DNA of 54,385 bases from Halorubrum ezzemoulense DSM 17463 (GCF_002114285.1 NZ_NEDJ01000017.1:1-54385); one strand, 5' to 3'; counted from the stretch's first letter, positions 1 to 54,385 are shown. Notes: generated from the letters alone by a model not told the origin. Numbers and translations are program-made.

Positions 1-123
1 AGACAGCGACCGCACCGCAGACACGTTCCGACCGCCTACCGGCTGTGAAAACAACAGATCCCTAGACGGCGTAATCATTTTGTCGCTAGACGTGGTTTGC
101 CCGGGTAGCAGCGTTTCCATAGG

Positions 124-173
124 TGAAATCCTAGGCAAGTGATATACCCTGACCCAGTCGCGGTCAGTACAAT
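124..173 (+). repeat. Copy A of a roughly 50-bp dispersed element with a palindromic core
   Basis: This segment matches the reverse complement of 8497-8547 over about 50 bases. The shared part contains AAGTGATATA followed by CTGACCC-x5-GGTCAG, a near-palindrome. The second copy sits directly next to an insertion-sequence terminus, so this may be an IS scar or a small non-autonomous element. No gene is visible in the first 259 bases of the window. Confidence 0.5.
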
Positions 174-259
174 CGCTTTACATTCATGCCTTTGACATTC
201 GCAGCCAGTTGAAGCGCGAGGCTTTCTCCTCGATACTCCGTGTCACCACCCCACGACAA

Positions 260-1480
260 TTACTCAGTAGATTCCTCAAACGCCTCAGCGAGCCGGTCAT
301 ACATCGCGTCACGAAGATACTCACGACGTTTCTCTTCGGAGAGATAGTTCCGGAACACGACCATCGGATCGCTGCTGCCCTGTTCGTGAGCGACGGTCTG
401 GAGGCGTTCAATAACTATCTCAACGGCGTCAGCGTACGCGCTGTACCAGAACCGACGTCCCATCTTGGAAGTCGGGAGCTCACCGCGAACACGCACATCC
501 GCATGCGCGGCGATCGACTTGAACCGCCGGTTGAGCGTCTCGCCAGTCACGTGATCACGTCGAGCGTCTGGCGAGGGGAACAGATATCCATCCCATCCCT
601 GCCGATCCGACAGCTGTGCGATCCGGTTCGAAAGGACATCTTGGCCGTAGATCAACGCTACTGTTCCAGGACCGTTCTTCCTCGTGTTGAACGAGAGGTA
701 CGGTGACTCCGCCTGAAGCTCAACATTCTCCACGTGGAGGGTTGCTAATTCACTCCGTCGTAAGCCCCAGGCGCACAGCCCTAAGACGATCAGTCGCTCT
801 TCGATATCCTCAGTCGAAGCCGCAAGAGATCCGACCTGGGCGGGCGCAAGCGGGGAGTTATCACGCTTCGCAACGTCCCACTCGTGGTCATATCGGACGG
901 GATTGAACGCGCCGTAGCCGCGATCGACGAGCCAGCTGTAGAGATCATCGATGTCAGACCGGTACCGACGCTTCGAATCGTTGCTCTCGAGCTCATCATC
1001 AAGGACGTCGAAGACGGCGGTGACGCGCTGAATTTCCTCAGGTTGGTCAGCGACATTAGTGATACGAGAGACGATAGCGGATGTCCCATGGAGGGCTTCG
1101 TAGTGGCGGAGGAACTGACCGAGCCGCGAACGCTTTGACTGGAGGGTGGTCTCCGCAGCTGACCCCCGTTGTTGTGACCGAAAGTACTGTTCGAGGTACT
1201 CGATCATCTGCTCGTTATCGATCGGCCACGTTGGAGTCTCGGGTGAGACGTCGTCTCCGAGCCCAACAGCCTGTTCGAAGAACTCTGAGAGTGTCATGTC
1301 ATGATGCTCTCGGACAGCGTACTGGAGACCGCTATAACCGTGGTCAACGAGCCACTGGTAGGTGGGGATCTCGTTTGGATCGTGTCCCTCCCGCTGCCGT
1401 TCAGGAGCAATTTCGCGCTCGTAGAATTCGACGAGTTCGTCGAGTGATTTCCTCGACCAATTGTAGGTTTGCTCACTCAC
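260..1480 (-). CDS. Tyrosine recombinase / phage-type integrase
   Basis: A 406-residue protein with the layout of haloarchaeal tyrosine recombinases: an extra N-terminal region (about 1-80), a helical core-binding domain (about 85-190) and a C-terminal catalytic domain (about 205-395). The first catalytic arginine lies in GLRRSEL (about 239-245). A second basic cluster, GRRFWYSAY (341-349), stands where the HxxR box is normally found. Candidate nucleophilic tyrosines are Y388 and Y394. The HxxR box is atypical, so activity is not assured. The gene lies at the edge of the mobile region. No tRNA or att duplication is visible beside it. Confidence 0.8.
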   Translation of the reverse strand: MSEQTYNWSRKSLDELVEFYEREIAPERQREGHDPNEIPTYQWLVDHGYSGLQYAVREHHDMTLSEFFEQAVGLGDDVSPETPTWPIDNEQMIEYLEQYFRSQQRGSAAETTLQSKRSRLGQFLRHYEALHGTSAIVSRITNVADQPEEIQRVTAVFDVLDDELESNDSKRRYRSDIDDLYSWLVDRGYGAFNPVRYDHEWDVAKRDNSPLAPAQVGSLAASTEDIEERLIVLGLCAWGLRRSELATLHVENVELQAESPYLSFNTRKNGPGTVALIYGQDVLSNRIAQLSDRQGWDGYLFPSPDARRDHVTGETLNRRFKSIAAHADVRVRGELPTSKMGRRFWYSAYADAVEIVIERLQTVAHEQGSSDPMVVFRNYLSEEKRREYLRDAMYDRLAEAFEESTE

Positions 1481-1808
1481 GGAAATTTCGGGGGAGAACC
1501 CCTCGTGCTGTGTTCTGTGGTGATTCTAAGTGTGGTGATCTCATAGGGTAGCGTCTATCTGACAGTAGTATAATAGTATTGGTTATACATGTGTCCGTTG
1601 GGGACACGCGAAATAAGCAACTTATCGGACAATAGATGCTCAAGAGTAATGTATCATATATCGCTATACAAAATGAGAGTTCGGCGGAGCGATCACGCCG
1701 CCTATTCACGTCGCTATCTACCCATGCAGCATCACCCCCGATACGTGTGATCGGAAGATGATTCCGAAACGCATAGACGACCGGTTCGGGAAATGACATC
1801 CGTTACGT
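1481..1808. other. Divergent intergenic region, integrase / ABC transporter
   Basis: About 330 bases between two divergent genes. They are AT-richer than the flanks, with TATA-like stretches around 1560-1590 and 1645-1675. No convincing gene is seen; the one long minus-strand ORF here has no protein-like composition. It probably holds the promoters for both neighbours. Confidence 0.4.
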
Positions 1809-2585
1809 ATGCCCTCCACCCACGACGAATCCGCCATTCTGGCGACCGATCTCCGGAAGAGCTACGGCTCAGAAGTCGCTCTCGACAGTCTCACGCTCGA
1901 CATCCAGCACGGGAGCGTCTACGGCTTTCTTGGCCCAAACGGTGCGGGGAAGACGACGACGATGCGGCTCCTTACCGGCCTCAGCGATCCGGACAGCGGA
2001 TCGGTACGCGTCTGTGGCGTCGACCCGAGCGACCGGCGTGCGATCGCTGGTCGGGTCGGCTATCTCCCTGAGACGCCACCGCTGTACGACGAGTTCAGCG
2101 CCCGCGAACAGCTCGAATACGTCGCCGATCTTCGCGACATTTCGCGGTCCGTTGCCCGCAAGCGCATCGGCGAGTACCTCGACCAATTCGGATTAGCCGG
2201 TGACGCGGACAGGCGAATCGACGGGTATTCGAAGGGAATGAAACAGAAGACCGCGTTCATACAGAGTGTCCTGCACGAACCGGACGTCCTGTATTTAGAC
2301 GAACCGACATCGGGGCTTGACCCCCGAGCGGCGCGCACCATCCGGGAATCGATCACCGCGTTCGCCGACGCAGGAACCACGGTGTTCCTCTCAACACACA
2401 TTCTTCCGGTGGTCGAAGCCGTCGCTGACGAGGTCGGGGTGTTGTTTGACGGGAGACTCGTCACCGAGGGGACGCCCACCGAAGTACAGGCCCGTGCGGA
2501 GACTGGCGAGAGTGGATCCCTAGAAGACGCGTTCCTCGCCGTCACGAGCGAACCCGAAACGGACGCGGCCTCTCGGAGAGCATGA
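1809..2585 (+). CDS. ABC-2 type transporter ATP-binding protein
   Basis: A 258-residue nucleotide-binding subunit of the multidrug/natural-product exporter type. It has a Walker A GPNGAGKTT (42-50), a signature helix SKGMKQK (141-147, in place of the usual LSGGQ, as is common in this subfamily) and a Walker B LYLDEPTSGLD (161-171) followed by the STH switch histidine. It hydrolyses ATP at the inner face of the membrane to drive the permease encoded next. Its stop overlaps the permease start by four bases (ATGA), so the two are probably co-translated. The high GC matches a normal haloarchaeal chromosome and contrasts with the island further right. The substrate cannot be read from the sequence. 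Confidence 0.93.
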   Translation: MPSTHDESAILATDLRKSYGSEVALDSLTLDIQHGSVYGFLGPNGAGKTTTMRLLTGLSDPDSGSVRVCGVDPSDRRAIAGRVGYLPETPPLYDEFSAREQLEYVADLRDISRSVARKRIGEYLDQFGLAGDADRRIDGYSKGMKQKTAFIQSVLHEPDVLYLDEPTSGLDPRAARTIRESITAFADAGTTVFLSTHILPVVEAVADEVGVLFDGRLVTEGTPTEVQARAETGESGSLEDAFLAVTSEPETDAASRRA

Positions 2586-4192
2586 GCGTCCGACAGGACG
2601 TTCGCCACGGGCTCCGAATTGGGCGAGCGGAGTTCGTCCGAAGCCTCCGTGGGTACCTCGGAAACCCCCGTCGAGTCCTTGGACTCCTGCTCACGGCGCT
2701 GTTCTTCGGCGGCGCGCTCCTGTTCGCGCTGCCGACAGCGTATGTGCTTGGGCAAACCGCGCGCTCCGTGACGGCGGTCCCGTTCTTTGCGCCCGCTGCG
2801 ACGCTCGTTCCTCTCGGTCTCCTGTCGATATCGGTGTTTCGGACCCTCGAACGGCTCGGACATATCGACGGTGCGGATTTCGTCCTGCTGGCGGTTCACC
2901 CGCGAGCAGTCGTTATCGGGCTCATCACAGCGGAGGTGGGACGGCTCTCCCTGTGGTTCGGGATCCCGGTCGGGGCAGTGGTGGTCACATTCGCACTCGG
3001 AATGGGCTCGCCGCTGCTCGTTGCTTCGGGCGGGGCGGTCGCGCTGCCGCTCGTTTGCTGTGCCGCCGTCTGGGGGTACGCCGGGGGAATTGCTGTGTTG
3101 CGACTCCTGCGGAAACTCCCCAGCCTTCGCCGTCTCCTGAAAGCGGTCGGTATCCTCGCGATGGTCGGACTCGTCGTCGCGTCACAGTTCGCCGGGCAGT
3201 TCATCGTCGAATCCGACCTCTCAGTACAACGGCTGTTGTCGACAGTAGCGTTCGATCCCCTCGTGGAATACGTTGCGCTCGCGTTCGTCGGAACACCGGT
3301 CTCCAGACCGACCTCTCCGGAGGCGGTGGCGGTGCTCGCGGCGTTAATCGCTCTCACGCCGGTCGGTCTCGCCGTCTCGACCAAGCAGGTTTCTACGCTC
3401 TGGTTTACCGATTCGGTCGGCAACAATGAGTCGACGCAGGTGCGGCGATCGAGCGGCGGATTCTCTGCCCCACGACCGTTCGCATGGACTAAACCCGGTC
3501 GTATCGCGTGGGGGATTCTCGTGCGCGGTCGCCGTGATCCGGCGGAGTTGAGTCATCTCCTGATTGCCGTCTTTTTTATCGCACCGTTCGGGACGATGTT
3601 TCTCGAGTTTTCGGGCGACGCCCTCGGACCCCTCATCACTGGGGGCGGCGTCGTTCTCGCGACATACCTCTCAGGCGCTACCTTCGGGTTGAACCCGCTC
3701 GGTGACGAGCGGCCGCAACTACCGCTGCTCCTTCTTACCGAGACGCCATCCGCGGCTCTCGTCCGTGGACGGCTTCTCGCCGGCGTTGCGATTGGAGTGC
3801 CGGTCGCTGTTCTCAGCTCGTTCGTCCCGATCCTTTTCGGGATGACGGTGCTTGAGGCGGTGGCGACCGCCGCTGTCGGAGTTGTGATGTGTCTCGCTGC
3901 GGCGATGTTCGCGGTCGGCATCGGCTCGGCGTACCCGATCTACGAGGAGCGCAAGTTCTGGGGGACAGAAACGGTCGTCCCGTCGACGCTCGTCATGATG
4001 GTGTACCTGTTCGTCGTGGGTGGCGGAACGGTTCTCGGGCTGTTCGTGACGTGGTTCGCAGTCACCGGAAACGTCGTGTTGACGCCTGTATTCGGCGTGC
4101 TCTTCGGTACGTATCTGCTGTTGACAGGCGGTGTTTCGTATGGTTCCTACCGCTATGCGCTCCGGCGGCACCGACGCTATACGCTGGCGTGA
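2582..4192 (+). CDS. ABC transporter permease
   Basis: A 536-residue integral membrane protein with many long hydrophobic segments spread over the whole length and a charged cytoplasmic stretch near residues 275-310. It follows the ATPase gene with an ATGA overlap and is its membrane partner in an export complex. The family is the broad haloarchaeal ABC-2-like permease group, for which substrates are usually unknown. The C-terminus ends in a short basic tail after the last helix, in keeping with the positive-inside rule. Confidence 0.88.
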   Translation: MSVRQDVRHGLRIGRAEFVRSLRGYLGNPRRVLGLLLTALFFGGALLFALPTAYVLGQTARSVTAVPFFAPAATLVPLGLLSISVFRTLERLGHIDGADFVLLAVHPRAVVIGLITAEVGRLSLWFGIPVGAVVVTFALGMGSPLLVASGGAVALPLVCCAAVWGYAGGIAVLRLLRKLPSLRRLLKAVGILAMVGLVVASQFAGQFIVESDLSVQRLLSTVAFDPLVEYVALAFVGTPVSRPTSPEAVAVLAALIALTPVGLAVSTKQVSTLWFTDSVGNNESTQVRRSSGGFSAPRPFAWTKPGRIAWGILVRGRRDPAELSHLLIAVFFIAPFGTMFLEFSGDALGPLITGGGVVLATYLSGATFGLNPLGDERPQLPLLLLTETPSAALVRGRLLAGVAIGVPVAVLSSFVPILFGMTVLEAVATAAVGVVMCLAAAMFAVGIGSAYPIYEERKFWGTETVVPSTLVMMVYLFVVGGGTVLGLFVTWFAVTGNVVLTPVFGVLFGTYLLLTGGVSYGSYRYALRRHRRYTLA

Positions 4193-4368
4193 TCACGCCG
4201 TTTCAGATGGGCTGTCCGGCGAGCATACGCTCGCTGTCAAGCCGATCGGCGACGTACTGGTGGAAATCGCCCTTGTGAGCCCTGCGATGTGAACTGTTCG
4301 GCGTCCCCAATTGGGGCGCGCTCGGTGATATTCCTCTGGAGGGATAGCACGCGACGGGCCGATACTGG

Positions 4369-4806
4369 TCACTCAATATCGTAGCCCCACTCTCGAAGCA
4401 CGTCAGCGACTTCGTCTATGTGGTCCATTCCGACGAGATATGCCGCCTCTCGGGCGTCAGTGAGTTCGACATCGTCTCCGAGTTGTTCCTCAAGCGCAGG
4501 CCGGAGCTCCCGACGTTCCCGCTTTACCGTGTGTTCTGTGTAGTGGATCGTCTTGTGGTCCCGATCGTCTTTCACTCCATCGCGACGGTGGATCCACGGC
4601 AGCCGGGAGGATTCGTCAGCAGGATGGTCAGGGATGCCTGGTAGCGTCGTCGACGCCGGATCAGACTCTTCCGTTGTTGATTGCTCATCGAACGGATCGC
4701 CAGCAGCTGTGTCCGTATCCGCGACGTCGTCGACAGGATCATCCTCAACATCGTCATCCTCGGCGAACGGATCATCGCCGCTGCCGGACTTCATGCCGTT
4801 CGGCAT
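4369..4806 (-). CDS. Acidic ParA-partner protein (candidate ParB-like function)
   Basis: A 145-residue protein with a very acidic, disordered N-terminal half (D/E-rich to about residue 55). A basic, helical C-terminal part follows, which could bind DNA. Its start codon overlaps the ParA stop by one base (TAATG), so the two form a tight operon. In haloarchaeal plasmids a small unrelated gene often follows parA and is presumed to supply the DNA-binding partner. That is the likeliest role here, but it is inferred from position only; I see no ParB motif. Confidence 0.7.
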   Translation of the reverse strand: MPNGMKSGSGDDPFAEDDDVEDDPVDDVADTDTAAGDPFDEQSTTEESDPASTTLPGIPDHPADESSRLPWIHRRDGVKDDRDHKTIHYTEHTVKRERRELRPALEEQLGDDVELTDAREAAYLVGMDHIDEVADVLREWGYDIE

Positions 4807-5639
4807 TAGGCACTCACCTCCTCAAGATGGCTGGCGAGTTCATGTAACTGCTCGAGCGTCTCCATTTCGTGATCACGTTTCCGGGAGCGATACTCATTGA
4901 CGTACGCGAACGCTGTCGTCTGCTTGTCCCAGCAGCCTTCGAACAGCGACGATCGCTCACCAATTGCGATTGGTGCGTCGTACCCCAACTCGCGGATACG
5001 GGTCAGGTAGTGTTGTTGGTCCGTCGTCCGTCCAACGCCGTTTGGCACAACCGCGAGGACACCAACGGTGACGCCCACCGTGTCTTCGAAGCCCTGAACA
5101 ACATCTTGTAGCCCCTCTATCGATTGCATCCCTTTCCCTGTCGGTTCCAGCGGAATCACCAGCGAACGGGTTGCGCCAATAGCGTTGTAGAGATGGGGGC
5201 CAGCAGTTGCCGGCGGATCGACGACGATCGTATCGTATTTCTCGGGGATATCCGCGTTGAGAAGCACCTGTCGCAGCTGATCGTGGCGCTCGAACTCTTC
5301 GCCGAGGTCTTCTGCCATTGAGGCAGCGCGAGCAAGGAGATCGGCGAGATTTTCTAGCATATTGTGGCTTGGAACAAGGTCGAACCCAAATGATGTCTCA
5401 AGGATGAGGTCCTCAAATGTGCCCTTTGGTCGGTCGATGAGGTGGCGTGTAATGTTGTCTGCGTTACTATCATCTCGTGGAGCGTCAACGCCGAGTAAGT
5501 ACGTTAACGAGCCATTCTGGGGATCAAGATCGATTACGAGAACATCGCGATCGTGTTGGCCGTGCGCGTCGGCAAGATTCGACGCGAGCGTCGTCTTCCC
5601 GACGCCACCAGCTTCGCTGTATGTCGTGTACGTGAGCAT
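4806..5639 (-). CDS. parA: ParA family partition ATPase
   Basis: A 277-residue deviant-Walker ATPase. The P-loop reads AGGVGKTT (10-17) close to the N-terminus, followed by the switch motif VIDLDPQNGS and a later VVDPPA. Alanine stands at the position of the usual signature lysine of ParA/MinD proteins (KGGVGKTT). I recall SEAGGVGKTT as typical of a haloarchaeal plasmid ParA group, so this is probably a family trait and not damage. The protein would move or segregate the replicon together with the overlapping downstream gene. The region just upstream holds short repeats that may be its operator or centromere. Confidence 0.9.
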   Translation of the reverse strand: MLTYTTYSEAGGVGKTTLASNLADAHGQHDRDVLVIDLDPQNGSLTYLLGVDAPRDDSNADNITRHLIDRPKGTFEDLILETSFGFDLVPSHNMLENLADLLARAASMAEDLGEEFERHDQLRQVLLNADIPEKYDTIVVDPPATAGPHLYNAIGATRSLVIPLEPTGKGMQSIEGLQDVVQGFEDTVGVTVGVLAVVPNGVGRTTDQQHYLTRIRELGYDAPIAIGERSSLFEGCWDKQTTAFAYVNEYRSRKRDHEMETLEQLHELASHLEEVSA

Positions 5640-5674
5640 GTCTCACTTGTTAGACCCATTCGTCATAAATTTGC

Positions 5675-5750
5675 GTCAGACAAATCAGTTAGTATGGTTA
5701 GTTATACTATCCAGTACAACTAGTTAGTGTGAAAAGACAGTACAACTAAT
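5675..5750. promoter_or_regulatory. Repeat-bearing region upstream of parA: candidate operator or parS-like site
   Basis: CAGTACAACTA occurs twice (5712-5722 and 5738-5748), with starts 26 bases apart. The stretch just left of it carries GTTAGTATGGTTAGTTATACTA, so TTAGT is repeated on both sides. The AT-rich TATAC inside would suit a promoter reading into parA on the minus strand. Periodic short repeats directly upstream of parA are typical of autoregulatory or centromere sites. No experiment-independent proof is possible here. Confidence 0.45.
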
Positions 5751-5764
5751 CAGACATTACAGAA

Positions 5765-5932
5765 ATGGCAACGAAAGCGTCTAGCAGGAAACACTCGAGT
5801 TCCCTTGTTGCGGTCTCTCGAATAGTCCAGGGGCGCTATCAATTCGTCTGTGACGGCTGTGAGCTGGTCGTCGACACGCTCGCGGCGCTCACCCGGTTCC
5901 GGGTCGAACTCGGGTTTCTAGAGGGCCCGTGA
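5765..5932 (+). CDS. Small protein with a CxxC pair
   Basis: A 55-codon ORF too short for routine calling. It has a basic serine-rich start and then FVCDGCELVVDTL, which resembles half of a small haloarchaeal zinc-finger protein. It ends just before an insertion-sequence scar, so the original C-terminus, including a second cysteine pair, may have been lost. Its role is unknown. Confidence 0.3.
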   Translation: MATKASSRKHSSSLVAVSRIVQGRYQFVCDGCELVVDTLAALTRFRVELGFLEGP

Positions 5933-5959
5933 CAACTGTGCGCCCGCTGTAGTCCGTCC

Positions 5960-6312
5960 GGGCTCGCACGGAGCCATTGATGCCACGTTCTTCGACCGCG
6001 AAACGGCATCGAGACAAGACCAACACCGCTCGGGTCGCCACGTACGCACGCTCAAAACGACGGCGCTCGTTGATACAGACTCGTGTGCTATCCTCGATAT
6101 TCACTGCTCGGCACACTGGCCGCACGACACCCAGACTGGCCGTCGAGTCGCCCTCCGAAACACCGAGAAAATCGAAATTCTCGCCGGCGACAAAGGCTAT
6201 GACGACCAATCTCTCCGGGACGCCCTCCGATCAGAGGGCGTCCGGCCCTTGCTGCGTCCCGGTTGTTCGCTGTGTACGATCATGAGCACAACGCACGGTT
6301 GGACAGTGTCAT
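5960..6312 (+). pseudogene. Transposase remnant, IS5-type, same family as the element at 52 kb
   Basis: In one frame the plus strand encodes the central part of the transposase found intact at 52024-52854, with IDATFFDRETASR and AGDKGYDDQSLRDALR, carrying two of the catalytic aspartates. The frame is then lost near 6257, and the start and end of the element are missing. It is a decayed fragment and a homologous patch to the intact copy. Confidence 0.8.
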
Positions 6313-6619
6313 AGAAACAGCCCCATAATATTGTAATACTGCTTATCTGTATTATCCTGTAATCTACTTAGAAGTACATACACTTGGTACACGGCTTTAC
6401 GAAGCTGTCCTAGAGTTCTCATTTATTCATAAAAAGTGATGTTTTTGCCTATCGGCCATTGGGTGGCTCAGAACGAACGGCTGCTGTGAGAACGGGTTTG
6501 ACCGGCTCAAAGCTACTGGCTCCGAATGCGTGGACAACCACAAGAACCATTCTATGACAGGCTCATTATCATAGTAAATCGACAACAGATTAATACGAAT
6601 CGTAGGCTTGTTGCCAATT

Positions 6620-7039
6620 ATGTCGGAGAACAACCCAAGCTTGGACTGGCCGGAAAATTTTCCCAGAACTCCCTCCAGTGAACGCGAACCCTACCCACAT
6701 AACTTCCGTGTCGATACACAAGATGCGTTTAGAAATATTCTCCAAGAATTGGGTCGAATGGATGCTACAGATTTACGAATTGATAGTGCGGCTCAGCATT
6801 TGTCGTCAAACCCAAACCTCCCATATAAGCAATCCAATCCGGGGGATCCAGGAGTTGTTGCGTATTTCCGCCAAGAGGGTCGCAAATTTGCAGTCCCGTG
6901 TGATCGATGGATTTCCCTCCGAGATAATGCACAAGCGATTGCAAAATACCTGAACGCTAAGCGAGCATTAGATCGCTATGGTGTAGAGACAGTCGAAGAC
7001 CAGACAGAAATGATGACACAATTATACGAAGGGGACTAA
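6620..7039 (+). CDS. Conserved haloarchaeal protein with terminal TQLYEGD
   Basis: A 139-residue soluble protein. The N-terminal stretch WPENFPRTP...REPYPHNFRV and the later block VPCDRW..LRDNAQAIAKYLNAKRALDRYGVETVE belong to a haloarchaeal family I recall from plasmids and proviruses, where longer members carry a J-like domain. The function is not known. The ATG at 6620 is preferred over the upstream TTG because the conserved part begins right after it. The last residues MTQLYEGD resemble the T-x-[LV]-Y tail motif shared by the island genes to the right. That may be chance. Confidence 0.72.
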   Translation: MSENNPSLDWPENFPRTPSSEREPYPHNFRVDTQDAFRNILQELGRMDATDLRIDSAAQHLSSNPNLPYKQSNPGDPGVVAYFRQEGRKFAVPCDRWISLRDNAQAIAKYLNAKRALDRYGVETVEDQTEMMTQLYEGD

Positions 7040-7256
7040 GTCTACGTACCTCAATCCGAACCTACATCCCAAACCCGGGCGTCGATATAGAATGAATAAA
7101 AAGTGTCTTGTTGAACGCAAGACTGCGATGACGTAGGGTCGATTGTTTTGTAGTCTCAAGCTGTTAGAGGCGCGTTCTTACAGTCAGAAGATGCAGTAGT
7201 TGTTACTGACGGCGGTTGTCGAATGATCAAAACTATTATATATTGCTTCGTTGTGT

Positions 7257-8195
7257 CAGTGACGACGGCGATGCCTCTCCTAGATACGTCCGGAGAAAGG
7301 GAGCAGGCGGCGAGGCCTAACTCGCCGCCTGCGTCAGGTTATGTACGATACACTTCCGCGCGAGCTCCCGGAGCTGGCACGGCCAGTTCTGGGAGCGCAG
7401 CTTCTCGCCGTCGTCTTCGTTCAACTGCGAGAACCCCGTTTCACTCATCCACCGCTGGTTGTAATCCTCGTTCATCCGGGCATTACGAGCCTTCTACAGC
7501 GGTGTCTGCTCCCTGTGCTTGATCAACGGTCGCGCTGAGTTGGAGCGACACTCCTCACGGAGGTCGCTCCACGAGTACTTCGCGTCAGCAGACAACACAC
7601 GCAGATCTTCCGCGTTCTGGCGGAAGACCCGGATCCCGATGTGACCGTCCCATGCCTTCTGGGTCGTGAAATGAACGTCCTTGATCGCCAACGAGTTCAC
7701 GTCGATCAAGGTCGTCGTCTTCATCGACTGGAACGAGTAGTTCGCGCGGTCGCGGTAGTGGTAGCTGGTTTGGTCACGCTGGAAGCCACTCGCATCAATC
7801 GCGGCTTCACCACTCCAGCCCGCCTGCTCCGCACTTCGGCGGAGTTCACGCATTCGGTACTCGTTTTCCCACCGACAAAGCGAGCTGTAGTGCGGTATGT
7901 CGTCGAGATCAAACACGGCGAGAATGTCGGGCATCTCGTTGAGGTAGTCATCCGTCTCACAGAGACTCTTTTCGAGCTCGACGCGGTGCAGAATCAACGC
8001 GATCTGTACCCGCTCGGCGTACCCGTCCACGCCGTCCGGTCTGGTGGGTACGTCCGGGTCATCAACATGCTGTTTGGCAAGGATTCGGCACATCCAAGCA
8101 AGCCGTCTGAGCGATGCCAGATTGCCAGACAGCGTCCATTTCCGGGTTAATCTAGCGGAAGACCACAGTAAGAGCGTTTGAGACTGTCGTCACTA
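7257..8195 (-). mobile_element. IS5-family insertion sequence, copy 1 (decayed)
   Basis: About 940 bases bounded by imperfect inverted ends sharing AGTGACGAC (CAGTGACGACGG on the left; the right end read inward is TTAGTGACGACAG). It contains one minus-strand transposase that is frameshifted near its end. A second copy of the same element lies at about 11.44-12.29 kb in the opposite orientation. The right boundary coincides with the broken end of the gene at 8193-8516. Confidence 0.7.
7317..8093 (-). pseudogene. IS5-family DDE transposase, frameshifted
   Basis: The first 199 codons are open and include AIDASGF and SADAKYSW, which hold two of the catalytic aspartates. The frame breaks near 7495. 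In another frame the usual C-terminal block follows (QLRELARKCIVHNLTQAAS, stop at 7317). The transposase is therefore probably inactive unless the frameshift is programmed. Confidence 0.8.
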
Positions 8196-8516
8196 AGCGG
8201 CAAAACAAGGCATGGCGTCACCAAACGCCGACCCGAAGACGCCGGTCAGCATTCGTATTCCGGTCTCGACTGTACAATAGGGGTCGATTGGCCCCTCGCC
8301 GGTGTCGTAGATTTTCCAATCGTCTGTGCCGTCCCCGCTCAAAAAGCGCATCCCGTGGCGGTTCGCGATATACTTCAGCCGGTCAAGTTGGTCCGCATCG
8401 AGGTCGTTGTGATCCCACAGATACTGAAACGCGTAGCCCAGATTTACACATCCAACACCGAGTGTGAACTGACCTTGAGACACCCACCAATTGTAGATGA
8501 TGTACTGACCCTGACT
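8193..8516 (-). pseudogene. Fragment of an unrecognised gene between two IS ends
   Basis: An open stretch whose readable part runs from SQGQYIIYNWW through LGYAFQYLWDHNDLDADQLDRLKYIANRHG to a GVFGSAF segment. It looks like real protein, but it is cut at both sides: an IS terminus (ATTTCAACAGAGCC) lies upstream near 8546 and the IS5 copy starts at its 3' end. A GTG at 8483 could in principle start a 96-residue product. I do not recognise the family. Confidence 0.45.
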
Positions 8517-8547
8517 GGGTCAGAATATATCACTTGGTGAGAATTTC
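8497..8547 (-). repeat. Copy B of the 50-bp dispersed element, next to an IS terminus
   Basis: Read on the minus strand it begins with GGCTCTGTTGAAAT, the terminal inverted repeat also seen at 45014-45028. It then continues with the AAGTGATATA / CTGACCC-GGGTCAG segment matching 124-173. This links the dispersed element to the end of an insertion sequence. Confidence 0.55.
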
Positions 8548-8805
8548 AACAGAGCCACCGATTCGAATGACTGCCCAATCTGTGGTGAAAGCCCGTAGAT
8601 ATCGATGTCATATTGGACAGTGTAACAGGTATTACCTAAATTGAACATGGAACAAGCCTTCGTGCGACACTTGACTTTTGAGAGTTGGAACAAAAATTGA
8701 GAACAACTGAACAGCGCGACCACGTATCGGAGTTTATATGAGTATGGTTTTGACTTCCAGCAGGGGCGGTTTTTATGATAAAAAACTATTATTGCGTAAT
8801 CAGAC

Positions 8806-9480
8806 ATGTCCGAGATCGAGTTCACTCCAAAACTCAAAGCAATCACCAGTACACTCATTCAAATGTATCGCGATCGAGGGGGTCCTATCAGGGGAAAGGC
8901 TATCGCCCAGCATACCGATGTAGACCTAGGGAAAATTCATACCCGGTTGTTGGAGCTGAAAATGCTCAATTTAGTCGAACAGGAATCAAGTAGAAGAGGA
9001 GGGTACGTCCCTACAGAGCAAGCCATATCGAGGGTGGATGGGACTTCAACGATCTCAGAGAAGTCACCGGACCCAGATCAACTCGAGTTGACATCGTCGC
9101 AGACGCGAATTCTCTCGGCGCTGATTAATCGATACATCAACGGACTTGGAGTGTCAAAAGAGGATCTCGCGATTGTGGTTAGTCGAAACCCAGAGAAGAT
9201 TCGTAGCCAGATGCAGAGTCTGAAGGCACTCCAGTTGGTTGAGGAATCCGGTCAAGGATATATTCCAAAAGGGGGAGCGTACGAGCAGATCGACGTCTCT
9301 CCCAGAAGCGGTCAGGACACGCGACAAACCACTGATACCGAGGTGTACAACTCAAACAGTACTGATGAAACGAGGGTATACCACGAGCGTTCTGACCGAG
9401 ATGGGATGTGCTCGCAGTGCGGTGACCGGATTGCGAACGACGAAGCCAAATACTGTCCGTCCTGTGGTGCTGAATTGTAA
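8806..9480 (+). CDS. Tandem winged-helix protein with phospho-motif and zinc-ribbon tail
   Basis: 224 residues. Two winged-helix domains in tandem (about 5-70 and 88-155) follow the pattern of haloarchaeal Rrf2-like regulators: a helix-turn-helix around RGKAIAQHTDVDLGKI or SKEDLAIVVSRNPEKI, then Q/R-x-L-x-x-L-x-L-V-E and a GGYVPT-type wing. The linker holds two tail motifs, DTEVY and ETRVY. The C-terminus is a zinc ribbon (CSQCG...YCPSCG). A TATA-like TTTTTATGAT lies about 28 bases ahead of the ATG, as expected for a leaderless transcript. It is probably a DNA-binding client of the island's kinase/FHA network. The target genes are unknown. Confidence 0.8.
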   Translation: MSEIEFTPKLKAITSTLIQMYRDRGGPIRGKAIAQHTDVDLGKIHTRLLELKMLNLVEQESSRRGGYVPTEQAISRVDGTSTISEKSPDPDQLELTSSQTRILSALINRYINGLGVSKEDLAIVVSRNPEKIRSQMQSLKALQLVEESGQGYIPKGGAYEQIDVSPRSGQDTRQTTDTEVYNSNSTDETRVYHERSDRDGMCSQCGDRIANDEAKYCPSCGAEL

Positions 9481-9954
9481 CCTGCTTCAGCACTTCCCCA
9501 CTGACAGCCAGCGTGACGTACACCCACCCTTTGGGGTAGTTATTTGATATCTCTTTCGTATATATGGTCGTCTCAAAAATAGACTCTCATGTCGGTTGAG
9601 TCAGCTGGTTCGAATAGCTTTGAGAGCTGTTTCGGTAGCTGCCTTGGTAGACTCTTGCTGTTCAATACTGTATCTCGACTCCTGTATGGTGGACTCAACA
9701 CCCCTGACCAGTTTGTCAAGTCTGACTTTGTTTCTGTATCCGGTCAGTACAACAGAAGTTCTGTTCCCGGTTAGATCAGGATTATCTCTCAACCGTTTGC
9801 AATCATGTTAAATTTGATACTGGTGGAGATTCCAGCGCTACTCCGCGTTCTTATCGTGTTAATACGGTGTATTCAGTAACAGTCTCTACTGATTTTACAG
9901 CGTGGATCGAGACCATTCACGACGGAGAACAGTTCGCTTATCCGGACAAAAGGC

Positions 9955-10107
9955 TACGCTCAGCGCTGGATAGCCGAAACTTCGTACTCGACGACGAAGC
10001 GCTCGCTCGGCGACGCCGTGCGAGCGTTGGGATGGTGTCGGCAGTTCTATGAAATTGTTTCCATGTTTGCCATCAGTAACATAGAAAAGCTCTGTGAGCC
10101 ACTCTAA
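9955..10107 (+). pseudogene. C-terminal scar of an IS5-type transposase
   Basis: One frame reads QRWIAETSYSTTKRSLGDAVRALGW and ends NIEKLCEPL-stop. This matches the glutamate-bearing C-terminal block of the transposase at 18160-18990 (QRSMTETVNSAVKRSLG...). Nothing of the remainder is left. The 470 bases before it (9481-9954) hold no gene I can defend. Confidence 0.65.
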
Positions 10108-10153
10108 CTACCATTCAGCAGATATTTAACAAAGCAAACAATAATAGATTCTA

Positions 10154-11383
10154 ATGACAAGGATGAGTGAGAAAGTTATCTGGCATTTCGAAACAGACGA
10201 GCAGATTCATCATTCACCAACGGTTGTTGGAGGTAGATCGTATTTTTCAGATGAAGAAGGGAATCTATATTCGGTTGATGTTGATAGCGGGACAGAGCAG
10301 TGGTGTTTCTCGGTCGATGAGTACGTACAAGGATCACCTGTGGTGGTGAACGGCATGGTTTACTTCGATACTTCGCATGGCCACACATACGCTGTAGATG
10401 CGAATACTGGCGTGGAGAAATGGCGTTATAGTGTTGGTTTTAACGGTAGATATACCGAACCTGCAGTCGCGGACGGTGTTGTATACACAGTAGCGGGGTC
10501 TACCTTTCGTCAACAAATCCACGCAATCGATGCTGACATGGGTCAGGTTTTGTGGACATTTGATCTAAGAGAGAACGACGATCGTGGAAGTGTCGGACAC
10601 CCGTTAAAAATAACAAATTCAATTCTTTATTTTATCAGTGATGGTGGCGTCCTCTATGCAGTTGATACAGAGACCGGAGAAATGAAATGGTCTTTAGACG
10701 GTTTTTATATATCCACGAACGAAACATCTTATCCAACGATAATTGATGGATATATTTACATCGGTTGCCATGATGGTTTATACAAAATCGGCACAAAAAA
10801 CAAAACATCGGTGTTCTCCCTCCTATCGACTTCAGCAGGTAAAATAAAGTGGTCGCACGAAGACGGGTGGTTTTTATCTCCCGTTACGACATCAAAAAGC
10901 ACGATTTATGCCACGGAAAAATTAGACGGTAAACTGTATGCATTTAAAACAAGTGGAGGGATTAAATGGCAGACAGCTCTGCCTGCACAGAGTATTTCGG
11001 CGCCTCGTTTAATTAACGGTAGAATATATGTTTCTAACAACTCTCATTTGATCGTTGTCGATGGAGATAGTGGGCAACAACTGGAAACAATAAAAATCTC
11101 ACGGTCACTAAAATTTGGGGCTCCAGTGATTAATAACGGTATTGCTTATATCGGGGGTTATGACGGCCTCCGCGCTGTAGATATAAATTCACAGCAAAGC
11201 TACTACGATCATATGGAAGAGTCAAGTTCAGACAATAGTGCGGATCATACTAAAAAATACGAGGAAGCTTCCAGCCCGGCAAATAAGGAGACAAATAATC
11301 TATTGTACTGCTCAGAATGTGGAAATTCGCTTTCTGAATACGAAACACCTCAGTACTGCCCAAGCTGCGGTGCAAATTTGTGA
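10154..11383 (+). CDS. PQQ/WD-like beta-propeller with zinc-ribbon tail
   Basis: 409 residues, mostly repeats of the type VYFxxxxGxLYAVDxxTGxxxWxF (for example SVDVDSGTEQW, AVDANTGVEKW, AVDTETGEMKW), about seven blades between residues 5 and 360. A linker with HTKKYEE follows, then a zinc ribbon (CSECG...CPSCG). There is no signal peptide, so it is cytosolic, unlike PQQ dehydrogenases or BamB, and no cofactor residues are apparent. TATTTAACAAAG lies about 27 bases before the ATG. It is visibly AT-rich. It is probably a protein-binding platform and shares its tail with four other propellers in the window. Confidence 0.85.
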   Translation: MTRMSEKVIWHFETDEQIHHSPTVVGGRSYFSDEEGNLYSVDVDSGTEQWCFSVDEYVQGSPVVVNGMVYFDTSHGHTYAVDANTGVEKWRYSVGFNGRYTEPAVADGVVYTVAGSTFRQQIHAIDADMGQVLWTFDLRENDDRGSVGHPLKITNSILYFISDGGVLYAVDTETGEMKWSLDGFYISTNETSYPTIIDGYIYIGCHDGLYKIGTKNKTSVFSLLSTSAGKIKWSHEDGWFLSPVTTSKSTIYATEKLDGKLYAFKTSGGIKWQTALPAQSISAPRLINGRIYVSNNSHLIVVDGDSGQQLETIKISRSLKFGAPVINNGIAYIGGYDGLRAVDINSQQSYYDHMEESSSDNSADHTKKYEEASSPANKETNNLLYCSECGNSLSEYETPQYCPSCGANL

Positions 11384-11439
11384 TTTTGTTGTAGAGGGAC
11401 CTGTATCCTAATCACGACAAATATTCATTTTTACTTGCC

Positions 11440-12290
11440 ATGTTTTGCCGCCGATTGACGACAGTCTCAGACGTTCTTACAGCGTTCTTTCGTCAGATTA
11501 ACCGGGAATTAGACCCCGTCTAGCAATCTGGCATCGCTAAGCAGCTTGTTCGGATGTGTCGAAACCTTACCAAACAGCAGGTTGACGACTCGGACGTACC
11601 CACCAGACCGGACGGCGCGATCGGGTAGGCCGAGTGGGTACAGATCGCGTTGATTCTGCACCGCGTCGAGCTCGAAAAGAGTCTCTGTGAGACGGAAGAT
11701 TCCCTCAACGAGATGCCCGGCGTCCTCGCCGTATTTGGACTTGACAAAGCATCGCAATACAGTTCGTTCTGCCGGTGGGAACACAAGTATCGAATGCGTG
11801 AACTCCCCTGCCTACTCCGATCTTCGGCGGAGCAGGCGGGCTGGAGTGGTGAAGCTATAATTGACGCGAGTGGCTTCCAGCGTGACCAAACCAGCTACCA
11901 CTACCGCGACCGCGCGAACTACTTGTTTCAGTCGCTGAAGACGGTGACCTTGACCGTCATCAACTCACTAACAATAAAAGACGTTCAGTTCACGACACAG
12001 AAGGCGTGGGACGGCCATACCGGGATACAGGCCTTCCGCGTTCCGGCGGAAGACGTACAACGTTCTGTCTGCCGACGCAAACTACTCGGGGGGAGAAGTT
12101 CATAAAGAGTGTCGCTGTAAATCAACGCGACCGTTGATTGAACACCGAGAACGAACCCCGTTACAGAAGGCGCACAAGGCACGGATGAACGAAGACCACA
12201 ATCAGCGCTGGATATACCGGGCGGTCCGCTCCGAACACCGCTGGATCCAGCCGACGAGTGGAGGCAACACACCCCCGTCCTCGTGAGGTC
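11440..12290 (+). mobile_element. IS5-family insertion sequence, copy 2 (decayed)
   Basis: The same element as at 7257-8195 in the opposite orientation. Its left end contains TTGACGACAGTCTCAGACG, matching the right end of copy 1. The right end is degenerate and I cannot place it exactly. It inserted between the propeller gene at 10.2-11.4 kb and the broken propeller gene at 12.5 kb. Confidence 0.6.
11553..12285 (+). pseudogene. IS5-family transposase, multiply disrupted
   Basis: It can be followed from MCRNLTKQQVDDSDVPTRPDG through a stop codon (TAG), then the IDASGFQRDQTSYHYRDR block, a frameshift near 12055 and the segment KAHKARMNEDHNQRW. After that the homology ends. It is beyond repair. 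Confidence 0.8.
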
Positions 12291-12461
12291 GACGATGGGG
12301 TTCACTGCGCGATCAGCACCAAGATAATGACGGCCAGAATATCATCGTTCAGCAAAATAGCGATAGTCCTGAGGTCGTGACGCCTTAGAGAATTAACGCC
12401 TGAATACGCGCCGACCAGTATCGCGATGGTGCGCGTACCGATATCCGTGTCTTCAGGCGAT

Positions 12462-13808
12462 TTACAGCGGTTTGCCGCACTGTGAACAGTATCTGCCGTC
12501 CGGAATCTTCCTCAGGTCAGCTCCACAGTGAGTACAGAATTTGGCGCTAAACTCAGCGTTGGAAGACCGCTCTAACGAGTGTGTTCCCCACTGTGATGTC
12601 GTACTCGACAGGCCATCTTCGTCGGTTCCCTCGAATAACTTTGTGGGCGAAGAGTCAGCCGAGGCCTGCTCGTGAGGTACGGAGACGCGTTCGTCGACCA
12701 CTCGAGTGTCTGTCGTTCGTTCGTCATGGTGTCCGAGAGTACCCAGAAGGACTCTCGAACCATGGCTGTCGACGTCGGGCGAATCCGCTGCGATCGCGTA
12801 CACTGTACCGTCTTGTCCTCCGACATAGACAGTCCCGTCTTTCACAGTCGGAGCGGACCGTATTTGATCGCCTGTTCCGACCGATCAGTTCTCCGTACCA
12901 GTCGCTGGGTCGACCGCATACAACTGTTTGTCCCAGCTTCCGACGTACACTGTCGATCCTGCGACCGCCGGTGACGAAGATAGGGTATTATCCGTTTCGA
13001 ACTGCCACAACTGCTCACCAGCCCCTGCGTCGATCGCTTCGAGGAACACTCCTGTCCCGACATACACTGTATTATCGGCAACCGTCGGTGAGCTTCGGAT
13101 TCCGCCTGCTCCTGGATTATAACACCACTGTCGAGTCCCGGTTCGGGCATCGATTGCGTACACCCCTCTCGAGCCACTGCCGACGTATACCGTTCCGTCA
13201 ACGACTGAGGGTGAGGACCGGACCTGGTCGTGTGCATCAAACGCCCATCGGTGCTCCCCCGTCGCCGTGTCGAGTGCGTACACGTGGCCGTCGTCACAGC
13301 CGATGTAGACAGTGTCGTCAACCACCGTTGGTGACGAATTAACACCGTCTTCGAACACCTGCGTCCACCGCTGAGATCCAGACGCCCGGTCCACTGCGTA
13401 GAATCGGCTGCCACCCTCCTCAGAGAGGTCAACGTCGCCGACAAACACTGTGTCCTCAGAGAGAGTCGCAGACTCCCAAAGCGTATTCTACAGTTCGAAT
13501 GTCCAGTTCAAACTCCCCGTACGTGCGTCAACCGCAAGTAGCCACCCGGCCGATAACTCGGACACGGAGAAGTAAACCACACCGTCGACCACAGCCGGTG
13601 AGGAACTTTTGAAGGTACCATGAAATATCTCTTCTCGGTCTGTGACATCGAATTCCCACTCTCGCTGGCCTGTACTCGCCTACAACGGGGAAAGGTACCC
13701 AGCATCGTCGCCGACGTACACCGTGTTATTAATGATGGTCGGTGAAGTATCTACGTCACCATCGGCGGTAAAGCGCCACTGTTCACTACCAGGTAAACTG
13801 GGATTCAT
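12462..13808 (-). pseudogene. PQQ-like beta-propeller with zinc-ribbon tail, three in-frame stops
   Basis: One uninterrupted frame of 449 codons encodes a propeller of about seven blades, TKLFEGTDED and DTRVV motif sites and a zinc ribbon (CTHCG...CSQCG). It contains three stop codons: TAG in YLSPL-stop-ASTG, TAG in FEL-stop-NTLWES, and TGA in TGTEN-stop-SVGTG. The sister repeats suggest Asp or a similar residue, Gln or Trp, and Trp at these points. No frameshift has accumulated, so the loss is recent or the stops are tolerated. An AT-rich TATATATATCTAAAAATT precedes the start codon. Confidence 0.85.
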
Positions 13809-14121
13809 AACACACATATATATCTAAAAATTAAAACTCCTGTTCGTTGAGCTGCACATCGCGGTAGTCTGCCTCGAACCGCTGATCGACAGAACTCTCG
13901 TGGGCACGATATTATATCGAATGAAGTTGGCATCCGTGTGATGATTTGCTGCGAAACAATACTGGAAGTACAGCGGATTGGCGTGGAATATCCAGTCTGC
14001 CATCGACAGTAGATTGTGGAGGGATTGTCGGATTCACTCCCTCGGTTAAGCGCGGTTTTTTTGTAGAAAGATAGGGGATTGGATTGAATCACTGTGGTGA
14101 CTGCGCTACTCAAGACTCACG

Positions 14122-14538
14122 CTACATGGTGTACACCCGCGCTGCCTGGCGAATGAGTGCCTCGTGAGGATCCACGGCGGATCGACGAGTCACGAGTTGG
14201 TCGACGGCAGCCTCCAATCCGATATCATCGGCGAGGGCAAGCGCCGTTGCAGCCACGGCTGGACTGCGTGAGGCACCTGCCGAACAGTGGACGAGAAGTG
14301 ACTCGTCAGTCTGGAGCACCGACAACACATGGGAGACTGCCTGTTCGAATCGCTCCAAGTCGTTTTGCGGTCCATCCAGCATTGGGACAGTCACAACCGT
14401 CACATCCGCGGGATATCCACCAGCAGGCGCACCCCTGATTACCGAGACGATGGTCGTGATGCCCCGTTCGTACAGTCGCTCCGTCGCTCCAGCATCATCG
14501 ACAGTCCCAACAAACAGTCCCTCCGCGACTTCATCCAT
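14122..14538 (-). CDS. Dual-specificity protein phosphatase
   Basis: 138 residues with the complete CX5R signature HCSAGASRS (about 84-92). The general-acid aspartate is probably in the VPMLDGP segment (about 51-57), and the family fold begins directly at the N-terminus (EGLFVGTVDDA). It removes phosphate from Tyr/Ser/Thr residues in the cytosol. It lies nine bases after the broken SIMPL gene on the same strand, so both probably formed one transcript. In this setting it could be an additional phosphatase of the kinase network, but it lacks the zinc-ribbon tail. Confidence 0.85.
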   Translation of the reverse strand: MDEVAEGLFVGTVDDAGATERLYERGITTIVSVIRGAPAGGYPADVTVVTVPMLDGPQNDLERFEQAVSHVLSVLQTDESLLVHCSAGASRSPAVAATALALADDIGLEAAVDQLVTRRSAVDPHEALIRQAARVYTM

Positions 14539-14547
14539 CGTATCAGA

Positions 14548-15161
14548 TCACTCTACACTCAGTTCATAGACGACGGTGACGCGCTCAGACACAGCGATTG
14601 GTGTCGGCTGGAGATCGGTATCGGATGTTGCCCCAAGCGCTTCATCGACGAGACTGTCCATGCCTGAACGCTCTTCAGTCGTTGTCGCCTCTTGAACCTC
14701 TGCAACCGTGTACCCATCAGCAGCTGCCATGTGTCGGCTTTCTCGCGAGCGCGCTCCATCACCGTCTCAAGTACAGTATCTTGGTGGTGCTGGCGCGTTT
14801 CGTCATGAAGATGGAACTCGATGGATTGGATTTGCCCCCCAGCGTCCGTTACCTCCTCGACGACCGCCCCAGCCTGCTCTAGGAGACAGTCGATCTGGAT
14901 GTGCGCCTTCGCATAGTATTCGGCATCAGACGGCGGGTCAAACAGTTCGTCCACATGTTGTACCTGCAAGTCAACTGTCCCCACACGATCAGCCGACACA
15001 GTGGTGATCGACTCCTAGAGCGTCGCTGTGCGATCGCTTGTAATGGCGCGAGCGTCACTCAGTGTGTCACCGTCGCCGACGATCCGTGCCTCGACCGTTG
15101 CGGGCTCGGGGGGTACTTCACTCCGGCCGACTGCATCAGAGGTGATTGTTTGAGAGCACAT
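14548..15161 (-). pseudogene. SIMPL (DUF541) domain protein, broken
   Basis: From MCSQTITSDAVGRSEVPPEPATVEARI the frame runs through a TAG stop in TATL-stop-ESITTVSADRV, on through YYAKAHIQIDC and QSIEFHLHDE, and is frameshifted near 14730. It then continues in another frame as AAADGYTVAEVQEATTTEE to the C-terminal VTVVYELSVE. That is the layout of SIMPL-domain proteins, which in other organisms are exported or linked to kinase signalling and stress. No signal peptide is seen, as in other haloarchaeal members. Confidence 0.78.
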
Positions 15162-15290
15162 ACACGTCACACTAGTGAGAGTAAGAGTCCATTAGTGTTC
15201 GTCAGACAATAAGTGGCGCCTGAACGTCGATTAGTGTAATGAGTACCTACTACAGCAAGTGTGATTGGATCTCGGTGGAGAAGTCACCGA

Positions 15291-15632
15291 TCACGAATCG
15301 AATATCTTGGTGGTGGTGTCGTTGATGCTTCCCCCGTCGTGTTGATTTAGTTCGGTACGGACGTCGTCCTCTCGCCGATACACAATCTGCCGAACTTCAC
15401 GCACAACTTGATCTCCATCCAACACCATCATTTCACTCTCTGAAAGTTGGTCGTCTATCATCCCATAGAGGATGACTTCCATCATCCCGAGGATGTACTC
15501 TGTCGAAGGCGGACCCTGACCAGTCTCAGCAAGCCCAAGATCGACGAGTTCCGTAACCAACTCATCAGCAGCCATCTCTAATTCGCCCCGTAGTTCGGGC
15601 TCCATTCTGTTCGGGTGTTGGATCGTGTACAT
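15291..15632 (-). CDS. Small helical protein ending in TTTKIFDS
   Basis: About 113 residues from the ATG at 15632 (an alternative ATG lies at 15605). The longer upstream extension is not protein-like, and TTAATA just before 15632 could be promoter sequence. The body is acidic and helical (ELRGELEMAADELVTELVDLG...). The very C-terminus is NDTTTKIFDS, an instance of the shared T-K-[ILV]-[FY] motif without a zinc ribbon. The fold is unrecognised. It is a plausible minimal client of the FHA/kinase system. Confidence 0.62.
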   Translation of the reverse strand: MYTIQHPNRMEPELRGELEMAADELVTELVDLGLAETGQGPPSTEYILGMMEVILYGMIDDQLSESEMMVLDGDQVVREVRQIVYRREDDVRTELNQHDGGSINDTTTKIFDS

Positions 15633-15900
15633 ATTAAGGTACTGCGCAGGGCTTGCGCGACTCCCTGGGGATACAGCGACACGACTCCGGGGGCTCACAT
15701 CACCCACCCATCCACACGAATCAAGCACTACAGTGGTTTGCGGATAAAACCATTCTCGGAGACACAGATCCACCACTTACGCCCACCCCCTGCCAGCCGT
15801 GAGCAGAGTTGGCGGGATGCGATATCCCTCGACATGCCAAGCCAGTCGCGGTGTTCAGATAAGGATTGAAAGGTGAGGCGGTGCGTTTTCAAAGTGATTC

Positions 15901-16536
15901 ATGCCCGAAAACGACCGCCTCAACGGCTGTTTAGACGAGATCAACTTAGAGTCTGTGGAGCGAGAGGCAACACCGCGGCTGTTGATGAAGCTCAGTATTC
16001 AGCTTCATTTGTCTGGATTATCGCTTTCGAATACTGTTTCATTTCTTGAGATATTTGGTGTTGATCGGGTTCGTTCCACCGTCCATAACTGGGTTCACAA
16101 GGCCGATCTACAGCCGGAATCTAGTCGGAGCCCGAATCACGTCGCGGTCGATGAGACTGTGATTCGACTTGACGATGAACAATATTGGCTGTACGCTGCT
16201 GTCGATCCCCAATCAAACGATCTGCTCCATACACAGCTTGAACCAACGACAAATAACGCTCTGGCAGATCGGTTTTTCGCTGATCTCCGTGACAAACACG
16301 ACATAGATGACGCAACAGTTCTCGTAGACGGATCAGCTTCACTTCAGCGAGCCTGTCGCAAACACGACCTCGATTTCAGATACGAACGACATGGAAATCG
16401 GAACAGCGTCGAACGTGTCTTTCGTGAAATAAAACGTCGAACTACTAGTTTCTCAAACTGTTTTAGCAACGCCGAAGCAGAAACTGCTGACGAGTGGCTC
16501 AGATCGTTCGCTTTCGCATGGAATCAGCTTATCTGA
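15901..16536 (+). CDS. IS6-family transposase
   Basis: A complete 211-residue DDE transposase of the haloarchaeal IS6 group. It has an N-terminal helix-turn-helix-like segment (about 30-70), the first aspartate in VAVDETVIR (about 81-89), the second in VLVDGSASL, and the glutamate in GNRNSVERVFREIKRRT. It sits between two island genes. I could not identify clear terminal inverted repeats on either side, so the element borders are left open. Confidence 0.88.
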   Translation: MPENDRLNGCLDEINLESVEREATPRLLMKLSIQLHLSGLSLSNTVSFLEIFGVDRVRSTVHNWVHKADLQPESSRSPNHVAVDETVIRLDDEQYWLYAAVDPQSNDLLHTQLEPTTNNALADRFFADLRDKHDIDDATVLVDGSASLQRACRKHDLDFRYERHGNRNSVERVFREIKRRTTSFSNCFSNAEAETADEWLRSFAFAWNQLI

Positions 16537-16605
16537 ACACTACGAAGCCAGTACGGACAAAAGTTATAGGATAAACAAATTGTACTGTCTACAGAGTCAA
16601 CTCGT

Positions 16606-17652
16606 ATGGTAACAGATCTCGACCGTGCTGAGACACTGAAAGAACAGGCTGGCGATGAGCTTCCTGACAGTGATGTTCAGACACTCATCGAACTGCTCGA
16701 TAGCGACGACGAGGAGGCTCAGGGTGTCGCAGCGAAGGCATTGAGGTCTCACTCGAAAGATCACGCCGCGGAGCTCCAAGAGTACGCCACAACGATCCGC
16801 TCTCGGGTCACTGACCCGGACCAAGATTCCACACGGCAGTCATACCTCGGTGAAACGATCAGCCAGATAGGGCTCATCGACCCCGAGGAGGTGGTCCCGA
16901 TTGCGGAGACGCTGTTCGAGTTTACGATGAAACCGTGGCGGTTTTTCAGTTACACTGATGCCCTCGTTGCGGCAGCCGCCGAACATAATGAGGTCCTCGA
17001 GTTCCTCAGATCACAGACAGACAGCGACTCCAAGCCCGAACGAAACAACGCACAGTATGTACTCTCCCGAGTCGCCGATGACGCACCCGACCGGCTCACT
17101 CCATACCTACAAGAGTTCGTCGATGTGATCAATGATGACTCTGAATATCTGAAGATCCGGGGCCACGCAGCGAAGACGTACGGGCTAGCAGCCACAGACT
17201 CAACAAGCGTCCGCCCCGCAGGTGACGCATTGGCGACGCTCCTGGACTCGCGTGAGTCGACCGCAGTGAAAGGCGCGCTCACAGCACTCGCTCCAATCAT
17301 CGACCACCCATCGATGGAGTTGGCACCCCACCGCTTCGAAGATCGGATCGAAGTCCTATCCGATGGTGGTGATCCCGAGATCATACTGTTCTCCGAGGAT
17401 AAAGCACGCGTTGAGACAGTCCAGGAGTATCTCTCAGAGCAAACGGGGACACAGACGACAGCGAACGGCGGCAGTGAGACTCGAGTGTTCAACGGATCCG
17501 AGACAACCGAGCAGACAGCCACAGCCACACAGAACCAGACTGCCGACACGAGTGACTCCTCAAGCGTATCGTTTTGTCCCAACTGTGGTGAAAATCTCAG
17601 TCAGTGGTCTGACCCCGCATTTTGCTCCGGATGTGGGTTCGAGTTCTCCTGA
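16606..17652 (+). CDS. HEAT-repeat protein with phospho-motif and zinc-ribbon tail
   Basis: 348 residues. Residues about 20-270 form helical repeats of HEAT type (VAAKALRSHSKDHAAEL, VKGALTALAPIIDH and others) suited to protein binding. A low-complexity T/N/Q-rich linker carries ETRVFNG (about 290). The C-terminus is a zinc ribbon, FCPNCGENL...FCSGCGFEF. It starts at the ATG 69 bases after the IS6 transposase. One of three HEAT proteins here with the same tail. No enzymatic motif is present. It is probably a cytosolic scaffold or adaptor. Confidence 0.82.
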   Translation: MVTDLDRAETLKEQAGDELPDSDVQTLIELLDSDDEEAQGVAAKALRSHSKDHAAELQEYATTIRSRVTDPDQDSTRQSYLGETISQIGLIDPEEVVPIAETLFEFTMKPWRFFSYTDALVAAAAEHNEVLEFLRSQTDSDSKPERNNAQYVLSRVADDAPDRLTPYLQEFVDVINDDSEYLKIRGHAAKTYGLAATDSTSVRPAGDALATLLDSRESTAVKGALTALAPIIDHPSMELAPHRFEDRIEVLSDGGDPEIILFSEDKARVETVQEYLSEQTGTQTTANGGSETRVFNGSETTEQTATATQNQTADTSDSSSVSFCPNCGENLSQWSDPAFCSGCGFEFS

Positions 17653-18082
17653 TGTCAAGTAGTTCTCCGACGATCTCCCTGAGACCCACGTAGGAACAAT
17701 TTCCAAGGAATGTCGGCGGAGAGTGGTTTTATCACCAGTTATTGAATTATTGGGCATACGATGCCTGTGGAGTGTCCACACTGTAATTGGCCGCAAGAAT
17801 ACTGTAACTGCGGTCAAGACTTTTCTATCTCATCCGATGAACAATCTGCCACCCCGCAGAATGACGAGTGTCCTGTCTGCGGGTGGCCGCCTGAATACTG
17901 TAACTCCCCTCGCAATCAACGGAAGGTGACTCAGACGTCTGTTCTACCAGTGGTGAGCCTGAAACCAAGTGTCAGTGTGAGACTGGCAGATCCCAGACGA
18001 CTGAGCTCTACTCGCAGGAGTCCTCAACGACAGCACTGTATCAACCAGCCCCTAGCGACGAACAGATGGAATCCACTCAAAA

Positions 18083-19022
18083 GGCTGTGTTGAATCGCCA
18101 TACGGCAGCGAGGTAGGCCACTAAATCAAAGGAGTTGAAGCGGGAAGATTCGGTTGCCTATGACACAAATCTCCCGCTTCATCGGGGAAGTTGTGCCGGT
18201 TGCTCAAAGAGTTACTGGCGGTGGAGGCGAATCCGCCGCCCCGGACGGTGGCGGCGGATTCGCCGACTACGCACTCGTTTCCCTCCATTGTCTCCGGATT
18301 TACCTCGATACGTCATACCGCATGACGATCGACCTGCTCAAAGAGATGCCACAAATAACGGGGGAGATCGGCCTCAGCGCGGCCGATCTCCCCACGCCGT
18401 CCACGTTGTGTAAGGCGTTCGACCGGATCAGCATGAGCGTCTGTCGAGTGCTGCTGCGTCAGTCGGCGCAGCTGCACGATCTCTCTGAACACGCTGCGAT
18501 CGACGCCACATTCTACGACCGCTCACCAGCAAGCCGCCACTACTGCCAGCGAATCAGCTACCGCGTTCAGAAGTTGAAAGTCACGAAACTCGTCGATACA
18601 GCGTCTCAAGCCGTCCTTGACGTTCACTGCTCAACAAATCGGGAAGGAAGTGACGCAGACCTCGCAGAGCAGATCGCCCGCCAGAACGCGGGCGATCTGC
18701 GGTCTCTCGCGGCCGATAAGGGCTACGACAAGCAATCGCTCCGCGAAGGTCTGCGTGAGCTCGGGATCAGACCGCTGATCAAGCACCGCATCTTCGCTCC
18801 GTACGACCACGCGCACAACGCCAGAATCGACGATAACCGCTACAATCAGCGCTCGATGACCGAAACCGTGAACTCGGCTGTCAAGCGCTCGCTCGGCTTC
18901 GCCGTGCGAGCGCGGTCGTGGTTCCGTGAGTTCCGTGAGATCGCGCTGATGTGTGTCGTCTATAACATCAAACGCTTCGTCAAACAGTGAATCTCTCCGC
19001 CTTACAGCGATTCAACACAGCC
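18083..19022 (+). mobile_element. IS5-type insertion sequence, complete, with 8-bp target duplication
   Basis: 940 bases with perfect 16-bp terminal inverted repeats (GGCTGTGTTGAATCGC at the left, its complement at the right). The flanking direct repeat ACTCAAAA stands at 18075-18082 and 19023-19030. It carries one intact transposase. A degraded copy lies at 43802-44718. The clean ends and duplication mean a recent insertion. Confidence 0.93.
18160..18990 (+). CDS. IS5-type DDE transposase, intact
   Basis: 276 residues from the ATG at 18160 (a TTG two codons upstream is possible). The N-terminal part contains the glycine-rich GGGGESAAPDGGGGFADYAL segment common in this haloarchaeal group. 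The catalytic residues lie in AIDATFYDR, LAADKGYDKQ and SMTETVNSAVKRSLG. It acts on the 16-bp inverted repeats of its own element. Confidence 0.93.
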   Translation: MTQISRFIGEVVPVAQRVTGGGGESAAPDGGGGFADYALVSLHCLRIYLDTSYRMTIDLLKEMPQITGEIGLSAADLPTPSTLCKAFDRISMSVCRVLLRQSAQLHDLSEHAAIDATFYDRSPASRHYCQRISYRVQKLKVTKLVDTASQAVLDVHCSTNREGSDADLAEQIARQNAGDLRSLAADKGYDKQSLREGLRELGIRPLIKHRIFAPYDHAHNARIDDNRYNQRSMTETVNSAVKRSLGFAVRARSWFREFREIALMCVVYNIKRFVKQ

Positions 19023-19252
19023 ACTCAAAACTACTGCCCTTTATCCGGGTATAACCTAGACACCCATGCAAATGCGGCGTACTGTCCACAGTGTGGATCC
19101 GAGCTGTAAACAGAGGTTGGTGGTGCCTGTGTGAATAGCCGCCGTACAGTTCGACACCTATCAAGCAAGCTCGATCAAGCGAGCAATTATCACTTGGTGC
19201 CAACCCACACGCAAAGGGAAAGTACGAGTAGGTTCCCGAAAACGGACGCCTA

Positions 19253-19816
19253 ATGGATTATCTCATCTCAGATCTCCACCTGGATCACGACAATATTATC
19301 GATTACTGCGACCGCCCATTCACATCTGTGAAGGAGATGAATGAACAGTTGGTTGATAATTGAAATGCCGAAGTTGATCCGTCTGATGATGTATTGTACG
19401 GCGGGGATTTGACGATTCGAACCTCTGCAGCAGCGCTGTTAGACTGGTTGGACGAACTCAACGGCGAGATCGGCTTCCTGTTAGGGAACCACGACAGCAC
19501 TGTTCTTGAGAATCTGGACCACGTACAGTTCGTTGAAGAATTTCGATTCACGCATCGTGGGGTTCCAATCCATGCTGTCCACGACCCCGCTGACGGGCCA
19601 TCAAATCCGACTAGATGGCTGATTCATGGGCACCATCACAACAATCGGCCTGCGGACTTCCCGTTCATTTATCACGACACTCGTCGGGTCAATTTCTCGG
19701 TCGAACTTATCGACTATCGCCCACTAGCACTCGATACATTAATCGAGTATCTGGCATTGGGTGAGCACTTTGATGATCGGGCTGCCGCCGAGCAGGCATT
19801 ATACGCTGACAGCTGA
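19253..19816 (+). pseudogene. Calcineurin-like metallophosphoesterase with one in-frame stop
   Basis: 188 codons in a single frame. The metal-binding signature is clear: ISDLHLDH at the start, GGDLT, GNHDS, and GHHHNN. It is interrupted only by TGA in LVDN-stop-NAEVD, where family members have tryptophan (TGG to TGA). The reading from 19394 on lacks the first metal site and would be inactive. It is a one-base pseudogene or a sequencing difference. Confidence 0.8.
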
Positions 19817-19992
19817 CTCCCTACCCAGACATATCGATCAATCCACTGGTCAGGTACTCCATGACGTCACACTGTCCCATCGGATGAGATCTCGAGTGGA
19901 CGGGATAGATGCGATCGGTACATGATAGATAGGCGCCTCGCAACGAAATTCAGTATCCCTTGTCCACCAAAACTTATACAATCTCGAATGTT

Positions 19993-21270
19993 ATGGAGGT
20001 GAACAATAAGCCATCAATGAGCAACCACTGGAATATGGCCGGATTCAGTCCAGGACGTACATTTCTTAACACTACCGAGCCGTCGATAACAGATCTGAGC
20101 CGGGAATGGTCGCTGCAAATGGATATCAGCCGTATTCCGGTCGTCACGACTGATAGAATACTCATATCGTGCAATGAACGACAGATCAAGGCTTTTGATT
20201 TCGACGGGAATGGGTGCTGGGCATATACGCACCCAAATCGCAATTCTGCGTATAACGTTTCGTGGAGCTATTTAGACGGACCAGGGAGCTACGATACTAA
20301 CCCCGTTATCGCGGACGGGTCTGTCTATTATGTGGTCAACGATCGGTGTGTATCTTTGTCCCTCGCAGATGGGACAATAGAATGGGAACTGAACCTACCG
20401 ACATCAGCAGGGGTCCCAGTAAGTGGCGTACTCGTAGCAGACGAACACGGGGATCTGTACATTTGTTATACAGACAGCGTCTGTAAGGTCAGTAGAAACG
20501 GAGCAGTAGACTGGGTCGAGAAGGGCGACGACGTTGGGTCGGTTCTCGTGAGTGAGTCGGAAGAACGGGTGATTTACAAATACGATTATAACAAACTCTG
20601 TTGTATTGATGCATCCACTGGCACCGAATACTGGACACACACCGAGCGAGGTGAAGATGTACCTGGTTCTGGTGAATTACTGCATCAGAACAGACTCTAT
20701 CTGAACCACTTCAATGTCCCAGCTGTCCGAGCGATTGACGTCCAATCCGGGGACGTAAAATGGTCATTAAATGAGGAATACCAACAGATCCACAATCACT
20801 CACCAACGGGTACCCTCTTCGGAATAGACAATGAGGGCCGGTTAGATGCGATTGATAATGTCACCGGGTCAACCGTATGGACGACTAACTTGGTCTCTAA
20901 AGCGACACCGATTCGCAGCACAACGGACAGTCTGTACATCTCGGAGAACGAGCAAATTATTCGGTGTGACCCTTATTCTGGGGCCATCGAGGAACGATCG
21001 CCGCAGTTTGGCTTCGAAATAAACGATTTTATCATCGACCACGGGTCCATTATCGCGGCGGGAAATGATACGATCACCCTATTATCGGGCCAACGGAGTT
21101 CGGACTCCGAACGGACCCAAGCATACAGCCACGGGTCGGGTGATGATGAGCGGCGCTGTCCAGCCTGCGACAGTGATCTATCAGGATATGGAGATCTGAA
21201 TTTCTGTCCCGAGTGTGGTACTAAAGTGGCTTCATCAGACGCAAATACCAAGCTGTATGATCCTTCCTGA
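19993..21270 (+). CDS. PQQ-like beta-propeller with zinc ribbon and terminal TKLYDP
   Basis: 425 residues from the ATG at 19993; a later ATG at 20017 is also possible. Blades of the type LYxxxxDxVCKVSRNG and CIDASTGTEYW fill residues about 30-370. The tail is a zinc ribbon (CPACDSDL...FCPECG) followed by the motif NTKLYDPS at the extreme C-terminus. Here the motif comes after the ribbon, the reverse of most other clients. No signal peptide is present. The role is probably scaffolding or ligand sensing in the cytosol. Confidence 0.85.
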   Translation: MEVNNKPSMSNHWNMAGFSPGRTFLNTTEPSITDLSREWSLQMDISRIPVVTTDRILISCNERQIKAFDFDGNGCWAYTHPNRNSAYNVSWSYLDGPGSYDTNPVIADGSVYYVVNDRCVSLSLADGTIEWELNLPTSAGVPVSGVLVADEHGDLYICYTDSVCKVSRNGAVDWVEKGDDVGSVLVSESEERVIYKYDYNKLCCIDASTGTEYWTHTERGEDVPGSGELLHQNRLYLNHFNVPAVRAIDVQSGDVKWSLNEEYQQIHNHSPTGTLFGIDNEGRLDAIDNVTGSTVWTTNLVSKATPIRSTTDSLYISENEQIIRCDPYSGAIEERSPQFGFEINDFIIDHGSIIAAGNDTITLLSGQRSSDSERTQAYSHGSGDDERRCPACDSDLSGYGDLNFCPECGTKVASSDANTKLYDPS

Positions 21271-21485
21271 TACGGCCACTGTCTCACAGAGGTTGTGCTC
21301 CACAGCGGTGGATGAGACAGATGTACTGTTGAGAGTGTGCCTGATTGTATACTGATAGTGTACAACACAGGGCCGACTGGCTGTCATCCGATACGCCAAG
21401 GCAGACAGAAGACACGTTCTCCTCTAGACAGTCACGGACTCATACAGGAGCAGACAGTTGAACTGGGTGGGTGGTGAGGAGGGCT

Positions 21486-22428
21486 ATGGATGTCATAGAA
21501 CCACTTCGTGCTGCTGAAGCGCCGGTGCTGGTCACCCACCGGCACGCTGACCGAGGTACCCTCAGGAGCGCGATTGGACTGTGAGAACTGCTGGGACGTG
21601 GCACAATCTGTACTCTCGATGGCGTTGCCCGACCCGCCCAGTCGTTGCTCGATGCGGTCGAGATCGAGCCGGCCACCCGACTCGAGGAAACCGATCAAGA
21701 CCCAGTCGTAGTACTTGATGCGCCGTCAGCTGAACGGATTTTACCGGTTTCCCCGGCTGCTCCGATCCTGATTGACCACCACGAAACGGGGACTCTCGCG
21801 TCACGAGCGGCGGCGGCATATATCGATACAGGGGCCTGACGGCAGAACTCGTCACCCGCCTCGCTGAGACCGCTGACTGGGACGTATCCCCGGAGGCGGC
21901 ACTCGCACTGCTGGTCGGCCTCCTCGATGATACCGGCTTCTTAGCTGATACAACCGACCGAACAGTCACAACGGCCATCGATCTCGTCGGCGCTGTCGGC
22001 GATCGAGGAGCCGATCTCCCGCCACTTTTGGATCGGTCGCCAGCATAATGCGAGCACTCTGCTCAAGCACTGGGTATCCTCCGAGCGACAGGTTACCGGG
22101 CTGTCGACTGTTTTGTCGCAGTGATCCAAGTTGGTGGCTATGAGACAGTGGCCACAACAGCCCCTTGTAATGCTGGTATCGACAGTGCGGTCGTCTGTTC
22201 AAGCTAGGATGGGGGGCTTCGGGTGGTAGCGCGGGCAACAGATTCGTTCGCTGAGCGGTTCAGTCTCGGCGAGTCAGTGCTGCCTGCGCTAGCCGAGGAA
22301 TTTGGCGGCGATGTCGGTGGCCACGCCGGTGTCGATGAACTTCAACAGACATCCATCGACGACGTGGGAGCGGTTTTCATCGCATACTTGGAGGGCGCAC
22401 TGAGAGCGACCTTCACGACGGTGTCTTG
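21486..22428 (+). pseudogene. DHH/DHHA1 phosphoesterase, broken
   Basis: It begins MDVIEPLRAAEAPVLVTHRHADRGTL and contains the diagnostic LIDHHETGTL. It has stops at GL-stop-ELLG and TGA after DTGA, a frameshift, LALLVGLLDDTGFL, further stops, and a DHHA1-like end with GGDVGGHAGV. The family comprises nanoRNases, PAP phosphatases and RecJ relatives. At least four lesions make it non-functional. Confidence 0.75.
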
Positions 22429-22748
22429 AGAACACTCATGAGCGACATCTATCGCCATCCCGAGTTATGACTACGAATGAAGCGGTGGGTCGGGATCTAA
22501 TTGACCATTCCATTCGGCCGCGATAGTGAGGCCAGCAGGTGTGTGCGAACTCCGGCGGAAGTGGGTGCCTCGAGCAGTACAACTGTACAATCGAAAATGA
22601 AGCATTCCAACTCACTCTGCCTCCCCTCAATACGTACGCGGAAGGGAGGCTACCAGACAGGGATAGCCGACAGCAACCCATCAGCAGAAACTATCGTTGT
22701 TATGTGTCTGTCGCTAGTAATATACTGCTGCCGACTCGAGTGGCTGAT

Positions 22749-24050
22749 ATGGCGGATAGCCCCCTCGAATCGCTCGCTGAAAAAGCAAAAGAACTTGATG
22801 CAGACATTTCCGATAGAGACCTTGCTACCCTCCAGACTGAAATCTCTCAAGGTTCATCGGAATCGCCGATCCTTGCCCTTGAGACGTTTGAGCTGATTAT
22901 CCGGAGCCACCTCGAATCACTTCACTCTGCAGGCGTCCTCGACGACTGCGTAGAGGCTACCCTGACGCATCTCTCGGATACTGACCCCGACGTCCGTCTT
23001 ACGAGTGCCGAGGCGCTCACAGGACTTGGTCGCAAAACCAACTCGACATTCAGTACGAGTGAATCACAGGGTGTCAATTGGAATGACGAGCCGTTGAACC
23101 GTGACACAGCAACTGCTGTGTTAACCGGGTTGTGTCACCGGCTGACTGTCGAATCACACGATGAAATCAGAGGTCGGCTTGTCGTTGGTATCGGCGAGTT
23201 TGGAAAATGCGATAATCAGATGGCAACTGACGCAGCGGCACGACTTGGCGAGTTCATCGATTCGTCTGGCAGCGACGATGATTCGTACCATGCGCTCGCG
23301 CAACTTGAGAACATTTGTACCTCCTTCCCACAGGTTGCTGTAGATCCTGACGTACTCACTGTACTCACTCCACTGCCGTCTGATACGATATCCGGACCAG
23401 AGACAGGGACAACGAACAATAATCTCGTTGAGACGCTGGAAATCTTGGGCCACGCTGCTGATACCGGTCCCGATGTAGTAGTTGGTGAACTCCCACGGGT
23501 CACAACGTATCTCAGCGATGGGTCGTGGTACGAGCGAGAAGCAGCAGCACGAGTCTGTGAACAACTGAGCACTGTCCGTTCGATAGAGCTGACACCGTTT
23601 GTTCCAAGGTTTGCTGATGCACTGACCGACGACAGCCGGCTGGTCCGTACACGATCTGCACGAACGCTCCACAAGATCGCTGAGGCTGGCAGCGATGCGG
23701 TTGAGCCAGCAGTCCCTGCGTTAGAAGCTCTTCGCGATGGCGATGTCCCAGACCCCCGACCACCGCCCATGACTCGGGTGCGGAGGCAGTTCCCAGATGA
23801 TGCTGCCGTAATTGCAGAGGAGGCTTTAGCGGCGATTGAACAGTCCGAAACAAAGCTGTATGACCCTCCAGATTCGACGGCATTTGGGACTATTACACGC
23901 TGTCCCAACTGCGCAAATAAGCCCACTGACGGCGCCACCTTCTGTTCGAAGTGTGGCACTGAACTGATAGTGGAGTGTCGCCAATGTGGGGCAGAAGTTT
24001 CAGTTACCTCGAACTACTGTTCTCAGTGCGGAACTCCGTGTGAGCAGTAG
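22749..24050 (+). CDS. HEAT-repeat protein with TKLYDP and a triple zinc-finger tail
   Basis: 433 residues from ATG 22749 (MADSPLESL). The upstream extension is not protein-like, and AATATAC lies about 20 bases ahead. Helical HEAT repeats cover about residues 10-355 (for example VRLTSAEALTGLG, REAAARVCEQL, VRTRSARTLHKIAEAG). ETKLYDP follows near residue 363. The C-terminus has three cysteine modules in tandem: CPNCANKP...FCSKCG, CRQCGAEV and YCSQCGTPC, a double zinc ribbon. It is the most elaborate tail in the set. A soluble protein-binding role is likely. Confidence 0.83.
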   Translation: MADSPLESLAEKAKELDADISDRDLATLQTEISQGSSESPILALETFELIIRSHLESLHSAGVLDDCVEATLTHLSDTDPDVRLTSAEALTGLGRKTNSTFSTSESQGVNWNDEPLNRDTATAVLTGLCHRLTVESHDEIRGRLVVGIGEFGKCDNQMATDAAARLGEFIDSSGSDDDSYHALAQLENICTSFPQVAVDPDVLTVLTPLPSDTISGPETGTTNNNLVETLEILGHAADTGPDVVVGELPRVTTYLSDGSWYEREAAARVCEQLSTVRSIELTPFVPRFADALTDDSRLVRTRSARTLHKIAEAGSDAVEPAVPALEALRDGDVPDPRPPPMTRVRRQFPDDAAVIAEEALAAIEQSETKLYDPPDSTAFGTITRCPNCANKPTDGATFCSKCGTELIVECRQCGAEVSVTSNYCSQCGTPCEQ

Positions 24051-24094
24051 GACGTTATTCAGTTTGCTGTTCAGGGGACTTTTACAGTACGGTA

Positions 24095-24640
24095 TCAGTC
24101 AACAGCCTCGCCGGAGAGTTGTCTCTGACAGCTACCACACAAGCGAGTCGACTTCATATCAATATCATCAAGTGTCCGTGCCGCGCCCATGATACATCGC
24201 CGATCGGAGCAGTGCTCGAGGCCGTATAAATGCCCAGCGTGATGAGCAAGCCGCTCGTGGAGCCGCGCCGTGATACTTGACTCATCCGGAGGATCGCCTC
24301 CGTCGGTCGTTGGCGCTGTCAGATCTCGTCGAGAAATCACAGACACGCCTGCTGTCCAATCAAGATATCCCCATAACTGAGGCCGCTCGACAGCATCATC
24401 GATGTACACACTACAGTCAGTGACCCCAATTAGTGGCTCCTGGCTACACTCAGCGGCAAGTTGGTCAGTAATGGGCCGTGCAGCGACAGGGTCTGCAGCG
24501 ACCTCGATCGAACCAGCAACGTCTCTTGAGTCACATCGAAACGTGAGTGGGTAACGGCCCGTGAGCGAAGCCATAATCGGCTCAAGGGACGTCGCATCCA
24601 CAGTGCCGAGCGGGACGACCGAGACAGGAGCAGTGTTCAT
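24095..24640 (-). CDS. amzA-like: Archaemetzincin-like protease, catalytic Glu replaced
   Basis: 181 residues, the normal size of archaemetzincins. The zinc-site region reads AHHAGHLYGLEHCSDRRCIM, where the family has HExxHxxGxxHCx4CxM. All three zinc histidines and both structural cysteines are present. A second CxxC (LCGSCQRQL) follows near the end. The catalytic glutamate after the first zinc histidine is histidine here (HHAGH), so peptidase activity is doubtful. It is the last gene of a three-gene operon with ATGA/GTGA overlaps behind the UBA client. It could be a zinc-binding pseudo-enzyme. Confidence 0.8.
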   Translation of the reverse strand: MNTAPVSVVPLGTVDATSLEPIMASLTGRYPLTFRCDSRDVAGSIEVAADPVAARPITDQLAAECSQEPLIGVTDCSVYIDDAVERPQLWGYLDWTAGVSVISRRDLTAPTTDGGDPPDESSITARLHERLAHHAGHLYGLEHCSDRRCIMGAARTLDDIDMKSTRLCGSCQRQLSGEAVD

Positions 24641-24906
24641 AGGATAGCTTGGATGGATTCCGGCCTGTCACCGAACCCGAACTGTTGACTCCGTAGTTGT
24701 AGCCGCGGTGGGTAGTGCATGGAGGTGACAGACTCAGCGATCACGTTCGGTGGCGACTGCCGAAGAGACAGGCGTGTGACAGTCTCAATCGTCGTCCACA
24801 CCACATCAGGCAGTATTTCTAACCAGTTGTGAACTGAGGGTTGCCTTCCAGCCTCACGAATGCTCCGGGCGATATGTGCTCTTGAAGGCGCCAGTGGTGC
24901 GCTCAC
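24637..24906 (-). CDS. Small unrecognised protein between UBA client and archaemetzincin
   Basis: 89 residues starting at GTG. It overlaps the upstream UBA gene by four bases (GTGA) and the downstream archaemetzincin by four bases (ATGA), strong evidence that it is translated. It is amphipathic and basic, with no cysteine cluster and no tail motif. No family is recognised. Confidence 0.65.
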   Translation of the reverse strand: MSAPLAPSRAHIARSIREAGRQPSVHNWLEILPDVVWTTIETVTRLSLRQSPPNVIAESVTSMHYPPRLQLRSQQFGFGDRPESIQAIL

Positions 24907-25595
24907 TGTAATTCAGCACCACAGTGGGAACAAAAGTTGGCAGTGTCAGGTTCCGATAGCGCGGTGCCACACTCAGGGCAGTAGGCAGTCGTGGGCTGTT
25001 GTGCTGACTCGGCTGGGGTTGAGTCTGGTGAATAGAGTTTTGTCGGGGAATCGTCGGAATCAGGTCCGGCGGTATAGAGTGACGTCGTTTCATCAGTGGA
25101 TGACCCAGTAGAGGTGTCTGAGCTAGCGGGTGGGCCTGTCTGACTGGCTGCACTATCTTGAGTGAGCTGTGAGATTGCGGCTGCGAGATCTCCATCGGTT
25201 TGCAGTAAGACATCGTGTGCTTTTGCCGTTGGAACATCCGCTCGTTCGGCCACAATCTCAACGTCAGCCTCTGAGATGTCTGAGTTCGGGTTACCAACGG
25301 TCGTGGAGTGATCTTCTTGTGACGGGATGTCTCCCTCCTCAATTCGGACAATAGCTGCAGCAAGGTCCCCATCCTCGAACTCAAGCGCTCTGCGAGCAAG
25401 GGCCCTTCCGACTTGACACCGATATGCGACTAATTTTACGTCGGATTCTGGGATAGTCATATGGCCACAATCACCCCGAGTTGAGGTACAATGTGCTGGT
25501 GAGGGTGCGCCGCAGCTGCGGCACGGTGATCCCGGCTGACGGAGCGCTGTCTTAGAGTTTGGTACCACATACTGGACAGAATGTCGGGATGTCAT
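24903..25595 (-). CDS. Tandem UBA-domain protein with two phospho-motifs and zinc-ribbon tail
   Basis: 230 residues at most. A cysteine cluster (CRSCG...HC...DCGH, 25-45) leads. Two UBA domains follow (about 51-88 and 108-146), recognisable by DVKLVAYRCQV...ALEFEDGDLAAAIVRI and DVEIVAERADV...LLQTDGDLAAAISQL, the pattern of the UBA domain of archaeal NAC. The linker carries ETTSLY (169-174) and PTKLYSP (184-190). A zinc ribbon (206-225) ends it. The start given overlaps the previous gene by 44 bases; a start at M46 is possible but would drop the first cysteine cluster. UBA domains bind ubiquitin-like or nascent-chain partners; a link to archaeal SAMPs is only a guess. Confidence 0.82.
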   Translation of the reverse strand: MTSRHSVQYVVPNSKTALRQPGSPCRSCGAPSPAHCTSTRGDCGHMTIPESDVKLVAYRCQVGRALARRALEFEDGDLAAAIVRIEEGDIPSQEDHSTTVGNPNSDISEADVEIVAERADVPTAKAHDVLLQTDGDLAAAISQLTQDSAASQTGPPASSDTSTGSSTDETTSLYTAGPDSDDSPTKLYSPDSTPAESAQQPTTAYCPECGTALSEPDTANFCSHCGAELQ

Positions 25596-26178
25596 CGCGG
25601 TCAGGGAACGCCCGCTCGCATGCTGGACACCGTGCCTGTTCGAACGTGGCTGTTACGTGATCTGTCTCCGAGTCAGTAGCTCCCTCAGGCGTCGATTGTG
25701 TTGGCGTGGCGTGCTCACCACCATCAGAGTGGGGTGTGTATATTGCTGTGTCGTCGGTTGCACCTGCGGTGTCGTCGCCAGCATCGCTATCAATCGACTC
25801 CCCAATTGAATAGCCAAGCTGTCGGAAGTAATCAGCGACCGCTTCTTTCTGGACGTGCGGAATCGTTATTGCTCCAGTGGCCGTTGTGGAACAGTCCGTC
25901 GAGAACTCTTGTTCCACCAATTTGGTCAGGACTGCTTGGTCTATCCGTGAGAGGACTGGGCCATCAACAACGATCGGCGGCGTCACGACATCCGTAGGCT
26001 CAACGGTAAGCGACAGTTTCGCCTCTGATGATGGTGCACAAACACAGCGATCCTGTGGGCCGTGGCAGTTCGAGCATCGTTCTTGTCCATCAGGGGGGAG
26101 ATACGCCGGGTTGAACTCACACTCACAGGCGAACTGCGGATTGCCACAGGTCGAACACACTGCCGAGTCATCGCTCAT
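25552..26178 (-). CDS. Client protein with N- and C-terminal zinc ribbons and TAIYTP
   Basis: 208 residues. The N-terminus has two cysteine clusters (CSTCGNPQFACEC and CSNCHGPQDRCVC), the same style as the broken gene at 17761. A middle domain of about 100 residues (SLTVEPTDVV...VEQEFSTDCSTTATGAI...DYFRQLGYSIGE) is not recognised. The linker has DTAIYTP and the end is a zinc ribbon (CPACERAF...FCPVCG). It precedes the UBA client with an overlap, so at least four genes run together on the minus strand. No enzymatic residues are evident. Confidence 0.75.
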   Translation of the reverse strand: MSDDSAVCSTCGNPQFACECEFNPAYLPPDGQERCSNCHGPQDRCVCAPSSEAKLSLTVEPTDVVTPPIVVDGPVLSRIDQAVLTKLVEQEFSTDCSTTATGAITIPHVQKEAVADYFRQLGYSIGESIDSDAGDDTAGATDDTAIYTPHSDGGEHATPTQSTPEGATDSETDHVTATFEQARCPACERAFPDRDDIPTFCPVCGTKL

Positions 26179-26544
26179 AACTGTGCTCCACTGAGACTCT
26201 TCTGCGTACGTGACATATTTGCTGTGGACAGGGAGTACGGACCGCCCTTATTTAGAAGTTGGATGTGCCTCGACGCCCAGTCGGACTGACGCACCAGATT
26301 GGAACTTTGGTCCAACCGTCCACCCACTAGTGCTCGGTGGCGACTGTTGAATGCGTTCAGGAATCCCGTTCGGGAAGTGATTAGAGCCGCTTTGTATACT
26401 CAACAGCGAGCGCATCACTGTGGAGCTGTGCTATACTGAGATGGTGGTGAAGCTGAATTCGAGAGACTTCCCAGTATACCGGTTGTCGTACGGCGATTCA
26501 CGGATTTGGTGAAGCCAGCGTGTGCTCGCTCGCAAGCGGGCCTG
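26179..26544. other. Intergenic stretch without a recognisable gene
   Basis: About 365 bases. The promoter for the minus-strand operon ending at 24095 should lie at its left side. A CTTATTTAG stretch near 26248 may be a TATA element. I see no coding remnant, repeat or IS end in the rest. Confidence 0.35.
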
Positions 26545-27256
26545 CTACAGATACATTCTAATATCCATATGCAGCTTCCCAAAGTCGATGAGAATGTTCG
26601 GACGTCGCTCGCAATCTGTAGCTACAATGGGCCCAACAATTGTGTCTAGTTTTTCTGCGACGGCGGCGCTTCGATAAGCAAACGTCGCCGCGGCAGCGGG
26701 CAACAAAATATTCGATCCCAGCTTGAATTCGGCACCCCAAAGAAAGATTCCTGCAACGACTGCCGGAGACATAAGCCGGAGAACGAATGGAACGGCGAGT
26801 GGAGCCCAGATTGCGAACAGCAGTGCGAGATGTCCGGGAGCCCAAACATCAAAAACAGCCTTGACTTGGAACCAGCGGAGAAACTGGTTGCTTCCCCCTC
26901 GGTCGTCGGCATAGACTCAATGGAAGGGTCAAGACTATAGATGGGACACGGTCTCGGTGTCTCTAAAAGCGTTGGAATGAGATCTGCGTACTGCTGGGAG
27001 GCAGCGAGATCATCGAGGGAACAGCCCTCATACTGTTCTTGGCTTCGCTCGACGACGATGGCGTCCATGTCGTTCAGTACCGACGCTGATATCTGCGTAG
27101 CTTCAGAATGCGAGCCGGGATGGAAATAATACGTTGCCCAATCAGTCTCAAAGAAAAATAGATCGGATGCCGTGACGTCCGGAGCGTCACCACTCGGTGG
27201 CTCTTACACCTGATCTGATCGGGATGAGAGTTACCTTCGGACGAGGGTCCCACCAT
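26545..27256 (-). pseudogene. Membrane-protein gene with two frameshifts
   Basis: It can be assembled from three frames: MVGPSSEGNSHPDQIR; then DVTASDLFFFETDWATYYFHPGS...NDMDAIVVERSQEQYEG; then a hydrophobic C-terminal part FDVWAPGHLALLFAIWAP and NILLPAAAATFAYRS, ending DIRMYL. The layout, a soluble front domain speaking of VVERS...CSLDD and a membrane tail, recalls TraB/ChaN-like proteins, but I am not sure. It lies directly beside the HEAT client and is clearly non-functional as read. Confidence 0.55.
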
Positions 27257-27288
27257 ATTTTGGTGTGAAACGAACGATACCTTGCGAA

Positions 27289-28392
27289 TTACGGATCGTA
27301 CAGCCGTGTTTTATTCGACGCATCCTGTGAATCATCAGCTGTGTGCTGATCAGTACCGCCCTGTGTCGGCTGGTAGAGGCGTGTCTCCTCGTCGTCGATA
27401 CTCACTGCCGAAGACTCAGGTGAGTCGGTGTGCGTTTCGATGAGTTCTACGCAGTCCGTCGCAATACGCTGTACAGCACCCTGCTCTGGTTGGTTCGCTA
27501 CTTGGGCAATGGCTGATTTATAGGGTGTAATCGCTGACGGAGCGGCTTGTCCAATCCTCCGCAGACCGATCAGTGAGTTCTTCTGCACCACTCTGTCGGT
27601 GTCGACGGCCGTCTGCGCAAGTGCCCCACATTCAGAGCTGACAACCTCGGGGTCGACGGCCGCTATCTCCGCGAGTGCATAGGCGGCATTGGCACGCGTA
27701 CTGGATTCGTGATGATTCAACAATGCTTCGAGACCAGGGATTGCGGGCCTCACAACAGCCGGGTACTCACTTGCAATGTTGCAGAGGGTCGATGTAGCCA
27801 GATTCTGTGTCCTCGCATCGAAATCGTCCAGTCGGTCAGCGATTTGATTGATACCAGACTTCACTCGAGCAGGTTCATGATCACTGATCCGATTGAGTGT
27901 GCCCATCGCTCGTTGACGCGTCAGTCTGTTGGAATCAGAAAGTGCACACACAAGCGTGTCAGTGTGTGCGGCGACAGCCTCGGGAGCGTGTTCTGAGATG
28001 TTAGCAATGACCTGTATACAATTTGAGCGAGCGGTCGCATAGCTGTCCGTTGTGGCGGTATCTGAGAGGGCTGGCAAAAACCGAATTACTGCCTCAGGAT
28101 CCACCTCGGCGATCCGAAACAAGATGGCTGCAGTATTTGCTCGGACAAGGTTGTGTGAATCGTTGAGCCCTGCGCTAATGGACTCTAGTTGAGGAACGAG
28201 AAGCGACGCATCAGACTTCGCCACCTCGGTCAAGACTGTCGCTGCACCACCTCGAATTTCTTGATCACTGCTATTCAGTGTCGAAACAACTGCTGCGACA
28301 TCTACGTTGCGTGGATGTGACTCTACAGTCTTTTGGGCGTTTACGACGATTTCGTACGCATCACAAGAACTATTCGAGTCAAATGACACCAT
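27289..28392 (-). CDS. HEAT-repeat protein ending in TRLYDP, without zinc ribbon
   Basis: 367 residues, almost entirely regular HEAT/ARM-like repeats of about 37 residues (IRGGAATVLTEVAKSDASL, VRANTAAILFRIAEVDPEAV, TRANAAYALAEIAAVDPEVV and others). Two tail motifs follow: DEETRLYQP (about 338-346) and NKTRLYDP as the very last residues. There are no cysteine clusters, so motif and ribbon are separable modules. The body resembles eukaryotic-like scaffold proteins and would bind a partner in the cytosol. Confidence 0.85.
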   Translation of the reverse strand: MVSFDSNSSCDAYEIVVNAQKTVESHPRNVDVAAVVSTLNSSDQEIRGGAATVLTEVAKSDASLLVPQLESISAGLNDSHNLVRANTAAILFRIAEVDPEAVIRFLPALSDTATTDSYATARSNCIQVIANISEHAPEAVAAHTDTLVCALSDSNRLTRQRAMGTLNRISDHEPARVKSGINQIADRLDDFDARTQNLATSTLCNIASEYPAVVRPAIPGLEALLNHHESSTRANAAYALAEIAAVDPEVVSSECGALAQTAVDTDRVVQKNSLIGLRRIGQAAPSAITPYKSAIAQVANQPEQGAVQRIATDCVELIETHTDSPESSAVSIDDEETRLYQPTQGGTDQHTADDSQDASNKTRLYDP

Positions 28393-28575
28393 TTGTCAAT
28401 CCGTTCGTACGCCACTCATATAATTCATCGTTCTATAGGCTGAGCTGAGCGAGTGCTTCGGGACTTGAGCCCGAGGCGGTTCACTAGCACTGAGGACTCG
28501 CTGGGAAGGATTCCCTCAGTGGTCACACTACCGTCCCGTAGCTATTTGGCAATTCCATAAGTTAGTAATGAGTAG

Positions 28576-28863
28576 ATGGTGGAGCCGATTACACAGTGGG
28601 AACCAGCGTTGCTGCGAGAAATCGGCATTACCCTTTGTATCATAGCGATCACGATATTAGGAACACATCACATCCCAGATCTCAAGAAGAATCCCAGGCT
28701 ACGGTTCCTGATCACAGCGTCAGTCGTGATTATGGTGCTCGGGGGAATGGATCAATACCCCGTTGTCACCGAAGCCCTCACGATCGCTGTGGCAGTTGCT
28801 GCTGTGGGGATTCCACTGGCAGTGTGTACACGAGCGTACAAGATTATTGTTACGACAAACTAA
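28576..28863 (+). CDS. Small three-helix membrane protein
   Basis: 95 residues with three hydrophobic segments (ITLCIIAITILG, FLITASVVIMVLGG, ALTIAVAVAAVGIPLAV) and a short basic loop between the first two. It is followed after three bases by the larger membrane client, so the two are probably one operon and one complex. The family is not recognised. Confidence 0.7.
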   Translation: MVEPITQWEPALLREIGITLCIIAITILGTHHIPDLKKNPRLRFLITASVVIMVLGGMDQYPVVTEALTIAVAVAAVGIPLAVCTRAYKIIVTTN

Positions 28864-28866
28864 TCC

Positions 28867-29655
28867 ATGCTGTTCCAAATCGACGTAGTGGCCGAGCCTG
28901 TCCCTGGTGATCTCCCGATTTGGTTGATTACACTGGGTATCGAAGCGATGTTCCTCGGAGTAGTTATACACACTGTCCAACAGCGAGGATTATATTCGCA
29001 GTATACCAAGCGAGAGCGCCTTGTCGGTGTGTTTGGTCTCGGAATCGGGTATTTTTTCATTGCGCTCTCATTCATCAGCGCCAATTTCGGTCTCTACGGT
29101 ACGTATCTGTACTTGCTGTTCCGGACAGTCGAGGGCGCAGCAGCTCTCGCGATTTTTATCCGGATACTCTCGTATTTCCGCAGTGGCTCGTACTCCACGA
29201 ATCTCTCTTCGAAAGCCCGTCACATCCTGTTTGTATTCTTCATTATGACGGTCGGTGTGTCACTCCTACTGAAGGTCCTGATTGACGACCCATTCATTGG
29301 CGGCGTGTGGTACAATCTTTCGCTCGTTTATACAGTCTTGGTCGCGGTTTTGACGTTTGTCGCTGTTCGGTGGCGCCTCCGAAAAGTGCAGGCAGACACC
29401 AATATCGGTGTCACCGGCGGGATCGCGCTCGGTGTCGCTGGAGGGCAGATCTACGGCTACAGTCTTGGGGGTGAAATTGCGATCCTGCTAGTTGGGTCAG
29501 TTCTGTACGCAATCGGGTTTTGGAGTGCTGTAGCCTTCGTGTTCTCAGATGGGGTGTGGGGGCTGTTCAGCGACTCGGCCTGCTCACAGTGTGATGCAGA
29601 CTTATCACAGTACAACGACCCGAAATTCTGTCCCCAGTGTGGAAATCCAGTATGA
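28867..29655 (+). CDS. Seven-helix membrane protein with cytosolic zinc-ribbon tail
   Basis: 262 residues. About seven transmembrane segments fill residues 15-230, resembling the sensor halves of haloarchaeal histidine kinases. The C-terminus then switches to a zinc ribbon, CSQCDADLSQYNDPKFCPQCGNPV, of the same type as the soluble clients. No T-x-[LIV]-[YF] motif is present. It is the only multi-helix membrane member of the set and could anchor or signal to the network at the membrane. The three-base gap to the upstream small membrane protein supports co-expression. Confidence 0.82.
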   Translation: MLFQIDVVAEPVPGDLPIWLITLGIEAMFLGVVIHTVQQRGLYSQYTKRERLVGVFGLGIGYFFIALSFISANFGLYGTYLYLLFRTVEGAAALAIFIRILSYFRSGSYSTNLSSKARHILFVFFIMTVGVSLLLKVLIDDPFIGGVWYNLSLVYTVLVAVLTFVAVRWRLRKVQADTNIGVTGGIALGVAGGQIYGYSLGGEIAILLVGSVLYAIGFWSAVAFVFSDGVWGLFSDSACSQCDADLSQYNDPKFCPQCGNPV

Positions 29656-29840
29656 GGTACGCCAGTGAAATTCGGGCTAAACCGTCATGTAGGTCTACTG
29701 GTCCCTGTAGGGCAAATGCTCTGTTGGGATTAAACTAAAGAGCCCTACCGTACCTATTAACAAAGGACCACTATCAAATCAACATCCAATCCGCGAAGTC
29801 TCTCAAATCGATCACCATTAGCCATCTACTACGTATCGAC

Positions 29841-30234
29841 ATGACTGAGAATCTCCGCGCCGTCAAACACCACCTGCTCACGTCGGATGGAACTGAGCAG
29901 GCATTTACAGCTGATACAATCGTGAAGTTCGCAAATGCCGATCCACACGCTACGCAGAAACTTCGAAGAACGCTCGAGCAACTCTCATATGAACGCCATC
30001 AATCACGAGTCAACGAGCGGGTCGATCGCGCAATCTCTCATATCGAGTCTCAAATCAATACTCGTGGACCGCCGTACTCTGACCAAATCGAAGGGAGCAC
30101 CTCCAATCAAGACGAGAATACACCACCAACAACAGTCGACCACAGATGCGAACTACTGTGTAGTGTGCGGGACGGAACTTCCAGCCACCGGACCGGCGAA
30201 CTATTGTCCCGGCTGTGGCGCCGAGGTTTCCTAA
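29841..30234 (+). pseudogene. Small zinc-ribbon client, frameshifted
   Basis: The start at 29841 gives a helical, basic domain (MTENLRAVKHHLLTSDGTEQAF...RVDRAISHIESQI). The expected tail lies in another frame as KTRIHHQQQSTTDANYCVVCGTELP...NYCPGCGAEVS with its stop at 30234. The change of frame is best placed near 30100-30115, where NQD would have led into TRIY-like sequence. It may be a sequencing error or a recent mutation. The downstream kinase gene follows closely. Confidence 0.7.
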
Positions 30235-30316
30235 GGATAGCGGAGCAATCGCCCCCCGATAGCAGATTTCTGCCGGTGGCGCGTACAGCCGCATGTATCG
30301 ATAGCGACCCCACCCA

Positions 30317-31531
30317 ATGACGTGGGATCTCAATCAGGGTGACAGGGTCAATGGGAGATTTACACTCCAATCACAGATCGGAAAAGGGGGGTTTGCAACC
30401 GTATGGAAAGCACGAGACGAGACGACTGGGAGTACAGTCGCGCTCAAACTTCCCGATGACTCCTCTCATAAACGGTCGGTCGTCAGGACACGGTTTGAGC
30501 AGGAGAGTCGGATTCTCTCAGAGCTTACAAGCTCAGTGACGCCATCGTGTATCGGTCATCCAATCGATTCGAATACTGCTCGTGGACGCCAGTATCTCGC
30601 CCTGGAATACATTTCGGGTGGAGATCTTAGCTATCAGAACGGGACAGGTAGGGGTGGCTCGACTACACACTCAGCTAGCGATCTCCCGTTCGCAATCGCA
30701 CAGATGGTGGCGTTTCTCCACCATAATGACATCCTCCATTTGGATATCAAGCCGAAAAATATCCGCTATCGGGAGGATGGAACTGTCGCGCTGATCGACT
30801 TCAATACGAGTATTCGGCAGGAGACAGGCGACTCGACGCTATTTTACGCAGACCCGTATACTCCACCAGAACTAGCCCCAACTGACCTCCGTGATGCAGC
30901 GACCGGCCCGTGGTCAGATGTCTATAGTGCTGGGAAAGCTATCCACTATCTCTTGACTGGGACAACTTACGATCTTGATGAGACACCGTCTGGGGGAGTT
31001 CAACCTCATTCTGATGGGGCGGATTGTCCACAGGGGGTTTCCTCAGTGATTCAAGACGCAACGAAACGCGATCCCTCTGCTCGACCTACAGATGGCTGTG
31101 AGTTCCTCGAACAGCTCCGCACGGCAGCTGACCGGTCAATGCCGACTGCACACCTAGTCGAGTCACAGCACGACATCACAGTCGAAGTCGGACCCGATAC
31201 CTCGGTTGGCCGCCCGCTCAGACACGAGCCTACTCCTGATATCAAACTTCTCGATAGCCAACAACACATCTCTGAACAACAATTTTGGATTGACTGGGAT
31301 GGCTCCCGCTGGGTCTTGTATGATACCAGTTTGAACGGCACGTACATTAACGACGGTTCAGGGTGGACGTGGATTCTCAGTGAAGACGGGTATCATCAAC
31401 AACTGTCCGCCGGGAGGATTGATCGCACAGCCGCCCAACCCCACGAAGGCGCAGTCCTCACTGGTGGAACTACGATCGCGCCAGTTGACCCCGGATACGG
31501 TTTTCAGTTGGTCTTTGCCACCGACGAGTAG
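30317..31531 (+). CDS. Ser/Thr protein kinase with C-terminal FHA domain
   Basis: 404 residues. The kinase domain (about 12-275) has a glycine loop GKGGFATVW (22-30), the ATP lysine in VALKLPD (K44), the catalytic loop HLDIKPKN (141-148) and the metal site DFN (161-163, Asn in place of Gly of DFG). PPEL (182-185) closes the activation segment. The FHA domain (about 285-400) shows VGRPL, SEQQFWID and SLNGTYIN. It would phosphorylate and also bind phospho-threonine proteins. It is the first gene of the island core. HRD is HLD, which keeps the catalytic aspartate, so it is probably active. Confidence 0.87.
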   Translation: MTWDLNQGDRVNGRFTLQSQIGKGGFATVWKARDETTGSTVALKLPDDSSHKRSVVRTRFEQESRILSELTSSVTPSCIGHPIDSNTARGRQYLALEYISGGDLSYQNGTGRGGSTTHSASDLPFAIAQMVAFLHHNDILHLDIKPKNIRYREDGTVALIDFNTSIRQETGDSTLFYADPYTPPELAPTDLRDAATGPWSDVYSAGKAIHYLLTGTTYDLDETPSGGVQPHSDGADCPQGVSSVIQDATKRDPSARPTDGCEFLEQLRTAADRSMPTAHLVESQHDITVEVGPDTSVGRPLRHEPTPDIKLLDSQQHISEQQFWIDWDGSRWVLYDTSLNGTYINDGSGWTWILSEDGYHQQLSAGRIDRTAAQPHEGAVLTGGTTIAPVDPGYGFQLVFATDE

Positions 31532-31563
31532 TTCCCTCGTTACTGGTTATCCGGATCAAAGTA

Positions 31564-31641
31564 CTCTGTTGAATCCGAAGAAGGCGGCAGGATAACGTCG
31601 TTCTGAAGGCAGTAGCGAAGCGGAAGAGTCGAATGTGCCTA
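31564..31641 (+). repeat. Solo terminal fragment of an IS5-type element
   Basis: CTCTGTTGAATCCG and the next 60 bases match the right terminus of the element at 51994-52926 (read in reverse), including GTAGCGAAGCGGAAGAGTCGAATGTG. The rest of the element is gone. It directly abuts a truncated propeller gene. Confidence 0.7.
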
Positions 31642-31648
31642 ATTACAG

Positions 31649-31843
31649 CAGGGTGACTCTTCGCCGACAGTGGCAGATGGAACCGTCTATGTCGGAAGCA
31701 GGGATAACAAGCTCTACGTAATGGACCTGACAGACGTCAAAAACTTAATTAAGACATATTCAGCAACTTCTAGAGGATACTTTGTGTTAACTGAACTCTC
31801 TCCAAATCTCTTCACGCACATTAATAGATTGGCAGGCCTTTAA
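31649..31843 (+). pseudogene. Remnant of a PQQ-like propeller gene
   Basis: Sixty-four codons read GDSSPTVADGTVYVGSRDNKLYVMDLT, a propeller blade, followed by a non-homologous end and a stop. The front was removed by the IS whose end precedes it. It shows that the island once held a sixth propeller. The next 110 bases (31844-31957) hold nothing recognisable. Confidence 0.65.
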
Positions 31844-31957
31844 TGCCACCAGAGGAGTCACTTCGGATACAGACGATTCGCTCACCACCGCAGGCGGTGT
31901 AGATCTTGAACCCCAATTAGGAGATATATTGGTAAAAATCTAATAAAGTCCACTACC

Positions 31958-33082
31958 CTAAGATATTCGAATAACAGCACTGGCCACGCCATCCGCAAGG
32001 TCAACTTCTGCCCCGCCAGATAACGGCTGAGACTCGCCGTTTGACAGTTCTCTTCCATTCAATTGCGTTCCGTTCGAGCTATTCAAGTCTTGAATCTTGA
32101 GTGTTCCGTTCCTCTGATAACCGAGTGCAAAATGCGTGCCCGAAATATACTGACGCTGTCCTTCGGCTACGTGCTCAATAAAATCGTCTCGACCGAAGCG
32201 GACCCGCTGGCCTGAAGCGAGTTCTTCGGTGATGACTCCACCGCCAGCGATATCAAGTTTAACCGTAACGCTGCGTGACGAAGCAGTAGATCCTGGCCTC
32301 GGCGCTGTTGCGGTGGATGATTCACTCGAATCTTGTATTACAGTATCCCCTGACTGAATGGTCTCTCCTGTGATTGTAGTGTAGGTGTCTTTGAGGTTGG
32401 TACCAGTGGTTTCCGCGATCGGGATCATCAAGAGCAGTTTCAGTAGCGCCTGCTCGACCTCGGTGGCTTGTGCGTGGTTATGGAAGGCTGTATAAACAAT
32501 ATCTCCACGACCGTGTGAAAACTTATACGCAAGGATGTCGCCCGTTGTTGAATCACGCAATAGGGAAGTACTGCCCTGAGGGATCGTCTTAGGTTTGTAC
32601 CAGCCACCAAGATCAAATTCGATCTCGATCTGTTGTTTGCCGAGTAACTCAACCAACTCCGGATCGTCAACGCTAGTTGTGACCGTCTGTGTCTGAGTCG
32701 ACGTGTCGAACGCTGACGCAGTAAACGTTGTTAAGAGTTCACCCGCATAATCGGAAATGATCGCCGCTCCACCGTTTCTAATAAATGTATCGAGCGAGTC
32801 AGTAATTGAGTCATTACTGAACGTATCTTTGATAAAACTCTCAAGTGATGAGGAGTCGACCGCCGCATCCAGCGCTTTCCCAAGAGTACCGATCGCATCG
32901 TCGCGCCACTTAGTATGGCAGTTGATCATCAACACGCCATCGTCCATCGCGGGCAGGTTCGCCTGGTCGATCCCTTGATAATTTACCTCAAGTTTTTGTA
33001 ATACCTCACCCATGTCATCGTATCCGGATTCGCTCACGTAAATCGGCGGAATTTCGTACGAACCAAGCCCGTTGTTGGCCAT
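31958..33082 (-). CDS. FHA-domain protein with amidotransferase-like front domain
   Basis: 374 residues from the ATG at 33082 (MANNGLGSYEIPP); a longer start at 33118 is possible. The first 220 residues have alternating strands and helices (VLMINCHTKW, GGAAIISDYAGELL, DIVYTAFHNH) that recall class-I glutamine-amidotransferase-like or ThuA-like folds, with no clear catalytic triad. A linker with DTVIQDSS precedes the FHA domain (about 275-370), which has RFGRDDFI, ISGTHFAL and NSSNGTQLNG. It is a cytosolic phospho-threonine reader within the core cluster, oriented against its neighbours. Confidence 0.78.
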   Translation of the reverse strand: MANNGLGSYEIPPIYVSESGYDDMGEVLQKLEVNYQGIDQANLPAMDDGVLMINCHTKWRDDAIGTLGKALDAAVDSSSLESFIKDTFSNDSITDSLDTFIRNGGAAIISDYAGELLTTFTASAFDTSTQTQTVTTSVDDPELVELLGKQQIEIEFDLGGWYKPKTIPQGSTSLLRDSTTGDILAYKFSHGRGDIVYTAFHNHAQATEVEQALLKLLLMIPIAETTGTNLKDTYTTITGETIQSGDTVIQDSSESSTATAPRPGSTASSRSVTVKLDIAGGGVITEELASGQRVRFGRDDFIEHVAEGQRQYISGTHFALGYQRNGTLKIQDLNSSNGTQLNGRELSNGESQPLSGGAEVDLADGVASAVIRIS

Positions 33083-33294
33083 ACGACAGTGTATCAACTG
33101 AAACGTAATATAGGTCACCCAGCCGACTAAGAACGCAGTAGAGGCCTACAACATCAATACAGGTGACTCTATGACGGATATAGTGGAAACAGACAGCGCT
33201 GGTTTGATCGTCAGGTGTTGATTACCTTGTACGGTGTAGTATCGATTGGGTAAGAGAGTGGCTGACTGCCGCCTTAGTTACCACCCCTGAATTA

Positions 33295-33825
33295 ATGAGT
33301 TCTCAGTTAACATACCACCATATGACAGAAGACGAGAAATCGTTTCGCGAACGCGTTAAAGAGATTCGTGAACAACGGGAACAGGAACGGAACAATGATG
33401 ACTCCCATGTCGGTCAGGGGGTCCAAGCGGATCAACAGGGCAGTTTTCAACCAGACATTCCCGACATGGATCAGTTTCTTGAGCAATTTGCGACAGAACT
33501 CTCTGGATGTCGAATAGTTGTGGAGACCAACGATATGCGGCTTGAGTTTCATGATCAGTCATTATACAAGACCCAATTGGGTACGGGACCGATGTATCAG
33601 TTGCTTGGTGAGCCAGACCGAAAAGAACCGATCCACGGTGACACCCGAAACCATGACCCTACCCCGTCAACATCGACAGATTCAACGACAAAGGTGTTCA
33701 CGCCCGATTCAAACGGAGGCTCTGGCGGACAAGACACAACAATTGAGTTCTGTCCTGGATGCGGGTCGGACATAGGGTCGTTTGCCGACATCCAGCACTG
33801 CCCATATTGTGGTCGCGAGTTGTAG
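33295..33825 (+). CDS. Small client protein with TTKVF motif and zinc ribbon
   Basis: 176 residues. A charged helical start (DEKSFRERVKEIREQREQ) leads to a domain of about 80 residues (MDQFLEQFATELSGCRIVVETNDMRLEF...YQLLGEPDR) that I do not recognise. The linker has STTKVFTPD and the end is a zinc ribbon (FCPGCG...HCPYCG). A second ATG at 33322 is an alternative start. It lies inside the kinase/FHA core, so it is probably a direct client. Confidence 0.77.
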   Translation: MSSQLTYHHMTEDEKSFRERVKEIREQREQERNNDDSHVGQGVQADQQGSFQPDIPDMDQFLEQFATELSGCRIVVETNDMRLEFHDQSLYKTQLGTGPMYQLLGEPDRKEPIHGDTRNHDPTPSTSTDSTTKVFTPDSNGGSGGQDTTIEFCPGCGSDIGSFADIQHCPYCGREL

Positions 33826-33854
33826 CAGAGCAACTGCGTGGACTATAGTAGTTA

Positions 33855-34373
33855 CTAGAAATAATTACCCTCATTTGGAATCGAGAGTTGATCAAGAGCA
33901 CTGTCGATCGCTGTTGTAAGTTCGTCGAGTGAATCAAAAAAGCGGTTGCTGAGAGCTGCTTGGAGCCTTATCCAGCATTCTTCGACTGGGTTTAGTTCTG
34001 GCGAATATGAAGGAAGCGTCACGAAGGCGAGGTCGTCACGGGCCGCAAGGTCCGTGACGGCCGATGCCTGAAAGTACGGTGCTCCATCGAGAACGACAAT
34101 CAGATCATCTTCAAATTCTTTACATAGTGCCAAAATGAAATGTTTTGCGTGGTCAGCGGTAATGTACTCTGTAAATCGAGAGAAGAAGCGATCACCGAGG
34201 ACGGTGATCGCGCCGAGCAAGCACGTCCAGTCCCGTTGACCAGATAATTCGACGGAAGGCCGCGTGCCGTGCGGAAACAACGCGGCACGCGGCTCAATTT
34301 GGACCGATTTCTTGGCTTGATCGATACAGACTACTGTGGCGTCCATTTTCCGCCGCTTTTTTGAACTCGTCAT
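33855..34373 (-). pseudogene. IS630-family transposase, catalytic half only
   Basis: 172 residues with the complete DDE part: VVCIDQ, IVVLDGAPYF and SPELNPVEECW. The helix-turn-helix half normally encoded in front is absent; a different sequence lies upstream. It is either one ORF of a two-ORF element whose partner is gone, or a truncation. It is presumably unable to move on its own. Confidence 0.75.
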
Positions 34374-34696
34374 AAAACTCGTCTTGCGCGTCTTCGTCGG
34401 AATCGCTCTTTTGTTACTGGATAATATGACACCACACGAATATTTCCACGATCGGTCTCATACCGGGTTGTATGACCAGCGACAGAATTGACGCCGAAAG
34501 CAAGGTGTCTGGAAACCAAGCGAATATCCCCGCCCAAATTGTGTAGGATCCCGAAATCGACGATGGTGATCAACTCTGTTGACATCTCGAAGACGACGAG
34601 AGCATTCGGGTCCACGTGATCCAACAGCAAACGGGCATGTTCGCCAACTTCGACGGCTACGCTGATGGGGAGACGACCGATGTCACGAGCGATCAC
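34370..34696 (-). CDS. Unrecognised ORF behind the double-FHA gene
   Basis: 108 codons from a GTG, 36 bases after the FHA gene on the same strand. The sequence up to about residue 97 (ALVVFEMSTELITIVDFGILHNLGG...) could be protein, but the last part reads into the IS630 fragment. No family is recognised. It may be a truncated gene or a chance ORF. Confidence 0.3.
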   Translation of the reverse strand: MIARDIGRLPISVAVEVGEHARLLLDHVDPNALVVFEMSTELITIVDFGILHNLGGDIRLVSRHLAFGVNSVAGHTTRYETDRGNIRVVSYYPVTKERFRRRRARRVL

Positions 34697-34732
34697 GACG
34701 CCTAAGGCGTCAACGTCGAGTAAGTTCGAGCC

Positions 34733-35776
34733 TCAATCGAGACTGACAGTAAAGGCCATCAAGTCTTCTCGTGTTCCGAAGGCGAGTTGGTCACCGTCTT
34801 CAAACTGTGTGCGATCATCCACTGTCGTCCATTCTTGTGACTCACTCTCTCTGATAAACGACCCATTTGAGGACTGGTCGATGAGAACCCACCCATCAGT
34901 CGTGTACTCGACGGTGGCATGCGTCCGGGAGACAGTAGATGGACCATCTATCGTCACATCAGCTTGGTCGCCGCGGCCGATTGACTCTCCATCAGAGATA
35001 TCGTACACAACCTGCTCCGGATATCCGTACAGCTGAACTGTTCCAGATTCCGATTCGGATGCCGAATCAGTAGTCGGAGGGTGTTCTGGATCTGCCCACC
35101 CAGCGATTCCCACTCGAAATGTCGCCTCAAAATCGGGGGGTAACACAATGGTGTCGCCATCCGTAACCTCCTGGTACTCATCAGTCGGAATGTCCTCTCC
35201 ATTAAGGACCGTTCCGTGCTTCGAGCCTGCATCACGGATCCAGCATTGTTCGGCCTCAGGATCGATTACAATCTCAAACTGCTCGCGACTGATGCAGAGT
35301 GCCTTTTCACGAGACGTCTGTTCTACAATGAGCGGTCGGAGCTCGGCCCCGACTGACTCCCCATCAGTGAGTGGTACTGCTGTGTCACCCAAGCTAATAC
35401 TCACTTCGAGCCCGCCAGACTCCGATGCTGAAGCAGGTTCCTCAATTGGTGTCGAAGCTTCATCGGTGTCGAGTTCAGCGCCGCACGACCGACAAAAGTT
35501 CTGCTCGGGCTCATATGCTGACCCACACTGTGGACATGACATTTCATCCTGTGTAGCTGCATCGTCGCCGTCACGTGGCGTCTGCTGAGTTGCTGATGAA
35601 GACATCGTTGTAGTAGGAGTGGTGTCTATCTGCTCACGCCCATCAGATTGCTCGTCAGAAGAGGACTGGTCTTTTTCCTGAAATGTCGCCGCAACGGGTA
35701 CACCACATCCATTACAGAATCCGGTGGTGTCAGGATCTAGGTTTGCCCCACAGTTTACGCATTCGATTGAACTCAT
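34733..35776 (-). CDS. Double zinc-ribbon, double FHA-domain protein
   Basis: 347 residues from the ATG at 35776. TATATGTATA lies just upstream, which fits a leaderless start and argues against the longer ORF. The N-terminus holds two zinc modules (CVNCG...FCNGCG and CPQCG...FCRSCG) separated by a disordered linker. Two FHA domains follow (about 130-235 and 240-345), the second canonical with SIGRGDQADVTI, VSRTHATV and SSNGSFI; the first is more divergent (ISREQFEI, SKHGTVLNG). It has the architecture of an adaptor that could bind two phospho-threonine partners at once. It is the strongest reader candidate. Confidence 0.87.
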   Translation of the reverse strand: MSSIECVNCGANLDPDTTGFCNGCGVPVAATFQEKDQSSSDEQSDGREQIDTTPTTTMSSSATQQTPRDGDDAATQDEMSCPQCGSAYEPEQNFCRSCGAELDTDEASTPIEEPASASESGGLEVSISLGDTAVPLTDGESVGAELRPLIVEQTSREKALCISREQFEIVIDPEAEQCWIRDAGSKHGTVLNGEDIPTDEYQEVTDGDTIVLPPDFEATFRVGIAGWADPEHPPTTDSASESESGTVQLYGYPEQVVYDISDGESIGRGDQADVTIDGPSTVSRTHATVEYTTDGWVLIDQSSNGSFIRESESQEWTTVDDRTQFEDGDQLAFGTREDLMAFTVSLD

Positions 35777-35957
35777 TCTGGCTATACATATACCTTCAGT
35801 CATGTTCAATACAGGGGGTGAAACTCGGACAGCTGCTCCCAGTAGTGAGGAGTGGATTCTTCTAGCACGTGAGGTCATTCGCTCTGGCTTTGACCGGCAC
35901 TTTGAATCCGGTAGCTCGAAGTAATTAGGCCTCGTAGGGTTCAGAGAGTGATTACCG

Positions 35958-36485
35958 GTGGCCAAGTCAACTCCAGCATTTCAAGATCTTACCGGCTCGG
36001 CCGAGCGGTTCGACCCGCATCGCGCTGAGCATGAGATTCATCGAGCAGTGAATCAAGTTCGGACTGCCCACGGTCTCGAGTCACTCTCATATCAGGACGA
36101 TATTGCAAACGTTGCACGCCAGCATAGTCACGATATGGCAGCCCAAGGGTACGTTGGCCATCAGTCACCGGGTGGAGCAAACATCAAAGACAGACTCGAC
36201 AAGCACACAGCGCCCCGTGGGTCGTCACGAACTCAGTATACAGCCTGCGGCGAAAACATCGCCCGGAGCCACTATGACTCTCGTGTGGCACTCGATGATG
36301 GGACAGTCATCAAATTCCAATCGCTGTGGGAATTTGGCCACGGGGTTGTGCACGGCTGGATGCAGTCGTCAGGGCACCGTTCAAATATACTTCGAGACTC
36401 GTGGACAGCCGAAGGAATTGGGATTGTGAAGCACGCACAAAGTGAGGTTCTCGTAACGCAGGTGTTCATTGGTTCACACAGATGA
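35958..36485 (+). CDS. CAP-superfamily (SCP/PR1-like) protein without signal peptide
   Basis: 175 residues from a GTG. The CAP signature is present: ARQHSHDMAAQGYVGHQSPGG, TACGENIAR, VHGWMQSSGHRSNILRDSWTAEGIGIV. CAP proteins are usually secreted, but no signal peptide or membrane helix is visible here. The stop overlaps the next gene, a kinase-like protein, by four bases (ATGA), so they are co-translated and perhaps function together. The divergent double-FHA gene lies upstream. Confidence 0.85.
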   Translation: MAKSTPAFQDLTGSAERFDPHRAEHEIHRAVNQVRTAHGLESLSYQDDIANVARQHSHDMAAQGYVGHQSPGGANIKDRLDKHTAPRGSSRTQYTACGENIARSHYDSRVALDDGTVIKFQSLWEFGHGVVHGWMQSSGHRSNILRDSWTAEGIGIVKHAQSEVLVTQVFIGSHR

Positions 36486-37306
36486 CGGAGATTCACAGTG
36501 GGAAACTTATTGCTGGGAGGTTTCGATGTCGCCGCCGACTAGCAAATGGTGGGAGAGTGACGATCTGGAACGCCGACGATATCCATCGATCAACCGGTGT
36601 TGTAGTGAAGGTCCCACAGATTAGTGCTCGCTCAGTTGGTGGATTTCCTGCGTTCAACCACCGAGTAGCTATCCTTCGGGAACTGACCACTGGGTCCACA
36701 CCGCCGCTGGTTCCAACTATCTACGACAAAGGCACGCTTGAGACAGGAAGACCGTATCTAGTGCAGTCGCTTGTCGACGGCCAACTTGCAACTGAGCTAC
36801 AGTGCGGCGATCGTCACAAAGCGCTTGGTCGGCTTTGCAGTCGACTGTGTCAGTTCGCACGTGGACTGCATCGACACGGGCTTGTTCACACCGATCTCAG
36901 ACCGCAAAATATCGGCACCCTCGATTCAGGTGCGTATCGAGTACTCGACTTGGGGGGAGTTAACGAACGGACACGGTGTGCAGACTGCGGTGTATACCCG
37001 GCGGCTGGAGCAGGAAACCAGTGTTCGGCATGTGGAGCCTCACTGACTGATTCAGCACCGCAAATCGACCTGCCAGCGATGTCGTTTCGGCCTCCAGAAT
37101 TGGCCACGACTGAGGTTGTTGGACCGTGGAGTGATGTGTACTCAATTGGGCGGATTCTGGAGCATGTTCAGGCGAACCTCTGGGAATCCACAGCGACACT
37201 CATTCCCCAGTCGCTGCTTGAACGGGCGACAGCCAACCCTCACGAGCGATTTCAGACTCCAACAGATCTGCTGTGTGCAGTAGAGTCAGTCCGCAAATCT
37301 GCGTGA
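36482..37306 (+). CDS. Kinase-like protein with a zinc ribbon in the activation segment
   Basis: 274 residues. Kinase features: a weak glycine loop (LANGGRVTIW, 20-29), an ATP lysine in VVVKVPQ (K43), catalytic loop HTDLRPQN (136-143) and metal site DLG (156-158). A zinc ribbon CADCG...CSACG (166-185) follows at once, and then RPPEL (203-207) and GPWSDVYSIGRIL. The ribbon therefore sits inside the activation segment. The glycine loop is degenerate, so activity may be weak. There is no FHA domain. It is co-translated with the CAP gene. Confidence 0.83.
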   Translation: MTEIHSGKLIAGRFRCRRRLANGGRVTIWNADDIHRSTGVVVKVPQISARSVGGFPAFNHRVAILRELTTGSTPPLVPTIYDKGTLETGRPYLVQSLVDGQLATELQCGDRHKALGRLCSRLCQFARGLHRHGLVHTDLRPQNIGTLDSGAYRVLDLGGVNERTRCADCGVYPAAGAGNQCSACGASLTDSAPQIDLPAMSFRPPELATTEVVGPWSDVYSIGRILEHVQANLWESTATLIPQSLLERATANPHERFQTPTDLLCAVESVRKSA

Positions 37307-37335
37307 GACGTGTGTACTGGGTAGAAGTATCGAGT

Positions 37336-38601
37336 TTATTCGACGAGGCTGTGTCCACACTGTGGGCAGTACTTTGGATCGGTATATTCCTCGAGATTGT
37401 TTCCACAGACCGTACAAAACTTGTCCGGTGAATCAGTGACTGCGTCTGCGCCACCGAGTTTCACCACATAGCCGTCGGCTGTCCCGATGAAGAGGGCGTG
37501 ATTGCCAACAATGTGTCTGACCGGTTCGAATGTTGAGAACGTCCGTGTATCGATCACGTCACCGGAGGCAGTATCGACCACACACAACTGCTGACCAACG
37601 TAGGTGTACAGGCGGTCTCCAGCGACAGTCGTCGAGGTAGCACTGACAGTTGGTGAATCGGGATGCCGATCAATATCTTGACTCCAGTTCACATCACCCG
37701 TCTCAGAGTCCAACGCGAGGATGTGATCTTTGTATGTATCAGTGGCATACAGTGTATTGGGTCCCAACGCGATGTGATACTCCCCGTCGCGTTGCCAGTC
37801 GATCACGCCGGTGTGCTTGTCAATGCGTGTGAGCCCATCGCCAGTTGGGCTCCCGGACGACGCCTCTTGAGCAATGAATACCCCAGTGTCACCGACAACG
37901 GGCGCTGACGCATCATTGAAGCGATCAACATGCCCGTGAATATCGACATCCCACACCCTCTCTCCTGAGAGAGTTAGTGCGTGAACGATCCCATCGACGA
38001 TTGGCTCTGGTGCAGCCCCAACGACCTGTCGTTGGAGCAAATAGACGCGCTCACTGTCAGCCGACGGGTGGCAAAACCGCCCGTCATCGATTGAATACTC
38101 CCAGTGCTCAGTCCCGTCTAGTGAGTACAGCCGGGCGACACCCTGTCGTGTCGCGATGATGGAGTTAGAATCTACTGCCGTCGGTTTCCACACGTCTGTG
38201 GAGAGCGTATTGATTCCAGAGTCCCCATCAGGAGTGGGTGGAGCCTCGAACTGATTGGTCATCGTCCCATCGGCTGTGCGGTAGACAGCGATGGACGTGC
38301 CGCCAACGACGAGAAACTCGCCAACGACACAAAGCCACGGGCCACCACGAGAATGATCGTGTGTGAGATCTGCCGCCGATTGCGACCAGACAGCATCGCC
38401 AGAAGCGACATCAAACGCATAGAGCCACCCGCCGGCAGTCGCATAAAAGAGCACCCCGTCAGCCATGACTAGACTGGTTACCTCAGTAGGTCCACCAAGC
38501 AGTTCTTCAGCTACCTCGGGGCTCACAGCGCCTGGTCCCTGTGATGGCGTTTGGGATCTGCGACGGCTATCAGATTTCTCTGTCTTCCAGTCGTTGGTCA
38601 T
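37336..38601 (-). CDS. PQQ-like beta-propeller with zinc-ribbon tail
   Basis: 421 residues from the ATG at 38601 (an upstream in-frame ATG lies at 38619). After a charged, disordered N-terminus (about 1-30), propeller blades follow (LYAFDVASGDAVW, ARLYSLDGTEHW, LALDSETGDVNW, CVVDTASGDVI) to about residue 380. A zinc ribbon ends it (FCTVCG...YCPQCG). It has no T-x-[LIV]-[YF] motif, in contrast to the other intact propellers. No signal peptide is present. It is convergent with the kinase-like gene and sits in the core. Confidence 0.85.
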   Translation of the reverse strand: MTNDWKTEKSDSRRRSQTPSQGPGAVSPEVAEELLGGPTEVTSLVMADGVLFYATAGGWLYAFDVASGDAVWSQSAADLTHDHSRGGPWLCVVGEFLVVGGTSIAVYRTADGTMTNQFEAPPTPDGDSGINTLSTDVWKPTAVDSNSIIATRQGVARLYSLDGTEHWEYSIDDGRFCHPSADSERVYLLQRQVVGAAPEPIVDGIVHALTLSGERVWDVDIHGHVDRFNDASAPVVGDTGVFIAQEASSGSPTGDGLTRIDKHTGVIDWQRDGEYHIALGPNTLYATDTYKDHILALDSETGDVNWSQDIDRHPDSPTVSATSTTVAGDRLYTYVGQQLCVVDTASGDVIDTRTFSTFEPVRHIVGNHALFIGTADGYVVKLGGADAVTDSPDKFCTVCGNNLEEYTDPKYCPQCGHSLVE

Positions 38602-38800
38602 GGTAATTGGTGGTCTCATAGACCGAGTACAAGGATCCTCTTGATGGTTTTGGCACGCTCAAGAGCCAGTGCTCGACATTCACTGGGTGGCAATCGTGGC
38701 TGCCCGCACAGCGGCCATCGCTAATTATATAATACATCATACATGATAGTGACGTGAACATCCAGACTGTAGGTCACTTTTATTATACCAACGAAATACT

Positions 38801-40042
38801 ATGCCGGATATGAGTTGGACGCCGTCTCAAGGAGATACTATTTCTAAGGGCGATTCCTATGAATTTATTGAACAAGTTGGAAGCGGAGGGTTCTCAGTAG
38901 TATGGAAGGCTCAGAACCAGTCAACTGGTGAGGATGTCGCTATTAAGGTTCCGAACTATGCCAATGCGAACATGCCGGATACAGATATCGAGGTGTATTT
39001 TGGGCGCGAGTTGAGCGCGCTTGAAGATATTACGAACGCAGGAGGGCACCCCCATATAATGGAACTTCATGAGTCGGTAAGCCATCAGGGAGTCGATCTC
39101 ATGGTGGTCGATTTTATCACTGGAGAGCTCATGGAGGACGTCCAGAGCATCACCGATCCACAGAATGTGCGACAGATCGGAATCGCAATCTGTGATATTT
39201 TCTCCTTTCTTCACGAGAATGAGATTATCTACCGTGATCTGAAGCCCGACAATATAATGCTGACGGGGAATGACGAGCCGAAGCTCATTGATTTTAATAC
39301 GGCCCGAGATCCGCTCCAGTGTCCAAACGGACATGAGATCAAGTTCGAGAATGCAGACCAGAATCACTGTACTGTATGCGGGACAGACTTGAACTCAGGA
39401 ACTGTTGTGACCGCGGGTGGGAAATTCAAAGCGCCAGATCTGACCAATCAACAGTACCGGCAGGGCCCGTGGACTGACGTATACGCCATTGGAAAGATCC
39501 TTTTTTATATTCTTAATTCTGGGCAAGCAGTCATTCAGGACAACATCGATCCACGTGACTATCAGGTATCCACGTCGGCTCCACTCGCGGAGATTATTCA
39601 GCGCTCTACTGCGGTCAATCCGACAAACCGGTTCAGGAATGCGACGGAGATGAAAGAGGCGCTCGAACAGAACGACGCCTCAGTCTCTGGTCCATCAGCG
39701 ACGCTTCGAATTCAATCGACCGGGCAAGAGTTCACTGTCTCGCCAGGAGACACGCTTGGCCGAAAGAATACCGCTGGCCCGTATGCGACAATCGAAGTCG
39801 ATGACCCGGGGAACGATGCCTATATTTCCAGAATTCACATGAAATTCGAGCATGAGCAAGGGCGGTGGGTCCTCAAGGACACGAGTAAGAACGGGACCAT
39901 TCTGTATAAGAATGGGACGCCGTATCAGCTTGATTCGACCTCACGTACGCAGAATCCCGATCGCCGTGCGCTTGATGATCGAGACGTCATCTCCCCCGTG
40001 GCCGAAAACTATGGGTTAGATTTGCAGTTCAGGACCAATTGA
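38801..40042 (+). CDS. Ser/Thr protein kinase with activation-loop zinc ribbon and FHA domain
   Basis: 413 residues. The kinase domain has all main elements: GSGGFSVVW (27-35), K49 in VAIKVPN, YRDLKPDN (144-151) and DFN (164-166). Between DFN and APDL (211-214) a zinc module is inserted, CPNGHEIKF...HCTVCGTDL (174-197), as in the neighbour at 36482. GPWTDVYAIGKIL follows. The FHA domain (about 295-405) has TLGRK, YISRIHMKF and SKNGTILY. It is likely an active kinase that docks on phospho-threonine targets. TTATTATACCA lies some 20 bases before the start. Confidence 0.9.
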   Translation: MPDMSWTPSQGDTISKGDSYEFIEQVGSGGFSVVWKAQNQSTGEDVAIKVPNYANANMPDTDIEVYFGRELSALEDITNAGGHPHIMELHESVSHQGVDLMVVDFITGELMEDVQSITDPQNVRQIGIAICDIFSFLHENEIIYRDLKPDNIMLTGNDEPKLIDFNTARDPLQCPNGHEIKFENADQNHCTVCGTDLNSGTVVTAGGKFKAPDLTNQQYRQGPWTDVYAIGKILFYILNSGQAVIQDNIDPRDYQVSTSAPLAEIIQRSTAVNPTNRFRNATEMKEALEQNDASVSGPSATLRIQSTGQEFTVSPGDTLGRKNTAGPYATIEVDDPGNDAYISRIHMKFEHEQGRWVLKDTSKNGTILYKNGTPYQLDSTSRTQNPDRRALDDRDVISPVAENYGLDLQFRTN

Positions 40043-40275
40043 AATCGCACTCAATTCAGACGGAGCGGTCGAATTGGAACTGTTGTAGCAAGAGGGCTTG
40101 CTATCAGTACATTGACTCTCTCTACCCGAATCTTGCTTCACACTCAGTAGTTTCTCTCTAAGCAAGAGGATATCAGCGATTCAAATCGCTTCCGTATAGG
40201 AGGAACCACGCTCTGATGGCGAGGAGTGACTTGCACCAAGATTTAATGCACAATGTGACAAAACCTTGGATAGTA

Positions 40276-41055
40276 ATGAGCACTGAATGTTCTGTGTGCG
40301 GACACGAATTCAATGCAGGGCCGGATGACAAATTCTGCCCAGAGTGTGGTGCTGGAATCGGTCAGTCACAAGGAGGAGGGCAGTCCGGAGGCCAGCAGCC
40401 TGGTGGACAGAGTCAGGGCGGCAATCAACAGCAGCCTGGTGGCCAGCAACAACCCGGTGGGCAAGGCCAGGGCAGCAATCAACAGCAGCCTGGCGGCCAG
40501 CAACAACCCGGTGGGCAAGGCCAAGGCGGCAATCAACAGCAGCCTGGCGGCCAGCAACAACCCGGTGGCCAGCAACAACCCGGTGGCCAGCAACAACCCG
40601 GTGGGCAAGGCCAGGGCAGCAATCAACAGCAGCCTGGCGGCCAGCAGCAACCCGGCGGTCAACAGGGCCCAGGTAACCAACAGCCAGCCGGTAATCAACA
40701 AGGTCCCGGTAATCAGCAGGGGCCTGGCGGCGGCTCAACGGTTGTTCAAGACTCTGTCGTACTCCGATTCACCCGTGGAGGGTCCTTCGAGGCACCCACC
40801 GGTGAAGTCGTCGGTGAAAATATCCGTGAAGTGCTCAAGATCAATGGGGCCTCAGATCGAGAGGCTCGCCACGTGAGCCGGGAACACCTCCAATTTACAG
40901 TTCAAAACGGCGTCTATTATGTAACGGACATGAATAGTTCGAATGGAACCCAACTCAATGGCCAGAAACTCGCCCCCCAGCAGCAGTATCAGCTGTCGGA
41001 TGGCGACAATCTGAACTTAGGAACCGTTGCAGACGCCACGGTGGAACTGAATTAA
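40276..41055 (+). CDS. Zinc-ribbon / PGGQ-repeat / FHA protein
   Basis: 259 residues from the ATG at 40276 (MSTECSVCG). An N-terminal zinc ribbon (CSVCG...FCPECG, about 5-23) is followed by about 125 residues of Q/P/G/N repeats (QQQPGGQ units) that must be disordered. A C-terminal FHA domain (about 160-259) has VSREHLQFTV and NSSNGTQLNG. Just before the FHA domain, STVVQDS resembles DTVIQDS of the FHA protein at 31958. It is a phospho-threonine reader on a long flexible tether. The repeats could favour condensate or scaffold formation. The longer upstream ORF start adds no conserved sequence. Confidence 0.87.
   Translation: MSTECSVCGHEFNAGPDDKFCPECGAGIGQSQGGGQSGGQQPGGQSQGGNQQQPGGQQQPGGQGQGSNQQQPGGQQQPGGQGQGGNQQQPGGQQQPGGQQQPGGQQQPGGQGQGSNQQQPGGQQQPGGQQGPGNQQPAGNQQGPGNQQGPGGGSTVVQDSVVLRFTRGGSFEAPTGEVVGENIREVLKINGASDREARHVSREHLQFTVQNGVYYVTDMNSSNGTQLNGQKLAPQQQYQLSDGDNLNLGTVADATVELN
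40418..40660 (+). repeat. Tandem 54-bp coding repeat (QQQPGGQ minisatellite)
   Basis: About four units of 51-54 bases encode G-[GS]-N-QQQPGGQ-QQPGGQGQ. The third is enlarged by two further 18-base blocks (GGCCAGCAACAACCC-GGT type). The near identity of the DNA shows recent expansion by slippage or unequal exchange, so length is expected to vary between strains. Confidence 0.85.
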
Positions 41056-41217
41056 CGGCTGAGGCTTCGGTTTCGGTTTCTCAGCAAGCAGAAATTCGTC
41101 CATCCTTTCATTCTGAACTGCTATTGAGGAACACGTATCAACAGATCCCGATATCCAACAACCTTGCTCCACTCAGGTCGACAAAAGGTTGAAAGTGTGC
41201 TCTGTCAATAAACAACC

Positions 41218-42246
41218 ATGGATTACGCAGCACAGGTGGATATTGGTCGAAAGCGGTCCGACAAACTAAACGAGGACAGCGTTGGAACGCTTGTGTTCAA
41301 TGAGGTTCATCGAGACCGCCGTCGGGCAAGTGCTGGCGTCTTTGTGGTCGCCGATGGTGCCGGCGGATATGAAGGCGGTGACCTCGCCTCGTATATTGCT
41401 ACAACGTCGATTCCGGATTCACTGAGTGATCTGGTGTTCCGACTATCGAGGGGCGAGACAAGTCCGTTTGATGACCTAGATGTCCCTGATACAGTGACTC
41501 GATCACAACCAACCGAACAAGAAATCGGGAGCGAAATCCAAGATGCGATTCAGAATGCGGGGACGCTCATTACGGAAAACACTGTAGACGGCGCACGGTC
41601 GTCCACAACCGTCACCGCTGGAGTGTATGCCCGTGGAATGCTCAATCTCGGGTGGGTCGGTGACAGTCCGGCGTATGTTATCAACACTGGTGAAGAGACG
41701 ATCGAGAAGATCTCCCGGGATCATTCACCCGTTAGTGACTGGGTTGTTGACGGAGAACTGGATCCAGTTGTGTCACGGGTCCACCCGGATTCGAACAGTG
41801 TGAACCAGTTGGTTGGTAATATGAACTTCACCACAGAACTCCGTCAATTGCCACTCTTCGGTGATGATATTGTATTGTTCACAAGTGACGGCCTTGTCGA
41901 CGCACACAAAGAAAAGAACCGAGAACTCTATGAGAAATTCTCTCGTTCTAATGATCCAGAGTCAGTAAAAGCGCAAATCAAAGAAACCGTTATCACTGAT
42001 GAGGAGATTAAAGAGATCGTCCTCTCACACAAGGACGACTTCGATGCTACAATCGAGCGGCTCATCAGCCGTGCAAACCGCATAGGTGGGGCAGATAACA
42101 TTTCGATGATCATGTTCAGAGATCCATCGCGCCCAACGATCGCAGAAGCCGGGAAAACAGATCTAGACCGGACCTACGGCGAGCCAGCGTCGGATGCGGT
42201 GCCGATTCAAGACGCAGAGACTCGTCCACTCCCAGACCCTGAGTGA
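41218..42246 (+). CDS. PP2C-type Ser/Thr protein phosphatase
   Basis: 342 residues with the PP2C metal-site motifs in order: RKRSDKLNEDS (about 12-22), FVVADGAGGYEGGD (about 42-55), LGWVGDSPAYV, LFTSDGLVD and GGADNISMIMF near residue 292. It dephosphorylates phospho-Ser/Thr in the cytosol and is the natural counterpart of the two FHA kinases upstream. After the catalytic domain a short disordered tail ends DAETRPLPDPE, a variant of the shared motif with Pro-Leu instead of Leu-Tyr. It is followed within 100 bases by the vWA gene, the same pairing as in TerY-type triads. Confidence 0.92.
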   Translation: MDYAAQVDIGRKRSDKLNEDSVGTLVFNEVHRDRRRASAGVFVVADGAGGYEGGDLASYIATTSIPDSLSDLVFRLSRGETSPFDDLDVPDTVTRSQPTEQEIGSEIQDAIQNAGTLITENTVDGARSSTTVTAGVYARGMLNLGWVGDSPAYVINTGEETIEKISRDHSPVSDWVVDGELDPVVSRVHPDSNSVNQLVGNMNFTTELRQLPLFGDDIVLFTSDGLVDAHKEKNRELYEKFSRSNDPESVKAQIKETVITDEEIKEIVLSHKDDFDATIERLISRANRIGGADNISMIMFRDPSRPTIAEAGKTDLDRTYGEPASDAVPIQDAETRPLPDPE

Positions 42247-42313
42247 GAGTTATCGATCGCCAGCGCACGGGGGTCCTAGCTGAATCTATACAGTCACTCC
42301 GTTGTGTGCGCTA

Positions 42314-42330
42314 CATTAAATATAATATAT
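42314..42330 (+). promoter_or_regulatory. TATA box of the vWA gene
   Basis: ATTAAATATAATATATA lies about 14-30 bases before the ATG at 42344, the spacing expected for a leaderless haloarchaeal transcript. It supports the longer protein start and its own promoter for the gene. Confidence 0.6.
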
Positions 42331-42343
42331 AGTAAGAATTTGG

Positions 42344-43594
42344 ATGAGATGCGGGGAAAGCTACTTTGCCCTCCTGTCAAATAGTTCGGGTATGTCTGCT
42401 CAGCTGAGTGCAAAATTAAACCGTGCCAACCTGCCCGCAGACGGTGGGCAAGTGTTCTGTGAATTAGACATTCAAGGCGGGACCCAACGGGGTCAGTCCC
42501 AGCAGTACATCGCCTTCTGTATCGACGTTAGTGGCTCGATGCAAGGAGACAAGATCGAGAATGCTCGGAGTGCCGCTTCGCAGGTCCTCGGCTCACTCAA
42601 CGATGAAGACTACGTGAGCCTAGTGACGTACGATTCCTCTGCTGATGTTGAGTACCCCGCAACGAAGTGGGGTGGGATGAATAAGTCGGACCTTCGAAAC
42701 GCGATCTCCAATCTGGATACCGGGGACTACACCAACATTTCAGATGGGTTGGAGCGGTGTCGGTCTGAACTACAATCGCTCCCAGGTGGCCGTGATGTCG
42801 CAAAGTCGATTCTGCTGTTAACGGACGGCAAACCCAATCGGGGCCAATCATCAGAATCTGAGCTCCGTAGCCTCGCACAAGAACTGTCAGATTCTGGTAT
42901 TTCGGTGTACGCGGCAGGGCTGGGGACGAATTACAACCAAGACATCGTCCGTACAATCGCCGAGGGGTCCAACGGGGAATGGGACCACATTACCAGTCCC
43001 AACCAGATCATGGACTTCTTCGACCGCGTCATCTACAAAGGGAGCCAAACTGTCGTTGCTAGTCCACAAGTCCATATCGAACCCCAAGGGATCGAAATCG
43101 GCGAGATCTACCGGAGGCAACCGCAGGTACAGGAAGTCGATGTGGATCGCACTAGCGGACGCCTCACAGCCGGCTTACCAAACCTCCAAAATCAGCAAAC
43201 CCAGCAACTGTTGTTCCGGTTCGAAGCGCCAAGTGGGGAGCTGAATACGCAACGGACAGTGGCGAATATTCAGGTGACGCAGAATAACGACACCCTCCAG
43301 GAGATGGACCTGTATGTGAATTACGTCCCTAATGCAGGGCAATACGCGGAGAATGACGTTGTCCGGGCCCGCTTTGCGGACGCCCAAGCCAGACACGCCG
43401 CGTCGACTGGCGATGCAGATCAGGCCTCGACGATCATCGCAGGCCACGGCCAAACGATCGCGAGTCAAGATGGCCAAACGATCATCAATCAATCCCAACA
43501 GCAGATCGAGCAGCTCAAACAAGCCGATACGGTGGTTGGGCAATTCGAGAACAAGAGCCAGGTGACAAGGACAAAGCGACACGAAGGAATCTGA
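42344..43594 (+). CDS. von Willebrand factor A domain protein
   Basis: 416 residues, or 400 from the second ATG at 42392 where the conserved part begins. The vWA domain has an intact MIDAS: DVSGSM (61-66), a later threonine (about TGDYTNISDG) and LLLTDGKP. A beta-rich region follows (EIGEIYRRQPQVQEVDVDRTSG...) and then a Q-rich helical end (about 350-416). There is no signal peptide. Such vWA proteins with PP2C and kinase neighbours resemble TerY-P modules; metal-dependent binding of a network protein is likely. The segment ADTVVGQF near the end is only loosely like the tail motif. Confidence 0.88.
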   Translation: MRCGESYFALLSNSSGMSAQLSAKLNRANLPADGGQVFCELDIQGGTQRGQSQQYIAFCIDVSGSMQGDKIENARSAASQVLGSLNDEDYVSLVTYDSSADVEYPATKWGGMNKSDLRNAISNLDTGDYTNISDGLERCRSELQSLPGGRDVAKSILLLTDGKPNRGQSSESELRSLAQELSDSGISVYAAGLGTNYNQDIVRTIAEGSNGEWDHITSPNQIMDFFDRVIYKGSQTVVASPQVHIEPQGIEIGEIYRRQPQVQEVDVDRTSGRLTAGLPNLQNQQTQQLLFRFEAPSGELNTQRTVANIQVTQNNDTLQEMDLYVNYVPNAGQYAENDVVRARFADAQARHAASTGDADQASTIIAGHGQTIASQDGQTIINQSQQQIEQLKQADTVVGQFENKSQVTRTKRHEGI

Positions 43595-43801
43595 ATTAAG
43601 CCGCAATTAGCGGACATCGAGTCTGCCAACTACAATTCTCTGAGGCGGTGAGAATCTCCTTCCTAGATACGCTGTCTCATGGCCCTCAGTTTACCACCAC
43701 TCCGGTAGCACTGTCGTAGCGAGAGTCACCGACTGGACTCATCGAAAAACTGATTAGTGTGACAATTTCGCATACTGCCCAGACATGCTTGCCGATTAAA
43801 C

Positions 43802-44718
43802 GGCTGTGTTGAATCGCTGTAAGGCGGAGAGATTCACTGTTTGACGAACCGTTTGCTATATAGACGACAGGAACTCACAGAACCACGACCGCGCTCGCAC
43901 GGCGAAGCCGAGCGAGCGGTTCACAGCCGAGTTCACGGTTTTAGTCACAGAACGCTGATTGTAGCTGTTATTGTCGATTCTGGCATTGTGCGCATGGTCG
44001 TACGGAGTGAAGATGCGGTACTTGATCAGCGGTCTGATCCCGAGATCGCGTAATCATTCACGAAGCGATTGCTTGTCGTAGCCTTATCTGCCGAGAGAGA
44101 CAGCAGATCGCCCGCATTTCGGGGGGATCTGCTCGGCAAAGTCTGCGTCATTTCCGTCTCAGATCGTCGAGCAGTGAACGTCAAGGGCGGCTTGTAACGC
44201 CGTATCGACGATTTTCGTGACTTTAATATTCTGAACGCGGTAGCTGATGCGCTGGCAGTAGTGGCGGCTCGCTGGTGAGCGATCGTAGAATGTGGCGTCG
44301 ATCGCGGCGTGTTCAGAAAGATTGTGTAGCTGCGCCGACTGGCGCAGTAGCACTCAACAGACGCTCATACTGATCCGATTGAACGCCATACACAACGTGG
44401 AGGGCGCGGGGAGACCGGCCGCATCGAGGCCGATCTCTCCTGTTATTTGTGGCATTTCTTTGAGCAGGTCGATCGTCATGCGGTACGACGTATCGAGGTA
44501 AATCCGCAGACAGTGGAGGGAAACGAGTACGTAGTCGGCGAATCCGCCGCCCCGGGCGGTGGCGGCGGATTAGCCTCCATCGCCAGCAACTCTTTGAGCA
44601 ACCGGCACAACTTCTCCGATGAAGCGGTAGATTTGGGTCGTGAACAACAGAACTCTCCCGCTTCAGCCCCTTTGATTTAGTAGCCTACCTCGCTGCCGTA
44701 TGGCGATTCAACACAGCC
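43802..44718 (-). mobile_element. Degraded copy of the IS5-type element of 18 kb
   Basis: 917 bases with the same ends (GGCTGTGTTGAATCGC at the left, complement at the right). The transposase reading frame on the minus strand is broken by many small changes, though segments such as AAIDATFYDRSPASRHYCQRISYRVQ are still readable. The flanks do not form a target duplication, which suggests rearrangement after insertion. It is inserted in or beside another transposase remnant. Confidence 0.88.
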
Positions 44719-45028
44719 CCTTACAGAGTTTTGAAGGCGCAGGGAGTTCGGGTAAGCCAAGCTTCGACGGATGCGAGGCATCTCGATCAGTTCTTCAAGC
44801 AGGCCAAGATAGGTCGTGTTCTTCCGCTCTTTGAGACACAGCAGAGCAACGTGTTGAGGAAGTGTATAGTGGTGTTTAGAGAATTTCGATGAGTATCGAG
44901 AAACCGCTCGACGTACCAGATGGATCGTCTTCTCGGTAGGCCGGAGGACCTGCGACTTCAGGATGGCCTTCATTTCATGGAATCACAGGATGAACATGTG
45001 ACTCTCTAAGGATTTCAACAGAGCCGCT
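44719..45028 (-). pseudogene. N-terminal fragment of another transposase with its terminal repeat
   Basis: Starting at 44973 the minus strand reads MKAILKSQVLRPTEKTIHLVRRAVSRYSSKFSKHHYTLPQHVALLCLK, a known haloarchaeal transposase start. After a frameshift it continues GLPELPAPSKLCK up to the border of the neighbouring IS. The terminus TTTCAACAGAGCC (45014-45028) matches that at 8546. The catalytic part is absent. Confidence 0.75.
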
Positions 45029-45039
45029 AATGTCAATCT

Positions 45040-45636
45040 TCAGCTAGGACCGATTTCTGATCCGCAGTGTGGACAGTATCTTATTTCATTTGGTTTCATA
45101 AGTTCTGTCCCACAACCTGAGCAATAGTTGGGTGAATTTGACTGTGGGACATCACTATTAGTATTATCAGAGGAGTATACTTTGGTTGAGAATTCTGATT
45201 CCTTGTTTGATATATTTTTTGTAGGAATATTTTTACTAGACTCAGGTCTGTCCGGTCTGACAATTTTTCTGTAGAAACTTCCGCTATTTTCATACTGGAT
45301 GTAATTAATTGTATCACCAGAAGAAAGGCCCTCAGCTACTGGCGTAGAAATCTCAAAGGTGTCATAGTTTTCAATATCCATAATAATCACTTCTTCGTTA
45401 TTACCAATATTGACAATTTGTCCTTCTCGTTCTTCGACAGATGGAACCCGTATTTGATCGTTTAGATCTAACTGTAATTCAACAACGTCATCATTAGAGA
45501 ACACACCTTTAGCCTTGATTTCAGCCGTTCCGTTTGTTGATTGGTAGTCCTGTACTTCATAAGGCAGTCCTTTGTGCGAAATTAAAATATAATTTCCTTC
45601 CTGTATTTTTTGTATTCTTTTCAATTTTGGTGCCAT
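45040..45636 (-). CDS. aIF5A-like domain with STKVY motif and zinc-ribbon tail
   Basis: 198 residues. Positions 5-127 follow archaeal translation factor IF5A almost end to end: KRIQKIQEGNYILI, AEIKAKGVF, DQIRVPSVEEREGQIVNI, IMDIENYDTFEI and a final RKIVRP. The loop that carries the hypusine lysine (KPGKHGSAK in IF5A) is shortened to STNGTAE, so no hypusine can form. The linker has FSTKVYSS (149-156) and the end is a zinc ribbon (172-191). It is very AT-rich. It is probably a ribosome- or RNA-related paralogue recruited as a client; a translation role is inference. Confidence 0.82.
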   Translation of the reverse strand: MAPKLKRIQKIQEGNYILISHKGLPYEVQDYQSTNGTAEIKAKGVFSNDDVVELQLDLNDQIRVPSVEEREGQIVNIGNNEEVIIMDIENYDTFEISTPVAEGLSSGDTINYIQYENSGSFYRKIVRPDRPESSKNIPTKNISNKESEFSTKVYSSDNTNSDVPQSNSPNYCSGCGTELMKPNEIRYCPHCGSEIGPS

Positions 45637-46186
45637 ATAACCAATTCTTTGCGTATAAATATAAGAACAACGCTGGAGTTGCTTTCATATGCTTGTTCAA
45701 CGAGTCGGAGACAACGTACGTGCTGATTGTGTCGTCAATCATCATGACAGAGAAGGCGGTACTTCCCGAAGACCATCCTCGCATCCTGAGCCTGAGTGGC
45801 GCTATCAACCAGATTCTACTCCTTAAAATCGTTGCCCTATGAGCAGACGGGACTGTGTCACTCGTACTTTTTGATATCGTAGTCGACCTGCGAGGTGACG
45901 GTTCCATTTGTCATCCGCAGACCGCGTACACTCCTAGGTGTAGGGCAAAACGCGACAACGCTCTTGTGGAGCACATTGTTGATGGACTGCGATCTTGCGA
46001 TTTACGCTGCGTGAACCAAATTGGGAGTCCACGGTAGAGGTGCTTAGAAGATCGATTAGTGTTCCCACTCAGCTAGCAACGACTGTATCAACAATCTCCT
46101 ACAGAAGAACGTAGCAGGTTTTCACCCCATAAGAGCTATCTCATCAATGCCTTCCTTTCATCTGACTACAAATTCTTACCATCAAT
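45637..46186. other. Stretch without a defensible gene
   Basis: About 550 bases between divergent genes. Short ORFs (for example the 32 codons from 45744) show no family and no tail motif. There may be old gene debris around 45740-46035. The last 60 bases are AT-rich and probably hold the promoter of the propeller gene at 46187. Confidence 0.35.
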
Positions 46187-47425
46187 ATGGACGAAGTGTG
46201 TATGTTTAATCCGACCCATCGGTTTTCTTTGGAAACGCAACGTGGACCAAGCGGCGAAGTAACAACTCAATGGGACCGCTCATTTCCAAGAGGCATACAT
46301 CATGTCTCGATCTGGGGCGAGACAGTATACGTTGGAACAGAGAGCGATATTGTTGCTATTGAAACCAGTGGTACCGAACGCTGGCGCTTCAGCACGAATA
46401 CCCCACACGGAGGTAACCATTCGTCCCCAGCGGTAGTAGATGGTACGGTCTACGTTGGAAGCGACAACAACTACGTGTACGCACTGGATGCTGAGACTGG
46501 CGATTGTGATTGGCGATTCCAGACGAATCGTTGGGTACGGTCGTCACCAGCGGTAGTAGATGGTACGGTCTACGTTGGAGGCACTGACGGTTACGTGTAT
46601 GCACTATCCGCATCAAGGGGAACCGAACAATGGAAATTTAACGCTGACGCTCCCCTAAACTCATCACCTGCGGTAGTAAATGACATTGTCTATATTGGAA
46701 GCAATGATAATAATATGTATGCGCTGGATGCTCAGACTGGTGCGCTGAAGTGGGATTTCAAAACTGACGGAAATATTGAATCATCGTCACCAACAGTAAT
46801 TGATGGTACGGTTTATATTGGAAGCCACGACAAACACGTATACGCGTTAGACGCAACTACTGGTTCGGTCAAGTGGCGATATCAGACTGGAGGTCATGTG
46901 TCTACATCACCAGCGGTAGTAGACGGTACAGTTTACCTTGGAAGCGACGATAACTATATGTACGCACTAGATGCCGAGACAGGCAATTGCGATTGGCGTT
47001 TTCAAACGGAAGGTAGGGTGAACACCTCTCCTATGATAGCTAGTGATGAAGTCTATGTCGGGACCAGCATGTTCAAAAACCCAGTTAATAATCTCTCTAA
47101 TCCCGAGTCATTCCTATACTCTATAGATGCGGATACTGGCAACGGTAACTGGCGTTTTAAAATGAATGGTAGTGTTGTATCACCTGTAGTGGCTGATGGA
47201 GTTATTTTTGTAAGTTCTGTGAATTATACAACTGACGAGTACAAACTGTACGCACTTGAAGGGAAAGAAGTGAGCATGAACAACATAGAAACCCATGGCA
47301 AGGAGGATTGTTTGGCGTGTGGGAGTGACCTCACAATCTATGATAATGTAAATTTTTGTCCAGAATGCGGTACGGAGGTATCTAACAACGACAACTCGGA
47401 TACGAGAATTTATGACCCAAAATAA
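46187..47425 (+). CDS. PQQ-like beta-propeller with zinc ribbon and terminal TRIYDP
   Basis: 412 residues. Highly regular blades (SSPAVVDGTVYVGSDNNYVYALDAETG and close variants) repeat about seven times between residues 30 and 370. Their DNA is also near-repetitive, a sign of recent blade duplication. The tail is a zinc ribbon (CLACGSDL...FCPECG) and then the motif DTRIYDPK at the C-terminus, the same order as in the propeller at 19993. No signal peptide is present. It is a probable cytosolic scaffold. Confidence 0.87.
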   Translation: MDEVCMFNPTHRFSLETQRGPSGEVTTQWDRSFPRGIHHVSIWGETVYVGTESDIVAIETSGTERWRFSTNTPHGGNHSSPAVVDGTVYVGSDNNYVYALDAETGDCDWRFQTNRWVRSSPAVVDGTVYVGGTDGYVYALSASRGTEQWKFNADAPLNSSPAVVNDIVYIGSNDNNMYALDAQTGALKWDFKTDGNIESSSPTVIDGTVYIGSHDKHVYALDATTGSVKWRYQTGGHVSTSPAVVDGTVYLGSDDNYMYALDAETGNCDWRFQTEGRVNTSPMIASDEVYVGTSMFKNPVNNLSNPESFLYSIDADTGNGNWRFKMNGSVVSPVVADGVIFVSSVNYTTDEYKLYALEGKEVSMNNIETHGKEDCLACGSDLTIYDNVNFCPECGTEVSNNDNSDTRIYDPK

Positions 47426-47504
47426 TGTTGTACTGCCCTCTTCAATCACTATGTTGTTGAGTACATATAGCTGTAGAGGTTGATAGAGTCACTCCCGAAC
47501 ACGG

Positions 47505-48390
47505 TCAAGTCTCGTAGATCCTGGTGTCACCGGTATCATTAGGATTATTTCGGGTAGACTCCTCACTTTCCGATCCGAACCGTGGTGGTACCGCTCGTCC
47601 CTGTTGCGCCTCATGAAGCCCTGGGAACGAGCTCTCGCGTATCATCCCATCTTCTGGACGGATCATCTTCACGAACATGATGTAATCGGCGCCGGGGAAG
47701 CCGTCCGTCGCGCGACTGGTAACACAGTTCGCACATTGCTGGAGCCGTGCGTCCATCGGATTGGAACAGGCACCGCAGTGCTGTAACAGCAGGCGCGAGT
47801 TCCTTCCGATTTCGTATTGAACGGTTCCGAATACATCTGACCACAGCATGTCAAACAACTCGCCAATATGGTCCCAGCTGGTTGGACCGCGTAGTCGACC
47901 CCGTCTGGACGTGTAGAGGGTTCAACCCACCTGATCGCTGGCTGAGTTCTTCTACACGGGTTGTCTTCCACATGAAAACGAACTCACTGTCGTCGGAGAA
48001 CTCACTCGTGATACAGTCGTAGCAAGTCGGGTGGAGCGGGGTCGCTGGCATCGGACAATCATGTGCCCGAACGTGTAGAATCTCTGTTTCGTCGTCAAGG
48101 ATTGCCCAGCTTGGCTTGCCGTCAATCGCCGAACTCCAGTGATAAGTAGTAGGGTCAGTGAGTGGATTCAATCGCGTCAGGAGCGAACTCGCGTCAGTAC
48201 CGTTGAAGACCCGCCCGGTGGAGATATCGCTGATCGAGGCTGATGACGGAACGATAGGAAAGTGATCGACGAGAACCGCGAGCATGCCAAATCCGTGTCC
48301 GCTGGCGAAACATACGAAGAACAGGGCCGGGCATTCCTTGAGCGTCTCGATGAGCAGGGAGTTCCAGTACTTGCAGTACCTAGGAATCAC
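47505..48390 (-). pseudogene. Client gene ending in DTRIYET, frameshifted
   Basis: Two minus-strand frames join near 47880. The first is a 179-codon front part with SASGHGFGMLAVLVDHF-like hydrophobic sequence and a CYDC pair. The second part (GPTSWDHIGELFDMLWSDVFGTVQYEIG) holds a cysteine cluster CGACSNPMDARLQQCANC and ends TGDTRIYET. The front domain is not recognised. The final motif and the zinc cluster mark it as a member of the client set. The joined product would have about 290 residues. Confidence 0.6.
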
Positions 48391-49051
48391 GGTCCCGTCG
48401 ACAGCGGCTGAGTGAGGGGCTCACGAACGTCCACCCACTTCACAGCGTTACTCGAAACGTGGTCGTCGGGGCAGAGTGGTCACTCGCCATCGCCGGATGG
48501 GGCTGTGAGCAGTTCGACTTCACGCCAGCCCTGCTGTCCCCTGACTACCCAGATATCCCGGTCCAAGACGAGGCACAGACGGCAGATGTCGTCGCAAGCA
48601 CTCTTCTCCGTGCGGCAGGGCAATACCTTACCGGAGACCTCTCTAGAGTGAACCTTGCACACAAACTTGGCACCGAGGCGACGAACCCCTCGTTCGAGAC
48701 CTCGCTCGCTCGGCTGGATGCCCGCTTCAAAACGCTCGTCGAATTGGTAGAGGGAGCCAACGGTCCGACCGTCGTCGCAAGCCACATCTCCCCGTTCAAT
48801 GTACCGTTCGACATCCGCGGACAGCACTCACACGACAGAGACTACCATTTCGGCTCCGTGGCGCTTCGGGTCGCACTGGCGGCGGCTGGTGTCGACGCCT
48901 GTCTCTTTGGACACACCCACCAACGCGGACTGACAGCGATCCCGACTACCAGCGGGCAGTACATAATCCCGGTGACGCGGGGGTCTCTAGCGTTTCTATC
49001 AGCCAGGATGGAACCCTCCGGGCGGAGCAAATCGACGTCGCGTGGCGATGA
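48383..49051 (+). pseudogene. Metallophosphoesterase fragment, 5'-truncated and frameshifted
   Basis: The readable part starts near RLSEGLTNVHPLHSVT and carries the second half of a calcineurin-like phosphoesterase: VVASHISPFN and LFGHTHQRG. The first metal-binding blocks are missing at the left, where the neighbouring gene on the other strand begins. A frameshift near 48975 is needed to reach the natural end SQDGTLRAEQIDVAWR-stop. A non-functional remnant of DNA joined here by recombination. Confidence 0.68.
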
Positions 49052-49163
49052 TTGGAAGTTCATCAAGTTGCAGGCGGGTCGGACAGACACCTTCCCTATG
49101 ATCACTACGGTTACCTATGTTCAGTTACCACCAATAAGGAGATTTCTGAGGGAGAGTCCAAGG

Positions 49164-49255
49164 TTAGTCAACGATAGGTAGCTCCGAGATTGTTTCCGCA
49201 ATCGACTCACGGTCAGCGTCACCTAATTCGAGCACGACCGCAATATCGTGTGTAT
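49164..49255 (-). pseudogene. C-terminal scrap of an unknown gene
   Basis: About 30 codons, HDIAVVLELGDADRESIAETISELPIVD-stop in two halves, look like the end of a real protein. Nothing before it is left. The region 49052-49900 appears to be a graveyard of gene pieces. Confidence 0.35.
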
Positions 49256-49343
49256 TTCAGTATCATAACACCCACCGAATCCCGTCTGCTGGGCGCTGCG
49301 TTTCGGGAAGCCCATCTGAGGTCGGGTCATTGAGATGGATTGC

Positions 49344-49822
49344 TTAGATTTGCGAACCACCGACGAGCGCGAGCGTGGCGAATACGGGACGCCACGGACC
49401 CCCCTCTGGAGGGGGTGCTACGTCGAGATCGGAATCATTCTTGCTCTGTTTCACATTGTCCCGCAGGAACTGCTGGAAGGCCTCTGACAGGTGGTCGCAG
49501 AGCTGTTCTGTTCATCGGCACGCTCCAGCACGGACTCAAAAGCTCTGTCGTCAACCGTGAGCGCACGCCATTCCCTCGCGATGTATGCAGTATCGATTAG
49601 TATCGATACATTATCGAGTCAAGGGAACTGTATGGCGAGAAAAACCGGCGCCACGATATCCTCGAGTATGTCGTAGCAGAAAGTGTCAGGCGAATTTTCG
49701 GTGGCGAGTAGGTAGCTACTGACCTCGGTGACCGTTGTAAGCCGTTCAACGGGTTTTTGATAGTCGAACGTACGCGTTGTGTAGATAGCCAGCCACACAG
49801 GATCAACTCGCTCGCCAGACAC
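49344..49822 (-). pseudogene. Broken unrecognised gene
   Basis: It can be followed from MSGERVDPVWLAIYTTRTFDYQ through a stop after IQFP, then IDTAYIAREWRALTVDDRAFESVL. A frameshift leads to LSEAFQQFLRDNVKQSKND and the end VFATLALVGGSQI-stop. The pieces have natural composition but no family I know, and no zinc ribbon or tail motif. Confidence 0.4.
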
Positions 49823-49904
49823 GCCTCCAGAATGGAGATGAGAGCAACCGAAAGTAACCGAAGCCGGTCAAGTTTTTTTCTCTTGGGAAAGAGTCCTTTC
49901 TGAC

Positions 49905-50282
49905 ATGGCAGAATTAACACGGGCAATACAGGAAGCGAAAGAAGCTATAAATGAGGGATATCCAAATAACGAGATCATTGAAGTTTCAGATACTAATAGG
50001 AGCATGGGGGGGACCTTCTATATTAATTTTATATTGAAGTCTAATGGCGGAAAAAAGGTTTGTCGGGCTGAGGTAGCCACATCAAATAATTTAATTTTTA
50101 ATGGATGCAAATATGCAGTTAAATCTATTGAAATAATTGAACAATCCTCAAATGAACGATCCGATTCTAACACAAATATTTATCAAGACGATGCTCAGTC
50201 TTGCCCCGAATGTGAGGAATCATTGAAGGACTATAATAACGTCAATTTTTGCCCACACTGTGGGTATGTATTTGGTAGCTAG
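49905..50282 (+). CDS. Small client protein with NTNIY motif and zinc-ribbon tail
   Basis: 125 residues, very AT-rich. An alpha/beta domain of about 80 residues (AELTRAIQEAKEAINEGYPNNEIIEV...FYINFILKSNGGKKVCRAEV) is not recognised. The linker has SNTNIYQDD and the zinc ribbon CPECEESLKDYNNVNFCPHCG ends it; the ribbon is almost identical in wording to that at 46187. It is the rightmost gene of the client set. Composition unlike the GC-rich genes to its right suggests separate acquisition. Confidence 0.78.
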   Translation: MAELTRAIQEAKEAINEGYPNNEIIEVSDTNRSMGGTFYINFILKSNGGKKVCRAEVATSNNLIFNGCKYAVKSIEIIEQSSNERSDSNTNIYQDDAQSCPECEESLKDYNNVNFCPHCGYVFGS

Positions 50283-50398
50283 ATCTATTACTGAATATCA
50301 GATATTGTCGACACCGGGTAAACTCGACAATACATGATTGGTAGTGAGACGATTTTTCTTGGAATATTTACTTATCGGTTCCACAACCCGATATTCCA

Positions 50399-50923
50399 TT
50401 GATGGGGCGACCAATCCGTGTCTCAGTCCCGCGTCGCGTTCTATCCAGCGAGAACCCCGTTCGTCAGGAGTACCTCAATACGATCGCCGACATGGATCTC
50501 AGTATTGAGCTTTTCACGCCAGATCCACCGAGAGGAAATGGACCACTCGGATCGTTTCTTAATGAAGAACTACACAACGAATCCGCGGTAGAACGTGCAT
50601 CGCAACATGATCTCGATATCGAATCAGTCCACTGCACCCCTTTGCTCAGTGGCTGTAGCTCGTCGGGAGCGAAGGCCTGCGCTGACAAGGTTCTCGATAC
50701 ACAACTCGGATTCCAAGATCGGGATTCGACTCAAGGCCCTCATGACGGCGGTGTGAGTCGTTACTCCTCTGTGACCCGTCAGTGTTCGTTTTCCATCCAC
50801 CACGAACCTACGCGAGCGAGAACGCGGATCTACAGCGAAGACGAAAACAGCTTGTCGCGACGCTCGGAAACGCCCAATATCGACTTGAGAGCAACGAGAA
50901 TCTTGACAGCGTTCCGGTCCTAA
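50399..50923 (+). CDS. Unrecognised ORF
   Basis: 174 codons. The first 115 (VRQEYLNTIADMDLSIELFTPDPPRG...) look like protein; the last 50 overlap a better ORF in another frame. TRIYSEDE occurs near the end but lies in the doubtful part. Possibly one gene with the following ORF after a frameshift near 50780. Confidence 0.4.
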   Translation: MMGRPIRVSVPRRVLSSENPVRQEYLNTIADMDLSIELFTPDPPRGNGPLGSFLNEELHNESAVERASQHDLDIESVHCTPLLSGCSSSGAKACADKVLDTQLGFQDRDSTQGPHDGGVSRYSSVTRQCSFSIHHEPTRARTRIYSEDENSLSRRSETPNIDLRATRILTAFRS

Positions 50924-51114
50924 CGATCGAGAACGTCTGTCCGCGAGGGCCCTTCGAATATCTCCTGACCGAAGAATCGGACGTCGAGGAACCGGATATA
51001 GAACGGGAAGACGACGTCGAGGACCCCGAGACAGAGCAGGACACGGAAGAGGAGGACGCCGACGAAGATGAAGACGAGGACGAGGAAGAAGATGAGACCG
51101 TTACCGTAGTCTAG
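50782..51114 (+). CDS. Acidic-tailed ORF, possibly the continuation of the previous one
   Basis: 110 codons from a GTG: a basic helical part (LQRRRKQLVATLGNAQYRLESNENLD), then PRGPFEYLLTEESD and a run of Asp/Glu to the end. The acidic tail is typical of haloarchaeal proteins. The function is unknown. It stops 21 bases before the DsbA-like gene. Confidence 0.42.
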   Translation: MFVFHPPRTYASENADLQRRRKQLVATLGNAQYRLESNENLDSVPVLTIENVCPRGPFEYLLTEESDVEEPDIEREDDVEDPETEQDTEEEDADEDEDEDEEEDETVTVV

Positions 51115-51135
51115 GAAGTCGATGCGCTGAGCGCG

Positions 51136-51813
51136 ATGTCTTGGGGTGTCCAACCGGTGATGAAACGTGTCGAAGAGAGATTCGGGGAAGAGATCGACCT
51201 CTTCTACAAACCGGCTCCAGTCCGTGAAGTTGATCCGGACCAGGAGAAGCAGAAGTGGATCGACGCCGGACAGCAGTGTAGTATGCCGGTTGATCCCTCG
51301 TTCTGGGACGATGATCCGCCGGAGTCTACGGAATTGGTCAACAAGGCGTTTGAGGCAGCTATCCAGCAGTACCGGGGAATGGATTATATTAGGGCGTTGT
51401 GGCGTCGTGGTGTTGCAGCTGGCCGCGATATCAACGAAGAGGACGTCCTGATTGACCTGGCGTCAGAAATCGACTTGGACCGGAAGCGGTTCGAGGAAGA
51501 TCTGGATGATGTGGAACTGGAGATCGGAGAGCGGGGTGAGCTTCCGTTCACGTTTATGGAGATCCACGGGAATCCGGTTCCAAAGAATGGCCGTGTCCGG
51601 TACTCGGACTTCAAGACCCAGTTCACGTTCCAGGGGATAGAGGAGCAGGAGGCTCAGGAACTACAGGGATTCGTTGAGGAGTACGGGCCTGTGGCTATTC
51701 CGGAAGTGATGGAGGTGTACGGAGTGCAGCGAGAGGATGCTGTTCAGCGTCTCCAGGACCTGAATAGTGTTTCGTCGTTCAAGGTCAACGGCGAAGAGTT
51801 CTGGAATGTGTAG
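51136..51813 (+). CDS. DsbA/FrnE-like thioredoxin-fold protein lacking its N-terminus
   Basis: 225 residues. GVQPVMKRVEERFGEEIDLFYKPAPVREVDP, FEAAIQQYRGMDYIRALWRRGVAAGRDINEEDVL and the helical insertion fit haloarchaeal DsbA-family proteins. The expected N-terminal strand and active-site CxxC are not present: in frame, the sequence before the start reads EVDALSAMSWG after a stop codon. The product therefore has no redox pair and is probably a 5'-truncated or redox-inactive form. The C-terminal 60 residues (QGFVEEYGPVAIPEVMEVYGV...) look like a small winged helix. Confidence 0.7.
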   Translation: MSWGVQPVMKRVEERFGEEIDLFYKPAPVREVDPDQEKQKWIDAGQQCSMPVDPSFWDDDPPESTELVNKAFEAAIQQYRGMDYIRALWRRGVAAGRDINEEDVLIDLASEIDLDRKRFEEDLDDVELEIGERGELPFTFMEIHGNPVPKNGRVRYSDFKTQFTFQGIEEQEAQELQGFVEEYGPVAIPEVMEVYGVQREDAVQRLQDLNSVSSFKVNGEEFWNV

Positions 51814-51993
51814 CACAGTTTCCCCCATCTCAATTGAGTGGGTCTTAGGAGTCGTGATGAACCGGACGCGACTCGATCTCAGCAGGGTCGTCGATCCAAT
51901 TTCTATCGCCACCTTTGGAACTCAGCGCTGTCACATAGTTGGCTGCGGTGCCACCTCTGCGGTCGAGGTTGAAAGCTCCGTACGTAAAGAACA

Positions 51994-52926
51994 GCTTTGT
52001 TGAATCCGATGACGGCGTGGGGATCACTGTTTGAGAGCCTGTTCGAGGTTGTAGACTGCGGCGGTCACCACGAGTTCGCAGAACTCGCGGTACCACGCGC
52101 GAGGGTAGACAGCGGGGCCGAACCGACGCTTGATGGCCGAAAAGGCGGTCTCGGCCATCCAGCGCTGGCCGTATAACTCGCTGTCCAACCGTGCGTTGTG
52201 CGCGTGATCGTACGCAGCGAACAGCCGGTGGCGCAGCAAGGGACGGACGCCCTCTGACCGGAGGGCGTCCCGGAGAGATTGGTCGTCATAGCCTTTATCG
52301 CCAGCGAGACTCTCGATCTTCTCGGTGTTACGAAGGGCGACTCGATGGCCAGTCTGGGTGTCGTGAGGCCAGTGTGCCGAGCAGTGAAGATCGAGGATGG
52401 CACACGAATCTGTATCGACGAGCGCTGTCGTTTTGAGCGTGCGTATGTGGCGATCCGAGCGGTGTTGGTAGTGTCTCGATGCCGTTTCGCGGTCGAAGAA
52501 CCTGGCATCGATGGCTCCGTGCGAGCCTGGATCGCAAATGGTCGCAGATTCCCAAAAGAAGCCGCGCCACACAGACATGGGTACCCTCTCAAACGACCGA
52601 TACAGCGTTGAGGGTACGGGAAATGCCGTTCGAGCGAGTTGTAATGGACCACGAACGCGATCCATCTCACTCGCCCAATCGACGATCTCGCGGTACGTCG
52701 CGTCCATGTGAACCCGCAAAAAATGGAGTGTGACATGTTTCCAACCGGGAAATCCATTGCCAGTCGGATCGCTCACCGCCGTTGGACTGGCGGCACAGCG
52801 CTTTTGAGCCAGCGACGCGGCTTGCTTAACGAAGCGGAAGAGGAGTTTAGTCACATTCGACTCTTCCGCTTCGCTACTGTCTTCAGAGCGACGCTATCTC
52901 GTCGCCTTCTGCGGATTCAACAGAGC
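51994..52926 (-). mobile_element. IS5-type insertion sequence, intact
   Basis: 933 bases with inverted ends GCTTTGTTGAATCCG and GCTCTGTTGAATCCG (one mismatch). It carries one intact transposase. It cuts off the regulator at 52927. Fragments of the same element lie at 5960-6312 and 31564-31641. I could not find a clear target duplication. Confidence 0.85.
52024..52854 (-). CDS. IS5-type DDE transposase
   Basis: 276 residues with an N-terminal helical region and the catalytic blocks AIDARFFDRETASRHYQHR, LAGDKGYDDQSLRDAL and QRWMAETAFSAIKRRFG. All three acidic residues are present and the frame is open, so the element may be active. Its closest relatives in the window are the fragment near 6 kb and, more distantly, the transposase at 18 kb. 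Confidence 0.92.
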   Translation of the reverse strand: MTKLLFRFVKQAASLAQKRCAASPTAVSDPTGNGFPGWKHVTLHFLRVHMDATYREIVDWASEMDRVRGPLQLARTAFPVPSTLYRSFERVPMSVWRGFFWESATICDPGSHGAIDARFFDRETASRHYQHRSDRHIRTLKTTALVDTDSCAILDLHCSAHWPHDTQTGHRVALRNTEKIESLAGDKGYDDQSLRDALRSEGVRPLLRHRLFAAYDHAHNARLDSELYGQRWMAETAFSAIKRRFGPAVYPRAWYREFCELVVTAAVYNLEQALKQ

Positions 52927-53055
52927 AGACGAGCCCTTTCTCAACGAGGTCGGCGACGGCAAGAGAGAGGTAGCTCTCGCTGTGGTTGAGCTTCGTCGCG
53001 AGCTCGGAGATCGTGTCGCCGCGGTCGACCGTGGCGAGAACCTCGAGTTTCAATT
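52927..53055 (-). pseudogene. N-terminal fragment of a helix-turn-helix regulator
   Basis: The minus strand reads LEVLATVDRGDTISELATKLNHSESYLSLAVADLVEKGLV, a winged-helix start, and is cut by the IS end. It was probably divergent to the gene at 53151, and the palindrome between them would be its operator. Confidence 0.6.
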
Positions 53056-53095
53056 AGTGTTACAGTCAGCAGGCACGAGAGTCGTCTCCACCGTC

Positions 53096-53136
53096 TTAAC
53101 CAACAAAACTATGGATTCGGAGACCATGTTGGTTAA
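53096..53136. promoter_or_regulatory. Perfect 10-bp inverted repeat, candidate operator
   Basis: TTAACCAACA (53096-53105) and TGTTGGTTAA (53127-53136) form perfect half-sites 31 bases apart, centre to centre. They lie between the truncated regulator and the conserved gene at 53151, only 15 bases before its start. A repressor dimer or tetramer bound here would control both genes. Confidence 0.6.
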
Positions 53137-53150
53137 CACGAGAGTAGCCG

Positions 53151-53483
53151 ATGGCCTACGAACCCCCGACCCCACCGGCGAACCTCCCGACGGAGATCGT
53201 CAACATGTTCAACGAGTCGGACCCGGAGCAGCTTCGAGACGTTGCGACATACGCTGAAGCACTCGCCGAGCACAAGGAACGAGAGACCCGTCTCGAGGAG
53301 TCGGCAGATCAAGAAGAGGTTGAAGAGCGACCAGACGATCTTCCGGATGACGTCCCGGCCAAAGCGACGATCACGATCAAGGAGATCAACGACAATCGCT
53401 ACTACTACTGGCAGTGGCGAGAGGGGGACCAGATACGCTCACAGTACAAAGGCCCAGTTGACTCCAAGAGCGAGCGTGATTGA
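53151..53483 (+). CDS. Small conserved haloarchaeal protein (DUF6788-like)
   Basis: 110 residues. A helical, charged first part (LPTEIVNMFNESDPEQLRDVATYAEALAEHKERE) and a C-terminal block VPAKATITIKEINDNRYYYWQWREGDQIRSQYKGPV. The second block is a pattern I recall from a widespread haloarchaeal family on plasmids and proviruses, provisionally DUF6788. The function is unknown. It sits behind the palindrome at 53096, next to a truncated regulator. Confidence 0.82.
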   Translation: MAYEPPTPPANLPTEIVNMFNESDPEQLRDVATYAEALAEHKERETRLEESADQEEVEERPDDLPDDVPAKATITIKEINDNRYYYWQWREGDQIRSQYKGPVDSKSERD

Positions 53484-54385
53484 GCCTTCTCCGTTTCCAG
53501 GCAGAGGAGACACTCACGAACTCAATCAGAGGCTTCTGGTTTGACGCTGATCTTCAGAACAGGACAGGTAGTATGTTCCCAGTCAAGAGCCCCGCACATG
53601 GTGGCGCAGGGGACCCGCCTCACTCGCCAATTCAAAATCTAAAACACTACTACTTCACCCACCCCCGGGGATGTCCGCAATTTCACGGGATATAGTGACA
53701 AACTACGCTGTCAAGTCTGTATTGTAGTAATCTTGGTTGCGAGTAGTTTCCACGTGGCCTCGGAGGTGTAGTGGTTCGAACAGGAGACCACGGATTTAGC
53801 TGTGAAAGTACGTTAGTTACTATTGGATCTCACTACACGGCTCGTTAGGCCGGGGGTAGTAGGTTCCCCGGTAGGAGTCTATGTTTGAGCCAACGTCGGT
53901 TAATCGAGAATGATGAAGCCGTTTGAGGATTACCTCCCCCACCCCCGGGGATGTCCGCAATTCACGGAGGAAAGAGGAAGTCAGATTCAAAAGGAAACTG
54001 AGAGACTCAGTTCACGTGTACTTTAGAATGACCCGCTAATGACTGAAAACAGCCTTCACGGGTTCAGTAGTCACGATCTCGTATAGAGACCATCTAATAA
54101 ACTATGTTTCAGTGACGGTCGCAAAGAGTCGATATATCTACCGCCCGCCCCCGGGGATGTCCGTAATTCTGAGTCCAGACTGTCTGCCGGTCTAAGTCGG
54201 ACAGCAGCTAAAGTACTTAAACAAATACAAACCACAATAAGAACAAGCGTAAACAACCTTCTACCTACTACTTACTCATTCCAATAAAAAGATTTATTAT
54301 ATACGTTGCTGACCATTGCTAATCGTGGCAAATTCACGAATTCTACGTCTAGTTAGGCCGATGAAGATGGCTATAACAGGGGTAC
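53484..54385. repeat. Non-coding end region with three GC-rich direct repeats
   Basis: CCCCCGGGGATGTCCGCAATT occurs at 53662-53682, 53942-53962 and 54148-54168 (the last with GTAATT), all on the plus strand. The first two are also followed by TCACGG. Spacing is about 280 and 206 bases. The part after 54180 becomes AT-rich, with TTTATTATATACG near 54290, probably the promoter of a gene beyond the window. I find no ORF with natural composition here. The layout would suit an origin, an iteron array or a regulatory region. Confidence 0.6.

Follow-up and report, generated by a model that had tools for sequence, protein, structure and literature searches.

What kind of system is encoded by the kinase, FHA, PP2C, and vWA genes clustered at positions 30,317–43,594 of a Halorubrum ezzemoulense DSM 17463 contig, and how is it related to the zinc-ribbon proteins encoded around it? 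A sequence-only reading of this DNA had likened the cluster to an expanded archaeal TerY-P triad. The window, which is the whole stretch of DNA analysed, is the complete 54,385-base contig C64.

Gene content of the island

All the genes that the sequence-only reading had listed for the cluster were recovered as open reading frames and by Pfam matches (Table 1). They encode three kinase-like proteins, two of them with FHA domains, three further FHA proteins, one PP2C phosphatase, one vWA protein, a CAP-superfamily protein, and a PQQ propeller. Gene calling relied on a home-made scorer, which gives only approximate starts and produced a few wrong calls. The adjacency of the PP2C and vWA genes is part of a longer run on the plus strand, in which Kin3, the zinc-ribbon-FHA (Zn-FHA) protein, PP2C, and vWA follow each other with gaps of 97–173 bases. 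The abundance of zinc-ribbon proteins is reflected in C-terminal ribbons in 14 of the 45 island proteins, compared with 6 of 372 elsewhere in the genome. The island extends from about 8.8 to 50.3 kb. This extent and the C-terminal T-x-[VIL]-[YF] motif common to the clients had been overlooked previously.

Table 1. Features of the window, counted from its first base. Clients are predicted, tags are the tail motifs discussed in the text, and match values are from Pfam unless stated otherwise.
Feature	Position	Strand	Properties
Client, double winged-helix (HrcA-type)	8806–9480	+	tags TEVY (9337–9348), TRVY (9370–9381); zinc ribbon
Client-like PQQ propeller	10154–11383	+	zinc ribbon; degenerate tag only
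Client, PQQ propeller	12462–13448	-	tag TKLF (12633–12644); zinc ribbon; one in-frame stop
Client, unknown fold	15291–15776	-	ends in TTKIFDS (15300–15311)
Client, HEAT-like	16606–17652	+	tag TRVF (17479–17490); zinc ribbon
Client, PQQ propeller	19960–21270	+	zinc ribbon; terminal tag TKLYDPS (21247–21258)
Client, HEAT repeats	22539–24050	+	tag TKLYDP (23850–23861); double zinc ribbon
Client, two UBA (HYPK-type)	24903–25595	-	tags TSLY (25074–25085), TKLYSP (25032–25043); zinc ribbon
Client, unknown fold	25552–26178	-	tag TAIYTP (25738–25749); zinc ribbon
Client, HEAT/adaptin-like repeats	27289–28392	-	tags TRLYQP (27373–27384), terminal TRLYDP (27298–27309); no ribbon
Membrane protein	28867–29655	+	C-terminal zinc ribbon, no tag; conserved in G112 and G229 islands
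FHA-kinase 1 (Kin1)	30317–31531	+	Pkinase 2e-25, FHA 4e-7; catalytic Lys, HLDIKPKN, DFN present; C-terminal FHA with GR, S, NGT
FHA2	31958–33118	-	N-terminal domain without assignment, FHA; marks enlarged island
Client	33295–33825	+	tag TKVFTPD (33688–33699); zinc ribbon
Double FHA protein	34733–35965	-	two zinc ribbons, two FHA domains (Pfam)
CAP-superfamily protein	35958–36485	+	CAP 4e-16; homologues in G112, G174, G229 islands
Kin2	36482–37306	+	weaker Pkinase match, 1e-5; no FHA; zinc ribbon inserted after D-L-G motif
PQQ beta-propeller	37336–38619	-	PQQ 8e-20; C-terminal zinc ribbon, no tag
Core FHA-kinase (Kin3), PknB-like	38801–40042	+	Pkinase 7e-28, FHA 2e-6; zinc ribbon inside activation segment; canonical FHA residues
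ArnA-like protein (Zn-FHA)	40216–41055	+	N-terminal zinc ribbon, long Gln/Gly-rich linker, C-terminal FHA
PP2C phosphatase	41218–42246	+	PP2C 1e-9; NCBIfam Stp1-type 4e-34, under that model's cut-off; metal-site motifs NEDS, VADG, SDGL, GGADN
ArnB-like vWA protein	42344–43594	+	vWA 2e-26; MIDAS intact (D61xSxS, T130, D161); split beta-sandwich, C-terminal helices
Client, OB/eIF5A-like (weak)	45040–45636	-	tag TKVY (45175–45186); zinc ribbon
Client, PQQ propeller	46187–47425	+	zinc ribbon; terminal tag TRIYDPK (47402–47413)
Client, short protein	47505–47858	-	ends in TRIYET (47514–47525)
Client, short protein	49905–50282	+	tag TNIYQDD (50172–50183); zinc ribbon

A search of the whole genome for FHA domains gave matches in this contig only. 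In several of the FHA domains, the canonical His or Arg is missing. The catalytic residues of the core kinase are invariant in 14 orthologues, and so are the Arg, Ser, and Asn-Gly-Thr residues of its FHA domain, which contact phosphothreonine. The closest fold to the model of the core kinase is that of PknB from M. tuberculosis, including the PknB-GarA complex. Zinc ribbons are inserted in the activation segments of Kin2 and Kin3 and of kinases from genomes G234 and G174. Orthologues of Kin1 adjoin the core or are located within islands.

Relation to TerY-P and ArnA/ArnB

By definition, the TerY-P module unites a TerY-like vWA protein and a PP2C phosphatase with a kinase whose C-terminus is fused to a zinc ribbon (PMC11090510). 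The proposed likeness holds insofar as a vWA protein, PP2C, and Ser/Thr kinase are encoded together, and these three adjacent enzyme and domain classes form a real conserved block. However, the C-terminus of the haloarchaeal kinase is an FHA domain, instead of a zinc ribbon or an OB fold, and its ribbon is positioned inside the activation segment. No TerY model matched the vWA protein, which has a full-length ArnB/Sec24-like architecture and ArnB as its best PDB match; on these comparisons, it seems unlikely to be TerY-like. The earlier remark that no Ter gene is visible extends, for TerD, to the whole genome, and TerD is also absent from three other island genomes. There are no restriction genes among the Pfam matches of the island. 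Membership in TerY-P was dropped on account of the kinase fusion, the vWA architecture, and the missing TerD.

It is nevertheless conceivable, if unlikely, that the cluster is a TerY-P-type triad serving as a defence or stress cassette, in which the zinc-ribbon proteins are sensors of metals or nucleic acids and the tail motif is incidental. Such kinase-PP2C-vWA triads, a combination that is present here, are known from conflict systems (PMC7159879, PMC11090510), and the kinases score on the PADLOC kinase models PD-T4-6 and MAD6, as generic kinases only. Compared with the anti-phage kinase systems PD-T4-6, MADS, and BREX PglW, the kinase scores are far under the NCBIfam cut-offs for MAD6 and PglW, and the non-kinase core proteins have no match in PADLOC. 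Assignment to a defence system was rejected, since the PADLOC matches represent generic kinase similarity. Two distant vWA matches on plasmids, which adjoin Hsp70/tubulin-like genes, could also speak for a cassette; neighbourhoods of this type belong to a different system. The cassette is disfavoured by the ArnB-type vWA protein, by a kinase that bears FHA and no C-terminal zinc ribbon, by the absence of TerD and of any defence gene found in the island, and by a tail motif that is far over chance and specific for Thr.

The vWA protein was characterized using an alignment of 18 sequences and an AlphaFold model (pLDDT 86). The best PDB sequence match of the alignment is ArnB (8s05, E 1e-21), and ArnE/vWA2 (5a8j) is the third. 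In Foldseek comparisons, the model aligns to ArnB over the whole chain with TM values of 0.68–0.73 (TMq 0.68 for 8s05 and 0.61 for 5a8j, with an RMSD of about 5 Å). Whole-length alignments were also obtained for the actinobacterial vWA protein 4fx5, vWA2, and Sec23/24. The model contains a split beta-sandwich and a C-terminal helical bundle, as in ArnB, and the protein is predicted from model and sequence to be a three-part protein of the ArnB/Sec23-24 type. A Thr in the C-terminal tail is conserved in the family and kept in nearly all orthologues (e.g. ATKIVTDE and NTTVVYDAG); the tail of the vWA protein in the window, VTRTKRHEGI, is divergent and a poor tag.

The Zn-FHA protein has the architecture of ArnA, to which it has a weak sequence match (E 6e-4). 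In SisArnA, a flexible loop containing QQ motifs connects a zinc ribbon to an FHA domain (PMC10470591). The C-terminal bundle of ArnB is phosphorylated and then bound by the FHA domain of ArnA (PMC6509490, PMC12852372), and the zinc ribbon is sufficient by itself for binding to the vWA protein (PMC12852372). Among known systems, Sulfolobus ArnA/ArnB with its kinase comes closest. Both systems combine a protein made of a zinc ribbon, Q-rich linker, and FHA domain with a neighbouring vWA protein that has a split beta-sandwich and helical C-terminus, a phosphorylatable Thr near the C-terminus of the vWA protein, and a kinase partner (ArnC/ArnD in Sulfolobales). Because the vWA protein is ArnB-like and its Zn-FHA partner is ArnA-like, the island can be regarded as a module of the ArnAB type that has acquired many clients. 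What is new relative to ArnAB is the phosphatase type, which is PP2C in the haloarchaeal cluster and PP2A in Sulfolobales, the FHA domain on the kinase itself, where ArnC has OB and TPR-like regions according to its description, and the tagged clients. The latter are a large set sharing a common tag, accompanied by a tagged membrane protein, in Halobacteria hosts.

A threonine tag in the tails of island proteins

About 15 clients of unrelated folds contain the tail motif [DE]-T-x-[VI]-[YF]-(D-P), referred to here as the tag. The folds are PQQ, HEAT, winged-helix, UBA, and OB-like in the window; other islands also have clients with cold-shock and TBP folds. Paralogues are present among the island clients. 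The tag is located at the end of the protein or just before the C-terminal zinc ribbon, usually adjoins such a ribbon, and is often present in two copies. Two ribbon proteins of the window, at 28867–29655 and 37336–38619, are without it. Position frequencies from 70 sites favour D/E at -1, and K, E, R, and Q are common at +1; the following positions are occupied by V/I/L (+2), Y/F (+3), D or T (+4), and P (+5).

The motif T[RK][VIL][YF] occurs within the last 75 residues of 12 of the 45 non-transposase island proteins, compared with a single one of the 372 proteins encoded in 390 kb elsewhere in this genome (p=7e-12, which is not an independent value for the window, because the motif was first spotted there by eye). 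Variants with Ser, Ala, or Val in place of Thr were not enriched in the same comparison. For this reason of discovery, islands outside the window weigh more, and those of genomes G112, G174, and G229, together with the core membrane protein, are independent of it. In the tails of these three islands, T.[VIL][YF] was observed 10, 14, and 25 times versus 2.2, 1.4, and 4.1 in shuffled sequences, respectively, an excess of about five- to tenfold. Overall, there were 71 matches compared with a mean of 11 (maximum of 22 in 400 runs) in shuffles that preserved the tail composition, and control motifs starting with S, D, or E were near the shuffle expectation overall. A chance or compositional artefact of T/S/D-rich haloarchaeal tails in a low-GC, IS-rich island is therefore extremely improbable. 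The tails are indeed of low complexity, the GC content of the island is 0.52 versus about 0.70 in many other contigs, and several transposases are encoded in it. However, the shuffles rule out chance composition as the source of the motif, and the same excess is present in three other genomes of differing GC.

The PQQ propellers provide a control for the specificity of the tag. Tagged tails are present in all three island propellers among the best matches; the closed propeller homologues of other genomes all lack them. Genome G229 encodes three more ribbon-tailed propellers outside its island, two of which are tagged (TKVY and TQIY) and one of which is Ser-substituted (KSQLY). Around these scattered propellers, the neighbouring genes matched nothing beyond mad8/HerA and MCM-OB, and these weakly. 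One FHA protein of G229 has a tag, TQVY, in cis. In the membrane protein of the compact core, the tag is the sole conserved block in a linker of ~100 residues. The sequence T-[RQ]-[VI]-[FY] is found in this linker in nearly every case; in one exception the reading frame is probably over-extended, and TRVF is located further in.

FHA domains bind phosphothreonine, not phosphoserine, and the FHA domain of GarA reads the GarA phosphosite. The restriction of the tag to Thr, without Ser enrichment, fits FHA readers because of this selectivity. The GarA site has the sequence V-E-T-T-S-V-F, in which T22-S-V-F conforms to the tag pattern (PDB entries including 'Rv1827 pThr 22'); its recognition by GarA's FHA domain is reported by Nott 2009, as cited in PMC12321487. 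The GarA/OdhI-PknB/PknG system resembles the island in its PknB-like kinase and FHA-read acceptor. However, the GarA switch operates within a single protein, whereas the haloarchaeal tag is on many separate clients. The T6SS PpkA-Fha-TssL system also has a kinase that writes phosphothreonine, on TssL, and an FHA protein that reads it (PMC3953482). It differs in having one client, and the haloarchaeal island is without secretion genes.

Alternatively, the motif could be a phosphate-independent docking or degradation tail, a ligand of the vWA MIDAS or the proteasome, with the kinases and FHA domains acting elsewhere. We consider this quite improbable. Several tags do occupy the extreme C-terminus (TRIYDPK, TKLYDPS, TRLYDP), the MIDAS is intact, and acidic residues flank the tag, but the strict Thr without Ser enrichment, the internal linker position of the tag in many clients, and its match to the FHA-binding phosphosite of GarA argue against docking. 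Furthermore, among propeller homologues, the tag is limited to genomes with the FHA island.

Distribution and proposed phosphothreonine network

The block of kinase, PP2C, vWA, and Zn-FHA genes recurs in a conserved-neighbourhood search of haloarchaeal genomes, with PP2C relatives in 53 of 391 Halobacteria genomes and none in the other listed genomes of the window's own genus. The possibility that the genes are not co-conserved and are a chance assembly, raised in the sequence-only reading, fails because the core genes are co-conserved. A compact core, composed of vWA, FHA-kinase, PP2C, the Zn-FHA protein, and a membrane protein that has a zinc ribbon at its end, is present in ~13% of the sampled Halobacteria, mainly Haloarculaceae and Natrialbaceae. 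The neighbours are alike at nearly all of the ~45 loci fetched as 20-kb neighbourhoods. In a second collection, in which some genomes overlap, the hosts of the core are Haloarcula, Halomicrobium, Halosimplex, Halomicroarcula, Salinibaculum, and Natrinema. FHA proteins have been described as conserved only in Crenarchaeota (PMC10470591). In ten haloarchaeal genomes checked, every FHA domain found falls in this cluster. No description of the haloarchaeal cluster was found in the openly searchable literature.

The enlarged island, marked by FHA2, is present in 4 of 391 genomes (G000, G112, G174, and G229) of four genera and two families. Scans of genome-contig and viral-contig collections with FHA2 gave no match, and these sets thus contain no viral carrier of the enlarged island; PP2C had no match in the plasmid collection. 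The GC content of most sampled contigs of the genome is 0.67–0.73, with some low-GC contigs. The transposase reading frames and a ParA/integrase end suggest that the contig is a mobile or plasmid-like replicon. The enlarged island is regarded as acquired horizontally.

A haloarchaeal network of phosphothreonine tags, with an ArnA/ArnB-type core as its base, is probably the best explanation of the locus. We infer writing, reading, and erasing of the tag because the kinase and FHA residues are kept, the kinase fold is PknB-like, the tag resembles the GarA phosphosite, and only Thr is enriched. The kinases Kin1 and Kin3 would phosphorylate the tag Thr, the FHA domains on kinases and adaptors would bind the phosphorylated tag with Y/F at +3, often as tag pairs, and PP2C would take the phosphate off. 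The zinc ribbons probably add a second, phosphate-independent contact, as in ArnAB. More speculatively, the ribbon in the activation segment may couple binding of a client or the vWA protein to kinase activity. The vWA hub would thereby become the site where a signal assembles or releases many clients; for the compact form, this site may be at the membrane.

On balance, we lean towards the view that the tag and zinc ribbon constitute a modular phosphothreonine address label on unrelated folds (propeller, HEAT, winged-helix, TBP, cold-shock, and UBA). A single mobile ArnAB-like hub of kinase, FHA, and PP2C proteins would write, read, and erase this label. The hub would contain the only FHA readers of the genome, and its clients could include proteins whose genes lie outside the island. 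By analogy, the output may tentatively be that of a starvation or stress regulator acting on gene expression, as this appears the most likely role given clients with winged-helix, TBP, cold-shock, and OB-like folds and the action of Sulfolobus ArnAB on gene expression, where its targets are archaellum or DNA-damage genes.

To our knowledge, archaeal FHA-phosphothreonine signalling is known essentially from ArnAB of Sulfolobales. The haloarchaeal cores would represent a second, widespread archaeal lineage of this logic. The enlarged form directly supplies candidate substrates for which single phosphosites are predicted, and the occurrence of the core in a culturable group (Haloarcula, Natrinema) makes a whole writer-reader-eraser circuit testable. 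If unrelated folds share one tag, this would amount to a modular signalling code of natural origin.

Kinase and FHA domains

In two kinases of the window, Kin3 and kinase 2, and in those listed below for loci L031 and L050, a zinc ribbon is inserted into the activation segment directly after the DFN/DLG motif. In the compact core, the smaller and commoner version of the island, many of the orthologous kinases lack the ribbon and carry T-T-I-[LV]-G-P-[FY]-K-P at that place instead. The N-terminal domain of FHA2 had zero matches in a Pfam search, and is well conserved across three islands, for example in the YDDMG and FHNH stretches.

Features of the island and compared loci
Feature	Locus	Position	Strand
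Kinase with ribbon (Kin3)	window	38801-40042	
Kinase with ribbon (kinase 2)	window	36482-37306	
Kinase with ribbon	L031	10476-13940	
Kinase with ribbon	L050	10803-12164	
FHA2	window	31958-33118	-
Tagged propeller	window	12462-13448	-
Apparently frameshifted gene	window	29841-30320	+
Its G112 homologue	L048	2528-2986	
TATA-binding-protein client	L050	14264-14974	-
Isolated propeller, G229	L156	7774-9120	
Isolated propeller, G229	L157	8822-9970	
Isolated propeller, G229	L158	7382-8557	
Phosphatase-like protein	window	14122-14538	-
Phosphatase-like protein	L052	4663-5088	

Client proteins

One tagged propeller gene of the window contains a single in-frame stop at about residue 188, reflecting either a pseudogene or a sequence error. 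The window gene at 29841-30320 looks frameshifted, because its G112 homologue (152 aa, with tag TKLY and a zinc ribbon) matches two overlapping frames there. A TATA-binding-protein domain is followed in L050 by a C-terminal zinc ribbon and a terminal tag, TQVYNPSE.

Genome G229 encodes isolated proteins combining a propeller and a zinc ribbon at a distance from the hub, the ArnAB-like core. Two of the three carry the tag; in one, Ser replaces Thr (KSQLY). The L156 propeller adjoins an operon weakly similar to mad8/HerA and MCM-OB.

Phosphatase-like proteins and distant vWA relatives

The island of the window encodes a protein resembling dual-specificity phosphatases, which is a possible second eraser; the G229 island (L052) has one of similar appearance. 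On Halorubrum and Haloplanus plasmids (L123, L124), distant relatives of the vWA protein adjoin Hsp70-family and tubulin-like genes, neighbourhoods resembling published NTP-dependent conflict systems.
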